This document shows positions 1 through 64,000 of a stretch of DNA of 64,000 nt, one piece after another (the stretch's first letter is position 1; each line of letters opens with the position of its first letter). The position numbers were made by a program, and so were the translations under genes. The notes under the pieces were generated by a model. It was not told the DNA's origin. It did not search any database and saw only the letters and a program-made list of their open reading frames with translations. The DNA is from Ulota crispa (lineage: Eukaryota > Streptophyta > Bryopsida > Orthotrichales > Orthotrichaceae): the NCBI GenBank assembly GCA_963920765.1, contig OY987242.1, forward strand, positions 32,450,002 through 32,514,001, in the 5' to 3' direction.

Positions 1-23
1 AATGTTTTGTTGTTTTGGGATAG

Positions 24-2655
24 GGCTTCAACAGTTGGTAGTGACGGCATCAGGGCCTGATGGACCAGGCATTGTAGCCAGATTGAGCAAGCGAGTGCTG
101 GATACCGGTGGGAATATCGAACTCAGCAGGATGGCCAGATTGGCTGGTGAATTCTCTGTGCTGATGCTTGTCACCTTTGACGTCACGTAAGTGCATTTCT
201 GTGGTACAGATTACTTTTTCCCTTCCAAAAGTCAAGGATAAGGTAGAACCACCCATTCCCGATCATTTAAGCTCCTGCAGGACAGCACATTAGAACAACA
301 ATGCGGAACAAATTTTTCTTTGGTGGCTTCATACGAATATTACAACACAATTTTTTTTGGAATTATTCATGCAAAATTGAATGATATACAAATTTTGAAG
401 TGCATGAAGTGTTTTGAACCCATACACAATCAGTAGACTCTCTTAATCCTAATCCTAATCCTAATCCTGATCATAGCCAAAACACTCCTTGCTCACTGCT
501 TCCTACTTTCTTTTGGGACACATGTCATGACCTCAATTGTCTTAATCTTGAAAAGGGAAAAATACCTATTCCAAACCTTGGAAATAGGCGTTGGAAATAG
601 CACACCCTAGACTGGTTGGGTTTGGATCCCTGGTTGGGAATGGGTGGTTCTACCTTAGGTGTCTTCTTAGCTATGTGTGTGTTCCTTCCAGGTTATCGTC
701 CTTGGTATGCTTGGCCGCCTAGTTTATCTCACATGCTTATTGGGAGTCAAATTCATTGAACTTGAAAATGTAGTCCAGAGTCTCGTAAATAGGATGGGCT
801 CAAATATTTGACTTGTACAGAACGCCAAGGAAAGCTGAGCAGTTACGCAACTCGCTTCTCCAGATTGAAGGTCTTCAGGTCTGGTCTGTCTTCTGTGTAT
901 TTTCTTGACGTGAATGCTACTAAAACAACTTTCAGTCGTCATCAATCTTTTGATTATACCGTAAAACACTTTTTCAAGTTAACCCATTAAGGACTGGTAG
1001 ACCAGTTCTTGGTCGATTTTGACTCTTTTTAGTTTGTAGAGAGAGCATGTCAAGGAATTTGATGACGTGGCAAAGGGGACGGGTATGGGGAATTGGAAAG
1101 TGAAGAGTTTAGGACAATAATCATGTCAATCTGAGGTGGCATGTGGCTAGAGGGTTGAAAAAACTAAAAGAGTACCGGCTGAAAATACACCAATAAATGC
1201 AAAAAGATGGTCATAACAACTAAAGAGTGAGCATAATTCATGATGCATAACACTAAATGCTGCAAGATACTTCCATCTTTACGGTCAAATCTGTCATAGA
1301 CATCTATATTCAATAACCCTAAAATGTCCCCCAAATGGGAATAGAAAGGATGCCCACCTCCAGAATCGACCACGGTCGTTAAAGGGTTAATAAGTGCATA
1401 AATTTTGGAGTTTCATTGGCTAAGGTTGTTTTGGTATCTCTTCAGGTTAATACCAGATGGACGTCTGATGAACGGTTAAAAAAAGTACGCCCGTCACATA
1501 CGTTTCAAAAGATTCTCCTGCGTGGTGTTGATAATCCTGGTACGTCTACTGAGTCGCCAGCTTGCTTGTCTGTGCTCAATTCGTGTGCGTGTGAACAGTG
1601 TGTTTAGGTCTAGACTTCGAAGGTGACAAATTAGCCAATCGCATGATGTGATGTTTACGACGATGTTAATCTCCGTTTAACAAGCAGATTTACATGTGAT
1701 AGGTCAGTATGATCACCTATATTGATTGGTGTGCACTTCATAATCCTGACCTCTCATCTATTTGAGTTCTGGCTCGAACTGCGTTCCTATATTGTTCTTT
1801 AGGATATTGCCTGCATTTTTTTTCTTACAATTGCACGTTTTTTCTTTATCCAACACAGCCTGTTGTTTGAGAGCATGTTTTTAGAGGTGGCAAATTAGCC
1901 GGTCGCATGACAACGATGTCAACCGAGATGAAAGTCTTTGTGATGAGTTGGTTCACATGTGATCGGTCAGTATGATCACCTAAATTGAGCGGTTCACACT
2001 TCAGTATTCTGAACTTGATTATAGTTGGGTTCGGAATGAAGTGTTTACCTATATCGTGCTACTGCTGACCATTATTATGCTCTTTCGTTATATATTCTGT
2101 TAAATGTTTTCGGGTCCAAGTACTTTAACTTTGATATTGTTTTTCGGTTGCTTGAAAGTGGCCACGCCAGTAGTAGCTTTTGTGCATGTATTGCTTAACG
2201 TGCAGTCTACCAAGATGGATCTACACCTAACATGTGTGGGGTTAGTGCAGGTCTCGTGTATAACCTGACCGAGTATCTATCATCTTATGGTATCAACATC
2301 GAGAGTCTTGAAACATTCAACCAGGAGGTGAGGATCCTGTCTTTCAGATTCTCTTGCTTATTGTTAACCTTGTTGTTTTTCAGTTCTACTCTAGATTCTA
2401 TCTACACCAACTGACAAAATTGTGTAATCTTTTGTGTTCTAAATGTTGACAATCCAGACAACAGCTGGGGGTGGTAAACTTTTCATGATGGAAGGAGTAA
2501 TAGCAGTCCCAGTGGGATTATCGACTGCAGCGTTCATTCACAATTTGGACACTTTGCAAGCAACGCTAGGTGCTGAAATCAAGATAGTTGACTTGCCCAA
2601 TCGTGTTCAAGCTAAGCTTGCAACCCCTGCTTTTGAAGGATCGAGTCAAGCCTGA
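24..2655 (+). CDS. Tandem ACT-domain protein, GcvR-like (3' part, five exons)
   Basis: I place exons at about 24 or 35-186, 821-878, 1446-1539, 2251-2327 and 2458-2655 (TGA). The phases join without a stop and give 192 visible residues; the N-terminus lies outside the window. The product has two ACT domains. The first contains GPDGPGIVARLSKRVLDTGG and ends FSVLMLVTF. The second starts ILLRGVDNPG, crosses a splice into LVYNLTEYLSSYGINIESLE and ends in the strand LFMMEGVIAVP. The DxPGxV-helix-GINIESLE pattern is that of GcvR-type small-molecule-binding ACT proteins; in bacteria these control glycine cleavage, and the ligand of the plant homologue is not evident here. All junctions are GT-AG, but the donor after exon 2 (CAG|GTCTGG) is weak. 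Introns 1 and 2 each hold a MITE. A GTGAGT just past the stop may open a 3'-UTR intron. Domain call firm, exact exon edges moderate. Confidence 0.75.
241..655. mobile_element. TA-flanked MITE, AGGTAG-terminus group (copy N1)
   Basis: The left end AGGTAGAACCACCCATTCCC is inverted at the right end as GGGAATGGGTGGTTCTACCT, and both are flanked by TA. It lies inside intron 1 of the ACT-domain gene and has no coding potential. Related copies are at 33919-34315 and 43999-44314. Confidence 0.8.
979..1390. mobile_element. TTAA-bounded piggyBac-like MITE (copy K)
   Basis: It begins TTAACCCATTAAGGAC and ends GTCGTTAAAGGGTTAA, so CCC...GGG termini are flanked by TTAA on both sides. The right end closely matches the ends of the 80-bp element at 50422-50501. 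It is non-autonomous, 412 bp with the TTAA copies, and sits in intron 2 of the ACT-domain gene. Confidence 0.7.
1612..2030. repeat. Imperfect direct duplication in an ACT-gene intron
   Basis: About 140 bp at 1617-1760 is repeated with divergence at 1885-2025. Both copies share AATTAGCC, CGCATGA and GGTCAGTATGATCACCTA in the same order. It lies in intron 3 and nothing in it looks coding. Confidence 0.6.
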
Positions 2656-3469
2656 TTCTTCGCAAAAGGTGAGTTGAGGCTGTAGTAACTTACATAGCAA
2701 CACAATCCAAACGTTTTGATGTGGTCTTAAATCTTGTGTTTTGATAGGTTTCTAGTGTTCTTTCAATGTTTCTGTTGAAAGGTTATGTAATTATTTGTAC
2801 ATTTCATGATTCAAGCTTACATCAACATGAAGCTCTGGTGACTGTGTTGTCTCACCCTTGGACTGATTGATGCAAATCTGGTCGATGCCTTCTTTTTGCG
2901 ACACCCTGTTGTCACCTGATTTTATTTTATTCTTTGTTCTAAAGATATTTGAATGATAAATCAAGTTATTTGAACCTTTAGTTATTAGTTTTTTAACATT
3001 GTTAAACATTTAGGCTACAAGGATATGAGTCGATAATCAAAGCCCACAAGCTGTTTTCAGAGCAGGCATCCTCTCTGCTGTGGCTGCGATCACTTTGACA
3101 AGCTCTTCCGCTCTGCACAAAACATTGAAATTGTAATCAAGTGTGAAATATTTTAGCTCGATTCATGATGCCTCGCGGGTAGAGTTCCTGCTCTGTGTCT
3201 TTCATTGTTGAACTGGTCTTACCGGAGTTTTACCAACAACATCAAAGATTCAGAAGTGTAATAGGAGATGGCTATCAAACTGATGTTCTACTACCCCTGT
3301 GGTTTTGCAATTCTTTCCAACCAAGTCAACTACACTTTCATGCATAATTAGTCAATGACAAATTGTTGGAGAATTTCTCAAAGTATTTCTTAAGATGAAA
3401 CTATGTTTAATGATTTTTTGGAATGCAGTCGTCAAGATTTTCGAAGACGAAAGACCCTGAACAATCATA
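2656..3469 (+). other. 3' UTR and spacer after the ACT-domain gene
   Basis: No coding signal was seen. The start is probably 3' UTR with a possible spliced intron, since AAAAGGTGAGTTGAGG follows the stop. I could not fix a polyadenylation site. Confidence 0.4.
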
Positions 3470-3668
3470 TTAACCCTTAAACGTCCCAAGGGCATAGTAA
3501 ATACTTTGTTGTATATTTGGCATTTGCTACCTATAAGAAATTTTGACTTGGGATCTTAAATAGCTCACTAGAACCACGTTTATCTATATTCCAACTTTTT
3601 ATTGATCTCAATTGTAGTAGAGGTGTGGATCCATTTCAAATACAAGAAAAATACCCTTTAAGGGTTAA
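3470..3668. mobile_element. TTAA-bounded piggyBac-like MITE (family A, copy A1)
   Basis: Starts TTAACCCTTAAACGTCCC and ends CCCTTTAAGGGTTAA, 199 bp including both TTAA copies. The interior (GGCATTTGCTACC, CACTAGAACCACG, GGTGTGGATCC) recurs at 52185-52416 and 61306-61520, and in reverse orientation at 7694-8270, which defines a family. Confidence 0.8.
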
Positions 3669-3907
3669 GTACGATACTTGTAGGAATTTTTTATGTTTGA
3701 ATTTTTCTTGTACAAGTTGAAAATTTAGTAACAAACCAAATTGTTCAATATTCAGGAAGATGGCACCATTCCTTGCTATCCACCCAAAACTCACATTCCA
3801 ATGTATATTGTAAATTTTGAAAGTGCGGATTTTATACAAACCCAAATGAACACTAACTCTTAGGATCATGAATCATGTTCACTCAAGATATAAAAGGACT
3901 GTTGTTA

Positions 3908-4102
3908 AGGTAAGAGGCACTAATTGCGTTTGCATCTAAGAACATGTGACATATGAGTTAAAATATCTATGATTGTCATTGATGAGTTTGGTAGGCTTAA
4001 CATATATTGTTAAGCCTACCAAACTCATCAATGACAGTCATAGATATTTTAGCTCAAATGTTAAACGTTCCTAGACTCAAACGCAATTAGAGCCTCTTAC
4101 CT
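3908..4102. mobile_element. TA-flanked hairpin MITE (family M, copy M1)
   Basis: An almost uninterrupted inverted repeat of about 195 bp: AGGTAAGAGGCACTAATTGC at the left pairs with GCAATTAGAGCCTCTTACCT at the right, with TA on each side. The arms meet at a small loop near 4005, so a transcript would fold into one long hairpin. A relative is at 44486-44636. Confidence 0.8.
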
Positions 4103-5394
4103 TACGTGCAGTGAGTGCACCTTGAATGTGTCCAAAATATGTTCAAAACTACGAACTTTCAAAGTGCTGACTTTAATGCACCCAAAATAACCTTTGACTC
4201 AACGCGTTCAGCACTTGCTATTGGGTATAAGTTGCACTTCCAAGCAATCAGAAAAAAACCCTAGACCAGGGAATTTTAATGCAAGCAAGCAAGGAAAAAA
4301 TGGATAGACCCATCCAGGTGTGCATATTCATCCCTCAAATCAGTTAATATTAGTAGCTTCCATCCAAAATCTAGTACACCTAAAGTGCAACTCAGAGTTA
4401 TCTGGCAATTCCATCCTGTTTTCACGAAACTTCTTTATTGTCGAGGTCGCTAGTGTCAAAATGAGGTAAGAGTGTGGAGAAGATTAACTTAAAATATTTT
4501 CCACTTAAAACATTTCCTTGTATAGGACTATCTCATACTATGAGTACTATATCATATCCAACTCGACACCCAAACTAACCAAGATTTCATTAGAATTCTT
4601 TGAACATGACTATGAGCAAGCTTCCAGGTTGACACAGGAATTAGAAAATTTAAAATGGACAAACAATTACACTGCAAACTTGTTTATGTTTATGGCTTCT
4701 GAGCTTTACGATTCCGGATCAACCTGGAAGTTTGCCCTTAATCTCACCAAGGCTGAATGCGCCTGCAAGCCTATAATTCCGCACTATCACCAATCCTGTA
4801 ACCACTAACCACCAAAGCAAACACTGACATGATAGTGAAGCACAAGAAACTGATCCAAAAGCCCTGACTCTCAATACCCAACATCCAAAACACCTTAGAT
4901 TCAACCACGTACACCAAATGAAAAAAACAATACAGTATAGATGTCAGAAACAGCCATTTCCGAACAACCTCTCCAAAACTGTACGGTAGCAGCATCCATA
5001 AGAATTGCGTCCCCATGCCCGTCACCTGACAGTGGTAGGGCTAATCAATAAAAAAACAAATGGTTGTGGATAAATGAGTGATGGCTATGGGTGATGGAGT
5101 GATGGTTGTAGGTGACTAGCATGAGGTTTTGAGTACCCATCTCACTATTTAAGACCAACAAGCCTTGTGATTAGCATCTCTTACACATGGTTCCTACAAT
5201 TTCAATGATTTTGGACTTTGAAAAATCTTTGTGAACAAATGCTTGTAGTTGGAATTTTGAAATTGATGCCAATATATTCGGTTTCCATTTCCTAATTTAC
5301 AGTATTTTTTCAAAGTTAGTCAATTATTTTACCTACTCCAAAACCCTTATTTCCACGCTTATGGGTGCGCCTACCTTACAGAAAGCTAGAAAAC
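4103..5394. other. Spacer without recognised genes
   Basis: Short reading frames on both strands lack recognisable domains or splice logic. Bases 4904-4985 are an extra diverged copy of 5811-5900. The sequence ending CCTACCTTAC near 5378 resembles an orphan right end of the AGGTAG MITE group. Confidence 0.4.
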
Positions 5395-6340
5395 CTCAAC
5401 AATACAAGAATTAGAAAACTGTGCTCAACTTGGTCACAAATCTGCAATCGCAGAGAGAAAGAGCAGGATTATAAGGTTAAATAATTCCTAGTATTAGGGT
5501 TTCCACACTCAAACCCTAATCAGAGAATTAGCATAGTTAAAGTACAAGTATCTGGACATGATCGTTCTAAAGACTCTCGTCACTACCGACGTTCTGAAGC
5601 ACAACGAGGAAACAAAACACCGAACGAAGCAAATCAGGAAGAAAATCAAGCTTCAAGAGGAAATTAACAGAGATGAGCAAGTGAAGGAAATGCAAAGAAT
5701 GATTTTCAAATGAGGTAAGCTTATGATACAATGGCTATGGTTAAGCTGGTGATACAATGGCTATGGCAAATTCTAAGCTGGTGATACAAAGTTGACGACC
5801 TGATTTCATTCAACCACACCAAGTGAAAAAAACAACACAGTATAGATGTCAGATGTCAGAAACAGCCATTTCAGAACTAACTCTCCAAAACTGTACAGAA
5901 AACTAATAAGCTTACTTCAACGATACAAGAATTAGAAAGTTGTGCCCAATTTGGTCACAAATCTGCAATCGCAGAGAGAGAAAGAGCAGGATTACCGTAT
6001 AAGGTTAAACATTCATAATATTAGGATTTCCACACTCAAACCCTAACCAGAGAATTAGCACAGTTGAAGTACGAGTTTCTGAACATGATCGTTTTACACG
6101 CTCTCGTCGCTAAGGTACCGACGTTATGAAGCGCAACGACGAAAAAAAACACCGAACGAAGCCAAATGAGGAAGAAAACCAAGCTTCGAGAGGAAATGAA
6201 TTAATAGGCATGAGCAAGTGAAGGAAATAAAAAGAATGATTTTCAAATGAGGTATGATACAATAGCTATGGCTAAGCTGGTGATACAATGGCTATGGCTA
6301 AGCTGGTGATACAATGGCTATAGCTAAGCTGGTGATATAA
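5395..6340. repeat. Tandem duplication of about 520 bp plus short direct repeats
   Basis: Bases 5395-5765 are repeated with modest divergence at 5917-6290; shared blocks include CACAAATCTGCAATCGCAGA and GAATGATTTTCAAATGAGGT. Each copy ends in repeats of GATACAATGGCTATGG with TAAGCTGGT, and the last ones run into the 3' end of the GNAT gene. The block lies downstream of that minus-strand gene and may derive from its 3' region or from a lost neighbour. Confidence 0.75.
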
Positions 6341-7187
6341 AGTTGACGACCTGTTTTTTGCGCGATTCCTGAACGAGCAGCACGGCGCTCGCGGCGTCGC
6401 TTTCAGCGGTGTACATCATGGCGGTGGAGCCGAGGACGTCGGAGCCGAATCCACACTTTTTGAAGAAGGGCGACGTAGGGGGATCGGCCATGACGGCGAT
6501 GTCGGCGATGCCGTACCGGGAGATTTCCCGCACCATTCGCTGCATGAGGCGGCGGCCGATGCCGCGCCCTTGCAGCGACGGTGCGACGGCGACGTCGTGG
6601 ATGGAGGCCGTGAGGGCGCGGTCGGAAGTGGCACGCGCGAAGGCCACGAGAGTCCGCTTCAGCCGCGGCGGAGTGTCCTCGTCCTCGGGCCGGTCCGGGA
6701 AATAATCCTCGTGCAGCTCCCCACGGACGTACATGGCCACCACGATGAAGCTGTGCTGGATTGCGCGCCTTAGTTTTACGGGGCTCACTTCCGGGATCGA
6801 GCCGTCGGGATTCAGCTTCGGGAATTGGTCGCAGTTCTGTTGAGTTCCTGTCAACAGTGCTCGCAGCTCCGCAATGTCGACTTCCTGCCAGTTCGTCGTC
6901 ACCGCAAGCTCCCAATGCCGGACTGCGACCGCACCGCTGGCCCTTGCACGACGCGGCGTCGGCGGCATCCATGGTGCGCTCGAATTCGCGGCGATCCAGA
7001 ACCCGCCCTTGCTCCACGTCGGAATCCGCACCGTGCTCCTCGTGAAGGAGCTCGACACGATGCCACTACTCCGAAGGCGGCCATGACAGGATTGAGAGGC
7101 AAGGGATGCGGATTGCAAGAGAGCCGCGTTCATTGAAAAGGAACGGGTAACCGACTCTCGAATGCCACAACACACACAATCATCCAC
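6324..7187 (-). CDS. GNAT-family N-acetyltransferase, probably plastid-targeted
   Basis: Uninterrupted 287-residue reading frame. Residues 197-220 form GNAT motif A, with HDVAVAP followed by the acetyl-CoA pyrophosphate loop QGRGIGRR (206-213). FFKKCGF (241-247) is the usual C-terminal GNAT segment. The fold covers roughly residues 90-262, and a plant-type segment HWELAVTTNW precedes it. The N-terminus is rich in Ser, Arg and Ala and almost lacks acidic residues after Met19, which suits a chloroplast transit peptide; Met19 may be the true start. The substrate (protein N-termini, lysines or amines) cannot be told from sequence. The gene is intronless and much richer in G+C than the BTAF1 exons or the flanks, which suggests a retroposed copy, a transferred gene, or simply a GC-rich intronless class. 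The last codons run into a local tandem repeat. Confidence 0.8.
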   Translation of the reverse strand: MDDCVCCGIRESVTRSFSMNAALLQSASLASQSCHGRLRSSGIVSSSFTRSTVRIPTWSKGGFWIAANSSAPWMPPTPRRARASGAVAVRHWELAVTTNWQEVDIAELRALLTGTQQNCDQFPKLNPDGSIPEVSPVKLRRAIQHSFIVVAMYVRGELHEDYFPDRPEDEDTPPRLKRTLVAFARATSDRALTASIHDVAVAPSLQGRGIGRRLMQRMVREISRYGIADIAVMADPPTSPFFKKCGFGSDVLGSTAMMYTAESDAASAVLLVQESRKKQVVNFISPA

Positions 7188-7560
7188 CTGTGCCGAGCGG
7201 TGATCAAATCGCCTGCAATTCGTTCAGTGGCATCGGCATCGGCATTGCCATCGCCATCGACATCTTATCCAATTCGGCTTTCTTCAAAGCTTTTCTCCAG
7301 AGCTTTCTTCAAAGCTCTATCAGCTGCGATAAAGCTATTGAAGGCAATTGCAGGAACTGGGAGTGCGCGCAGTGGCTGACAGGGTTGAGGAGAATCGGTG
7401 CGACTGCAGCGATTGCGATGCGAGTGTGATTCCGCGAGCAGCACTCGCGGCGCGCGCGTGATGCTGTGAAGCCCGTTCTTTTCCTCTTCGGAGCCCACCA
7501 CCCCTCTCGCGTTTCTTTAGCCCTTTGGCCATGTCATGTCCATTTTAGGTTGTAAGATTT
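7188..7560 (-). promoter_or_regulatory. Probable promoter and 5' UTR of the GNAT gene
   Basis: GC-rich sequence upstream of the minus-strand GNAT start, ending where AT-rich DNA resumes near 7530. It contains an imperfect hexamer run of GGCATC/GCCATC at 7228-7264. No clear TATA box was identified. Inferred from position and composition only. Confidence 0.35.
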
Positions 7561-7693
7561 CCTTCTAGGGAAAGTTGCCAAAAAGACCCAAACTACTCTT
7601 ACTTTTATAAAATGACTAAGTGTTTCTAACTTTTTTTAAACTCTTAATGTGGTACTTGTGTCATACAAAGTGTTTTCATAACAATTGTGTCTT

Positions 7694-8270
7694 TTAACTC
7701 TTGAACGACCGAGCAGCACTTTGCGACCAGTACAATACAAAGTATTTTTCTTTTATTTGGAGTGCATCCACTTCACACCTTTATTATAGGGGAAATTACA
7801 AATAGGGGCACAAAAATGAAAAATATTATACATAGGGGCACGGTTTCAAAGTGCTTACAAACAGGGGTACAATTTTAAAACCATTTTACTTAAATTTCCT
7901 TATTCAAGCTTGATTTGGAGAGGTCTTTTAGTCTTTTGGAGGTTAGCTAACATCTAATGTGATATATCTGAATCAACCAATGTCCAAACTAAAGTTTGCA
8001 AGAATTTACAAAAACAAAATTGAAACTATGCCCCTATTTGTAATTATTTTGAAACTATGCCCCTATCTGTAATATTTTTCATTTTTGTGCCACTATTTGC
8101 AATTTCCCCTTTATTGTATATGAGATCAACAAAGAAGTTAAAATATAGATCAATGATGTTCTAGTGAGGTAGTCAAGATCCCAAATTAAAACTTTTTGTT
8201 GGTAGCAAATGCCAGTTCTACAACATTGTACATAGTATGTATTATAGTAGCTCAGTCCTTTAAGGGTTAA
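7694..8270. mobile_element. TTAA-bounded piggyBac-like MITE (copy A2), interrupted
   Basis: Reverse-oriented relative of the 3470-3668 element. It ends CCTTTAAGGGTTAA, and the left end is diverged (TTAACTCTTGAACGACC). A Mutator-like element (7789-8109) is inserted in it. Its right TTAA is also the left TTAA of the next element (8267-8270). Confidence 0.7.
7789..8109. mobile_element. Mutator-like MITE nested in A2
   Basis: Terminal inverted repeats of about 58 bp start GGGGAAATTACAAATAGGGG on the left; the right end reads GTGCCACTATTTGCAATTTCCCC. The flanks TTTATTATA and TTTATTGTA form a 9-bp duplication with one mismatch, the size typical of Mutator-like elements. About 320 bp, non-coding. 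Confidence 0.7.
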
Positions 8271-9193
8271 CCCCTAAACGCTCAATCGACAATTTTTTGG
8301 TGGATGTCCTTTTTTGGGCTACCCGAGATGAAAATAAACATTTTTTTGAAAAAATAAAAAATATTTTCATATAGTAAAGCAAGTCTACTTTCCAACTCAA
8401 TTTGAATTTTGTCAATCCAAGTTAACCCTTAAACATCTGCTGGGTGGCCGTGGCCTGCCCACACTTTAGCTTTAGTGATATTTTTACTGTAGCTTCAATA
8501 GTATTTTGATAAATGGGCACCAATAGTATCACTTCTAAAAGTTTCAAAAGTCAATAGTGCATGCCGACCTCATGAAAATTGCAATAAAGGCAGCTTAGGT
8601 CCTAACACCATGATTTTGAATTTTCTCACAATTTGGGTTACTTAAAAATATGAGCATACTTGATAAGATTGTTATTTGCTGTCTATGATGAATCGTAGGT
8701 TTTTTGTCACTTTGGAAAAAAAAACAGATGAAAAGCAACTTTTTTCTATTGAACAGAATGTTTTTTCAAGGCCAGAGGACAAAAAACATTGTCATGGGCG
8801 TTTAGGGGTTAAACTCCACCAAGGAGAATTTTTCAAAGACAAACATTTCAATATTAGCTAGTGTGATAAACTTTACTATTTTGGAAAACTCATGATGTTC
8901 TCTCATTTAAATATACTGCATTTTTGGGTTTTAGAATATAATATTTGTTGTTAACCAATCACATCAAATTTTAAATTTTATGAACAAATTTTTAATTTTG
9001 ATGAATACTAAATGATAAATACTTCTAACTACATTAAATAAGAGTCTAAAACCTTTTTTGAATGTTTGATTGTATGGATAATTACTAAACATCATGATTC
9101 TTATTTTCTCTTTTGATGCAAACTTAATCAAAATGAAAAAGTATTATTTAGAAATCATTTTTGTTTTGTTCTTACCCATTGTTTAGGGGTTAA
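8267..9193. mobile_element. TTAA-bounded piggyBac-like MITE (family E, copy E1), interrupted
   Basis: Begins TTAACCCCTAAACGCTC and ends TTTAGGGGTTAA. It is split by another TTAA element (8422-8812). The parts on either side align in reverse orientation with 38277-38934, which lacks that insertion. No transposase frame. Confidence 0.85.
8422..8812. mobile_element. TTAA-bounded piggyBac-like MITE (family F, copy F1) with matching empty site
   Basis: Starts TTAACCCTTAAACATC and ends GCGTTTAGGGGTTAA. The host flanks GTCAATCCAAG and ACTCCACC are joined by a single TTAA in the related copy at 38772-38797 (minus orientation), so the insertion duplicated exactly TTAA. A second copy of family F is at 31937-32298; both share the interior GGTGGCCGTG and AGGCAGCTT. 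Confidence 0.9.
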
Positions 9194-11159
9194 AGTATTC
9201 TACTTTGCTTGTTTTTGCATTCAACTAATTAATATCTTGAAGAGGTTGCTTTTATAGTATCCTAAATGGCATAATTGCCTTCATTTTTCACAGTGCATAA
9301 CTTTTTTCTTTATTATTAGAACCCTAAACCATTTGATTGTTTTCTTTGCAAAATTAAGTAATAAGAATTTGTGATATTTGTGCACTTAAGGGTATTAATC
9401 ATGCACATGGTCACCATACATTAAAAATCCAAATGTCTTCAAAACTACATTTTTTTGCTTTTTTTTTATTCATAGAGTTGGTTTTGCAACTAGAGCCTTA
9501 GTTTACTATATTCTCCAAGAATTTCAAATTTTATTTTAGAGAAATGAAGTTTTTATCATTTTGTAGTTTACTGTGTTCCTTAATTCTGTGTTATGATGTC
9601 TTGTTGTATAATGTATATGTGAGGATTTTATGTTGTTTTTAATCATTTTTTTAAATACTAGAGTAAATTTAAGATTCTTGTTGTCAATTGAGTTGTAGAC
9701 ACTTGAATTTCAAAGAATCGTGCAAGTTTTTCTTCAGTATTAAAACAAATAAATTTTTTAAAATAAATTTAAGATGGGGAACAATCATTGTTCAAACAAT
9801 TGTCACAACTATATGGCTTGATTATTATTAATATCAATATTGAATTAACGAATGCATTTTTGCAAAAAAGGTTGTAAGTAGAAGTAAAATAGGTACGATA
9901 AGAATATTTTATTTGTGGACATCGTTATTGATTTTTTAGTTAAACACAATTTCTAATTGAAATATAGAGGTAATCCAGCATCGTATTTTAAAAAACTCCA
10001 TCATTACATGTATGCTCAATATGGTTTTGAGTATAATGCATGTGTTCATACAATGTATTGAAAAAACGAGATTCTAGTGATCTATATGAGATTTTTCACT
10101 TACGGAATTCTACTCTATTTTGTGTAAAATTAGCACAATTATTGTTTTTTGGACATGCATATGCTAAAGTTTTAATGTAGAATCAAATTTAAGTTCACTT
10201 TACAGCATTTTGAAATTTTCATGATAACTTGCTTGATTATCGTATAAATATGTATTCGAATGGATAAACGTTTTTCAACTAACACAAAAATCAATAAAAT
10301 TAAGTCATCAAATATCAAGTTACATGCATTTTTTGATTGTACTCAAAAAATTATGTGTCTCAATTATTCTACCAACAAATTTTTACAAAATTATTATAAT
10401 ATTTTACGTGTTAAACTAATTTTAGCTACAGCATCATGTACTGTTTGGGAAAACAATATTTTAGGATACAAATAAGTTCAACGGAGTCTAAAATGGTGCT
10501 CAAACTTCTAATTATTCATTTTGGAACTTATAAAACAAGAGTGTAAATCTACAATTATTTAGATCAAACTTTAAGTTTTTAGTAGTTTCTATTCATTAAA
10601 GTTTATGAGTCATATAAAAGTTTGTCACAAATCATTCAAACTATACATTTATTATCCTTTTACTTCAAATCTAGTGAAATCTTCCATGTATTCATGTTGT
10701 ATCAAGAGTTTTTTTTTTTTTTTGTTAAAAATTACAAGAGTTTCATAAGCTTCATGCTTGCATTTTTATATGGCCAAATTCTATTTCAACTTTAAATTAA
10801 TAAGCAAATACACATACATGGTAGAAGGACCTTTGGCTTGCAAATCCATTTGACATTAAAAGAAGAATAGTATACTTTAATGAGTAGTAAATTTAATGTT
10901 GATAGTTTATTGGCCAAGAATAAATGCAATGCTTATTTTTTTGTAATTATGCCCAAATCATAAATAACATGTGAGTAACTAGAAACTACCTATCTATTTT
11001 TGGGTCAAATACACTAGTTGAACATAATGTTTAGCATGTGTATTACATAAACATTTATTCTTGACTACTACAGGCACCCATTGGTCTGACAAGACACAAA
11101 ATAAATTTAGGCGCAATTTTGCAAAACATTTCCTTCACAAGATTTTTTTTAACTCCTTA
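9194..11159. other. AT-rich DNA without recognised genes
   Basis: Long AT-rich stretch with no convincing coding frame, splice pattern or paired terminal repeats. A 16-17 base T run lies near 10715. Confidence 0.4.
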
Positions 11160-11600
11160 TCCATGTAATCCAATTCAAACTTTACCCATGCCAATCAGTA
11201 TTTGTTTTTGCTTACAAAACATTACCTTGCAATGAAGCAATTTTTGTTTACCCACAAAATTTTACCCACGCAATAAAAGGATTGCTACTATTTTCTCATG
11301 TAGAAATTATTAGTTATTTTTTGCCCACACAATTCATTTACCCATACAATAATTATCAAGGCAATCTTTTTAAGTTTTTTTTACCCACGTATTTTTTTAC
11401 TCATGTAGGTTTTTATCCACACAAATTTTTTCCCATGTAAGTTATTAGATGTATACCCATGTAGATTTTTACCCATACAAGTTTTTATCCACGCAATAAA
11501 AGGACTGCCAAGCATATTCTTTTTATATACCCACACACGTTTTCACGTACGCAAGTTTTTACACATAATAAAAGGATTGCAATGAAAGGATTACAATAAG
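11160..11600. repeat. Degenerate array of a TTTTTACCCACGCAA-like motif
   Basis: Variants of TTTACCCAYRCAA (TTTACCCATGCC, TTTACCCACAAAA, TTTACCCACGCAATA, TTTACCCATACAA, TTTTATCCACGCAATA) recur more than ten times at irregular spacing of about 20-50 bp, interleaved with AAAGGATTGC. It is not a clean tandem array. Origin and function unknown. Confidence 0.6.
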
Positions 11601-11727
11601 AGGATTGCCAATTGTATTCTTTCACATAGATATATGTCAAAATTCCTAACAATCCTTAACTTATTTATAGTTAAGTTTTACTTAAATGTAAATGCAGAAC
11701 TTAAGTTTTGCTTTTTCATACACATTG

Positions 11728-11803
11728 TTTGCAACTTCTTATTTTTATGCACTTTTACTGGTGTTTACAACTTCTTATTTTTATGCACTTTTACTGGTGT
11801 TTA
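11728..11803. repeat. Two tandem copies of a ~36-bp unit
   Basis: CAACTTCTTATTTTTATGCA followed by CTTTTACTGGTGTTTA occurs twice in a row with almost no change. Neighbouring sequence is AT-rich and non-coding. Confidence 0.75.
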
Positions 11804-12460
11804 AGTCTAATGTAGATTATAAGATCATGCCTTGCACAATGAATTTTACAAAGGTTTGTCCATTCTCTTCATAAAAATTTATAAGTAAATACATCATGAG
11901 AAAACTGGTGGTTTGCATGCTTACAAAAACTTGAGGTCAAAGTTTGCCTATTTGTAACTTTTCTTTATATGAAATGCACGAGAACATTACATAAGCACGG
12001 TTTATAATTTTGGCATATATGAAAATTGATGTATTGATACTAATTTTTAGTTTTTATTTCATAAAAAAAATAAAATTCAACATCATTATGTTATAGGAAA
12101 GGTTGGATCTTTCGTCATGTCAAATCGAGTTTTCAAGCTTTGAGTATATACTATACATAACTATTTTAGACCATACAAATAAAATACAAACAGTTCAAGG
12201 CCATGATCTAATTATGAACCGGCCTCCTATGAAGGGGTCTTCCCATGCAAATCAAAGGGACCGTGGATGGGATAAATTTTTTGAATTACAGCATGATTAT
12301 TGTTTTTCCACCTTGAGATAATCAAGAATTTGTTGAGCATGACATCTATTATAAATTTCAATCAATGGAACATCCCCACATAACACTTTGCAAAACAAAA
12401 AAAAGCTCTTCTATGTCAAAATTCCTACATATGGAATAACAATATTTTGGTATAAAATAA

Positions 12461-12870
12461 AGGAATTGATATGTGCACACGTGGGGTTTGATATATATAC
12501 ACCCCCATCGGGCAAATTTTAGAGTTTTACCTTCAAAAAGTTAAATTTGAAAATTTCAAACTCAAAATCTGGACTTAGAGACCTTGATTTAATCTAGAAC
12601 CATATAAGAAGCTAGAATTGCACAACACCCAATGAAGAAACTTAGGTAAGGTGCAAACTATTACTTTTACTTTTGTTTGTAAAAAATGATAAGCTTTTTC
12701 ATTAGGTGTTGTTCAATTGTAACCTCCATTATGGTTCTAGACTAAATCAAGGTCTCTAAGTTCAAATCTGGAATCAAAATATTCAAATTCTACTTTGTAG
12801 GTTAAAAATCTGAAATTTTCCCGGCCATGTGTGCATATATTGAACCCCAGGTGTGCACATATCAATTCCC
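12461..12870. mobile_element. Inverted-repeat MITE (family L, copy L1)
   Basis: The left end GGAATTGATATGTGCACACG is inverted at the right end (GTGCACATATCAATTCC). The complementarity runs on through the GGGTTTGATATAT segment and the arm containing ATCTAGAACCAT. The flanks TAAAATAA/TAAATTAA could be an 8-bp duplication with one mismatch. A fragment of the family lies inside the element at 39977-41180, and another diverged piece near 44330-44430. Confidence 0.7.
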
Positions 12871-13250
12871 TAAATTAATCAATAATCACAAATTTATCTT
12901 TGTGATGCCTTCAAACGCACTAAATCATCTCAATACCAATGCTCATTCAGGTGTACTCAGCATTGATTTTGCAATTAGTACAACATTTCAGCATGAGTAC
13001 AGCTTGAAGCAATTGAAATCAAAGGCGTACCTCACATAAGTTTCCGAATTTACTGTTGAGGTTGACTCTCAGGGAACACAGGTACCGCAGTAAAGTTTAC
13101 CGTGCTTAACTTACCTGCACGCGCGGTTCCCCGCGAGTCTTCTCTCGCCCTCCTCTCCACGCCTGGTCCTACGCCTCGTTCCATCCTCAGTTTCCCACAC
13201 GGTTCCGCGCACAGATCCTCCACCATCTCAATCCTTCATTGCTGGTTATC
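12871..13250 (+). promoter_or_regulatory. Probable BTAF1 promoter region
   Basis: Composition switches from AT-rich to GC- and CT-rich near 13080, just upstream of the inferred BTAF1 leader. No TATA box was assigned. Inferred from position and base composition. Confidence 0.35.
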
Positions 13251-13402
13251 GCCTGGTCGCACGCCTGGTCACACGCCTGGTCACACGCCTGGTCGCACGC
13301 CTGGTCACACGCCTGGTCACACGCCTGGTCGCACGCCTGGTTACACGCCTGGTCACACGCCTGGTCGCACGCCTGGTTACACGCCTGGTCACATGCCTGG
13401 TT
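13251..13402. repeat. 12-bp minisatellite, about 13 units
   Basis: GCCTGGTCRCAC repeats head to tail about 13 times, with R mostly A or G and a few GCCTGGTTACAC variants. Frames on both strands stay open only because the unit is a multiple of three. It lies in the presumed BTAF1 promoter or leader. Confidence 0.9.
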
Positions 13403-13539
13403 GAAAGCGCAAGTTTCTAAGGTTACATGGTTCACCGCGCGGTGTCTAGTCGTCTTCTTCTTCTCGCTCGCAAGGCTACAGAGAGGCTTCAGAGCGTTCG
13501 TCTTCAAGGGGGGAGAGGCAACAACACTCGAGCCTTCTC

Positions 13540-15880
13540 CTCTTCGAGGATCTCTCCGTTTCACATCTCTCGCAGCCATCTCTCAATAGTCCTCTTCAAT
13601 CTCCCGGTGCTGCGCTTCATTTTCTCTACATACTGCCGTTCTCGGAATCTATTGCTGGAGTGTTCCTCCTTCTGTTCGTGTTTTTTGGTCTCAATTGGTG
13701 GCACTCATCTGCTGCGAAAGCTTTACGAGCAGTGCATTGGAGCTTCAAGGCGTGCTGTTCGGTGAGTTTACAACATCCGAGAGCATATTTATTGCGGCTT
13801 GCTGATTTTATCGGAGGATTGAGTGCCTCATGGAATTGTGTAATCTTTGCATTGCTCTTCTTCTTCTTCCCTTGATTGCGGCACTCAGGGTTTCATTCTG
13901 GATTCTGCCCGGGGCTGTTGTAGCTCGAGCTGTTTCGCATTGAGGTTGATGTATCTTTGTTGTCGTGATTGAAACCAATCATCGCGTAATCGTAGTGCAG
14001 GCGGTACCTTGCGGAGCATTAAACACGGCCTTCTCGAGTCTGTAGATTTCGGAGTGTTACAACAATGCCGTTTCTTTCGTGAAAAAAAGTCTCAATAGGC
14101 GCAGTTGTGGTCATCGACTTGTGGCGGTCATGTAGCTTTCAGAATTAAGTTGCGATTGATTCCTTATCTTCAGGTTTTAGTTTCCCTGCCCTAATTATGT
14201 CCACTCCTTTTCACCTGGCATCGTTTTTTAAGTGCCGTGGATAACCGATGCTCGTGTTGTCGGATGGCAATTTTCTCCGTGATTGAGTATCGGAGGGTTT
14301 TATATCTTGAATTATCTTCGACTCAAGAAGTTAAGTCCTTGTGTTGAGAATGCTTACTGCAATGTATTGTAGGTTTTATTCGCAGTGTTTTCCATGAGTG
14401 TCTATTGCCCTCAGTTCATTGTACATTCGGGTTTATCAGTTCCTATGGATTTTCTTATCTCGAGATATCTGGATGCCAAGCATCATTTGTTTGGTGTACA
14501 TAGAGTGTCAGAAAATAGGCAGGTATTAATAAACTTCTCTTATTTGATCGTATATTTTAATTTTAGCTTTGATGTACGTAGTGATCGTGCTCCTGGTTTG
14601 GCTTTAGGGCAACTTAAAAGCATGAGAGGGTGCACTGTTGCCTTGCCAATCGTGTGCATGTTTCTTACAAATCCTAAACTATAGTCATTTTTTTGGCAGG
14701 CTATCAATTTATTACATTGTGATAGTCTTGGTCGTGAAATGAGTCCCTGGCTTGAATGTTCGTGTTTGGACACTTTTTGATTGCATCGGTCATTGACTCT
14801 GAGATTTAGCTGTACAATTTTCATTACAGCGGATCCTTTCTTAGATCACTAGTTAGAGATTTTTAAGTGCTAGGAATTGTAAGTCCGAGAGTTTTGCCGA
14901 GGAGTATTAGATGTGCTTTCCTCAAACGGACTTCTTCTAAAAATGTTGATGGAAGGTAACAGACTGTAATGGACGTGAACAATTATTTTTTGCGTCGGTA
15001 TATCAGACTGGTGCTGGAGCAATTGTAGGCGAAAGCCAGCTTAGGGTGCTACTGTGGTCTTGATCTTCAATGGATTTTTAACTTATAATATTGTCACCAA
15101 TACGTTTATAAATTTCCTCAACCCTGTGTTCAACCAATTCTCTCTTCTATTTTGGACTATCCTTGATTATTATTTTTAAAATGAAGCTCCAACGTTGAAA
15201 ATAGCAGTCAGAAGTGTGTTTTTTTGGTCACTGGAAAGGGTGGGTTCGTTTGGCTTCAGAAAATTACTTTCAAGGGTCTTTTTCCTGTTAGTAGGGTTTC
15301 ATTACATCCAAAACTCACGTGAATTTATAATGCAGTCCAGTATTGTTTTTATTTATCGAATTTCAATATCAGGATAGAGATCAAGCATTGCTGTATTTTG
15401 CCCTAAATCATTCCTTTGAACGAGTGCCTTCTGTTTTCTTACTTGTCGCTATTATTTTTGACAGGTGATATTATTTGGCTATTCTTCAAGAGAAGCCTCA
15501 TGATAGGCTTTTGCTGGATGCTTCCTTTTTAGCAGTTGCTGCTGCTGCTATTTCGGATTCCTGGATTGAAGAGGATATGCTGTAAATTAATTTTTTTGAA
15601 ACTAAGTGATGAAGGAAGGCTAGGAATGTGATTATCAGGGGAAATCGTGTCTCTTTTTCCCTTTTTTCTCTGTGTGTGAGTAGGTCCTTCTGTGGTAGGT
15701 GAGAGGAGTGTAGGCGAAGGTGAGGAAGGATATGGAGAGGCGGGACTTTGGTCATTTTTCAAAGCATCAGCATAAGTTGGGGAACCAGGAGGACGGGCTT
15801 CCATGTTTTGCAGCGTTGCTGCTGTCACAGAACTGAGATGTGCGAGCGTAAACTAGGAGACTAGGGTGACATCTTTCACA
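13540..15880 (+). other. Inferred BTAF1 5' UTR: leader exon, long leader intron, short upstream frame
   Basis: CT-rich sequence typical of plant leaders runs to about 13761 and ends in a good donor (TTCG|GTGAGT). No coding exon follows until ATG 15881. An acceptor GTCACAG at 15824-15830 would leave a 50-base second leader exon. That exon would carry an 8-codon upstream frame (ATG 15838, stop ending 15864), 16 bases before the main ATG. This is read from splice-like signals only; long 5'-UTR introns are common in plant housekeeping genes. Confidence 0.45.
15529..15804 (-). other. Antisense coding-like fragment in the BTAF1 leader intron
   Basis: The minus strand reads MEARPPGSPTYADALKND and continues as a Pro/Ser-rich stretch of about 90 residues with no recognised domain. 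The start resembles the opening of some plant LINE first proteins, but no zinc knuckle or reverse transcriptase follows. It could be a small insertion remnant or chance. Low confidence. Confidence 0.2.
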
Positions 15881-18800
15881 ATGGCTCAGCAGACATCCCG
15901 ACTGCACCGCCTCCTCACACTACTTGACAGTATCCACATCCTTCTATTGCTTCACCTTTCCACTTGATTATTGATGTCATGGAGCATTTTCTTGCGTGAC
16001 TCTTTTACATGTTGTTTTACCAATCTTAAGTGTTCAATTTAAGGAGCTGGAATATCTCTAGCCAGTTAATTTACCTGGGAATGTGTTTTATGATGAAGAG
16101 GGCCACCTGTCCTTATCATGGCTCTATGAATGAACACCGTTGTAGGTGGCTCTATTGTCAAGTAAATGACCCTCAATTGCACCTAGGTTGTCCTCGTCAT
16201 CGAGTTGGAATAAACTTTGGCGTTGACGTGTGGTATCACCTCCTGTGAATCCTCCTTGATTTTGATCGTTATGCTTTTGGCTCCAGCTGAGTTGTATGGT
16301 GAAGTTTTGTACGTTTTTCGTGTTATTATTGAGGAACTGGCCACCTTAACTGAAGAACAGCGGGATCCACATCAATTACAAGAAGGGCAGCAGCTCGACA
16401 AATTGGTGACATTGCAAAGCAGCACCGAGGAGAGCTTCGGCCACTTCTTAGACGGGTATGATATTTATATTTCAACGTTGATAAATTGGTTTTCCTTGTG
16501 GACTTTTGTTTTAGGTAGTGTGGAGCTTGTGGTGGCAGTTTCAGAATTTTGTATAAGAAGGATAGTAAACTTGGATGGGTTGGGGCTATGGAACGGCGTA
16601 AGTACTTTGCTGATAGGGAACCAAAATAATTTCAAGCTCTCATGGGGGATGGATTTAACCGGTTTCTAGGATTCACAGTACCTCTAGTTGAATTGAAGGC
16701 TTGTGGTAGGGATGATATGTTGAAGCACTGTTTTCAATTTCATGTCAAGATTCTTAAATGACGTAATTTTTTGCAGGTTCGACAATATTTACGTAGCAAG
16801 AGTTGGGATACTAGAGTGGCAGCAGCGCAGGCTATAGGAGCTATTGCAGAAAATGTGCCGCATTTGACCGTGAAGGACCTTATTGCAAGTGCTGAAGCAG
16901 AATTAAGCAAGGAAGATCACCCTGAAAGGATTTTAGAGACTCCAGTTTACCATGAGAATGAAGATGGTGCTCTTACCTTTCAAAGGTAAGCATCCTTATT
17001 ATGTATTCCAAGTAGCAGGACTCGTTGATCTTTAATGATGTTAATTAAATCCTTTGTGTGTTGAAAATTCACATGAAAAACTTATTAATTTGATGCTGTT
17101 CTGGAAATGATATATCTGAATCAAAAGCTGTCACTTCTTCCAAGTCAATGCATCTCGGTCAATAGTTTAATGACTTATTCATAGGATGGTTAGACCACTA
17201 GAAGGATTCAGGCTTTGTAGTAATAATCAATTGACAAGCACTCCGCTATTTGAAAGTTAGACCAGGATTGCTTGGAGATTTGTAGCTTATTGTCGTCTAG
17301 TAATCCTTGCTGCTTGCAGGTTTGATATGCAAGGAGTGCTTGAAAATGGAGCCCAGTTGTTATCATCTGGGGGCCAAGAGTACGATGTGGGTGTTGACAA
17401 CTCCAAATCCCCTGCTGAACGATTGGCTCGTCAGAAGCACAATCTTCGTCGGCGCTTAGGTAAGATAAGATCATTTTTCTTGTTGTTCTGTTTGGTGGTT
17501 TGTTTTTCCATGTAAATTATGTGTCAAGTGAATCTGAATGTTGTACAACTATTGCTTAGTATCTGTTTTTTTGAACCTCTCATTTCGTATACATTGGTTT
17601 GTTTTGTACTATGCGCATATCTCTGCAAGAAACTAGAAACTTTGCAATTGCTGGGTCATTACTAGTGAAGATATGGTTTTAAGGGAATCATGGAGGCTGT
17701 TTCAGGGCTCAATGGATGCGAGGAGTTCATGGATGTCAATGATATGATTCGGGATGAAGACCTCTTGGGACTTCGTGGATCATCCATTGGGAATGGAGAA
17801 GCTCGAGATTTCTTTGCGCAACCACAACTTCCCAAGCAGGAGGTCCATGACTTAGTGGCTACCATGGTACCCGGTGGCCTTTCAAGAACTTTAAGTGCTA
17901 GAGAGCGTAATATGTTGAAGCGTAAGGCCAAGGTGTTGCCTAAAGATGGCACGAAAGAATGGGGAGAGGAAGAGGAAAACGAAGAGCCAGTTTCCAAGCG
18001 TACTAAACAAATAAAGTCTGTTATATCTGAGCAGCCACAGGGTGGAGACACGAAGGTGTGATGCTTTTGATTACTAGTGCAGATTTCTGGGCATTCTTGT
18101 AGAAGTAAGATTTACTCTGCTTTGTAATATAATTTGGTATAGCTTATCTTTTCTTCTTCCAATCTATTAGCAATTGTTGGAATGTAGCTCTTTGCTTGTA
18201 AAATAGATTGATGTAGATGTGATGGTTATGTCTTGTCTAGCTTCAGTATCTATTGAATACTCTGAATTGTAACATTTGGAGTGTTTGGCGTGGTGCAGCT
18301 TGTTGTAGAAGCAGTAATAGATGATGAGAATCAGGAGGGAGATGCGGATGGGGAATGGCCGTTTTATCACATTGTGGAGCTTCTTATACACGATATGTTT
18401 GACCCAGGTTTTATTCTGTCCAGTTCATGCCATTTTGACTTTGATACGATGCTCTGTTTCTGACACGTCCGGGGGCTATGGCATGTTATGATCATAACAT
18501 TCTTATGTCTTCGTAAAGTTTTAAAGTTTTACTTGTAAATTTTAGTTGCTTTTTCATACACTAAATCAAGTCAACACCATTATTGTCCCGTCCTATCCTC
18601 ATTTAACGTACTTAGTCTTTACCGATACCATTTAGCATTTCCTTCTATTTAACTAATAGCCGTTCTGATATTTCGAGTGCCATTTGGTGCTTAGACATCT
18701 CTAATTTCTTACAGCGTGAATCTTTTTGACAGTTTGGGAGGTACGACATGGAAGTCTAATGGCCTTGAGAGAGATCTTAAGCGTTCAAGCTGCATCGGCT

Positions 18801-21800
18801 GGTGTCATGGCGCCAACCGTGGAAGCAGAATCAGGAGCAGAAGCTGAAGCAGAATCAGGAGCAGAAGCTGAAGCAGAATCAGGAGCAGTACCTAGCGACC
18901 TGTCTTCTCTTGAAAGTAAAAAACCTGAGGAGGCGATTCTGTACCCAAGTCCTCATAACGAAAGTATGATAGACCTTAATGTAGGCATATCACCAGAGGA
19001 AGACAATGGAGAATTTAAGAAGGGTATGGAACGTTCTTCACCAGCTCTTCAGAATCACAACTGGGGTGGGGTACCTGAAGCTATGGACGACTGGATGAAA
19101 TCAGGCCACCATGCTGTCAAGACAGAGTTAAGTTTAGGTGGAAGCAAGGCAGGATCGAAATTGAACTTTTTTAAACCCGAAGGTACGGAGGCTTTGAAGT
19201 CTGAGTTGAATTTGGATTTGGGTGAAACTGGAGGCCTGAATGCTCCGAAACCTGAGTTGAATTTGGATTTGGGTGTAGTTAAGTCGGAATTATCTCTAGG
19301 TGCTGTGAAGCAAGAATTGGGGTTGGATCTTAACTTGGAAGCAGAGTTAGATTTGAACATGGAAACGAGGGAACCAGTGATTGTGAAAGAAGAGCCATTA
19401 ACCGTGAAAGATGAGTCAGTAGCTGTGAAAGAGGAGATGAAACTAGAGAGTGAACCACTGCCAAATCTGTTTTGGCAACCTCACGCCGTTGATAGTGTCA
19501 TCAAAGAAAGCAACTACTCAGTGGCTGTTACAGTCGCGAAAAAAGCTTGGGCTGCAAACGTTGGATTTCTTCAAGACTGTACTATTCGCCTGCTTTGTGT
19601 CTTTGCCCTTGATCGGTGAGCATGCTGATCAAACCCGTTGGCTTCAGTATTATATGTGTTTCTTGTGATTGTTTTGCTATCTCATTTTGCGTACTATACG
19701 CCGCTACTTTTGGAGCTGTGATAGAAGTTTGCCTGTTTATTTATGTACCTTGGTAGAAACTCGTGCCACATGCTCCGTATCTGTTAAATCGAAGCATCAG
19801 AAGGCGTAGTGCTGTATTAAAGGATATATCTTTTATGCAGGTTTGGAGATTACGTGTCGGATCAAGTGGTGGCTCCCGTTCGAGAAACATGTGCACAAGT
19901 GATGGGAGCTGTGATGAAGCAGATGCCACCTGCGTTAGTCCATGAATCATTAAACGTTATGCTTCAAATGCAGGTATGTTGCAGCCTCAAGGTGGAAACG
20001 ATGGTTTAGGTTGTGAATTAAACTCGCCAATCAAAGGATCTATTACTGCAACTTCAAAAGTTTATTATTGGACTAAGAACTCTTTGTTTTGTTTTATTGG
20101 AAGTGAAAATGGCAATCACATTCAGAACAACTTTCTTTTCGATGGGCGTTACTATTTTTCTTCACTTGCGTACTATATCTTCAGGCATTTTGGTGTTTTG
20201 ATAATTTCAGTGGTGGTAATTTGATACATCTTGAGCATAGTGTGAATATTGACACACTTTTGGCAACAGAGTCGCCCTGAGTGGGAGGTGCGACACGGGA
20301 GCCTATTGGGTATCAAATATCTTGTAGCAGTTCGTCAGGTAAAATTTTCTTGTTTTTCTTGTTATCAAATAAGTATGTTAGGTTATGTGAGGTTGGTTTG
20401 GTTAGTTGTAAAACGCTTAACAAATCGCATGCTCAACATGTTTTGTGAGTATAGAGAAGTATATTGAGTTTTTGGAACACACCTATGGTAAGTCAAAAAT
20501 CTGCAAGGCCTTAAATAATAAACCTTGAAAACTCATCAGTGTCCTTCCAATATCAGAACGGAAAATTTTTGCTGAGAAATATCCCTCCATGCGCATCCAA
20601 TTTTCCGTAAGCGCTATTCTAAAGCAAAAATGTTTGGTTGGATTCCACAGGAGATGTTGGAGGAACTGCTACCACGAGTCCTCCCTGCCTGCATGGCAGG
20701 TTTGGAGGATCCCGACGATGATGTACGCGCAGTAGCTGCAGAAGCTTTGACTCCAGCAGCAGCTGCTATAGTTGCGTCTGCTGGTAGTAAAAATGTTACT
20801 GCCATCTTATTGTCGCTGTGGGACATCTTGCTGGACTTGGATGACCTCAGCCCATCAACTAGTAGGTGGGTCTCAACTGTTTCCTGTAAAATCCTCCGCT
20901 TTGTTTTCTTTTCTAATGATTAAGCTCCTTCTATTAACACTAAAATCATCTTGCTCTGTGACAGTGTCATGCACTTGTTGTCAGAGCTGTATTCTCAGCC
21001 ACAAGTGGACTCAAAGACGGTGGTGGAGAAACCGCTGTTGCTGGATTTGAATGAGACTATGATGGATGATCACTTAGGCGATACTGCAGGCGGTTCAGAG
21101 GATGATCCATTTTTGCTCTCAACTTTAGCCCCACGCTTATGGCCCTTTATGCGTCACAACATTACCTCTGTTCGTCTTGCAGCCGTTCGGACCTTGGTTT
21201 GACCTTCTAGCCTTTTGATCCTGTATACGTACCCTAGGCCTTAAATGGAAACGATAAGGAGGGGAATACAATGGGGCTGTTGTCGCCATGTTTTTTTATG
21301 TTGTGTAGCTATTGCCATTACGTCTTCTGTAGAACTATGGAAGGGATTCAAAAATCAAGAAGAGAGTACATTACTTTGTAGTTTCTTAGAAGCTATTATA
21401 TTCCTTAGTACTGTGGCGTCTTAAATTTTATTCATGCAGTCGTGATATTCTTAGCATTCAACCTGGTTATGCAGGAGCGCCTTTTGGAGTCTGGAGATCA
21501 CGGAGAAAAGGGGGACTCTAGGAGTTCCTGGGCTGTCCCTATATTGGGTGATGCTTTGAGAATGGTTTTTCAAAATCTGCTTCTCGAGTCGGATGAGACT
21601 GTGATTGAGTTCTCTCAGCGTGTTTGGCGACTACTACTTCAAGTCAGTGGCTGCTACTCTACCTTGATGTTTCAAACCGTTGGGAAGTTCATTGGGATTG
21701 CAGCAATGTATTCTAGATCAAATCTTTCTACTTGCTGCAAGCTCAACTTCAGTCTTTCTCAGGGAGCTTTCTTTCTGTAGTGTATTATCAAAGGGAAGCA

Positions 21801-24800
21801 CTGTTCTTTAAAAGATCTATAATCGGGCTCATGGTGCTCGTCTCTTCACCTTAGAAACGTTCCCACTGGCTGTCTCTTTTTATGCATCTAGCTGTTTTGT
21901 GTGTGGTTTGCATTTGGTTGAAATGTGATGCATTTAAGATTTAAGCACAGCCAATTTTTGTCATTTGACCATGGAACCTATAATCGACTGTCGGAACTGT
22001 TTTGTGATGCTGATCACCTTTTCAGATTTGGATCGAAGTACTTTTGACTCGTCGGTTTCTTAATTCATCATCTTGGTATTGGTGCGCAGTGTCCGCAAGC
22101 AAACTTGGCAGAGGAAGCAACGTCATATTTATCATCATGGTTAAAATTGGCAAGCACAGTTGCTGGTGCACCTTTGGAGGCGTCAAAGATGTATTCACCG
22201 AATTCACTGCCCAGGAAAAGCAGAGGTAGGGCAGTTGCCAAACTAAAGGCAGTTCGTGGGGGGACACCGACAACTGGGGAACCCAGCTGGGCACCTCCTA
22301 GACCAAATAAAGTCCGAGAACAAGCCTCTGTGGTTGTTGGTGCTGATGGTGAGAAATCTGCAGTCCATATGCGCGTGACAACAGCTAAGGCCCTCGGCAT
22401 AATCGCTGCCTCACTACCTGCCTCACTGTTTCCCACAGTTGCCACTTACCTGACTGAACTATTATCGTCCCTCAGTGGTACTCAACGCCAGGTATTATTT
22501 TCAGCTTACTTAACTTAGAGATCCAAATACTGTACAAATCATTTGGATGCAACTTTCTAAAGTGTCATTTTTCATGTCAAATCAGGTGGCAGCAATGGTG
22601 ATTGTATCATGGTTCAAAGAAATCAGAAGTCAAAATGACCAGGAAAAGTCCTCAGAAGCGACAAAAGCTGTACAGCCTATGCTACACCGGTTACTAGAGC
22701 TTCTAGGCTCTGGAGACCCTTCATTCCCAACTCCCGGATCAAACGCACCATACGCGGAGCTTTCCAGGATGTTAGCAAAAATGCGCACAGAGGCTGGTGC
22801 TCTTGTTAAGCATACAGAATCTGTTGGAACATTCAAGCGTTCATTTCTTACCAGCTTACCTTCGACTGACGCCATTAGTGCGGAAGCAGCGGTAGACCTT
22901 GCCACAAAACTATTACTGCCAAGCCAGTCTCATGGTGGCGATGGTGATGATAAGCCTGCATCTGCTTCTGATGCAATGGAATCGGCTCGCCAAAGGCTGC
23001 TTGCTACAGCGGGATACCTCCAAGCTGTTCAGGTTTGATGAACTCAAGAACTTCCTTGTATCTTGATGTACACAACTAGACGTATTTCAAGCTCAGTGTG
23101 ATGGTAGTCTGAAGGTCGGAGTTTAAAGATTCTTTTCTTTTTATTTCGCTCCCCACTTCAAATTTTTGGTCTTGGTAATGAATTTGCAGGGTAATCTGCA
23201 TATGAGCGTGTTGGCATCACTTGCGAGTGCTGTTGTCTGGATGGGTGAACTTCCTGTGAAGCTCAACCCAGTGATTCAACCATTGATGGCTGCAATCAAA
23301 CGTGAACAGGTAATGTAGCTCTGTACTGCTCTTGGCACTTCCAATAGATCAGAAATTTATCAATGTCATTCCTTGGAATATTTTGGCCCTTTTTAAGTTT
23401 AGAGGGGTTAGTTGTATCTCGTATATCAGTTGAGCTGATCTGAAAATTCATGTCCCACTTTGGGGTTGCAGGAAGAAGCACTTCAACAGCCTGCAGCGGA
23501 GGCATTGGCGGAAGTTATTGTGCAATGCGTTGGGCGAAAACCTAGTCCTAACGAGAAATTAATAAAGAACTTATGTGCATTAACTTGTGCTGATCCAATC
23601 GAGACTCCCAAAGCCACGCAAACCAGCGTGACTGCAATTATTCCAGAGGAATCTGAAACGCCCTCTTCTGGGAAAAGTAACAAGCTTGGAAAGTTGCCAC
23701 CCTCAGCGGCCAATGATGAGAGAGCAAGAGCCGAAGGGGCAATTACGAGACGTGGAGCAGAGTCGGCATTGAAGTCTTTGTGTAACAAATTTGGAAGTTC
23801 CTTACTGGATCAGCTTCCGAAATTATGGGACTGCTTGACTGAAAGCCTCGGACAACCTGCCCCTGCTACCAGCGACCAATTTTCTGTTACTCTTCCTGTT
23901 TTGACTGCTGAGTCTCCGGCTCTAATCATAAACCTTCAGGTAGGCCATCTTGATCACGTACCGTTTCTTTGTTGTTGTACAGTACTCAATGTGAAAGATT
24001 TTCAGCTTTGAAAAGTTATTTCAGCAAGCCGAATTTTGAAGTTTTAAATGAAGCTGATGCTTTTGTACCTAGTCGATTCAGTTTTGCCATAAACCAAGCA
24101 ATTGAAACACTGGTTCATGTAGGTGGTGAGATCCATCGCTCCAGTGGTGGACAGAGCACTGCATCCAAAAATGCTGACACTTTTGCCAGCCATTTATACC
24201 TGTGTCCGGCATGATCATGCGGCGGTTCGACTTGTAGCTTCTAGATGCCTCACAGCTATGGCTCAAACCATGCTCGAACCTGTAATGGCATCTGTCTTAA
24301 CAGCAGCTGTGCCTATGTTGGGTGACACCGTATCAGTTGAAGCACGACAAGGTGCAGGAATGCTGATTACGGCTCTGGTGGAGGGTCTAGGCACTGAGCT
24401 TGTGGCTTACGCTCCCTTGCTTATTGTACCCTTGCTGGGTTGTATGAGTGATTCCAATCACCATGTTCGTCAAAGTGTTACAAGCAGTTTTGCAGCTCTC
24501 GTCCCACTTCTCCCACTGGCACGCGGAGTGCCTCCTCCTAAAGGGTTGGACGGGGGTCAAGCATCAAGGAGTGCCGACGACACTCGGTTCCTGGAGCAAC
24601 TCTTGGACAACACTCAGGTTGATGATTACGAATTATTGGTGCCACTTAACGTTACTTTGCGCAGGTGAGTCGTGAACTCTCCGCAGTACTTTTAGGTTAG
24701 AGGTTGTACAGCAAGAAACATTGTTCGCCCTTTCTAGTCTCAAATAGGAGCTGAGTTCGATCCAGGCTGCTCCATGTAGAAATCTCAGAATATTGGTTTA

Positions 24801-27800
24801 TTCTGCATTAGTGTCATTTCAAGGTTCACAGCTGAAACATTTGATTTCTACATGATATCTGAACTCATTGTCATTTTTACCCTTTTATCTTGCAAATCTG
24901 ACAAGTTACCGTTTTTCTTCAGGTATCAACAAGAAGGCATTAACTGGCTTGCATTTCTCAAACGCTTCAAACTTCACGGTATATTATGTGATGATATGGG
25001 ATTGGGTAAAACCCTTCAAGCGTCTGCTATTGTTGCATCGGACACTGTCGAACGAGCAAACGCGTTTGCTGTATCCAAAAATCCCGATGTGGCCCCCCTT
25101 CCAACATTGGTGGTTTGTCCTTCAACTCTGGTAGGTCATTGGGCTTACGAAATTGAGAAGTTTATACCAGGTGATATTTTGAACCCCCTGCAATACGTGG
25201 GATCGCCTCAAGAACGGGTCAATCTACGATCTCGGTTCCCGAAGCACAACATTATTATCGCATCATATGACGTATTGCGCAAAGATATTGACGTTCTTGC
25301 GCAACAAGTGTGGAACTACTGCATTCTTGATGAGGGCCACATTATCAAGAGTGCTAGGTCGAAGATCACATTAGCTGCTAAGCGAATACAGGCTGATCAT
25401 CGACTCTTATTATCAGGAACTCCAATCCAGAATAATGTTCTGGAGCTTTGGTCTCTCTTTGACTTCCTTATGCCGGGTTTTCTAGGAACCGAGCGCCAGG
25501 TATTAAAAACTTTTGTCATTCAAGCTTGTTCACTAATTTTTTTCTTTTTTATTGTGCCTTTATATATGGCTTTCTTGTTTTTGCCTTGGATCCGTTCATA
25601 TCATGCCTAAGATGGACATCTCTACTGTTCAAGAACATAAAATGATGAAACAGTTCCTGCGGTATTTCAATTTGTTCTCCTTTGTACTTGAGAAGGGAAT
25701 GTGTATCATTATGCCAGTGTATGCATGATAGGTGTGGCGACTAGTCGTCTAGAGTTCATCGTTGTCGGTCGTTGGATCCTTCCAATCTGCAGACTGGTCT
25801 TCTCTACGGACCGATTTCCCTCAAGAACGATGTTTAGTATGAAACTTAATTTTCCGTTGGTCTCAGGAAAGAGTATACAGTAGTCAAGAGACCAACTCTT
25901 CGCTGAGGTAGACTGTGATAATCAGTGTAAGTAGTGTGACCTATTTCGATGTATCCTACGATGGCTGTGAGCACTACTAGGGTTTAACTCCGACTTTGGT
26001 TAGACTAGGTGAATGACTAAGCTTTTTAACTTGCAGTTCCAATCCAGTTACGGAAAACCGTTGCAAGCTGCTAAAGAAGGCAAATGCTCCTCAAAAGAAG
26101 CTGAGGCTGGAGTGCTGGCCATGGAAGCACTTCACAAGCAGGTACTACACGGTGTCATTGTTATTCCAGGCACATTTTATAATCTTTCTGTACGTTGATG
26201 ATAGCATCGCTTTTGCCATTTTATGATACAACTTAAAGGAGTCGCTGTTCTAGTAAGGCGCAGAATTTTCAATTCTGCATCTATGAATTGCAGTTTCTGG
26301 GTTCAGTCGGAATGGAGGACCTGATGTAGCATATGCAACATTTGTCCAACTTAATAAGTATTTTTAGGGTTGCATAACTAGAAATGGGTCTCTAAAAGAT
26401 TTTGCATAGATTCCTGAGAGTGAGAGTTCAGTCTTTCTTCAAGCCTAATCAGAAATACCCTGAATACGCACTAACAGTCAAGATATCTTCGGTGAAGGTT
26501 ATGCCATTTTTGTTAAGGCGTACCAAAGACGAAGTGCTAGCAGACCTTCCACCAAAAATCATTCAAGATCGATACTGTGATCTTAGTCCATTGCAATTAC
26601 AGCTCTATGAAGATTTTTCGCATTCTCAGGCGAAACAAGAAGTCTCTACACTTGTACAGACCTATGGTGGGCCTGATGTTCCTGAAGCCCGGGCTGCTAG
26701 TGCTCCAACTACTCATGTTTTTCAGGTGACATTTGTGACTTGATTGATATTCTTGTCATATACACGGGTATAGGCAGCTGTTTTTCAGTGTTTTGCAGCT
26801 GTATCAAGGATGCGACTCTAATGCTTTGTATCTCACAAGGTTCTCAACAAATAGCGTACATATTACTGTTACTGAAGGGTCTTATTTTGATGGGAGTCGC
26901 AGGCACTGCAATACCTGCGGAAGCTTTGTAGCCATCCTTTGCTAGTGTTAGAGGACGAGAGACAAGCAGCGCGGCATGCAGATGCAATTGCTCAAAGTGG
27001 CAGCAAAGACCTACATGAACTACAGCATGCTCCCAAGCTTCTAGCTCTACGGGACATCTTAGAAGAATGTGGCATTGGCACGACTGCTACTACACCTTCG
27101 AGTGCAGCTGAAACGTCATTCAGTGCAGAAGGAGGTCAACATCGTGTTCTTATTTTTGCCCAACTTAAGGTGCTAGTTCTATACTCGTACTCTTTGGGTC
27201 AGCATTCTACCTGATTATGACTAGCTTTACCCTTTTTACTGTTTGGCAATTGTAAGTTTGCCTTAACTCTGGGTTACTTGGGTTTATGGTATCTTTGCAT
27301 TTCTCTAGGAAACATTTGAACTTAGGGAATGTATTCATTGCCATCAGTCGAACAGGAAACTGTAGAAGAGCATCTTTAGGTAGTATTGTCTACAGATCTA
27401 AAGTACAGGTTGTGAAGTTGAAAATGTTCCTTCTACCGAGCTGTAATTTTTTAATTTTTGATGTGATTGCAGATTTTTTTGGACATCATAGAAAAGGATC
27501 TATTTCAAACACATATGAAAGGGTTAGTTCTTCAAGAACCCAAATCGTTCCTCCGTTACTTTTTTTTTCTGCTCTTCTGTAGAATCTAGAGACCTGCTAA
27601 CGCTTGTGAGCATAAATGGATTCAGGGTGACCTATCTGCGATTGGATGGATCAGTGGAGTCAGACAGACGTTTTGACATTGTCAAGGCCTTCAACTCCGA
27701 TCCCACCATTGATGTGCTTCTTCTCACTACCCACGGTAAACACTTTTCTCACATCCAGATATGGTTTTATTCTTGGGCATTTGTAAATCAGTTGCAATCT

Positions 27801-29204
27801 GCAGTATTGTGGTTTTGATTCATTTCCGCTGTTTTGGGTGACCAGTTGGGGGCCTAGGACTGAATTTGACTGCAGCGGACACCGTCGTATTCATGGAGCA
27901 CGATTGGAATCCCATGCGTGACCTCCAGGTATCTTCACTTCTGTATGGTAATTTGTATCAAGGCTGTATCAATATATCAACTGTCTAGAGCCAAAAGGAT
28001 TTGGCATGTGCGCCATTCATCACATGATAGTTCAGAGGCCGTTTTCATGCCTTTGCCTGTCTGCTATTCTGCCCGAGGCCCTAAGAGGCCTTGGTGTAAT
28101 CTCAATGAGCACTATTTAACAGTTTGTCATTTAGTGCTGCTTTTTCTTCCGCACGAGGCAGTTCCTTTTACTCTCTTCGAATGCCTCAACCGACCATTCT
28201 TTTCATTCTCTTGGATTTCTTAACCTTTTTTTTTTCCTCTCGGATGGCTCAACCAGGCCATGGATCGAGCTCACAGGTTAGGACAAAAGCGAGTAGTCAA
28301 TGTTCACAGGCTCATTATGCGTGGGACACTCGAGGAGAAGATCATGAGCCTCCAGCGGTTCAAAATCTCAGTAGCGAACACTGTCATAAATGCCGAAAAT
28401 GCCAGCCTCAACACCATGGATACCACACAGCTTCTCGACCTCTTCACTGTTTCTGGAAACGCTGGAAAGGTGAGATCCGTTACCCGACTCTTCTTTCTTT
28501 GGCGCTTTGTCTTTGTTTGTGCATTCGGCTTTTCCAGAGGATATAGTTTTATTATTACATTTTATATAAAAAATAGTAAACTAAAGATATATAGTGCATG
28601 ACACTTATAACCAACAACTATTGGCCAAACAAGAAATACCAAGGCACAACACATATACCTATTAGCTCAAAAATATTTCCACCACCAAGCGGGAGAAACT
28701 CTAGGCTTCATCTTGGTGGACTCGAATTTTTGATAACTTATTTTTTGACAAAGCCTTAGGCTAACCACTTTAATTGGAAGTTGTTGGTTATAAGTGTCAT
28801 GCACCATGTATTACCTGTTTGTACATTGGAATGTACGTAAATCTCATATCGCCTAGAAGTTTTTGATATGGAGTTTTTACTAGAGGATAAAATAACCTTT
28901 CACAAAAGAAGATTGCGGAGGGATGTTGATCCAAGTGCCAGGATCACTTCACTACAGAGCTAGAATCTTATTAAAACTCACATGACTTTGCACCGACAGT
29001 GTCTGTAGCTAATGGACATCGTGGTCGTTATATCAGGTCGGCACTTCCAAAAAGGGTGGAGAACATGATAGTGAAGCAGCGGCATCAGTGGGTGTTAACA
29101 AGGGCTTCAAAGCCATCCTGAACAACCTAGAAGAGCTGTGGGACCAGTCACAATATACAGAAGAGTACAACTTAGGCCAATTTGTTGCCCGCCTCAACGG
29201 CTGA
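15881..29204 (+). CDS. BTAF1: BTAF1/MOT1: SNF2-family ATPase that removes TATA-binding protein from DNA
   Basis: Exons: 15881-15929, 16361-16455, 16777-16985, 17320-17459, 17706-18055, 18299-18407, 18733-19615, 19841-19973, 20270-20338, 20651-20865, 20965-21196, 21475-21642, 22090-22491, 22586-23032, 23190-23309, 23472-23939, 24123-24664, 24923-25499, 26037-26141, 26498-26725, 26903-27169, 27473-27522, 27626-27735, 27846-27928, 28257-28469, 29037-29204. All are GT-AG and in phase: 2143 residues, near the usual size for plants. The N-terminus [16 protein letters not shown] and HEAT repeats such as [20 protein letters not shown] are those that grip TBP. Residues 318-611 include a low-complexity insert with LxLxL motifs. 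The Swi2/Snf2 motor starts near 1544: DDMGLGKT (about 1567-1574), [12 protein letters not shown] and AHRLGQKR (about 2021-2028). The DEGH box is characteristic of the Mot1 branch. The nuclear role is ATP-driven removal of TBP from promoters; the Arabidopsis orthologue is BTAF1/RGD3. The gene looks intact. Confidence 0.95.
18733..19615 (+). other. BTAF1: BTAF1 exon 7: low-complexity insert with LxLxL motifs
   Basis: This 883-bp exon starts in a HEAT repeat ([16 protein letters not shown]) and ends in another ([12 protein letters not shown]). Between them lie a repeated [10 protein letters not shown] tract (about 18820-18890) and a string of [12 protein letters not shown] and [16 protein letters not shown] motifs (about 19110-19365), then acidic/Lys VKEEP-type repeats. 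LxLxL is the pattern of EAR repression motifs that bind TOPLESS co-repressors; whether these work is unknown. Confidence 0.7.
28594..28804. mobile_element. Short inverted-repeat MITE in the last BTAF1 intron
   Basis: GTGCATGACACTTATAACCA is inverted at the right end as TGGTTATAAGTGTCATGCAC; the perfect arm is about 25 bp and the element about 211 bp. No clear target duplication. It lies between exons 25 and 26. Confidence 0.7.
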
Positions 29205-29330
29205 GACTACATCCAGTGGCACATCAAATGCACAAATAGAAACTCCTGCTTGTAATATGCAGGTGCTCAAGGCTCATCAATTCTTTTGGGGCATACCATG
29301 CTCTTCATTTTGTACCAATATACTGAATCA

Positions 29331-29446
29331 CTTGTCACTTCTATCACTTCCCTTTTACACTTGTCACTTCTATCACTTCCCTTTTACACTTGTCACTTCT
29401 ATCACTTCCCTTTTACACTTGTCACTTCTATCACTTCCCTTTTACA
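29331..29446. repeat. 29-bp tandem repeat, four perfect copies
   Basis: The unit opens CTTGTCACTTCTATCACTTC and ends CCTTTTACA. It repeats four times with no changes, starting 127 bases after the BTAF1 stop and so probably within its 3' UTR. Perfect copies suggest recent expansion. There are no unique spacers, so it is not a CRISPR. Confidence 0.9.
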
Positions 29447-29688
29447 CTACACTAATTATTCCGTTTAGGTTACCTTAACAATTAGTTTGCCCTATCTTGG
29501 AATGTTACCCCATGACTCATTGCTTGGCCACTTGGAGGTGCATGCAACTCTACAAGGTTGTTTTTCCGCAACTTCATTGCTGTTGTTGCCCTTTATATAG
29601 TATCAGTAATTATTTATATAGTTGAGAAATTAGTATGGGGTAACCTAAATGCAATATTCAATGTAGGGTTTCTTTTTTTAATCTAGTA

Positions 29689-31003
29689 CTCCCTCTGTCC
29701 CAGGGTTTCATTTTTTGGTGATTTGGGGCAAAATTGCACCAATTTTTTTGACTCGTACCAAGCCTATAGAAAATAAAACACAATTATTTGGATGAAATCG
29801 TCAAAAAACTTCAAGCTTTAAAAAAAACTTCGATGAAATTGCCAAATTGTGGATGAAAACCAAATTATAGACATGTAACATGTGCTAATGAGATATTTTC
29901 TATCCAATATGTGGAGAATGTTGAAATATGGAGAACCATTATAACATTTTAAATTGCCACTTTGGCACTTCTTAAGAAATGAAAATTAAAACTCTACTCT
30001 GTCCCTATAAGCTCCAAATTGAACACATTTCTTATACCACTCAAAAAGCTCCCTCTTGTTGATTTCAAATATTGAGAAAGTGTTTGCCATGTTCAATGAT
30101 CTCATGGGGCAAGTTAAGCAATTAAAGAGCATTCCTCCTAGCAAGCTTGGCCTTGCCAATATGAAGTACCATTGTTGTTACTAATCTTTAAATCATCAGT
30201 AATGGGGAGTTGGCAATTTGGGTGGCCATTTGGTAGATGGTATATCATGGGGCTTCAAACATAAAATCTAGTCTACAAGTTTCTCACCTCATAGAGTCCT
30301 AGCTCACTAGTGAATTATTTTTGTTCACTCACATGCCCAAAGTTTGGCACACTTGTGAGTTTGTGGTTAGGGTTTTGTGCACAAGTTGGGGATCTAAGTG
30401 TTTGAGATACCCGAGATGATGGGCCGTACAAAAGTGAGTTTCTGAAGTTCACTCCTAATAGAGGGCTTCAAACTTAAACTTTTTTAGATGACTTACATCT
30501 CGGTTCACCTCTATGAATTCACTAGTAAATAGCGAGGTAACTCACCTTTGGAATTCACACCTAACATGATTTACGTGAGGAGTGAACTTCAAAAACTCAC
30601 TTTTGCACATCTCATCCTCATGGCTGTCTCAGACACTCAGACCCTTGACTTGCGCACAAAACCCTAATTTCAAATTCATTGGTGTGTCAGACTTTTGTCG
30701 TAGGAGTGAACAAAAATAATTCACTAGTGAGCGGGGATCCTATGAGGTGAGAAACTTGTAGGCTAGATTTCATGTTTGAACCCCCCCTAATGTGAATCAT
30801 GTTAGGAATGAATTCTAGATGTGAATCACCTCACTATTCACTAGCGAATTCACCGAGGTGAATTGCAACATGAGTCACCTAAAAAAATTGATGTTTGAAG
30901 CCCCTATCAATTTTAGAATACATGTGTCACTAGCACAAAGACTAAAAATAGAGTTAATCCTTGCAAAGAAGCTTTGTGGAAGTTTTTAGAGGGACAGAGG
31001 GAG
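29689..31003. mobile_element. Stowaway MITE with internal insertions
   Basis: Termini CTCCCTCTGTCCC and GGGACAGAGGGAG with TA on both sides are the classic plant Stowaway (Tc1/mariner) ends. At about 1.3 kb it is far longer than a normal Stowaway because it contains a foldback element at 30249-30904. Confidence 0.85.
30249..30904. mobile_element. Foldback element with two interlocked inverted repeats, nested in the Stowaway
   Basis: Outer ends GGGGCTTCAAACAT and ATGTTTGAAGCCCC. The segment 30249-30335 is inverted at about 30700-30786, while 30464-30570 is inverted at about 30787-30904. The pairs therefore cross rather than nest, as expected when one copy of a family inserted into another. 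Non-coding. Confidence 0.6.
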
Positions 31004-31195
31004 TACTTAGTAATTGTCACATGCAGTGACAAATGCTTAAATTTTAACCACATCAAATAAGTCAATATACCATGGGCCCCTTTATTCCAACATTTTTCTC
31101 ACTACAACAGTTCTCTCATTAGAATCTCAAATCTAGAATCTACTATTCATACTGCTACGCGTTATTGCCACTCACTTTTAGGGCGGCTATCTGAT

Positions 31196-31940
31196 TTAAC
31201 CCTCAACCCATAAACGTTGCAGGAGCCATTTTGTGACTTTTGGATGATTGAAAAGTGTTCTCATAGTGGAATAACATTGTTTTTCATCTAAGATTTTGTT
31301 GGGATATGAATAGTGCAATTCTAAAACATGTAAATAGATAGCTTTTGCATGCACAATGTTCACAAAAGGGTCCCACTTGCCAATTGAGTAGTAAAGATGC
31401 ACCACCGTGTAGTGTATTTTGAATTTTGAGGATCTTTTTACCAAAAATCAATTTAAGTTATTAAAATGATGTGTTTTTAGTTTGAACATAACAAGCTATA
31501 GAAAGTTTACCAAATCTAGTTTCTCCTTGTACTTTGAGATTTTGAAAAAAATTAAGTTTTGAAAATTTTATTACTATCACAAGTTGAGTACCTATTACCA
31601 CAGAATGGTTACTTTTTCTAGTTTTACCAACATGGGAAGAAAAATTCCATCATGATGATCTTCTTCATGATTCACATCCACGATAAAAAAACTTGCCATA
31701 GTTCAATACATTCTGTAATTTATATGAATTTCTTTAGCATTTGCTTCAAAAAATTACAATAATTTAAAATTTTCACCAAAATTTATGATTTTTTTTTATA
31801 CATGTAGTATACACATACCTTCTTCTACTAAAATTATTATATTGAATTTTGATGTTGACTGCGTTGCCAAAATAACTCCTAGAAGATGATTGCAATTCCA
31901 TGGAAAATCCATGGTTGTAGGCCCATCCTTTAAGGGTTAA
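31196..31940. mobile_element. TTAA-bounded piggyBac-like MITE (family G, copy G1)
   Basis: Begins TTAACCCTCAACCCATAAAC and ends CCTTTAAGGGTTAA. The interior matches 47538-48235 (TTTTGCATGCACAATGTTCA and others). Its right TTAA is also the left TTAA of the next element. Confidence 0.75.
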
Positions 31941-32298
31941 GCGTCAGATGGGTGGCCGTGCCTACCCTCTACAATGGTTTCTACAGTAGTGTGGCAGGTG
32001 CCCACCCATTAAATTTTTTTTTTATAAAGATGCAAATGTCAACAATGCATGGTGCCCTCATGAAAGTTGCAAGAAGGCAGCTTGGGACCTAACACCATGT
32101 TTCTGAATCTTATCACAATTTGAGTTACAAAAAAAAATGAATGCATCTCATGAGGTAATTTTTTGGCTTTCATGATGGACCATATGTTTATGGTCACTTT
32201 TGGAAAAAAATCAAATGTAAAACGACCTTTTTTTGAATTGCACAATTTTTTTTAGAGCTGGAGGACGTTTTTTGTTCTCCTCGACATTTAGGGGTTAA
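31937..32298. mobile_element. TTAA-bounded piggyBac-like MITE (family F, copy F2)
   Basis: The interior aligns with 8422-8812 (GGTGGCCGTG, GCCCTCATGAAAGTTGCAA, GGCAGCTTGGGACC), and the right end is CATTTAGGGGTTAA. The left end lacks the CCC and starts from the TTAA shared with G1, so that terminus is altered. Confidence 0.7.
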
Positions 32299-32394
32299 AG
32301 ACCTACACCAAAAGTCAACTTCCATGGTGGTCTAAAATTAGAACAGCAAGAACTTGGTTGGAAAACAACATAATCAATGATCCAAACGTTCGTA

Positions 32395-32721
32395 AGGTAG
32401 TATGCTCATAAACCGCGCAAGCTCTAAAACCACTTGCCTCATCAAATGTACTCATTTGGTACATATTGTTTTTCTTAGCCTTTCAATAATGTACAAGAGA
32501 TGTACATTTGAGGAGGTGGGCGGTTTTAGAGATCTATGGCCTTTCCACTTCAGAATTTCATAACTAATTCCACAAAGCTCCAAAAAATCTGAAATAACTT
32601 GGGTTAGATGTCAATTCTTCTCGTCTGTCAAGGAAAATTTACTAAAAAATAGTTCAAGAAGTTTCACCTCCCCATAATTTAGTTTCTGCCCTTAGATGGA
32701 CGGTTTATGAGCACACTACCT
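32395..32721. mobile_element. TA-flanked MITE (family O, copy O2)
   Basis: Starts AGGTAGTATGCTCATAAACC and ends GGTTTATGAGCACACTACCT with TA on both sides. The interior is shared with 44695-45009 (CAAATGTACTC, GTACATTTGAGGAGGTG). The next TTAA element begins at its last base. Confidence 0.75.
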
Positions 32722-33445
32722 TAACCCCTAAAGGACCTAAGTCCCTTTGAGGGACTTTTGGGATTTCAGGCATGTACTTATGGCTAAACTACTTTGTGTC
32801 ATTTTTTGAAACTTTTATGGAAGATGGGGAATTCAAAGATTTGTGTGGGCATCTAATTTTTTCCTCATTCCGACATTTATTGAAGAAGTTAAAAATGAAT
32901 TTAGGAGAATTTTAGTTTGGCGGGCAGCCCAAAAACTTCTTTAAAACTTGCATTTTTTAAAATAAAAATTTGAGGTTAGTTCTTTAAAATTACGTATATG
33001 TGGGAAGCTTTGAATCATTTGATTCTAATTGATGAGATGAAAGTTATGAGAAGCTTTAGTTTGCGGGTAGGTGTGGAGAATCTCAAAACAATGTCTACAT
33101 GCAAACTAAAACTTCTCATAACTTTCATCTCATCAATTAGAATCAAATGATTCAAAGCTTCCCACATATACATAAGTCTAAAGAACTAACCTCAAATTTT
33201 TATTTTTAAAAAATGCAAATTTTTAAAAAGTTTTTGGGCTGCCCGCCAAACTAAAATTCTCCTAAATTCATTTTTAACTTCTTCAATAAATGTCGGAATG
33301 AGGAAAAAATTAGATGCCCACACAAATCTTTGAATTCCCCATCTCCCATAAACGTTTCAAAAAATCACGCAAAGTAATTTAGTTATAGGTACGTGCCCAA
33401 AATCCCATTTGTCCCTGAAAAGGGGCTTGGTCCTTTAGGGGTTAA
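32721..33445. mobile_element. TTAA-bounded piggyBac-like foldback (family H, copy H1)
   Basis: Begins TTAACCCCTAAAGGACC and ends GGTCCTTTAGGGGTTAA. Almost all of its 725 bp is one inverted repeat with arms of about 340 bp; the loop is near 33062-33105. Relatives are at 45390-46310, 59835-60763 and, diverged, from 53245. Confidence 0.85.
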
Positions 33446-33918
33446 GTTTGCAAACATTGATAACCTTGGTTGACTCCAAAGTTGGAAAACGCTTATAACT
33501 GTGGCCAGCATGGAGGTCCCCTAAGAAAAAGAGGGTATAGTGACATGGTATACTGCACACAAGTATTTGTGAGGACCAGGGAGGAAAAAGTTCAGATTTT
33601 CTTGTGAATAATGATGTAAAACCCTATCCCTATTTGGGAATAGGTTGATTATATCTCGATCAGCAACTTTTGACAAAATTGATTTCAAAACTCAAATATG
33701 AATTCGAAAGTCCTAAATTCAATCCACTGGTGGTAAGTTTCTAAAGTTTAGAGTTGTCTGCCCAAGAGAAAAGTCTGAGCTTTAGTACCCTGGCTCCACA
33801 AACACGTGTGTCCAATATACCAACCTAAAGGTGGGTTGAGAGCATATTGGAAAATTCTGAAAAGTCTGTACGACATCTAAGTTAACCATCTGCCAATCGC
33901 TCATACAAAATATCAGTA
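33446..33918. other. Spacer without recognised genes
   Basis: No coding or paired-repeat signal seen between two MITEs. Confidence 0.4.
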
Positions 33919-34315
33919 AGGTAGGCGCACCCATACCCGACCATTTAAGGGTTTGGGGCACCTCAGGATCTTGGAAAATTCAGGAAAAAATTCCATACAG
34001 TTCGCCTTTCAATAAGCTATCATGGAATGTAATTTTTGTGGAAAAAAGTATTGTAGATTGTCTTATATTAAAAGGCAAAGTTGCAGTTTATAGGTTGCCT
34101 ATTAGTAACTCTAAATTAACCTTGAAATTGTTTGGATGTGTTTCTATAATGGCACTTGATGGTCCCAATCCCAACCATCTCAAAGCACCTCAAATACTAA
34201 CATGTGACAAAATTTGCTTGTGCAAGAAGTGTTCAATGTTCATTCAAAAATGTGATGAAAGCATCAAAACCAGGGTGTGGAATTGGGGACCGAGCGGGAA
34301 TGGGTGCGTCTACCT
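33919..34315. mobile_element. TA-flanked MITE (family N, copy N3)
   Basis: Starts AGGTAGGCGCACCCATACCC and ends GGGAATGGGTGCGTCTACCT, with TA on both sides. Same group as 241-655. Confidence 0.8.
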
Positions 34316-36230
34316 TAGACGAATAGCCAATCGGTAGAACCAAACTAACCAAACTATCCACGAATCCCAATAAAATATAGTAAATAATTGAATGAGCGGT
34401 ACAGAAACCCATTTGTGTTGATCAACGGAACCCCTTTGTGTGGAAGTCTTTTTCACGTGGGTTGAAAAGGCAACCAACTGCAAGTGATATCCAAACACGT
34501 GCCTCGTAAAGAATATAAGACTTTCACAATCAAAGATGCTTTTCATGATGCACCTTGTGCGTGCAATTCTCATGATTCAAGGGAGTAGTACAGTAGTACG
34601 CACTCTGAAACTACCGGTACTTCAAATTCCAACAGTCCGAAAAAAGTTCATACAATACCCAAATAATACATACTTTAATGTAGTAAGATTCCCTAAAAAT
34701 GGGAATACGATTCACCATAACAAAGTTTCATTATAGCAGTACAGAATTGAGAGCACTTAAAAGCTCTTATCACAATCAAATATGCACTTTGTGCATGCAA
34801 GATTCTTGATTCCGAGGCAATCCACGCTCTGAGTGGAATACTAGCAATCCTTCAGATTTCAACAATTCCAAACATACTCGCACGATATCCACGAAACACG
34901 TAATTCAGACACAAGAGTCCTCCGAAAACACGGTCAATAACCACCACATAAATATCCATTGGTACTGTTACACCTTTTGAATGTAACAGTCCATTATGAT
35001 TCCACTACTGTAAATTCAAAAACTGAGTATTGCGAGGAATGACTAGGCAACAGTTCAAGGTTAGGATTTTCCAACGTCCATACAAAAAAAGGAAAGAAAA
35101 AAGAGGTGAGACTGTAACGGTAAAAATCACTTATAAGCCACGGGAATAGATCCTTAACTTACTTTTGGAGGTACACGTTGCGGAACATGAAACATACAAG
35201 TTGTGCAGATATGACTCTGTCGACCTGGACTGTACCACCTGATAATACGATTCATATCCCTCCAAGAAACCCTAGAAATATATTTACAGGGAAGTGCCGG
35301 ATCAAGGAACAAAACAGCCACCGGGTTCCTTAGAAACTGCGTTGCAACGGATATTACGTGAATCTGCAAGAAAAATCTTGTACAACTATCCGACAGAAAC
35401 AATTAAATGACGCTGCTTAGAAAATATGTCCCCCCTTGCCAGAATTTTCAGTTCAATATTGGATCCAATGGCAATGATGTAAATCTACCGTCTGTGAACA
35501 AGCAGAGTTGTGCCTCTGCAATCGCATCACCTCACTCCTGGACGAAACATTCGCAATGCCCGCACCTCAGTAAACAAGTCTATCCATTAGATTGTGTTAG
35601 TGAACAAAAAATTGTAAAAAAATTGAGTACATATTCAATTCTCGAACAGAACCAACTTAATCAATCAATTTCGCTTTCAATTGTTGTTCCCGGGATAACC
35701 ATAGTTCTAGACATTCAAAGATATTTCTCTACCAAACGTAAAAATGTAAACCAGCAAAGATTAACGAATTAAGACTTAAAAGGAACTACAGGCTGGTGTT
35801 GCAAATTGCAAGCTTATCGCAATGAACAAAGGACACTTAAATTGCGAACGGAAATCACGATGACTCATTTTGGAAGTTTCCACAAATTACATTGGTAGAG
35901 AAAAATTGCTAGCCTAGCAGCAACTATTACTAACAAACGGCAAACTCAAATCCACGGACAAAGTGGTAAAATCTTTCAAAAGGATTAAAGCTCCCTCGTA
36001 TGCTATCTCCAAAAAAATTCCATGCCAAAAAATCCGATGCGGTTTTCTCAACCTAATGGCGACGGCACTCGATCAAGGGCAACAGAAAGGTTTGTACAAC
36101 AATGCTTCACAGAAAGTGCGGGCTTACCTACATTTCTGTAGGATCTCTCATGTACACGGTGTCTACAACAACACTAGAGTGTTTGGCAAATGTACAACGA
36201 CCATACAATAATCCATTGAAGTACATCTAC
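34316..36230 (-). other. Spacer and probable 3' flank of the ERD15-like gene
   Basis: No convincing coding exon. The minus strand at 35154-35402 stays open for 82 codons but matches no family I know. The last few hundred bases before 36231 probably include the 3' UTR of the minus-strand gene. Confidence 0.35.
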
Positions 36231-37438
36231 CTACATGTCAGCGCGTGGCTGGTGAAGACGGTAAGTGTTCCACTTTTTAGGATAACTACCTACCTTTTGT
36301 GGCATGGGCTTGTTCTGGTACTGATGTTGGTTCCTGGACCATGGCGCCTTCTGTTGCTGCTGCTGCTGTTGCTGCTTCTGCAGCTCATCCTCCTCTACAG
36401 ATTCCACGGCTTTGGCATTGTTTTGGCCCGTCAGGCGTAGATCCTCATCCAAAAAGCAATCTGCAAAGATATTTGCAAACTCAGCTTCTGGCAGTATAAA
36501 AATTCAAATAAAAAACGCAGGAACTCAAAGTACAGAACATAGATTGTACGGATCTGGTTTCATTAGGTAAGCTACAAACAACAAATACTATGCATGTTCC
36601 ACAATCGTTTCCAAGTAGGTTGAAGACAACTTTGAAGCATCCAAAAATGATCAAAAGCGCCACGCTAAACTTGAAAAACATAATACTACGGCCTCTCGCA
36701 ATGGCTGTAGTACACAAAATATGGCGTATCAAGTAAACCTGCTTACTCACGATGAGACACATCAACTAAAATGACACCCCGAGAAGTCCAAAGAACACTA
36801 ACACGTACACTAAACTGGTCAAAAGTGCCCGCACCGACTTGAAAATCCACATTACTGTGGCCTTTCGAAATTGTTATGGTCCGCAATGTAGGCTATCTTT
36901 GCTGGAGTGAGATATCTTCTATTACGAAAGTGCTAAGCTGATACTTCCGCTATTCGGGAAGCAGAAACAAGGATCATCGAAACAACCTTCGAGAAAACTA
37001 GATTGAGAGATTCTGCTTACGATGCTGGAAAGAAACGAGAGAAAATAAAATCGGAACTCACGGAGACAAAGACCTACCGAGTTCCTGCAAGTTGCGTGCC
37101 AAAATCTCCTCTTCTTCCACGTCAACCAGATGCTCCTGATAGCCGTGAAACTGATCGAGGTCCGAGAGCTCCTCCAAACTGGCAAGAAGCGCGTCCCGTT
37201 CCTCGGCGCTTTGAAACGAACACTTCGACACGTACTGGTCCCTGAACGCCGGATCAGTTTCGAGGCGGCTCCACCACTCGGAACTGTATTCTTGAACGGC
37301 AGGAGGAGGAGGAGTAGCGAGCGCGGCATGTACAGGCGTTGCTTCCCGTGCGACCACGGGACGAGCCGCCGCAGGCACAAACTCACAAGCATTGGGGTTA
37401 AGCGTCGACATAATGGGAGGCGTCGTTTCCATGCCCAT
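36231..37438 (-). CDS. ERD15-like PAM2-motif protein
   Basis: Two exons on the minus strand, 37438-37078 and 36487-36231, joined in phase (ELG splice becomes ...LQEL|E), give 205 residues. Residues 11-24 are a PAM2 motif (STLNPNACEFVPAA), which binds the MLLE domain of poly(A)-binding protein. SSEWWSRLETDPAFRDQYV (52-70) matches the WW-containing segment after PAM2 in ERD15 proteins. An acidic region, FANIFADCFLDEDLRLTG and a run of eight Gln follow. The protein ends KKWNTYRLHQPRADM; Arabidopsis ERD15 also ends in HQPR, which is why I read through a possible GTAGGT donor at 36293 rather than splice there. ERD15 is known as a rapidly induced stress protein that damps abscisic acid responses. 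Met10 could be an alternative start. Family call firm; C-terminus less so. Confidence 0.85.
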
Positions 37439-38276
37439 GGGAACAAATCATCCAGCAACTCCAACAACAAAACTCCTCCGAATTTCTACAACGCCTTGCA
37501 AATCGTGACCGCAATTGCAACACGAAACGAACAAACACTTCCAAACTGGCTCAACAAAACCTTTCTCTGTACTTCTTCAAATCCTTGCCGGTTGCGCTCA
37601 ACAGGAGCTTATTCGAACCAGGAAGCGCGTAATCGTGAGTGAGACGCAAAACCTCAGAAAAGAGCATCAACAAAATGCGAAGAAAATAGCGTCCAGAGTT
37701 GCCTTCGAGGCAACAGAAAACAAACAAAAAAAAACGTGGTGCGAGCATAACAGAGCACTGCCGAGGGGCTCTTATTGCAATAGTGGAAGGCGCCGACCGG
37801 ATATGACCGGTTGTTTACCACGCTAACCGGGAAAGAACTTACTAGAGTAGGTTGCGAAGAAGGTTGTGATTGGCCACTACCTAGAAAATCCTACGTGGAG
37901 TACGAATTGGCGACCTGGAAAAGTGGTGATCAGTAGCCGTGGGATTGGAGCGAGATCCGGCGGTGGGGATCCGGGCGGCAGCTTCGGACGCGGGTGATGT
38001 GAGTCTGACCGACGGATGGATGAATCATGGATGACGTTTGGCCGCGTGACGTGGGTGGATAGGAATTCATTTGTTTCTATTATAAGGAATCCCGAGGCTG
38101 CCGCTGCCAGGTGCGAAATCTGTTAACTCTAATATATTTTGCCGTACTGAGTTTGGATTGATCTCATCCAACACAAGGTATCATGCTCCTTCTGCCTCTG
38201 CGACCTGATTTTTCATCCGCTTTTCAAGTAATTTTGTTTTAGTGATGTTTTTTTATGCAGTTTTTGGGTTTTCCTT
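37439..38276 (-). promoter_or_regulatory. Upstream region of the ERD15-like gene
   Basis: More GC-rich than the surrounding spacers. It contains ATTGG (CCAAT-box complement) near 37869, and TATAAGG near 38090 on the plus strand. It could serve the ERD15-like gene, but no gene was found in the other direction. No start site can be fixed. Confidence 0.35.
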
Positions 38277-38934
38277 TTAACCCCTAAAGGACCACGAGGA
38301 CGATTTTGTCCCCACTCATACACAAGGGGCCGTGTATTCACGGTGACCCCCTGCGCTTATGGATTAAAATGCTTAAGGCAAAAAGTAGATGGCATAATTC
38401 CTAAAGGTCCAAGGGAGTAAGGGCAAAACATAGATGTGTTATAAAATGGTACTTTTGTAACTTTGATGAAGTTTACTTCAAAAGAGAAAATAAGAACCAT
38501 AATGTTTAGAAATTATCCATATGGTCAAAAACTCAAAAAAAGTTTTAGATTTTTATGTAATGAATTTAGAAGTATTTATCATTTAATATTCACCAAAATT
38601 ACAAATTTAACTCATAGATTTCAAATATTGGTATGATTGGTTAAAAATAGACATTCTATCCTAAACTTCAAAAATGCAATTTTTTGAAAGGAGAGAACAT
38701 CATTAGTTTCCCAAAATAGTAAATTTTACAACATTAGCAAATATTGAAGTGTTTGTCTTTGAAAAATTCTCCTCGGTGGAGTTTAACTTGGATTGACATG
38801 ATTCAAGTGAAGTTGGAAAATTGACTTGATTTTGTATCACGAAAGAAAAAAATGATTTTTTTTTTTTTTGTCTTGAGCAGCCCAAAAAAACAGGAAGCGA
38901 CCAAAAAATGGTCGATTAGGCGCTATGAGGATAA
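38277..38934. mobile_element. TTAA-bounded piggyBac-like MITE (family E, copy E2), carries the empty site
   Basis: Starts TTAACCCCTAAAGGACC; the right end is diverged (GATAA replaces TTAA). The interior aligns in reverse with 8267-9193. Where that copy holds a 391-bp insertion, this one has a single TTAA at 38783-38786. Confidence 0.75.
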
Positions 38935-39298
38935 CTACAAGCCTTGAAAACTTCACAAGAAAATGGATGAGAAAATTCATAGTAGAGTTGTTGCTGTTAC
39001 ATTTAACTCCTAAACCACAAAAGTTTGTTCAACATTGGGTGAAAGTTTGGGTAGGTTCCTATAAAGTCAATTTTTGGCTAATGTTTTTGAAATTTGGAGG
39101 CAAGGTGCACACACTGAATAGCTTTGTGTGGAAGAAAAGGAAACTCCAATCAAAAACTTGAGTAAAAAGTTATGTTGCCCAAAAGAATTTGGGCACCTTG
39201 GGTAGTTTGGGCATCTTTGGAGAATCTTATGCTAAAACTCTCATTAACTTTTGAAACTTGGCATGTATGTAACTAATAAAACGTAGTACACAATTGTC

Positions 39299-39329
<31 letters not shown>

Positions 39330-39930
39330 ACATCACATTCTAAGAGAAGCCAAACTTTGTTAACTATATTTGGGCAATTTCAAGAAAATATTTTTTCTTC
39401 TAACTTTAGGCCCTATTATCTTTCAATTTATAAATCCAAAGCTCTTGAATTCTTTTTTTAATTTTCTTGATGCTTGTCTCTAACTTTTTACCATTCATAT
39501 TTCAAATAGAGGACTTCCTTATTGCAAAAGAAATCATGAAAAATGACTAGTGTATTGTCAATTCACTCAAAGTCCTTGCATTACAAGGTGATTTAGAATA
39601 AGCTAAATTCTATATTTGCTTTTGAAATTTTTCATGAGTGAACCTAACATCATATACTTGCAAAAGGTCAAAAACCTTGTTTTTGTGTAGAGCAAAAATT
39701 TTACTATAGGAGGGCTCAAAGTCAATTGACCTTGTTTTGCAAGAATGAAAAAAATGTGTTTTTCTCACTTCAAACGTTATAACCATACAATCTATGTGTT
39801 CACATGGGCTGAACTTTTTTGCACACATTCCCTTACTTGTATATTACACTTTTGTAAGGTTGAAACTCAAAAAAAAAATTGCGATTTTGAATTTTAATTA
39901 AAATCATCAAAAAATGGCAATTTTGGTCTA
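38935..39930. other. AT-rich spacer with a 24-25 base A tract
   Basis: No genes seen. An uninterrupted A run lies at about 39300-39324. It could be the tail of an old retroposed sequence, but nothing identifiable precedes it. Confidence 0.4.
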
Positions 39931-41398
39931 TAGTGAAACCTCTCTTATTGCATGGGAACGGTGGGGATTTATTTTAGGGGAAATATCGAAAATGGGCCTG
40001 ACAATTGGCCGTATTTCAAAAACAGTCCTCAAAATTCCAGAATATCGAAAATAGGCCTCATCCGGTCCAAGTCTGGAAAATATTTGAGTTTTTACCATTG
40101 ATTTTCTTTGATTTTGAACCGGTTTATTGAGGAACTTTTCTGCTATTTTCTCTATTTCATACTATAAATATGGAAAAATGAACATTTCAATGGGCTATTT
40201 AGCCAATGCTTACAAATTGTTAACAATTTTCTCATTTCCACTGGCTAGCTTGGACAAGTTGCTGGTTTTTTTAGATGTCTCATCATATGTAAAAAGTAGG
40301 CCTTGCAACTAAGGTGACCAAAATTGTGTGCATGTTTATTTGTGGGAATTGATATGAGCGCACCCGGGATTTGATATATGCACACAAGGAGAGGAGTAAT
40401 TTGAAATATTTATCATCAAAAGCTAAAAGTGGAAATTTTGAATCTAGATTTGGATTTAGAGAACTTGATGTAGTCTAGAACCACAATGGAGGCTACACTA
40501 AACATTAGCAAAATTTTGGACCCTCCACAAGGTCCCTAAGAACCCTTTTCAAGGGGTCTCCTTAATTGCATTAATTTTTACTTTGGGATAACAAAATTCC
40601 TTACACCCTAGTATGCCTTTGAGTACAATCATGCCTCACATTGGCATGTCCAATTTTCATTGGGTGTCACAATTACATGTGCATATTACCATGGTCCTTT
40701 TTCTCTATATTAAAATCTTCAACCTAGTATTTGTGAGGGTAACATTTAGTTACAATTGTGTATAATAATAGGAGAATAATTCAGAAATTGTGACATAGTA
40801 CTAGATTGCCATTTTCTATTCATAGTTTTTATGATGTACAATAGGAAAGTCATAGGAGGTAGAGTCACTTCACACATGCTTCTAATGTACTCAGTCTAGG
40901 CCAATAAATGTTAAGAGTGTCAAGAGAAAATTGTTTACAATTTGGAAGCATTGGCTAAATAGCCCATTGAAATGTTCATTTTTCAATATTTATAGTATGA
41001 AATAGAGAAAATAACAGAAAAGTTCCTCAATAAACCAGTTTGAAATCAAAGGAAATCAACAGCAAAAACTCAAACATTTTCTGGACCCGGATCGGATGAG
41101 GCCTATTTTCAATATTCTGGAATTCTGATGACTGTTTTTGAAATACGGCCAATTGTCAGGTCCATTTTCGATATTTCCCCTTTATTTTAAGGGATATGCA
41201 CACAAAGAGTTGAAGCTTCATAAGTCATTTATTTCATGCGCATGATGTACAAATGGCTCATCTAAAAAAATTGATGATGATTGACTACCTTCTATTTCAG
41301 ACCACTAGCAACACACTTTATGCACATAAAGAGTATGCAATTTAAAAACTATAATTAATTATGCTAATAGAAAATTTACAATAAGAGAGATTTCACTG
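39931..41398. mobile_element. Emigrant/pogo-like MITE, interrupted
   Basis: The left end TAGTGAAACCTCTCTTATTG and the inverted right end CAATAAGAGAGATTTCACTG, with TA on both sides, match the CAGTRAAACCTCT termini of plant Emigrant (pogo, Tc1/mariner) elements. Only about 260 bp belongs to it; the rest is the Mutator-like element nested at 39977-41180. Confidence 0.75.
39977..41180. mobile_element. Mutator-like element with ~255-bp inverted repeats
   Basis: Starts GGGGAAATATCGAAAATGGG; the right end is its inverse. The arms (39977-40233 and about 40930-41180) pair with few changes. The flanks TTTATTTTA and TTTATTTTA are an exact 9-bp duplication, as for Mutator. The middle includes a fragment of family L (GGAATTGATATGAGCGCACC at about 40345). 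No transposase frame. Confidence 0.85.
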
Positions 41399-41433
41399 TA
41401 TTTTGCTCAGCAACACCTGTCCGACTTTAGGGG

Positions 41434-41437
41434 TTAA
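41434..41437. other. Orphan piggyBac-like right end
   Basis: GACTTTAGGGGTTAA ends here in the right-end form of the TTAA families, but I found no clear left partner nearby. Pairing with 38277 is possible but not supported by the interior. Confidence 0.35.
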
Positions 41438-41966
41438 TTTTGTTCCATAGTGTTTATCATTAAAAAGTAGACACATTTTCTTAAATAAAGATAACTAAAT
41501 CTTAATGAAAGTCAACAATAACTCCAAGGAAGTACGTTGACCTTCCTTTCTTGCTAGTTTCAATTCTTCGGAATTGGCGTGGGTTAAATCTATTCATTTG
41601 AACATCAACGTATTTTCAAAACTTTGACACTAGCTAACTCCTAGTGCACAGGCCGTTATATTAATTTCAGAAATTCAACCAATGAGGGACAAGGATTGAA
41701 ACTTTGTGGGCTCCAAAACGGCCAAACTTCTAGTGAAACATAGTTGTCCTTCTGTTGTTCAATCAATTTGATTATTGCAAGGCTGTACAACTAGGACCTG
41801 CCATCCACTTGAACTGTCTCTTTCAAATCATCAAAATCACCAAACATGTGTATTATGAGTTAGAGAAAAGGACGAATTACACCCTAGTAGCTCATTTTAC
41901 GTTTTGAGCAATTCTAAGGATAGTCCAAACAATTTTAACTTTTGGATGTAAAAGTATAGTTTTTAC

Positions 41967-42136
41967 GGCAAACTTTCATGGTGGCCCAAAATTGCAAAAC
42001 TCAGAAACAGCAAACACGTTTGCATTGCAAACTAATGCAAAACTTTGTTTATCGTTACTGAGTTTTACAATTTTGGATGAAAACTTGTTTGTTGTTTCTG
42101 GGTTTTGCATTTTTGGGCCACCATGAAAGCTTGCCC
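41967..42136. mobile_element. Short palindromic MITE
   Basis: CTTTCATGGTGGCCCAAAAT at the left and ATTTTTGGGCCACCATGAAAG (one base longer run) at the right are inverted; the arms extend through GCAAAACTCAGAAACA. About 170 bp, no obvious target duplication, non-coding. Confidence 0.65.
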
Positions 42137-42858
42137 CGAGTGCTTGGATTTAGCACAAAATTTTGTTGCCCTCTAAATAAACATTTTTTTCGGAGGAGTC
42201 AAGATTGGGTTACACATGGAAACTGGCGTTTCAAAACGTCCGATTGTGAAAAACAGGTGTTTGAGTTACTGATTTCCGTAAAAGCATATCCTTTGACTTT
42301 TTAGGGCTCACTTTTCTGGTTTGTGTAAAACTGTCAGTTTTGAGAGTCCACAAACCGACTTCTAAAAGTTCTTGCCCTAAAATGGTGAAGAGATTATCTT
42401 CAGATGAATAATAGATGAAAAGTTGGAAAAGTGATTTACTGGTGTGTCAATTAGTAAAATAGAATTGTACACTAGTAAGTAGACGTTAGGAGCAAGTGGT
42501 GTTCAGGGGAGATTGGGAGAACACTAAAAGGTAGTCTACTAAAATTCTGTCCATGCATTTGGAACAGACCATGTAGGGTCACAAAAACAATGCACAAAGG
42601 TTCTTAAATGGATCACATTTTTCATGTTTTGAAATTGTACTTGTGCATGCACCATTTTAGGAACTTAAGAGAGTGACATGAGCCATTGTTGTGTGTGCTT
42701 GTTGGTCATAATTGTGTTCAAATTAATCTTTCAATAATATATAGATATATGTCATACTAAAATAAATGAAAACTTGTTCTCAATCATGATTTGCATATTA
42801 GAATATAGAATGGGTGCTTACACGCTTTAAGAGCCTTATTGGAGCATTCTTGGCTTTA
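42137..42858. other. Spacer without recognised genes
   Basis: Nothing coding or repeat-paired was seen. Confidence 0.4.
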
Positions 42859-43276
42859 GAGCATTTCCACCGGCTACCTCCAACTGGGAGGATGGTGAGG
42901 CCTGAGCAAGATTTTTTCAAAATGAATCTCCAGTGGTCCCCCGCCCCGGGCAGTTGCTCGTCCAGCCTTGCCAAGCAAAGGTCGAGTGACGGTGAGCTCC
43001 CGGGTTTTGCATTTTAAGTAGCGCGCTGGAAATGAGCTCCAACTTGTTTTTTCTAGGTTGTCCAAGATTTGGATTCGTTGGCCCACCAGAAACAGTGCTT
43101 GCATGGCAACAAGGCAACATCATCACAGGCCCTAGAACCCGCACCACGAACATCAGACCTCCTAGTCTGTGTCACACCGGTGGGGATTGAAGCGCAGGGC
43201 CGGCCTAAGAGCACTCCTCATGCCTTGGCAACGACCAATCTGGACTCTGAATTTGCCATATCTGGTGGAGGTGCTC
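42859..43276. mobile_element. GC-rich MITE with TTA target duplication
   Basis: The left end GAGCATTTCCACCGG and right end CTGGTGGAGGTGCTC are inverted, flanked by TTA on both sides, which fits PIF/Harbinger-type insertion. It is markedly richer in G+C than its neighbourhood, so it produces several spurious open frames on both strands. Confidence 0.65.
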
Positions 43277-43643
43277 TTATAATGGTAGCTTTAGGACTCA
43301 TGTGCTCCATTTACAAGCCGCCTTTGCATCATGAATGCTATCACCTATGATCAAGAATAGCTACCCAATGCACTTTTGCTTTGATAAATTGTAGTTAATT
43401 CATACTAACTCAAAAAAATTCAGAATAAATGGCCACACAATTATCACTTCTTTGACTTTCTACCAAAAATATTTCCATTTTACCAAGTTGCCCTGATTTT
43501 TCCACAGAGGCGCACTTTTGCTTAGATGGTTCATTCACGAGTAAACTACCTTAAACCCTCACTAATCTTAATTGCTCTGTTGGCTTTTATTGTGGGGCTA
43601 GGGTCCACTATTTCAAATGATACAGCGTGTAAGAATTTCCAAA

Positions 43644-43873
43644 TTAACCCTTGAAGGGCCGTTGGGCTCGAGATACAGAACTAAATATAGTCATAATCAA
43701 TATTCAAAACTTTGAATTAGCTGAAAATGAAGTGTTACAACCATACATATTGAAGGATTGTATGATGGTGGGTGCATAAATTTTTTTGGAAAGCCCTCAG
43801 AGCAACTCAAAAATGTTTGTATATACGGCCATACATATGGCCGCAAAGGGCTTTTGTGACATTCAAGGGTTAA
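43644..43873. mobile_element. TTAA-bounded piggyBac-like MITE (copy Q)
   Basis: Begins TTAACCCTTGAAGGGCC and ends CATTCAAGGGTTAA, 230 bp with both TTAA copies. Interior not clearly shared with the other families. Confidence 0.75.
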
Positions 43874-43998
43874 CTAGAGATTGAATTTGGAAGTTTTCAA
43901 TTCACTTTTGGATGGGCTAGGGTTAGATGGCATGCAGTTTTGTGAGGTCAAGGTAGAAAATCTTAGCTTTTCACACTAGTCAAAAATTGTAAGATGTA

Positions 43999-44314
43999 AG
44001 GTAGGAACACCCATAAGAGTTAGTTTAAGGATTTTGAACATGATGACTATTAATAAACATCTATAAATTTATAAAATCCTATTAGCAACAAAAAAAATAA
44101 TGAGTTTGCACCTTTGAATGTATTCTTTGGATATTGTGAGAATAAGTTGTGAATTTTTAAAGAGCAAAATGCCATTGTACCCATAACCAACAATAAGGTT
44201 TCATGTGTACATGTTGTACACCCTTATAATTATGTGTATTTATTTCTACAAGATTTTTCAAAATTTTGGAGGTGATATTTATGGGGACACTAACGCTTAT
44301 GGGTGTTCCTACCT
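43999..44314. mobile_element. TA-flanked MITE (family N, copy N2)
   Basis: AGGTAGGAACACCCATAAG and CTTATGGGTGTTCCTACCT are inverted, with TA on both sides. Same group as 241-655. Confidence 0.8.
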
Positions 44315-44485
44315 TAGATCTTTATCATCTGAAGATTGAGATTGAAAATTTTGAAGTCATGTTTGGATTTAGAAACTTTGATCTACTCTAGAACCATGGA
44401 GGAGCACATGACTAATGAACTCCAACATAATGGGCAGATTATTGCTGTGATTTTTCACCCTGCATGTAAAACAATATACCAATTG

Positions 44486-44636
44486 AGGTAAGAGGTTCTA
44501 ATTGCGATCAGGCTCTAGTTGCGATCAGGCTCTAGGAACATCTGACATTTTACAAGAAATATCTATGATAGTCATAGATATTTCTTGTAAAATGTCAGAT
44601 GTTCCTAGAGCTAATCGCAATTAGAACCTCTTACCT
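44486..44636. mobile_element. TA-type hairpin MITE (family M, copy M2)
   Basis: AGGTAAGAGGTTCTAATTGC pairs with GCAATTAGAACCTCTTACCT. The arm also carries a short internal direct repeat (GCGATCAGGCTCTAG). The left flank is TG instead of TA, the right flank TA. Confidence 0.75.
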
Positions 44637-44694
44637 TAACTCCAACTATTTAGATGCAAAGATTATAATTTAGTTACGAAACCCTAGAAGGATA

Positions 44695-45009
44695 AGGTAG
44701 GAGGCTCAAATTTGGAGCAGGCTCAAATTTGGAGCACCTCCTCAAATGTACTCTTTCTGTACATCTTGTTTTCATAGCCCTTCAAAAATGTACAACTCAT
44801 GTACATTTGAGGAGGTGCTCCATTTTAGAGCCCTATGACCTTTCCACTTCAAATATTCATAACTAATTCCACAAAGTTCCAAAAAATATGAAATAACTTG
44901 GGTTAGATGCGGATTCTTCTTGTCTTTCAAGGAAAGTTTACCGAAAATCAGTTCAAAGAGTTTCATCTACCCAAAATTCAGTTTCAGCCCTTAGATGAGC
45001 CTCCTACCT
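44695..45009. mobile_element. TA-flanked MITE (family O, copy O1)
   Basis: AGGTAGGAGGCTCA at the left, TGAGCCTCCTACCT at the right, TA on both sides. Interior shared with 32395-32721. Confidence 0.8.
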
Positions 45010-45389
45010 TACAAAAGTGACCAACTCCAAAACTAGGAAAATACTTCTTTTATTCTTGTGTGTAAAATAGTGGAACTTTATGACCCTGGCCCCACGAAAA
45101 AAATGACTGTCAGAGCAACTAAGACCAGCCTGGGATTTCGTGTTGTATTGGGAATTCAACAAAGGTTAGCACGCGTTGACTCCAGAGGGCACTGAAAACT
45201 AGATGTCTGTCATTTTCCGCTTTATACTATTTCCCTCCTCCCAAGACCCCGCTTCAAAGTTGGGTCGAAGGAGGAGAAGTCAGAACATTACAAAACGTCT
45301 ATATAACTGAATATCAAAAAAATCTTGCAAGGCGATATTATTATAAAAAAAAGCTAGCAAAAAAAAAGGAAAGTCGCTTGCAAAATGGG

Positions 45390-46310
45390 TTAACTCGTAA
45401 AGGATCAGACCCCTTTTTCTTTAGAAACATAGCGATTTTGGGCAGGTACATGTGATTGGAGTTTTTCATATTTTAGGCTAAAATTTTAATAAAATGTGGG
45501 GATAAGGTTTATCTTTCATATGCACTAAATTTTATGACATTTGAAATTATGAGTAAAATATTATGGCCTAATATGTTATTTTTTACGTTCATTGGGCAGC
45601 TTGGGCAGATTTTTAAAATAACTTTTTTCAAAAATAAAATTTTTAAATGGGTTTAGGAGATTTATGTGAATGTAGGAAGTTTTGAATCATTCCGTCTGGA
45701 TTAACGAGATGAAAGTCATGAGGAGTTTTTGTTTGCGGGCCGTTATGGATTCTCTACTCCAAACTAAACTTTGAAGTCCTTTATTTTACTCAATTTTCAT
45801 TATTTTGGAAATAAACCAAAACCAAAGGATGAATATTATTTATGACAACATTATGACCATTGGAATTGGCATTTTTCATTTCCATAATTAAATTCTTACC
45901 AATTTTGTGTTTTGAATCATTCTCTACTTCATTTTACTTATTAATTTTTTTCCATATGTTATACAACTCCAAATGATATGAAACTTTTTTGACATGTACT
46001 CTTTAGCTGGAATGAGGAATTTAGAGAAGCACCACCCACATGACCTTTTTTCCTTAGGAATTTCACCTTCTGAAGGGTAGCTTCCCGATTTTTCACAAGA
46101 CTTTTTTGAATATTCAAACCATTCTAACTTCCAATCCATGTGGTGGAAAACTCTGAATTTTTTTCCACATCTTCTAACACCATTCTTCTGCAAGATCCTA
46201 CGGTCACATATGCATTAAAAAATGTTTGTTTTCAAATTTGGTTGATGCTCTAAAAATGGCAATTTTGAAGAGTTTTTGGTGAAAAGTTTGCTTGGTCCTT
46301 TAGGGGTTAA
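45390..46310. mobile_element. TTAA-bounded piggyBac-like MITE (family H, copy H2)
   Basis: Starts TTAACTCGTAAAGGATC and ends GGTCCTTTAGGGGTTAA, 921 bp. Shares segments such as GAATCATT and GATGAAAGT with H1. The left end has drifted from CCC. Confidence 0.65.
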
Positions 46311-47537
46311 TAAAAAGTGCTTGGGAAACCAAAAAAAATGAAGAGAAGGTTTCCATATTTTGTACAATTTTGCCTGCCAAATTGGGCTGATGTATTTTTT
46401 ACCTTCAAGTTTTGGAGCTCTATTTAATTTTTTGGATACCAAACCTTTCATAAGGTGTTGTGGTGTAAGTATTTCCAATTGAACCAAGACTTGGAACTAT
46501 AAGTCTTGATTTTAAGGCTCAAAACTAATCCATTTCTTTTCTTTCTAGTAGTGCAACTTGGGACTTGAGGCTTTGGAGTAGCTTGGGACATGGTGTACAC
46601 TACACCTGAATCCTTTTGCATGTTACAGTCCATTTTTGGATGACCAACATATTGCATTGTTTTTCTCAATGATGCTCTTCTCATTCATGAAGATCTTCTT
46701 TAGTCTTGCGGTAGTTGGGTAATGTTTGGATGGTGCAGATTACCAAAACTACATGTCATTAAATATTTTATAAATTGAAGGCAAGAGGTGAGTCAAGTCC
46801 AAAAACATATCTTTAGGAGCTCAAAAAGTAAGCTTTAATAAGGATGTCTACAAATGATTTTCTCTCAAATTAAGGAATGACAAATGTATTGTGGGTTTCT
46901 ATAATTGAAATTTGTTGCAGTTAGTTTACTCTACTACAAACCATGTCTAGGATATGAATGTATTGTCAAGTGAACTTTAAATTTGAAGATAATTATACTT
47001 TTTTTCAAAAAATAATCATTAAAGTGGAAAATTAATCTATACTAATGTAATTCAAAATTCAAAATTTACTTTTTTAGTTTAAAAAAAAAGTTCTAGCAAA
47101 AAGAAAACAATATCATAACTATAGTGGCATGTTTGGGCACATCATCAATCAAAGAAATGCTCTTCTTCTGTGTAATAGAATTGTAACCGTGTGATTTTAA
47201 GTAACGTAGTGTTAATCCAAAAAATCTTCAAAAGAAAATTAATTAAACCAAAAACTCCCCACTGAAATTTATTACATTACTGCCAAAAGAATTGTGAATA
47301 TTTGTTATAAAACAATAGCATTTTAATGTTGTGAAATACAATTTGTAAATCTTTTGATTAATTAAGTTAGCATTGTCTAATGTAACAATGATCATATGGA
47401 AAAGACATATGTTGATGTAATTTGCTGTCCATTTGACAACATCAATTATAAGCCTCCACTTCCTTAGTTGATAGGATTGTAAGTGCCAATTTGTAACACT
47501 ATCCGCGGGAATTTGGACCAGATGGGACGTTTAGGCC
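46311..47537. other. AT-rich spacer without recognised genes
   Basis: No coding exon or complete repeat was recognised. Confidence 0.4.
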
Positions 47538-48235
47538 TTAACTTTTAAACCTTTTTGAGGCGTAAACTCTTAAACTTTGTTGAGGCCATTTTGTGGATTT
47601 TGGATGATTGAATATTGTTGTGAACAATGGAATAACACTATTTCTCATTCAAGATTTTGTTGGGATATTGATAATGCAATTGAGAGCATGTGAATGGGTA
47701 GCTTTTGCATGCACAATGTTCACAAAAGAGTCCCACCTACCAATTAAGTAGTAAAGATGCACCACATTGTAGTGTATTTTAAGTTTTGAGGTTCTTTTTA
47801 TCAAAACTCGGTGTGAGCCATTAAAATTATGTGTTTTGAATTTGAGCACAATTAGCAATAGAAACTTTACCAAATCTAGTTTCTCCTATACTTTGAGTTC
47901 TTGAAAAAAATTTAAGTTTTGAGTTTTTTTATTGCTGTCACAAGTTAAATACCTATTACCATGGGATGGTTTACCTTATCTAATTTTAGTAATATGGTAA
48001 GAAAAAAAAACCTTTGGCTTAATTGAATACATTTTGTAAGTGATATGAATTTCTTTAGCATTCCATTCAAATAATCACATTAATTTCAAATTTTCACCAA
48101 AAATTATGAATTTCTTTTTGTCAAGTAGTATCTCATACCTTCTTCTACTAAAATCTTACGGTGCAAAAATAAAATCTAGAAGGTGACTATAATTTCATAA
48201 AAAATCTATGGTAGTAGGCAAGTCCTATAAGCAGG
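47538..48235. mobile_element. Decayed TTAA-type MITE (family G, copy G2)
   Basis: The interior aligns with G1 along most of its length (GCTTTTGCATGCACAATGTT, AAATCTAGTTTCTCCT). Its ends have diverged: the left is TTAACTTTTAAACC, and the right CCTATAAGCAGG stands where G1 has CCTTTAAGGGTTAA. Confidence 0.6.
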
Positions 48236-50421
48236 TTCATTCCTTCATTAGTCCTTGTGAAGCCTGGAATTAGGTAACTAGGGAATGGGTGTCGAAACCA
48301 AAGCGGGAAAAGGGAGTCAACCACGCGGGAAATTGTCGCGTAAGGATTCAAAATTATATTTCCCCCTTCACTTTGGATTTTCCAATGTTCTTTCAAATTT
48401 AGCAGAATGGCTCATTTTTATAAGCACTTTCAATAGGAAACTCTCAAATCTTTTGATATTTGTGTAGCATTTAGCAGAATTATATACCTTCTTAATGAAA
48501 ACACTTAAGGAATTTTCTGTTCTTTTCATTCAGTTAAAAGATTCTTACAAAAAAAGCTGAAGAATGAAAGACTTTGTATTTGGAAGATTGCATTTCCTGA
48601 CATTTGCAACTCCAGTCAGTTGCTTTGAATTATGGAACAAACTTAACATGACGCACATAACTTTGCGCTGTGTTTTCAATATCTTCCATGGTAGGGATCA
48701 GTGAAAATATTTTGGATGAAGTGGCCTTAGCTTTTTTTCTAACCAAAAAATGGTTTAACAAGGATGGCTTCATTTTTTTTTACAGATGTAAAGTTGGATG
48801 TTTTTAACTTTTCATCAAAGCTAAATCTCATGATGATTTTGTGAGAAAGGGTGAGGTGACATCAAATGGAACCTTGAAAACCGGGCTCCTACTCCCTAAC
48901 CCGTGTATAAAAGTTGGCTAAATATTTTACAAGAACAATTAGCCACACCTAAGCAATAATTAGCGCAAAATAATTTCACTGGTAGGGATTACTCTGCATG
49001 AAGATTAGATGTGGCGTCGAGAATGAGATATTGTTGCGGTCAGGGGCTCAGATGTTTTGGTATGCATAATCAATCAATCCATGGCACACAAATGACACAA
49101 TCCTTGTCGGTGGCAATTTTAAACGTATTCAGTGTGAGGACGTGCTTTTCTTATTTGTGGAAGCTTTTCACTCATCTTTGAAACATTGAGGTTTTTGTGA
49201 TGTGTTTGTTTTATTACAACTTTACTTGCTCGTTTATGTTCGGCTACTGTTGGAATGTATTAATCTTTCTGGTATGATATAGATCATGATGAGTTTGTGT
49301 GGTTGTTTTATCTTTTTCTTGGTAGATATGTTGGTTGGAACCTCCTATATGGACCAATCCCAAATGTCTCAAAGTAACTTAAATTCCTGTAAGCTTTTTC
49401 CAATGCTACTGCACAATTGAGATTGTGATGTTGTTATCTTATCAAGCATGCCGAAATAGAGAATCAACAACTTCTCTACGTAATGTTCCAATGATTTAGG
49501 GCTGCTGAGACGTATGAGCTAATGGATATTTATTTCATGTAAGTGCTGGTACATTATAAATTGTCTCACAGTTTTTTCAAGATAATGGTCACTAGTTCAT
49601 GACGTATACAACAATACAAGCTATGATGCTGTACAATCATGGGCTGTGTTTGTTGATATTATGACTATTTCTCCAAAGGTTGGAGAAATCGAAGATGCTG
49701 CATTGCTGTTTACAATTGCGGTGACTGTTGAGATTTTTTTATAAGAAGTTGCTTTCTGAAAAGCTTTGAAGTTGATTTTTCACGACACTCTTTAGTACCG
49801 TAAGATGTATCTACTTGTGTTATGAAGTAAATGCGATTGCTCTAGAATAGGACTAATCCATTTGTAGAGTCGGAACGTGGAGGATTGATGTTCTAGTTTT
49901 GCAAGATGCTTGGAAAGCATTGCTGTTATTTTTATATTTTTCTAGTTTTCTTTTTTGAAAGTTCTTAGTTATGCTTCATATTAAGAAGCAAAGCATCCGT
50001 TGATGTTTGTTGGAAACAACACAGGTGTGACTGCGATGAGGCATTTGAACAACAACTTGTGCTACTTACATGACTCCAGTTCTCTAATCAAGTGCAGACA
50101 TTGTAGAACTTGCATTACGTGTCATTTTCTTTAGGAACACTTTGTGTGCCATGGACCAAAGTTGTTGTCGCAGTAGGTCTTTAAAAGCATCTTTAACAAA
50201 GCAAACTCTTGATGACGATTGAAATTTTCTGCTGCAAAAAGGAAACAATGAGCTAAATTCCCATGTAGGCACAAGAAGTGGCTAAATGCAGAGATACTAT
50301 GATTCACTTTGCCTTGCATTTGGCAAATTTTTGTTGAAGACAGCTAGCAAGAGCTAGGAGAGGTGAACGAACAGCTTCACAACATGTGAGGTGGGTTTTT
50401 TCATTTGAAGGACACTTCTGA
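48236..50421. other. Spacer without recognised genes
   Basis: Less AT-rich than neighbouring spacers but with no frame, domain or splice chain I can support. It may hold a long-decayed gene or untranslated sequence. Confidence 0.35.
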
Positions 50422-50501
50422 TTAACCCTTTAACGACCGTGCGACCATCAGATGGTCAATTTGTAGTGTATTTCACATACATGTGGTCGTTAAAGGGTTA
50501 A
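50422..50501. mobile_element. 80-bp minimal TTAA-bounded element (copy J)
   Basis: TTAACCCTTTAACGACC and GGTCGTTAAAGGGTTAA are perfect inverses (17 bp including TTAA) around only 46 bp. The ends match the right end of the element at 979-1390. Confidence 0.85.
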
Positions 50502-52184
50502 CTCAATGTTGTGGTAATATGCATTGGAAGTATATAATAATTGAAGATAGTCATTCTGTACATTAAGAAAAGAATTAGCATTATACTAGAAGCACACTAA
50601 GATAAGTTCTGTTCTCCTAAGAGTGTCATTCTTGGAGTCATTCTTGGAGTTAGCTTGTCTTGCGGTTCATTTTCAACTTTGTTGATTAGCATTAACCCCA
50701 TAGAGTCTACTTGTGTTCTAAAATCGTGTGGTAATTAAGAGTGATGAGTGTCTCAAGCACTCTTCCAACGCATGAAATCATTCAGCAGCTACTTCCAAAG
50801 GCCTCACAATTCATAAATTGTTGTTTATAAAAATTGTACTCCATATGAACAGTAGCAAAAGCATGATTTGATTGTTCTAGATTTTGTTTTTTTTGAAAGG
50901 ATGCGGTTTAGTACGCAATTTGGATGATGCATTTGCAAATGCTGATATCAATGTAGTCTAAATACAATGAGTGATATCTAAGAGTTCCAAGGCTTGCATG
51001 GCCATATCCTTCACTTGGTGCATTATTATCTTGCCGCTCCTTGTAGTTGCTTCGGGTACAATGATGTGACTAAGTAAATTGTGTATCTTGGTGTTGCCAA
51101 TTTTTTTCTTTAATGCAGACCCTAATGCATTGGCCTAGGCAATAATATATAATGTTGCAGGTCCGCCTAAGCATATTGTGGGAGCCATGGCCGCTAATAT
51201 ACCGGATGATTAAGGGTCACAACAGTTAGACTAAGTTTACGGCCTAGGAATGTCACGCTATGGCAGAGGTTGCTTAAACCCTCCATATTAGTTGGGACTT
51301 CACCATTGGGCTCATTTTTTTCACCTTCTTTGCTATCTCAGTATGCCAATTAGCCTCTTTAGGTTTTGAATTTTCAAATTCCCATTGCTTAGTATTATCA
51401 AATCTTGTGTATAAGAAGAAGTGACAAAAGGGCTGTCTCCATTTGTCCATTACGTCAAAGAAATATTGAGGCAAGCATTCTAGCACATTATTTGCTAGTC
51501 TACCAATTGCAATTTGCTGCTAGCTTTTTTCACAATCTAATTTCCATTTCTAGCATAAAAGTAGCTATCTTTTTTGTAACTGTTAATTATTTGATGCCAT
51601 TATGTTTTGCAGGAGGGTTCATCTCAAAGGATTAGAAGATGTAGAGCTCTCATCACAAAGTTGGACACTTGGACCCATTTGCAAGCATACATGATCATTC
51701 AATACAATCCTTAGGAGTATTGAGTACGTTTATAAAGAAATCTTTTTTGGCATCAATCCATACAAATACCTTGTGCATTGTTAGGTTGGGTATTTGATTC
51801 CAATGCCCTCATGAGACATAACTTTGCCAATATCCTTGCTCAATTTGGCCATCTATTAAGACTTGATGGAATAGAGTTCAATCTAAGCTTTAAAGTGTTA
51901 CAGGAGCTGTGAGGGTTTTGTGAATTAAAAGCAACAAGGTGAAAGTACTTACAATGGGATTTTTGACTTGTGATTGTAAAGCAAATCAAGAGAAAACGAT
52001 GTTTTATAGTAGAATGAAATGGAGTTGAAAGTGTTGGTGTGCATACTAGCAAGAACTTGGTAAAATAAATGTCTCATAAGGGACCTGAACAAAACCTCAG
52101 CTGTCTTTGGCGGTGAGAGGAGAGGGTGGAGATGAGCTCTAATTCAATGTTTCTAGCAATGGAGCAATGAGGAAATGAAACAAA
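50502..52184. other. Spacer without recognised genes
   Basis: The minus strand at 51274-51486 is open for 70 codons and looks somewhat protein-like, but belongs to no family I recognise. Otherwise nothing seen. Confidence 0.35.
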
Positions 52185-52416
52185 TTAACCCATAACAACC
52201 ATAGGGCATAGTATATACGCTGAAGTATAATTGTCATTTGCTACCAATAAGAAATTGTAATTTGGTATCTCAAGTAGCTCACTAGAACCGCATTGATCTA
52301 TTCTCCAACTTCTTTGTTAATCTCAAATGTAGTAGAGGTGTGGATCCATTCCAAATACAAAAAAATACCCTGTATTGTAATGGTTGCAAAGGGCCTTTCA
52401 GTCATTTAAGGGTTAA
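52185..52416. mobile_element. TTAA-bounded piggyBac-like MITE (family A, copy A3)
   Basis: Starts TTAACCCATAACAACC and ends CATTTAAGGGTTAA. The interior matches 3470-3668 (CATTTGCTACCAATAAG, GGTGTGGATCCATTCC). Confidence 0.8.
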
Positions 52417-53244
52417 AGTAGTGCCTGAATCCCAAAGATGCACCAATTTTGAACCCCCGTAGCAAGCAAGCTCATATTTTTGGCCCGTGATGATTTTAGT
52501 CCTAAGTTTTTCAAAAATGGCCAAAAATACATGCCCATAGATATACAGCAGTTTTATTACATCCGAGACAAAGCAACTCATATTTTCCAAAATAGGGAGT
52601 TTGCCACTTTAAGTTTCTTTGAAATCTTTTGCAGTCTTTTGTGAGAAAAAAATGTGCCTACAAATAATGATACACAAGTTACTTCACTTAGTGCAAGATT
52701 TTGGACAGTGTAAGACCCCTTTGCAATAATTTGGGTAAATTTTGCTTAACTATTTTGAAAATGTGGCATGATTTTTGTCCTTATTCTCCAAGTAGGGGTT
52801 TGATCACAACTTTTCATTGATTCTCTAGTTGCAATTTGGTGGTGGAACCTCTATCAATGCTGCATCCTTCAAACACTCTCTAGTCTCTAGTTGGGATACG
52901 TACTTGCAAAATCTTCTTGAAATGTTGGCTACTTGAGTCCCACTATTTGATATAGTATTCAAATACTATAATCCACTAAAAATTGAATGACCGTAGCTAT
53001 TGTGAACTACTTTAGACACCTTGCAAATTCCCCTATTTCTTGAATTAATGTGGGGTAACATTATTAGTAATTGGAATAACCTGTGCAGCAAATAAATGGA
53101 AGAGATCAATATGTGGTCGTTTTGGTATGAGGGGAGATGTTAGCAAAGTGAGCGTAAGAGATTACTTAGGGACATTGAAGTTGTTAATAGGGAGGTGATG
53201 CTAGGAAAGTGAATGTAGTCCAAAGGCGCAGATAGAGTCATCCC
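52417..53244. other. Spacer without recognised genes
   Basis: Nothing coding or repeat-paired was seen. Confidence 0.4.
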
Positions 53245-54780
53245 TTAATCCTTAAAGGCCCAACTGTCCCCTTGGGGGACAAATGGATTTCAGGCATGTA
53301 CAGCCGGGTAGCGCCTGTTTACAAATGGCTGATTTGAGCTAGTCACCTTTTTTTGTTAAAACATGGAGTATAATTGGTCTATTTTGGTGAGAAAAATTAT
53401 CATTGCATCTTTATGCAATAAAAAAGCAAGTATACCAAATTTCACTTCCTAAAATCAAAACTCCATTTTTGGTGAATTTTTTTGTAAGAAATTCATGGTT
53501 TTACATGATAATTTATTGAAAAAAATATTGGTGATGAATTTTTGAGATTTGATTCCATGGATATGTAAGAAACATCCATATGCACATCTTCCATGCTAAA
53601 AAATGCCCCTTTAAGTAACAAAAACTTTACCAACAAAAGATTCAATGAAACTTGTGATAGGCCCAAAATTTGGTCATGATCACCCTAACATTAAAATCTC
53701 TATAGGGGTGATTGCAAGAAACTCTTGTACTACATTTTGTCCCCTCCCCCCTGGGCGGGAGGTAATGGGCTTGTGTCTTTTGCATAACAGGTTCTTTTGA
53801 TCTAAAATTTCAAAGTAAGGTGAACATCAAAGTTACTCACGTTTAGTAAATTTTTGGTGTTTTTTAAAATTGTTTTACTATTTTTAAACATCCCCCAAAT
53901 AGGTGTCTACCTTGGCTATTTTGGAGGTTGTACTACATTGGGTCTAAAAAAGCAAAATTGCTGCCACAAATCAGGGTAGTGGTTTAGGAAGCATCATTAC
54001 ACAGATCTATAGACCACTTTTACAAAACTCAAGATTCTCTACCCTTCACACTATCTCAAAGTGGACATCCTATCTCCCTGCATTGGTGAAAGAAAAAAAC
54101 TTCCTCCAAAAAGCACTTGCACCAATTCAAGCTAATTGAAGAGATCAAAAATGGCCATTTTTTGTTTTAGTTTTTAAAGTTTTTTTGTAACTACAAAAAT
54201 TAAAAATATGGCAGCCTAGAAATTTTGGTAATTTCTGCTCCGTAGTACTCCCCTCCATTTACTGGCACTACGTAGTACCACTAACCACTAACATCATCTG
54301 AGGATGTGATTTTTTTTCATCCATTCTTTGAATTGCCAATATTGATAGTTGGCCTTCCTAAATGACATGCCACGTGCCTTGTTCCCAATAGATTTGGGAT
54401 GGGAGGAACGATTCAGATTTCCAATGCTAGGATGTTGTGTAGTACTTGCAATACTGGTAGCACTGCCAGTATTACACCCAAAAAGAGGCATTTTGAGACA
54501 AAACCGCAAAGTGTTTCTTGCAACTACCCATAGAAGGAATCTTTGAAACTTTTTGGAAATATTTATTTGAAAGAAAGATGTGCGTATGGATGTCTCCTAC
54601 ATATCCATGCAATCAAATCTCAAAAATTCATCACCAATGTTTTTTAATCGACTTTCTTGTAAAACCATGATTTTGACACAAAATAATTTACCAAAAATAG
54701 GATTTTGATTTTTGGTAACTAAAATTTGGTATGCTTGAAGAGGATTGCATGAGGATCACATACCAAAATGTGAGAATAAA
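53245..54780. mobile_element. Large foldback, diverged TTAA-type (family H-like)
   Basis: The left end TTAATCCTTAAAGGCCC and GATTTCAGGCATGTAC match H1. Arms at about 53400-53600 and 54576-54770 are inverted copies (ATGAATTTTTGAGATTTGAT versus ATCAAATCTCAAAAATTCAT). The right terminus was not located, so the end coordinate is approximate. Confidence 0.55.
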
Positions 54781-55780
54781 ATTCCCGATATATTATTTCA
54801 CTATGCAAACTTCTTTGAATCCCATAAGAAAGACTTACATACTCTTTCTTTAGGGTGCTATACATTAATTTTGCAAAAAAACATGAAATCAAAATATTTT
54901 AATATTTTAATATTTTAATAATGCAACAAATCAAAATTGAAAAAAATAGCAATTTTATAATCTTACTTTCTTCATTAGACTCAAAGAAACACCATTCTTC
55001 ATCAAAACTTGCTTGTTGTTGTTGTTTGCAAAATACAAATGACACATCTACAAAAGATTTTTATGCACATTTACTTTAACTCCTAAATTAAAGCTAATGA
55101 TCATCATGCAATTAAGAATCAATCAGAACTTCATCAAAAACTCAATATCATTATTCCAAATTTGTGTCAAAAATTAGATTTTAGCACACATTCAATAAAA
55201 AGAACTACACAAAAGTTGAGTTAATAATCACCAAGATGTGAACTTTTTAAGTTGGTGCTTTGATATTGCTCTTACAATGGCATTTTTGTACTTGAAGATT
55301 TACCAAAAACTCCTTCAAGCTTGGAATCCAATGTGCTTGGTGTTATTAGAAAGCTACTAGCACAACGAAAAAAAATAGGCAAAAAGAAAAGAAAAAAAGA
55401 GGACAATTGAACACATGTGAAGGAAAAAAAAAAAAAAAAAAAAAAAGTTTGGAAGTGATTTTCAATCCAAAAAAATCTTTGACATGGCTTTACCATGCAA
55501 ATGAGAGGAAACAAAAATAGCCATCCATGCTTTTTTGTCCTTAGATGCCAAGGTTCAACAATGACAACTACATCTCCACCCTGCAAATTACTAACTCCAA
55601 TCTCAATTAAGGGTTCATGCTGATTTTAAAAGTACAATCCAAATTTAGGGTTGATTGCCTTCATAACAATAAAAATTATTTTCTTGGCAAATTTAATATT
55701 ACCAATATGCTCAAAACACATCTTTATTTAAAATGGATTATTTACATATCATACTTCAAATTAAAAAACATTGGAAATAT
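54781..55780. other. AT-rich spacer without recognised genes
   Basis: Contains a 20-plus base A run near 55425-55446. No coding signal seen. Confidence 0.4.
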
Positions 55781-55781
55781 A

Positions 55782-55823
55782 TATATGCATATACATATAC
55801 ATATACATATATGTATATGTATG

Positions 55824-55859
<36 letters not shown>

Positions 55860-56076
55860 TGTATGTATGTATGTATGTATGTATGTATGTATGTATGTAT
55901 GTATGTATGTATGTATGTATGTATGTATGTATGTATGTATGTATGTATGTATGTATGTATGTATGTATGTATGTATGTATGTATGTATGTATGTATGTAT
56001 GTATGTATGTATGTATGTATGTATGTATGTATGTATGTATGTATGTATGTATGTATGTATGTATGTATGTATGTAT
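55782..56076. repeat. Long ATGT/TATG microsatellite
   Basis: An imperfect TATA/CATA start (to about 55830) passes into about 61 uninterrupted ATGT units (about 55831-56076). The all-frame Tyr/Met/Cys/Val reading frames here come from the repeat. Confidence 0.95.
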
Positions 56077-56261
56077 CATTTTATTTTAAAATTCTAGTGT
56101 TCCAATGCACTAAATATTTCTAGAAAAAAAATTACATTCTTTTGGTTTTTTTTCTTCAAAAATAATTATTATTTTTGAAAAAATTAACATATTTTGGGAA
56201 TAGAATTCTCTTCAACTTTCAAAAGCTTTAATCATAGCTTTCAAATTAGAATTGTTATTAC

Positions 56262-56309
<48 letters not shown>
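56262..56309. repeat. ATT trinucleotide microsatellite
   Basis: About 16 pure ATT units. Confidence 0.9.
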
Positions 56310-58790
56310 CATTTTAATAAAATTTAACCTTTGGATTTTTTGAGTTAATTAAAAAGCTAAAAATGCAATATTGATTAAATTGAAAAAACTCAAATTTTGG
56401 AACTATTGGATTTTTAGATCTTAAATTCTTTTTTACAAATACCCATTCAAAGATGTAAAATCTATAAACATGAGAATTTTTTTTGGGTCCAAATTGAAGA
56501 ATATTGTGTTCAAGATGATTAGGCTTAAAAATACATGTTAAACATAGCCAAAGTGAACTCATAGTGATTTTGTAGTCTTTGTGCATTTTAATGTAGTAAT
56601 TACAATTATTCAATAGCAAAGGAATTTAAGCTAATAAAATAGCATTTGAATTCAAAAAAATAATTTTGAATCTGATCACAATATATGCTACCTTTGGCAT
56701 ATCTCTAGTAGGCTTTTTACCTGTTGTGGCATCAAATCTATTTTATTTCATAATTTTCTAAAGAATTAGAAGAAAATAAAACATACTTAAATAAACCAAT
56801 TTTTTTATTTAATTTTGGACTAATATAATATTTTGCTCTTGGAACTTATATGAACTTCATCTTTTAATGAAGAAGCGTCTTAATTTACTTTTATTATATT
56901 TGTATTTTTTGAAAATTATAGACTTTTATTACGATTTAGAGATACAAGGCCATTTTTGATGTTTTGAGAAAATTAGGAAAATGTAAAAAATCAGATTTGT
57001 TAAATAACAAAAGATACTAAAAGAATTGTAAATATGATTCACAAAGAAGAACACAAATTGCCTTGTACAGTTGATGGGTTAATTCTTTCAATGTAAGTGG
57101 ATTAATTTAAAAATACTATGAAAAGAAGGATTTTTCTAGATTGCCTTAAATAATTTGTAAGACTAGTTTAACTTTAAATTTACAATTAATAGCATTATCT
57201 ATTAACTTAACTTTTTACATAATCAAATATTGTTTATACCGGTTACATTACATTTACACTTGGTGAATTTCCAACATACAAAAAATTCTATGTGAAATTT
57301 AAATTAGTGTTGTAAACTTCAAGTCTTTACTGTTTTAATATTTAAATAAATAAAAATTATAATATTATTTCATTGTTCTGCTCTTGATGTTCAACAATAG
57401 AAACAATTTATAATGGTAAAGTTTTTTTTATGGAAAAGGCCAAACTAAGATAAATAAAGTAGAATAACAAACTTATTTGCTTTTTGTATCAACAATAATT
57501 TTTGTTAAAAAAATTTGGTGTTTAGATGTAATTAAAGCATTGCTAGTTGTAGCTTAGTTGTTTACATGGTTGTATATTTATAACTATTCACACACAATTG
57601 TAAAACAATTATAATACAATTACAATCAATGATACTGCAATTGCATTGCAGTCATCATTAGTAATATTTGTGGTGCTTGTCATTGCAAACAATACTTTTT
57701 ACCAATAGCACCTCATACTTGCAAAAAGGAGAAGTTGGAAATGGTTATTCATTCAAATATTACATCTTTTAAAGAACTTCTGAAAAAGAACATACAATAG
57801 AGATGTTGTTGATGTAATTAACATTAAGAACATGCATTGCTTGTTAACTTGTGGAGAATCTTGAAAAAAAAATTTGCCATTCAAAGATGAAAGCATTTGG
57901 AAATTACTTTTATGCAAATAATTCATCACTTGTACATTTGCAAACATATAATGATTGATTTGGTATTTGAAATATGCATTAGAGATGCTAAGGACATAAT
58001 GATAGTTTATGTGAAATAATTACAAAAAATGTTGAAATTATATTACAATCATCTTCAAACTTTAGTCAACAAAATTTATGCTGATAAACCAAAAAAAAAA
58101 AAGCGGCTGCATCTTTGTGCACAATAAAGACAATTGCTAAACTTTGAATTCAAAGTTTTTGTTACAAAATTGCCATTATGTTCAAGTTGTTTTTCTACTC
58201 AACCCAAATCATGCAATTATCTTAAATGTTCAAATTAGAGCAAATGCAAAAAAAAAATTATACAAAAAAATATGTACAAAGAATGTAATGGTGTATACTT
58301 TGAATATTTTATTACAACTAGGGTGCAATTCAGTAGATTGGTTGTGCTAAAACAATTTCCAAAATTGTCATTAAAAACTTTCCTAAATTAAGGAAATTAA
58401 ATTATTTATAAAAAATAAGTTATTAGCATGCGCAAATATAGTTTGTATAAAAATTTCCAAGTAAATAATCCAAGAAATTTCTAAGTGAGGTTTTTTATGT
58501 GAAAGGTGAGAATCATTTATTGTTATGCAACTAAAGTCACTTGTGTCACTTGTATGAGGATTGTTTTGTGAATATTAGGAACAGAAGATTAAGAAATTAA
58601 TAAAATAATATTTACTTCCAAGTCAATTAGACATAAAGACTCTTATTCTTTAAACTATATCTCTTGGGTAGGTCAATTAGACAAAATTCCCTAGTTACCA
58701 AGTCAAATAGACTTGGTAAATTTAAATCATTAAGTCAATCACAAAATTAAAATCTAAGCTATAAACAAATGATAAAGGTATTAACCCCTG
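56310..58790. other. Very AT-rich DNA without recognised genes
   Basis: No coding frame, splice chain or paired terminal repeat was identified. Confidence 0.4.
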
Positions 58791-59435
58791 AATGCTCAAG
58801 CCCTATCTGAGCTTCTTGGACTTTCCATGAAATTAAACAATCAATCAACCTTTTCATAAATTCCATCAAGTTTTTTTCAATTGTTACTATACAAATTTAA
58901 ACTAAACATGTTAGCGATTACATGAAAAAAGAAAACACAACAACATCACTTATAGTTTGAAAGATTATAATGTTTGAACATGAGGGTGTTAAAATTGCAA
59001 AAATGACTTAAAGTCTTCTAATCCTCATTTTACATGTCAAATCTAAAAAGTTGGTCACCAAAAAATATGAGGTTTTAAGGTCATTACATGTCTAATTCTA
59101 ATCAATTTACGGTTTTAAAAATCTACTCCTACTTTTTTTTTTTAAAATGGATTTCTAATGTGAATTTTTCTCCAAGTTCTAGTGTATTTAAGGCTCATTT
59201 TCAAGATCTTCCAACACAAGAAAACTCAAGATTGCTATGGACACCCTTGTACAAAATCTTGAGTAGAAAAATCATAAACTTTCATTTTCAAAATCAGATT
59301 TTTGGTGTTGAAAGTAGACTTCAAAACAAACTTATATTGAAGAAGAAAATTGAAAATAATGATTTGGTAAGGTTTTATTCATCTTCAAAGTTTTGTAACA
59401 ACCCAAATCTGGTCAATTAGGCATTTAGGGGCTAA
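58791..59435. mobile_element. TTAA-type piggyBac-like MITE (family E-like, copy I)
   Basis: Starts TTAACCCCTGAATGCTC and ends GCATTTAGGGGCTAA (one change from TTAA). The terminal sequence CCCCTAAATGCC..AATTGACC resembles family E ends. Confidence 0.65.
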
Positions 59436-59834
59436 GAATTAGCACTTCTCCAAAGCAAACCTTCCAATAATTTTGTTATTTTTCCTTCACAGACTGGTCT
59501 TAATCCTTTGCCATTTGCTCAATGTTTCTTCTATTGCAATTATCACACTTACATATTAGCACAATCTACAAGGACTATTACTTGTTTATTTTAAAATAAA
59601 AAAATAGAAAAATATTTACAAAAAAATGTAATTAAAAAGTGATATGTCCTAAAGTGACCAATCTTACAAAAATGAACTCTCATACTTCTTTTTTCAATTA
59701 TTATAAGCTAGATTTTGTCTTTTTCTACAAAACCCAAGAAACACTAGTATAGGGATTCTTTTAAGGGAAATGGTGGAAACAGTCTATCATTTTGTGACTA
59801 AAGTCACTTTCAAATAGAATTTGGTTTAAAAGGT

Positions 59835-60763
59835 TTAACCCCTAAAGGACCAAGCCCTTTTTTTAGTCAAAATCATCAAAAAGAGCCACTTCTAGGGGAT
59901 GAGTAAGAAGGTAGTTTTTTTTTTTTTTGGGAAATCCAATCATAGGATCTTGCCTTAGACTAGAAGAGGTACTTGTGGGAAAACTCAGGTCATTCTAGAG
60001 GAAGAGGAAGGAGATATTTACATTTGAAATGAAAAAAATAAAAAATAAAAAAATTCTATGCTGTCCAAAAATTTCTAAAGCCTTTGACCACTCTTATAAT
60101 AGAAAATTGCTCTTCACAAAGTTGAGGTTTATTTTATCCATGTAGAAGACCAAGTTAGGCATGTGTGGGAGAATTTCCAAATCAATTGGAACTATACAAC
60201 ACATGGGAAAAAATAATAAGTAAAATGAAGTATAAATGAGTCAAATCACTAAATTGTTAAGAATTTAATTACTGAAATGATAAATGCAAATTCCAACAGT
60301 CATAATGTTGTAATAAACAATCTACTTTCTTAGATTTAGTTTTTATTCCAAAATATTGAAAATTGTAGAAAATAAAGGACTTCAAAGTTTATTTTAGAGT
60401 AGAGGATCCGTAAGTGCCCACAAACTAAAACATCTCATAACTTTCATGTCATTGATTGAAATTGAATGATTCAAAGCTTCCTACTTATTAAAAAATCTTA
60501 AGAACTAATTTCAGGTTTTCATTTTAAAAAAACGGAATTTTTAAAGAAGTTTTTGGGCTGCTTGAATTGCCCTCCTTCCCTTGGGTTGCATAAATTATTG
60601 CATAAATTCTTTGACAAATTTTAGAATGAGGAAAAAATTAGATGCCCACATAGATCTTTGAATTCCTCATCTTCCATAAAAGTTTCAAAAAATTACTTAA
60701 CCTGAAGTACATGCCCAAAATCCCAATTGTCCTCCAAAGGGACAACCATCCTTTAGGGGTTAA
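59835..60763. mobile_element. TTAA-bounded piggyBac-like MITE (family H, copy H3)
   Basis: Starts TTAACCCCTAAAGGACC and ends CCTTTAGGGGTTAA, 929 bp. The right arm aligns with H1 (GATGCCCACA, AATTCCTCATCTTCCATAAA, CATGCCCAAAATCCCA). Confidence 0.8.
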
Positions 60764-61305
60764 ATGAAAGGAAAGCACTTTTATTCCTAGGATAGTTGCA
60801 CTCACTTGCACTCCATTACTTATGCATTTGACACTATGTATGAAGTCACAATCATGTCTAGTGTTCAAAGGGAAGTCAAATAGTCTTTGTCAAGTAATGA
60901 GGTTGGTCAAATTGACTTTATGCATGCTCTTTATAGACCTAGTTAAAATGCCAAGATAATATTTGAATATAAAGAGTACACATAATTCTTTTATGATTCC
61001 TTTTTATGTTTTTAGTCAATATGTCCAATCACCGCTTCTTTTCAAAGCTTTTTCTTTTAATTATTACCTAATGCAAATGCTTAATGTGTTAGTCTTTTAG
61101 GGCAATATCTCAGTTGGCAATTATTCTCACTTTGCACAATTAAATGGTTTAGAAGTCTTACAAGGTGGTATGTGTTTTTGTTTCTAGGTCAATTATTCCA
61201 CTTTGTACACATTAGCATCAGGAAAAATTTCCTTTTATTTATATTCAAGAATTTTATATTAAAAAAATGTATAAAATCAATTAATAATATGAACGTAATC
61301 TATGT
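60764..61305. other. Spacer without recognised genes
   Basis: Nothing coding was seen. Confidence 0.4.
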
Positions 61306-61520
61306 TTAACCCTTAAACATCCATTGGATATAGTATACATAATGGTATATAATTTTCATTTATTACCAACAAGAATATTTAATTTGGGATTTTGAATAGT
61401 TTACTAGAACCACATTGATCTAAATGTCAACTCTTTTGTTGACCTCAAATGTAATAAGGATGTGGACCTATTCCAAATACAAGAAAAATACCTTGTATTG
61501 TATTGGTTACAACAATATAA
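61306..61520. mobile_element. Partial TTAA-type MITE (family A, copy A4)
   Basis: Starts TTAACCCTTAAACATCC and follows family A through GGATGTGGACC and CCTTGTATTGTATTGGTT, then loses similarity; no GGGTTAA end was found. End approximate. Confidence 0.65.
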
Positions 61521-62429
61521 TCTAATTTTTATTTGTACATGAATGAAAATATTATCTAATATAATCCTCTGTCATGTTAAACATTGTACAAAGCTATGTA
61601 TAAAATAACACTTATGCTATGAAATACAAATACTTCAAATCAGTATGATAAGATTTAATCCCATGATTAAATCCTAAGACTGTGCAATGTGGTCCTATGA
61701 CCGTGCACTTTACCCTATAACTACAAGTTGAAATCCCTAATCTGATTTTGAATTCCTAATTTGAGTCTCGCTTTAAATTTGTCGCTCTCTCATTGAGCTT
61801 CTTGTTTAGCTTCTCACTCTCAGCTTCTCACTCCATGAGGATAAAAAAAAATTGGAAGTTTGATGTTAGCTCACCTCAATTGCTCTCAAGATCCAATTTA
61901 CAGAGGTTGATCTCAAATTCAAAATTTATTCTACCAACACCCTCTTATCTTGGATTTTGAAGACTAATTGATGCTTGCACAGACTCCTAGCTGTGAACCT
62001 AAAAATTTGATTGGTATCTAACAACAATGTCACAAGTGACTTTGAAACAATGACATGCATGGAACTATTAACACTTGTATAGACATTTGTAAAGCTTAGA
62101 CAATGTGAAATTGAGATCAGCTCTGAAATGAGAACACACTAATATATGTTAAAAACCATTGATGAGTATAACAAAGAACAACACATAATCATGAATACAT
62201 ACACCGGATGGTGCTTTTGGTGAGATATCCTTGAAGTTTGGTTTTCAGGAACGACACAATTGAAGAGGAAATCCTGCAGCTTGCTTCACGCTCTCTGCTC
62301 TAGGATCACAAATTTGGCAAACAAACCAAACTGCTTCCTGTCTTCGTAAATTGAATGTCTTCAAGAAGATTTCCAAACAAGGAGCAACTTTTAGTTTGTT
62401 CTTGAAACGTCTATTAAATTAAAGAATAA
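61521..62429. other. Spacer without recognised genes
   Basis: Nothing coding was recognised upstream of the LTR element. Confidence 0.35.
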
Positions 62430-63500
62430 GATGTTAGTAGATGTTCATCCATAGGATATGGAAACCTTTCATATAATGAAAGGGTATAAGGAAGGTGACT
62501 ATTCATGTGTTAGTAGCACTCTTTGTCATAGTACTCAAGCTAGCTAGTTGTGTACTTAAATCATATTATTATTAAATGAAGTTCCTTTGCAAGAACTAGA
62601 AATGTGTGTATTTCTTGAATTCCAATATGGTATCAGAGCAAGGTTACGCATGTATTAATTTAACAAATTAATTATGTGTTTTCCTTTGACATCCAAAGTC
62701 AAATGCTCAAATATTTGAGTTAGTAATTATTGAAGAAGAGAGAATTAAAGTTAAGAATCAATTACAAATTACAAATGGACTCTTTAAACTTCTTCATGAA
62801 TTGGTTGAGCTTGAGTTAGTAGAAGAGCATCATCAACAAAATGAGCCGCAAATGCAAAGTGCAAATACTACAAATGAAATTGCACAAGCACAAGTAAGTC
62901 CTATTATTTCATTAACTTAATTTAATGAACTTCATCCTCATTTCTTTAATGATGGAGAAAGATTTATTATTCCTTCATCAATCTACCTAGAACTCTAAAA
63001 GAAATAGGCTTAGCCAACTTTAGAGTCTTTAATAGCAATTTTACAGATTGCTTCAAATAAATGTTTCAAATTTTTTTTATCATATAAGTGACAATGAATA
63101 TTCAAGGCTGTCCATATGAATTTTGTCACCTTGATAAATTAGATGGAGAAAATTATTCTACATGGAGAACTAGAATAATTTTTACTCTTAGAAAGGAAAA
63201 GCTATTGTCCATTGTGGACGGAAGCAAGAAAAAACCAGTTGCCCCTACGGAGGCTAATGCTACTCCTTTGCCTGAAACCGGGCCTACAAGTGTTATTGAT
63301 TGGAAGGATAGAAACCTATCTGCCATTACCATACTGGTTAATAATGTGAAGAACTCATGTCTTCATCACATTACTAGAGTTGCAACGGCCAAAGAGGCGC
63401 AGGATGAATTGCAAGCAATTTATCAAGTTTTGGATTCACATATCATTTTTAAACAATGATGCAAATTCACTTTTGTAACTCATTGTCAATTTTTTTAATC
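62430..63500 (+). mobile_element. Copia-family LTR retroelement, 5' part, broken fossil
   Basis: A probable short 5' LTR (about 62430-62627, starting TGTTAGTAGATG) is followed at 62628 by TGGTATCAGAGC, the standard primer-binding site complementary to initiator methionine tRNA. The start of a Copia gag follows (63088-63459), with LDGENYSTWRTRI and DWKDRNLSAI typical of the Copia gag N-terminus. Later gag, protease, integrase and reverse transcriptase were not recognised, so only a remnant is present. Age cannot be judged without the second LTR. Confidence 0.75.
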
Positions 63501-64000
63501 TATTTTTTGGGTCAATCTAGACCTTTGCTCTCACTCATCCAAACTCTATAATGGATAGTGTTCATTTAATCTCCATAGTCTAATTGATTATGTTCACTTT
63601 AAATGATATTCAACTAGCTTGAGTTATTTCATAGAAACTATTTTTTAACACAATTACGGTGTTACATTATTTTTCTTCAGTTTTTATCATATTTGTATTT
63701 TTATGTTCTCTTCTAAGGATGCTTTATCAATCACACATAAGTGTTGTTCATTTCTTATTTATGTAAATAGTCAATTTGACAATGCTTTCTATTTTGCTAT
63801 TTTTGAATTGATTTAAACAATTAACATAATATAAGTTCAAATTTTTATATTCATTTCTTTTTATTGTAGTTCTTTTCATTTGATTAAGGTTTCAAAAGAT
63901 TTTAGATCTTCTTTATTTATAATGTCAAATAAACTTTTGCAATCTATCAAACATTGAACTCAAGTATTCAAATTAAATTGAAATTGTTTAAAATAGTTTA
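63501..64000. other. AT-rich DNA after the Copia remnant
   Basis: No coding signal seen up to the window end. Confidence 0.35.

Follow-up and report, generated by a model that had tools for sequence, protein, structure and literature searches.

A 391-bp element, F1, at positions 8422-8812 of the 64,000-nucleotide stretch of DNA analyzed here (the window; C1:32450002-32514001) is, with a probability of about 0.93, a non-autonomous MITE of the piggyBac superfamily that was moved in trans into a TTAA within an older E element. According to this reading, a piggyBac transposase expressed from another genomic locus would bind the CCCYTNAA-type ends of F1, excise it exactly at TTAA by cut-and-paste in trans, and join it into the TTAA of the older E element, which would leave one TTAA on each side. 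Excision by piggyBac is seamless and its cut-and-paste chemistry is established (PMC7351741, accessible text); by analogy, the known hairpin cut-and-paste chemistry may also apply to F1. We infer that family F was moved by a piggyBac transposase encoded in this genome and not by an unrelated TTAA-cutting enzyme. The piggyBac interpretation of the TTAA insertion, which had been proposed in a preliminary description of this DNA, is supported by abundant PF13843 matches, by three gene-bearing copies with like ends, and by a sister element (979-1390) that is tied to one of these copies. F1 and its relatives belong to the known piggyBac/MITE type, and their abundance is unusual for a land plant.

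F1 is nested in the TTAA element E1

The elements that form this nest, and the neighbour that adjoins it, are the following.

8422-8812 (+): F1, a non-coding piggyBac-type MITE with TTAA at both ends, an empty site in a relative, and copies in the genome
8267-9193 (+): E1, the TTAA element interrupted by F1, about 540 bp without F1; ends TTAACCCCTAAACGC / TTAACCCCTAAACAATG; aligned with E2
38392-38938 (-): E2, a paralogous E copy with an unoccupied site (TTAA at 38783-38786), from the alignment and from genome copies
7694-8270 (+): TTAA element whose right TTAA is the left TTAA of E1

F1 (sequence TTAACCCTTAAACATC...GGGCGTTTAGGGGTTAA) starts with TTAACCCTTAAAC, ends with GTTTAGGGGTTAA and is bordered by TTAA on both ends, which confirms the earlier observation that such an element interrupts repeat E1. 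Its flanks GTCAATCCAAG and ACTCCACC were said to be joined by one TTAA in a related repeat, and this was borne out: a single TTAA lies between them at 38783-38786 on the reverse strand, and E1 without its 387-base insert aligns with the reverse strand of 38277-38960 ungapped across GTCAATCCAAG-TTAA-ACTCCACC. The related repeat had been placed at 38277-38934. It is a genuine paralogous E copy, but a start at 38277 is wrong, because, with 38277-38940 as the query, the matches to other genomic E copies start only at about base 113-128. By our reading, the TTAACCCC end at 38277 is part of something else, and E2 extends from about 38392 to 38938 with decayed outer boundaries. Since E1 (8267-9193) is itself a TTAA element, F1 and E1 form a nest of two piggyBac-type elements.

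Filled and empty sites

The target duplication was assessed with an empty-site test that uses only the flanks and reads the intervening bases, and that was applied to 71 full-length insertions of 12 families after the duplicate loci L001, L003, L009 and L039 had been left out. At least one paralogous unoccupied site was found for 16 of the 71 insertions, giving 87 filled/empty pairs. The flanks were separated by exactly 4 bases in 76 of these pairs, as expected from the exact TTAA duplication claimed previously, and no other duplication size predominates: the remaining 11 pairs have 2 bases (1 pair), 3 bases (3), 5 bases (1) or 7 bases (6, all from a single E insertion, L059). At the F1 site, the 31 empty E places (28 loci plus the window) comprise 25 with TTAA, 4 with other 4-base words and 2 with 3 bases. 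When the commonest empty word was taken for each of the 16 insertions, it was TTAA for 7, another 4-base word for 7, a 3-base word for 1 and a 7-base word for 1. For F1 and its family, the filled and empty sites thus reveal a TTAA target duplication.

Instead of an insertion, an empty site might also mean that other E copies have lost F1 by precise deletion, or that the families differ. The seamless nature of piggyBac excision (PMC7351741, accessible text) means that any one empty site could be a site that F1 has left, and unoccupied copies are over-represented in the sample because the query that retrieved the E loci did not contain F. We nevertheless consider either alternative very improbable: F1 is absent from that site in 31 E places (fetched loci and window), 30 F copies have 12-base flanks that do not resemble each other, a second, independent nest (F2, below) shows the same pattern, and a 4-base word is the commonest empty site in 14 of the 16 insertions.

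The ends occur far more often than expected by chance

Ends consisting of TTAA and CCCYTNAA without mismatch occur 24 times in the window on both strands (10 left and 14 right), whereas 60 first-order Markov shuffles of the window contained 0.15 such ends on average and never more than 2. With one mismatch there are 30 ends versus 3.5 in the shuffles, and with two mismatches 57 versus 27.8, which is why the looser ends are no evidence on their own. Beyond the motif, the ends mostly continue as GGACC-like sequence. In the 162,400 bases flanking 58 MITE loci, a sample that is biased towards repeats, we found 57 perfect ends (22 per 64 kb), while the same flanks contained an average of 0.7 in total when shuffled 20 times. 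At the 14 transposase loci the density was lower: their 82,242 bases contain 8 perfect ends.

The TTAA words could in principle be a chance or alignment effect of AT-rich DNA and of queries that themselves contain TTAA. The region is indeed AT-rich, the copy ends were found with TTAA-including queries, and at two mismatches the shuffles already yield 27.8 of the 57 ends. This explanation has a negligible probability in view of the 24 perfect ends where 0.15 are expected, and of the empty-site test, which uses the flanks only and reads the bases between them.

We also considered whether insertions favour the TTAA that older elements carry at their ends, and found no such preference. Insertions that share a TTAA with another end number 8 of 71, and such ends make up 10.3% of 2,262 sampled TTAA sites (binomial tail 0.45); with a strict threshold the values are 3 of 71 and 6.8% (binomial tail 0.87).

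Other TTAA elements in the window

Further elements with TTAA ends are distributed over the window.

979-1390 (+): MITE of 412 bp, best read as an internal-deletion derivative of L071:195-5850
3470-3668 (+): TTAA element of 199 bp, related to 52185-52416
31196-32298 (+): F2, another F copy, interrupted by the TTAA element at 31203-31940
31203-31940 (+): TTAA element nested in F2, its first TTAA now TCAA
32721-33445 (+): TTAA element of 725 bp, nearly palindromic
43644-43873 (+): TTAA element of 230 bp
45390-46310 (+): TTAA element of 921 bp, left end a weak motif match (5/7); reverse-strand relative at 59835-60763
50422-50501 (+): TTAA element of 80 bp
52185-52416 (+): TTAA element of 232 bp, left end a weak motif match (5/7)
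58781-59435 (+): TTAA element of 655 bp, right TTAA decayed to TTAG
59835-60763 (+): TTAA element of 929 bp

In F2, the element at 31203-31940 occupies the inner TTAA (TTAACCC-TTAA), and when the flanks are joined F2 aligns with F1 from end to end. Together, 14 element spans that were paired by hand cover 10,083 bases or 15.8% of the window, some of these pairings (39003-41437 and the span from 38277) being uncertain. The span 39003-41437 was considered as a gene-bearing element and rejected as such. It is probably a MITE with inserts, because its left and right ends resemble the respective ends of the short element L074:417-1342.

Nearly full-length palindromic (foldback) repeats are found at 32721-33445, 30249-30785, 12462-12869 and 3906-4104, and only the first of these has clear TTAA/CCC ends. 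A tandem repeat at 55777-56076, with offsets of 102, 154 and 206 bases, is situated inside overlapping open frames at about 55611-56123.

Families F and E in the genome

The assembly to which the window belongs (275 Mb, 157 contigs) was searched with F1 and E. With F1, 40 of the 2,631 loose first-look candidates were scored, and these yielded 42 matches. With the copy in the window set aside, 39 near-full-length F copies share 84-89% identity with F1, and two fragments share 73-76%. The E query gave 40 matches, with 40 scored of 1,600 loose first-look candidates. TTAA is present at both ends of 26 of the 31 full-length F copies (the window copy being counted twice, in the window and as L009) and of 17 of the 27 E copies, counts that are weak by themselves because the queries contained TTAA.

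The genome contains abundant piggyBac transposase genes

A six-frame search of the genome with PF13843 (DDE_Tnp_1_7) resulted in at least 120 matches, all above the curated cut-off and with a best E-value of 1.3e-73; this count is a lower bound, since 116 of 528 candidates were scored. The transposase genes anticipated in the preliminary description are therefore abundant, and three copies carry like TTAA and CCC-type ends. The matched stretch is free of stops in 10 of the at least 120 matches and contains stops in 110, some of which are perhaps located in introns, as a six-frame search ignores these and an intron in one locus (L070) illustrates the possibility. Among the matches listed, none lies inside the window, and no transposase was detected by Pfam in the 10 window frames scanned, out of 30 frames of at least 120 amino acids. 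The profile also had no match in 14 control genomes; the 11 named ones are prokaryotes, which makes this result uninformative on plants.

Two of the predicted proteins are homologous to piggyBac transposases of solved structure. In phmmer comparisons, the frame L071:2951-4366 matched piggyBat (9c0f) with 3.6e-18 and piggyBac (6x67) with 6.6e-16, and the frame L073:3183-4169 matched piggyBac (6x67) with 1.6e-25 and piggyBat (9c0f) with 2.7e-21. L071 aligns TVDE, CDN and GVDVADQ with piggyBat, and L073 aligns TVDE and CDNFFTS with piggyBac, its frame stopping before the third motif. The aspartates in the TVDE, CDN and GVDVADQ contexts are those that we take to be the catalytic residues. DDE_Tnp_1_7 is the sole Pfam family in five transposase frames (of L069, L070, L071 and L073), and three other frames showed no family; the assignment of L075 is by its PF13843 match only.

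Two transposase matches with identical scores, at C2:36765124-36766008 and C2:36779670-36780554, are in opposite orientation about 14 kb apart, which suggests an inverted segmental duplication. The matches at C7:18203169 and C7:18223004 look alike.

Gene-bearing elements and their ends

Of the 14 distinct transposase loci that we read, 8 (the long loci) included about 2.5-3.6 kb of sequence flanking the domain on either side, and 6 (the short loci) included 1.5 kb. Three of the 8 long loci have convincingly paired ends, the transposase domain lying between inverted ends in each.

L071:195-5850: gene-bearing element, ends TTAACCCATTAAGGATC / TTGACCCTTTAAGGACC
L073:763-5789: gene-bearing element, ends TTAACCCCTCATCGCCA / TTAACCCTTCATTGCCA
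L075:20-5673: gene-bearing element, ends TTAACCCCTCAACACCC / TTAATCCCTCAACGCCC

The right TTAA of L071 reads TTGA, and the right end of L075 reads TTAATCCC. As for the other long loci, L069 and L070 have right-type ends only, L074 has an uncertain pair (417-6437), and L072 and L076 have no convincing pair; among the six short loci, L006 has a right end. The span 417-6437 of L074 is doubtful as a full-length element because 417-1342 looks like a separate MITE. Downstream of the transposase domain in this locus, a unit of about 52 bases is repeated in tandem at L074:4872-5471.

The window element 979-1390 is the link between the MITEs and these genes. Its positions 1-234 match L071 195-428 at 70% identity (E 2e-22) and its positions 386-412 match L071 5824-5850 at 89% (27 bp, E 6e-4), with no match to L071 in the middle (positions 235-385). 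Because both ends match and the middle does not, the element is best read as an internal-deletion derivative of the L071 piggyBac element; the direction of the change, a deletion, is our inference. No transposase-bearing copy with the subterminal sequence of F or of E was present among the 14 loci. Family F is consequently assigned to piggyBac by its ends, by the site that it targets and through the sister element 979-1390.

MITEs of another TTAA-targeting superfamily, Kolobok or Sola3, might share the genome with piggyBac by coincidence. Sola3 uses TTAA. Kolobok likewise duplicates TTAA (PMC9587614, accessible text), Sola elements have been counted in ferns (accessible parts of PMC6786969 and PMC6890710), and F and E so far have no transposase-bearing copy of their own, the transposases having been searched by PF13843. 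However, the ends of Kolobok are given as 5'-RR...YY-3' in the accessible text of PMC9587614, as opposed to CCC...GGG in the families described here. While the 24 perfect ends had been selected by their CCC motif, the 30 F copies compared for ends had not. In F1 and its family the ends start with CCY in inverted orientation; piggyBac ends begin with CCYT, which is the rule for this superfamily (PMC10175614, accessible text). Furthermore, 979-1390 is linked to a gene-bearing element that encodes a piggyBac transposase. A Kolobok or Sola3 origin is therefore improbable, and the piggyBac reading is preferred. In the search by PF13843, no gene-bearing partner of another transposase superfamily was encountered.

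The main piggyBac activity, or invasion, looks old because most transposase matches contain stops and the scored F copies differ from F1 by 11-16%. One locus may have had a different fate. At L070:2950-4641 (G000:C1:1177700-1185000), both halves of the domain are free of stops around a GT-AG intron, and no TTAA/CCC left end is present within 3 kb upstream; from its sequence, L070 is a candidate for a piggyBac-derived gene used by the host. As a tentative wider scenario, for which we claim less than even odds, a non-seed land plant would have undergone a large piggyBac invasion by several transposase lineages (end types CCCATTAAGGATC, CCCCTCATCGCC and CCCCTCAACACCC), whose MITEs would fill a substantial share of the intergenic DNA and which possibly left L070 as a host-used gene.

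Comparison with known systems and plant records

MITEs derived from piggyBac in animals are short, non-coding and flanked by TTAA. The elements described here have the same traits, the difference being the host lineage. As in the piggyBac superfamily (DDE_Tnp_1_7, PF13843) of Trichoplusia ni piggyBac and Myotis piggyBat, they have a TTAA target and duplication and CCY ends, and the transposases of L071 and L073 are homologous to those of the solved structures 6x67 and 9c0f. They differ from the known examples in that the host is a land plant and in that most transposase matches contain stops. The three gene-bearing copies with ends (L071, L073 and L075) are also longer, at 5.0-5.7 kb compared to 2.2-3.5 kb for complete bee elements (PMC10140906, accessible text).

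In the accessible parts of the sources, plant records of piggyBac consist of a repeat table for C-Fern with 1,230 PiggyBac hits, 122 kb and 0.00% of the genome (PMC6890710), a review of angiosperm MITEs that names a PiggyBac class (PMC10004981), and statements or implications that piggyBac occurs in plants (PMC10140906, PMC10794571). The C-Fern and angiosperm entries bear the same superfamily label but, as far as accessible, are annotation counts or names only, whereas the data presented here include empty sites, transposase genes flanked by ends, and loose MITE candidates by the thousand. In the literature searched (titles and abstract openings, with few subscription journals), piggyBac is handled chiefly as a transposon of animals, land-plant records are thin, and no description of a land plant with an abundant piggyBac family was found. 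With a chromosome-scale plant genome that contains more than 100 transposase matches and thousands of candidate MITEs, the history in plants of piggyBac, itself a widely used gene-transfer system, becomes testable: how old it is, how many times it entered, whether it was transferred horizontally and whether the host may use the transposase.

Host genes

The preliminary description had regarded an abundant TTAA family in a land plant as noteworthy in comparison with seed plants. Seed plants are a less fitting comparison here, since the host has dynein genes: a genome search yielded 41 matches to dynein heavy chain exons in nine clusters, as well as 14 dirigent matches. To our knowledge, flowering plants and conifers lack dynein heavy chain genes, and because these exons are present the host is very probably neither. 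Dynein heavy chain and dirigent genes together indicate a land plant with swimming sperm. Of 33 5S matches, 26 lie in a separate tandem array on C1, mostly with a spacing of 722 bp; 5S genes of bryophytes are located within the 45S unit. By this rule, the separate array would make a moss or liverwort less likely and would favour a lycophyte or fern. PF03067, a marker for Tma12 (PMC6786969, accessible text), had 0 matches in the genome, so that a Salvinia-like fern is not supported, although such an absence is weak evidence. Within the window, two host genes were recognized.

16214-28546: BTAF1/MOT1-like gene with DUF3535, HEAT and SNF2 exons (Pfam), the gene name being our reading
6327-7223 (-): GNAT gene (Pfam)
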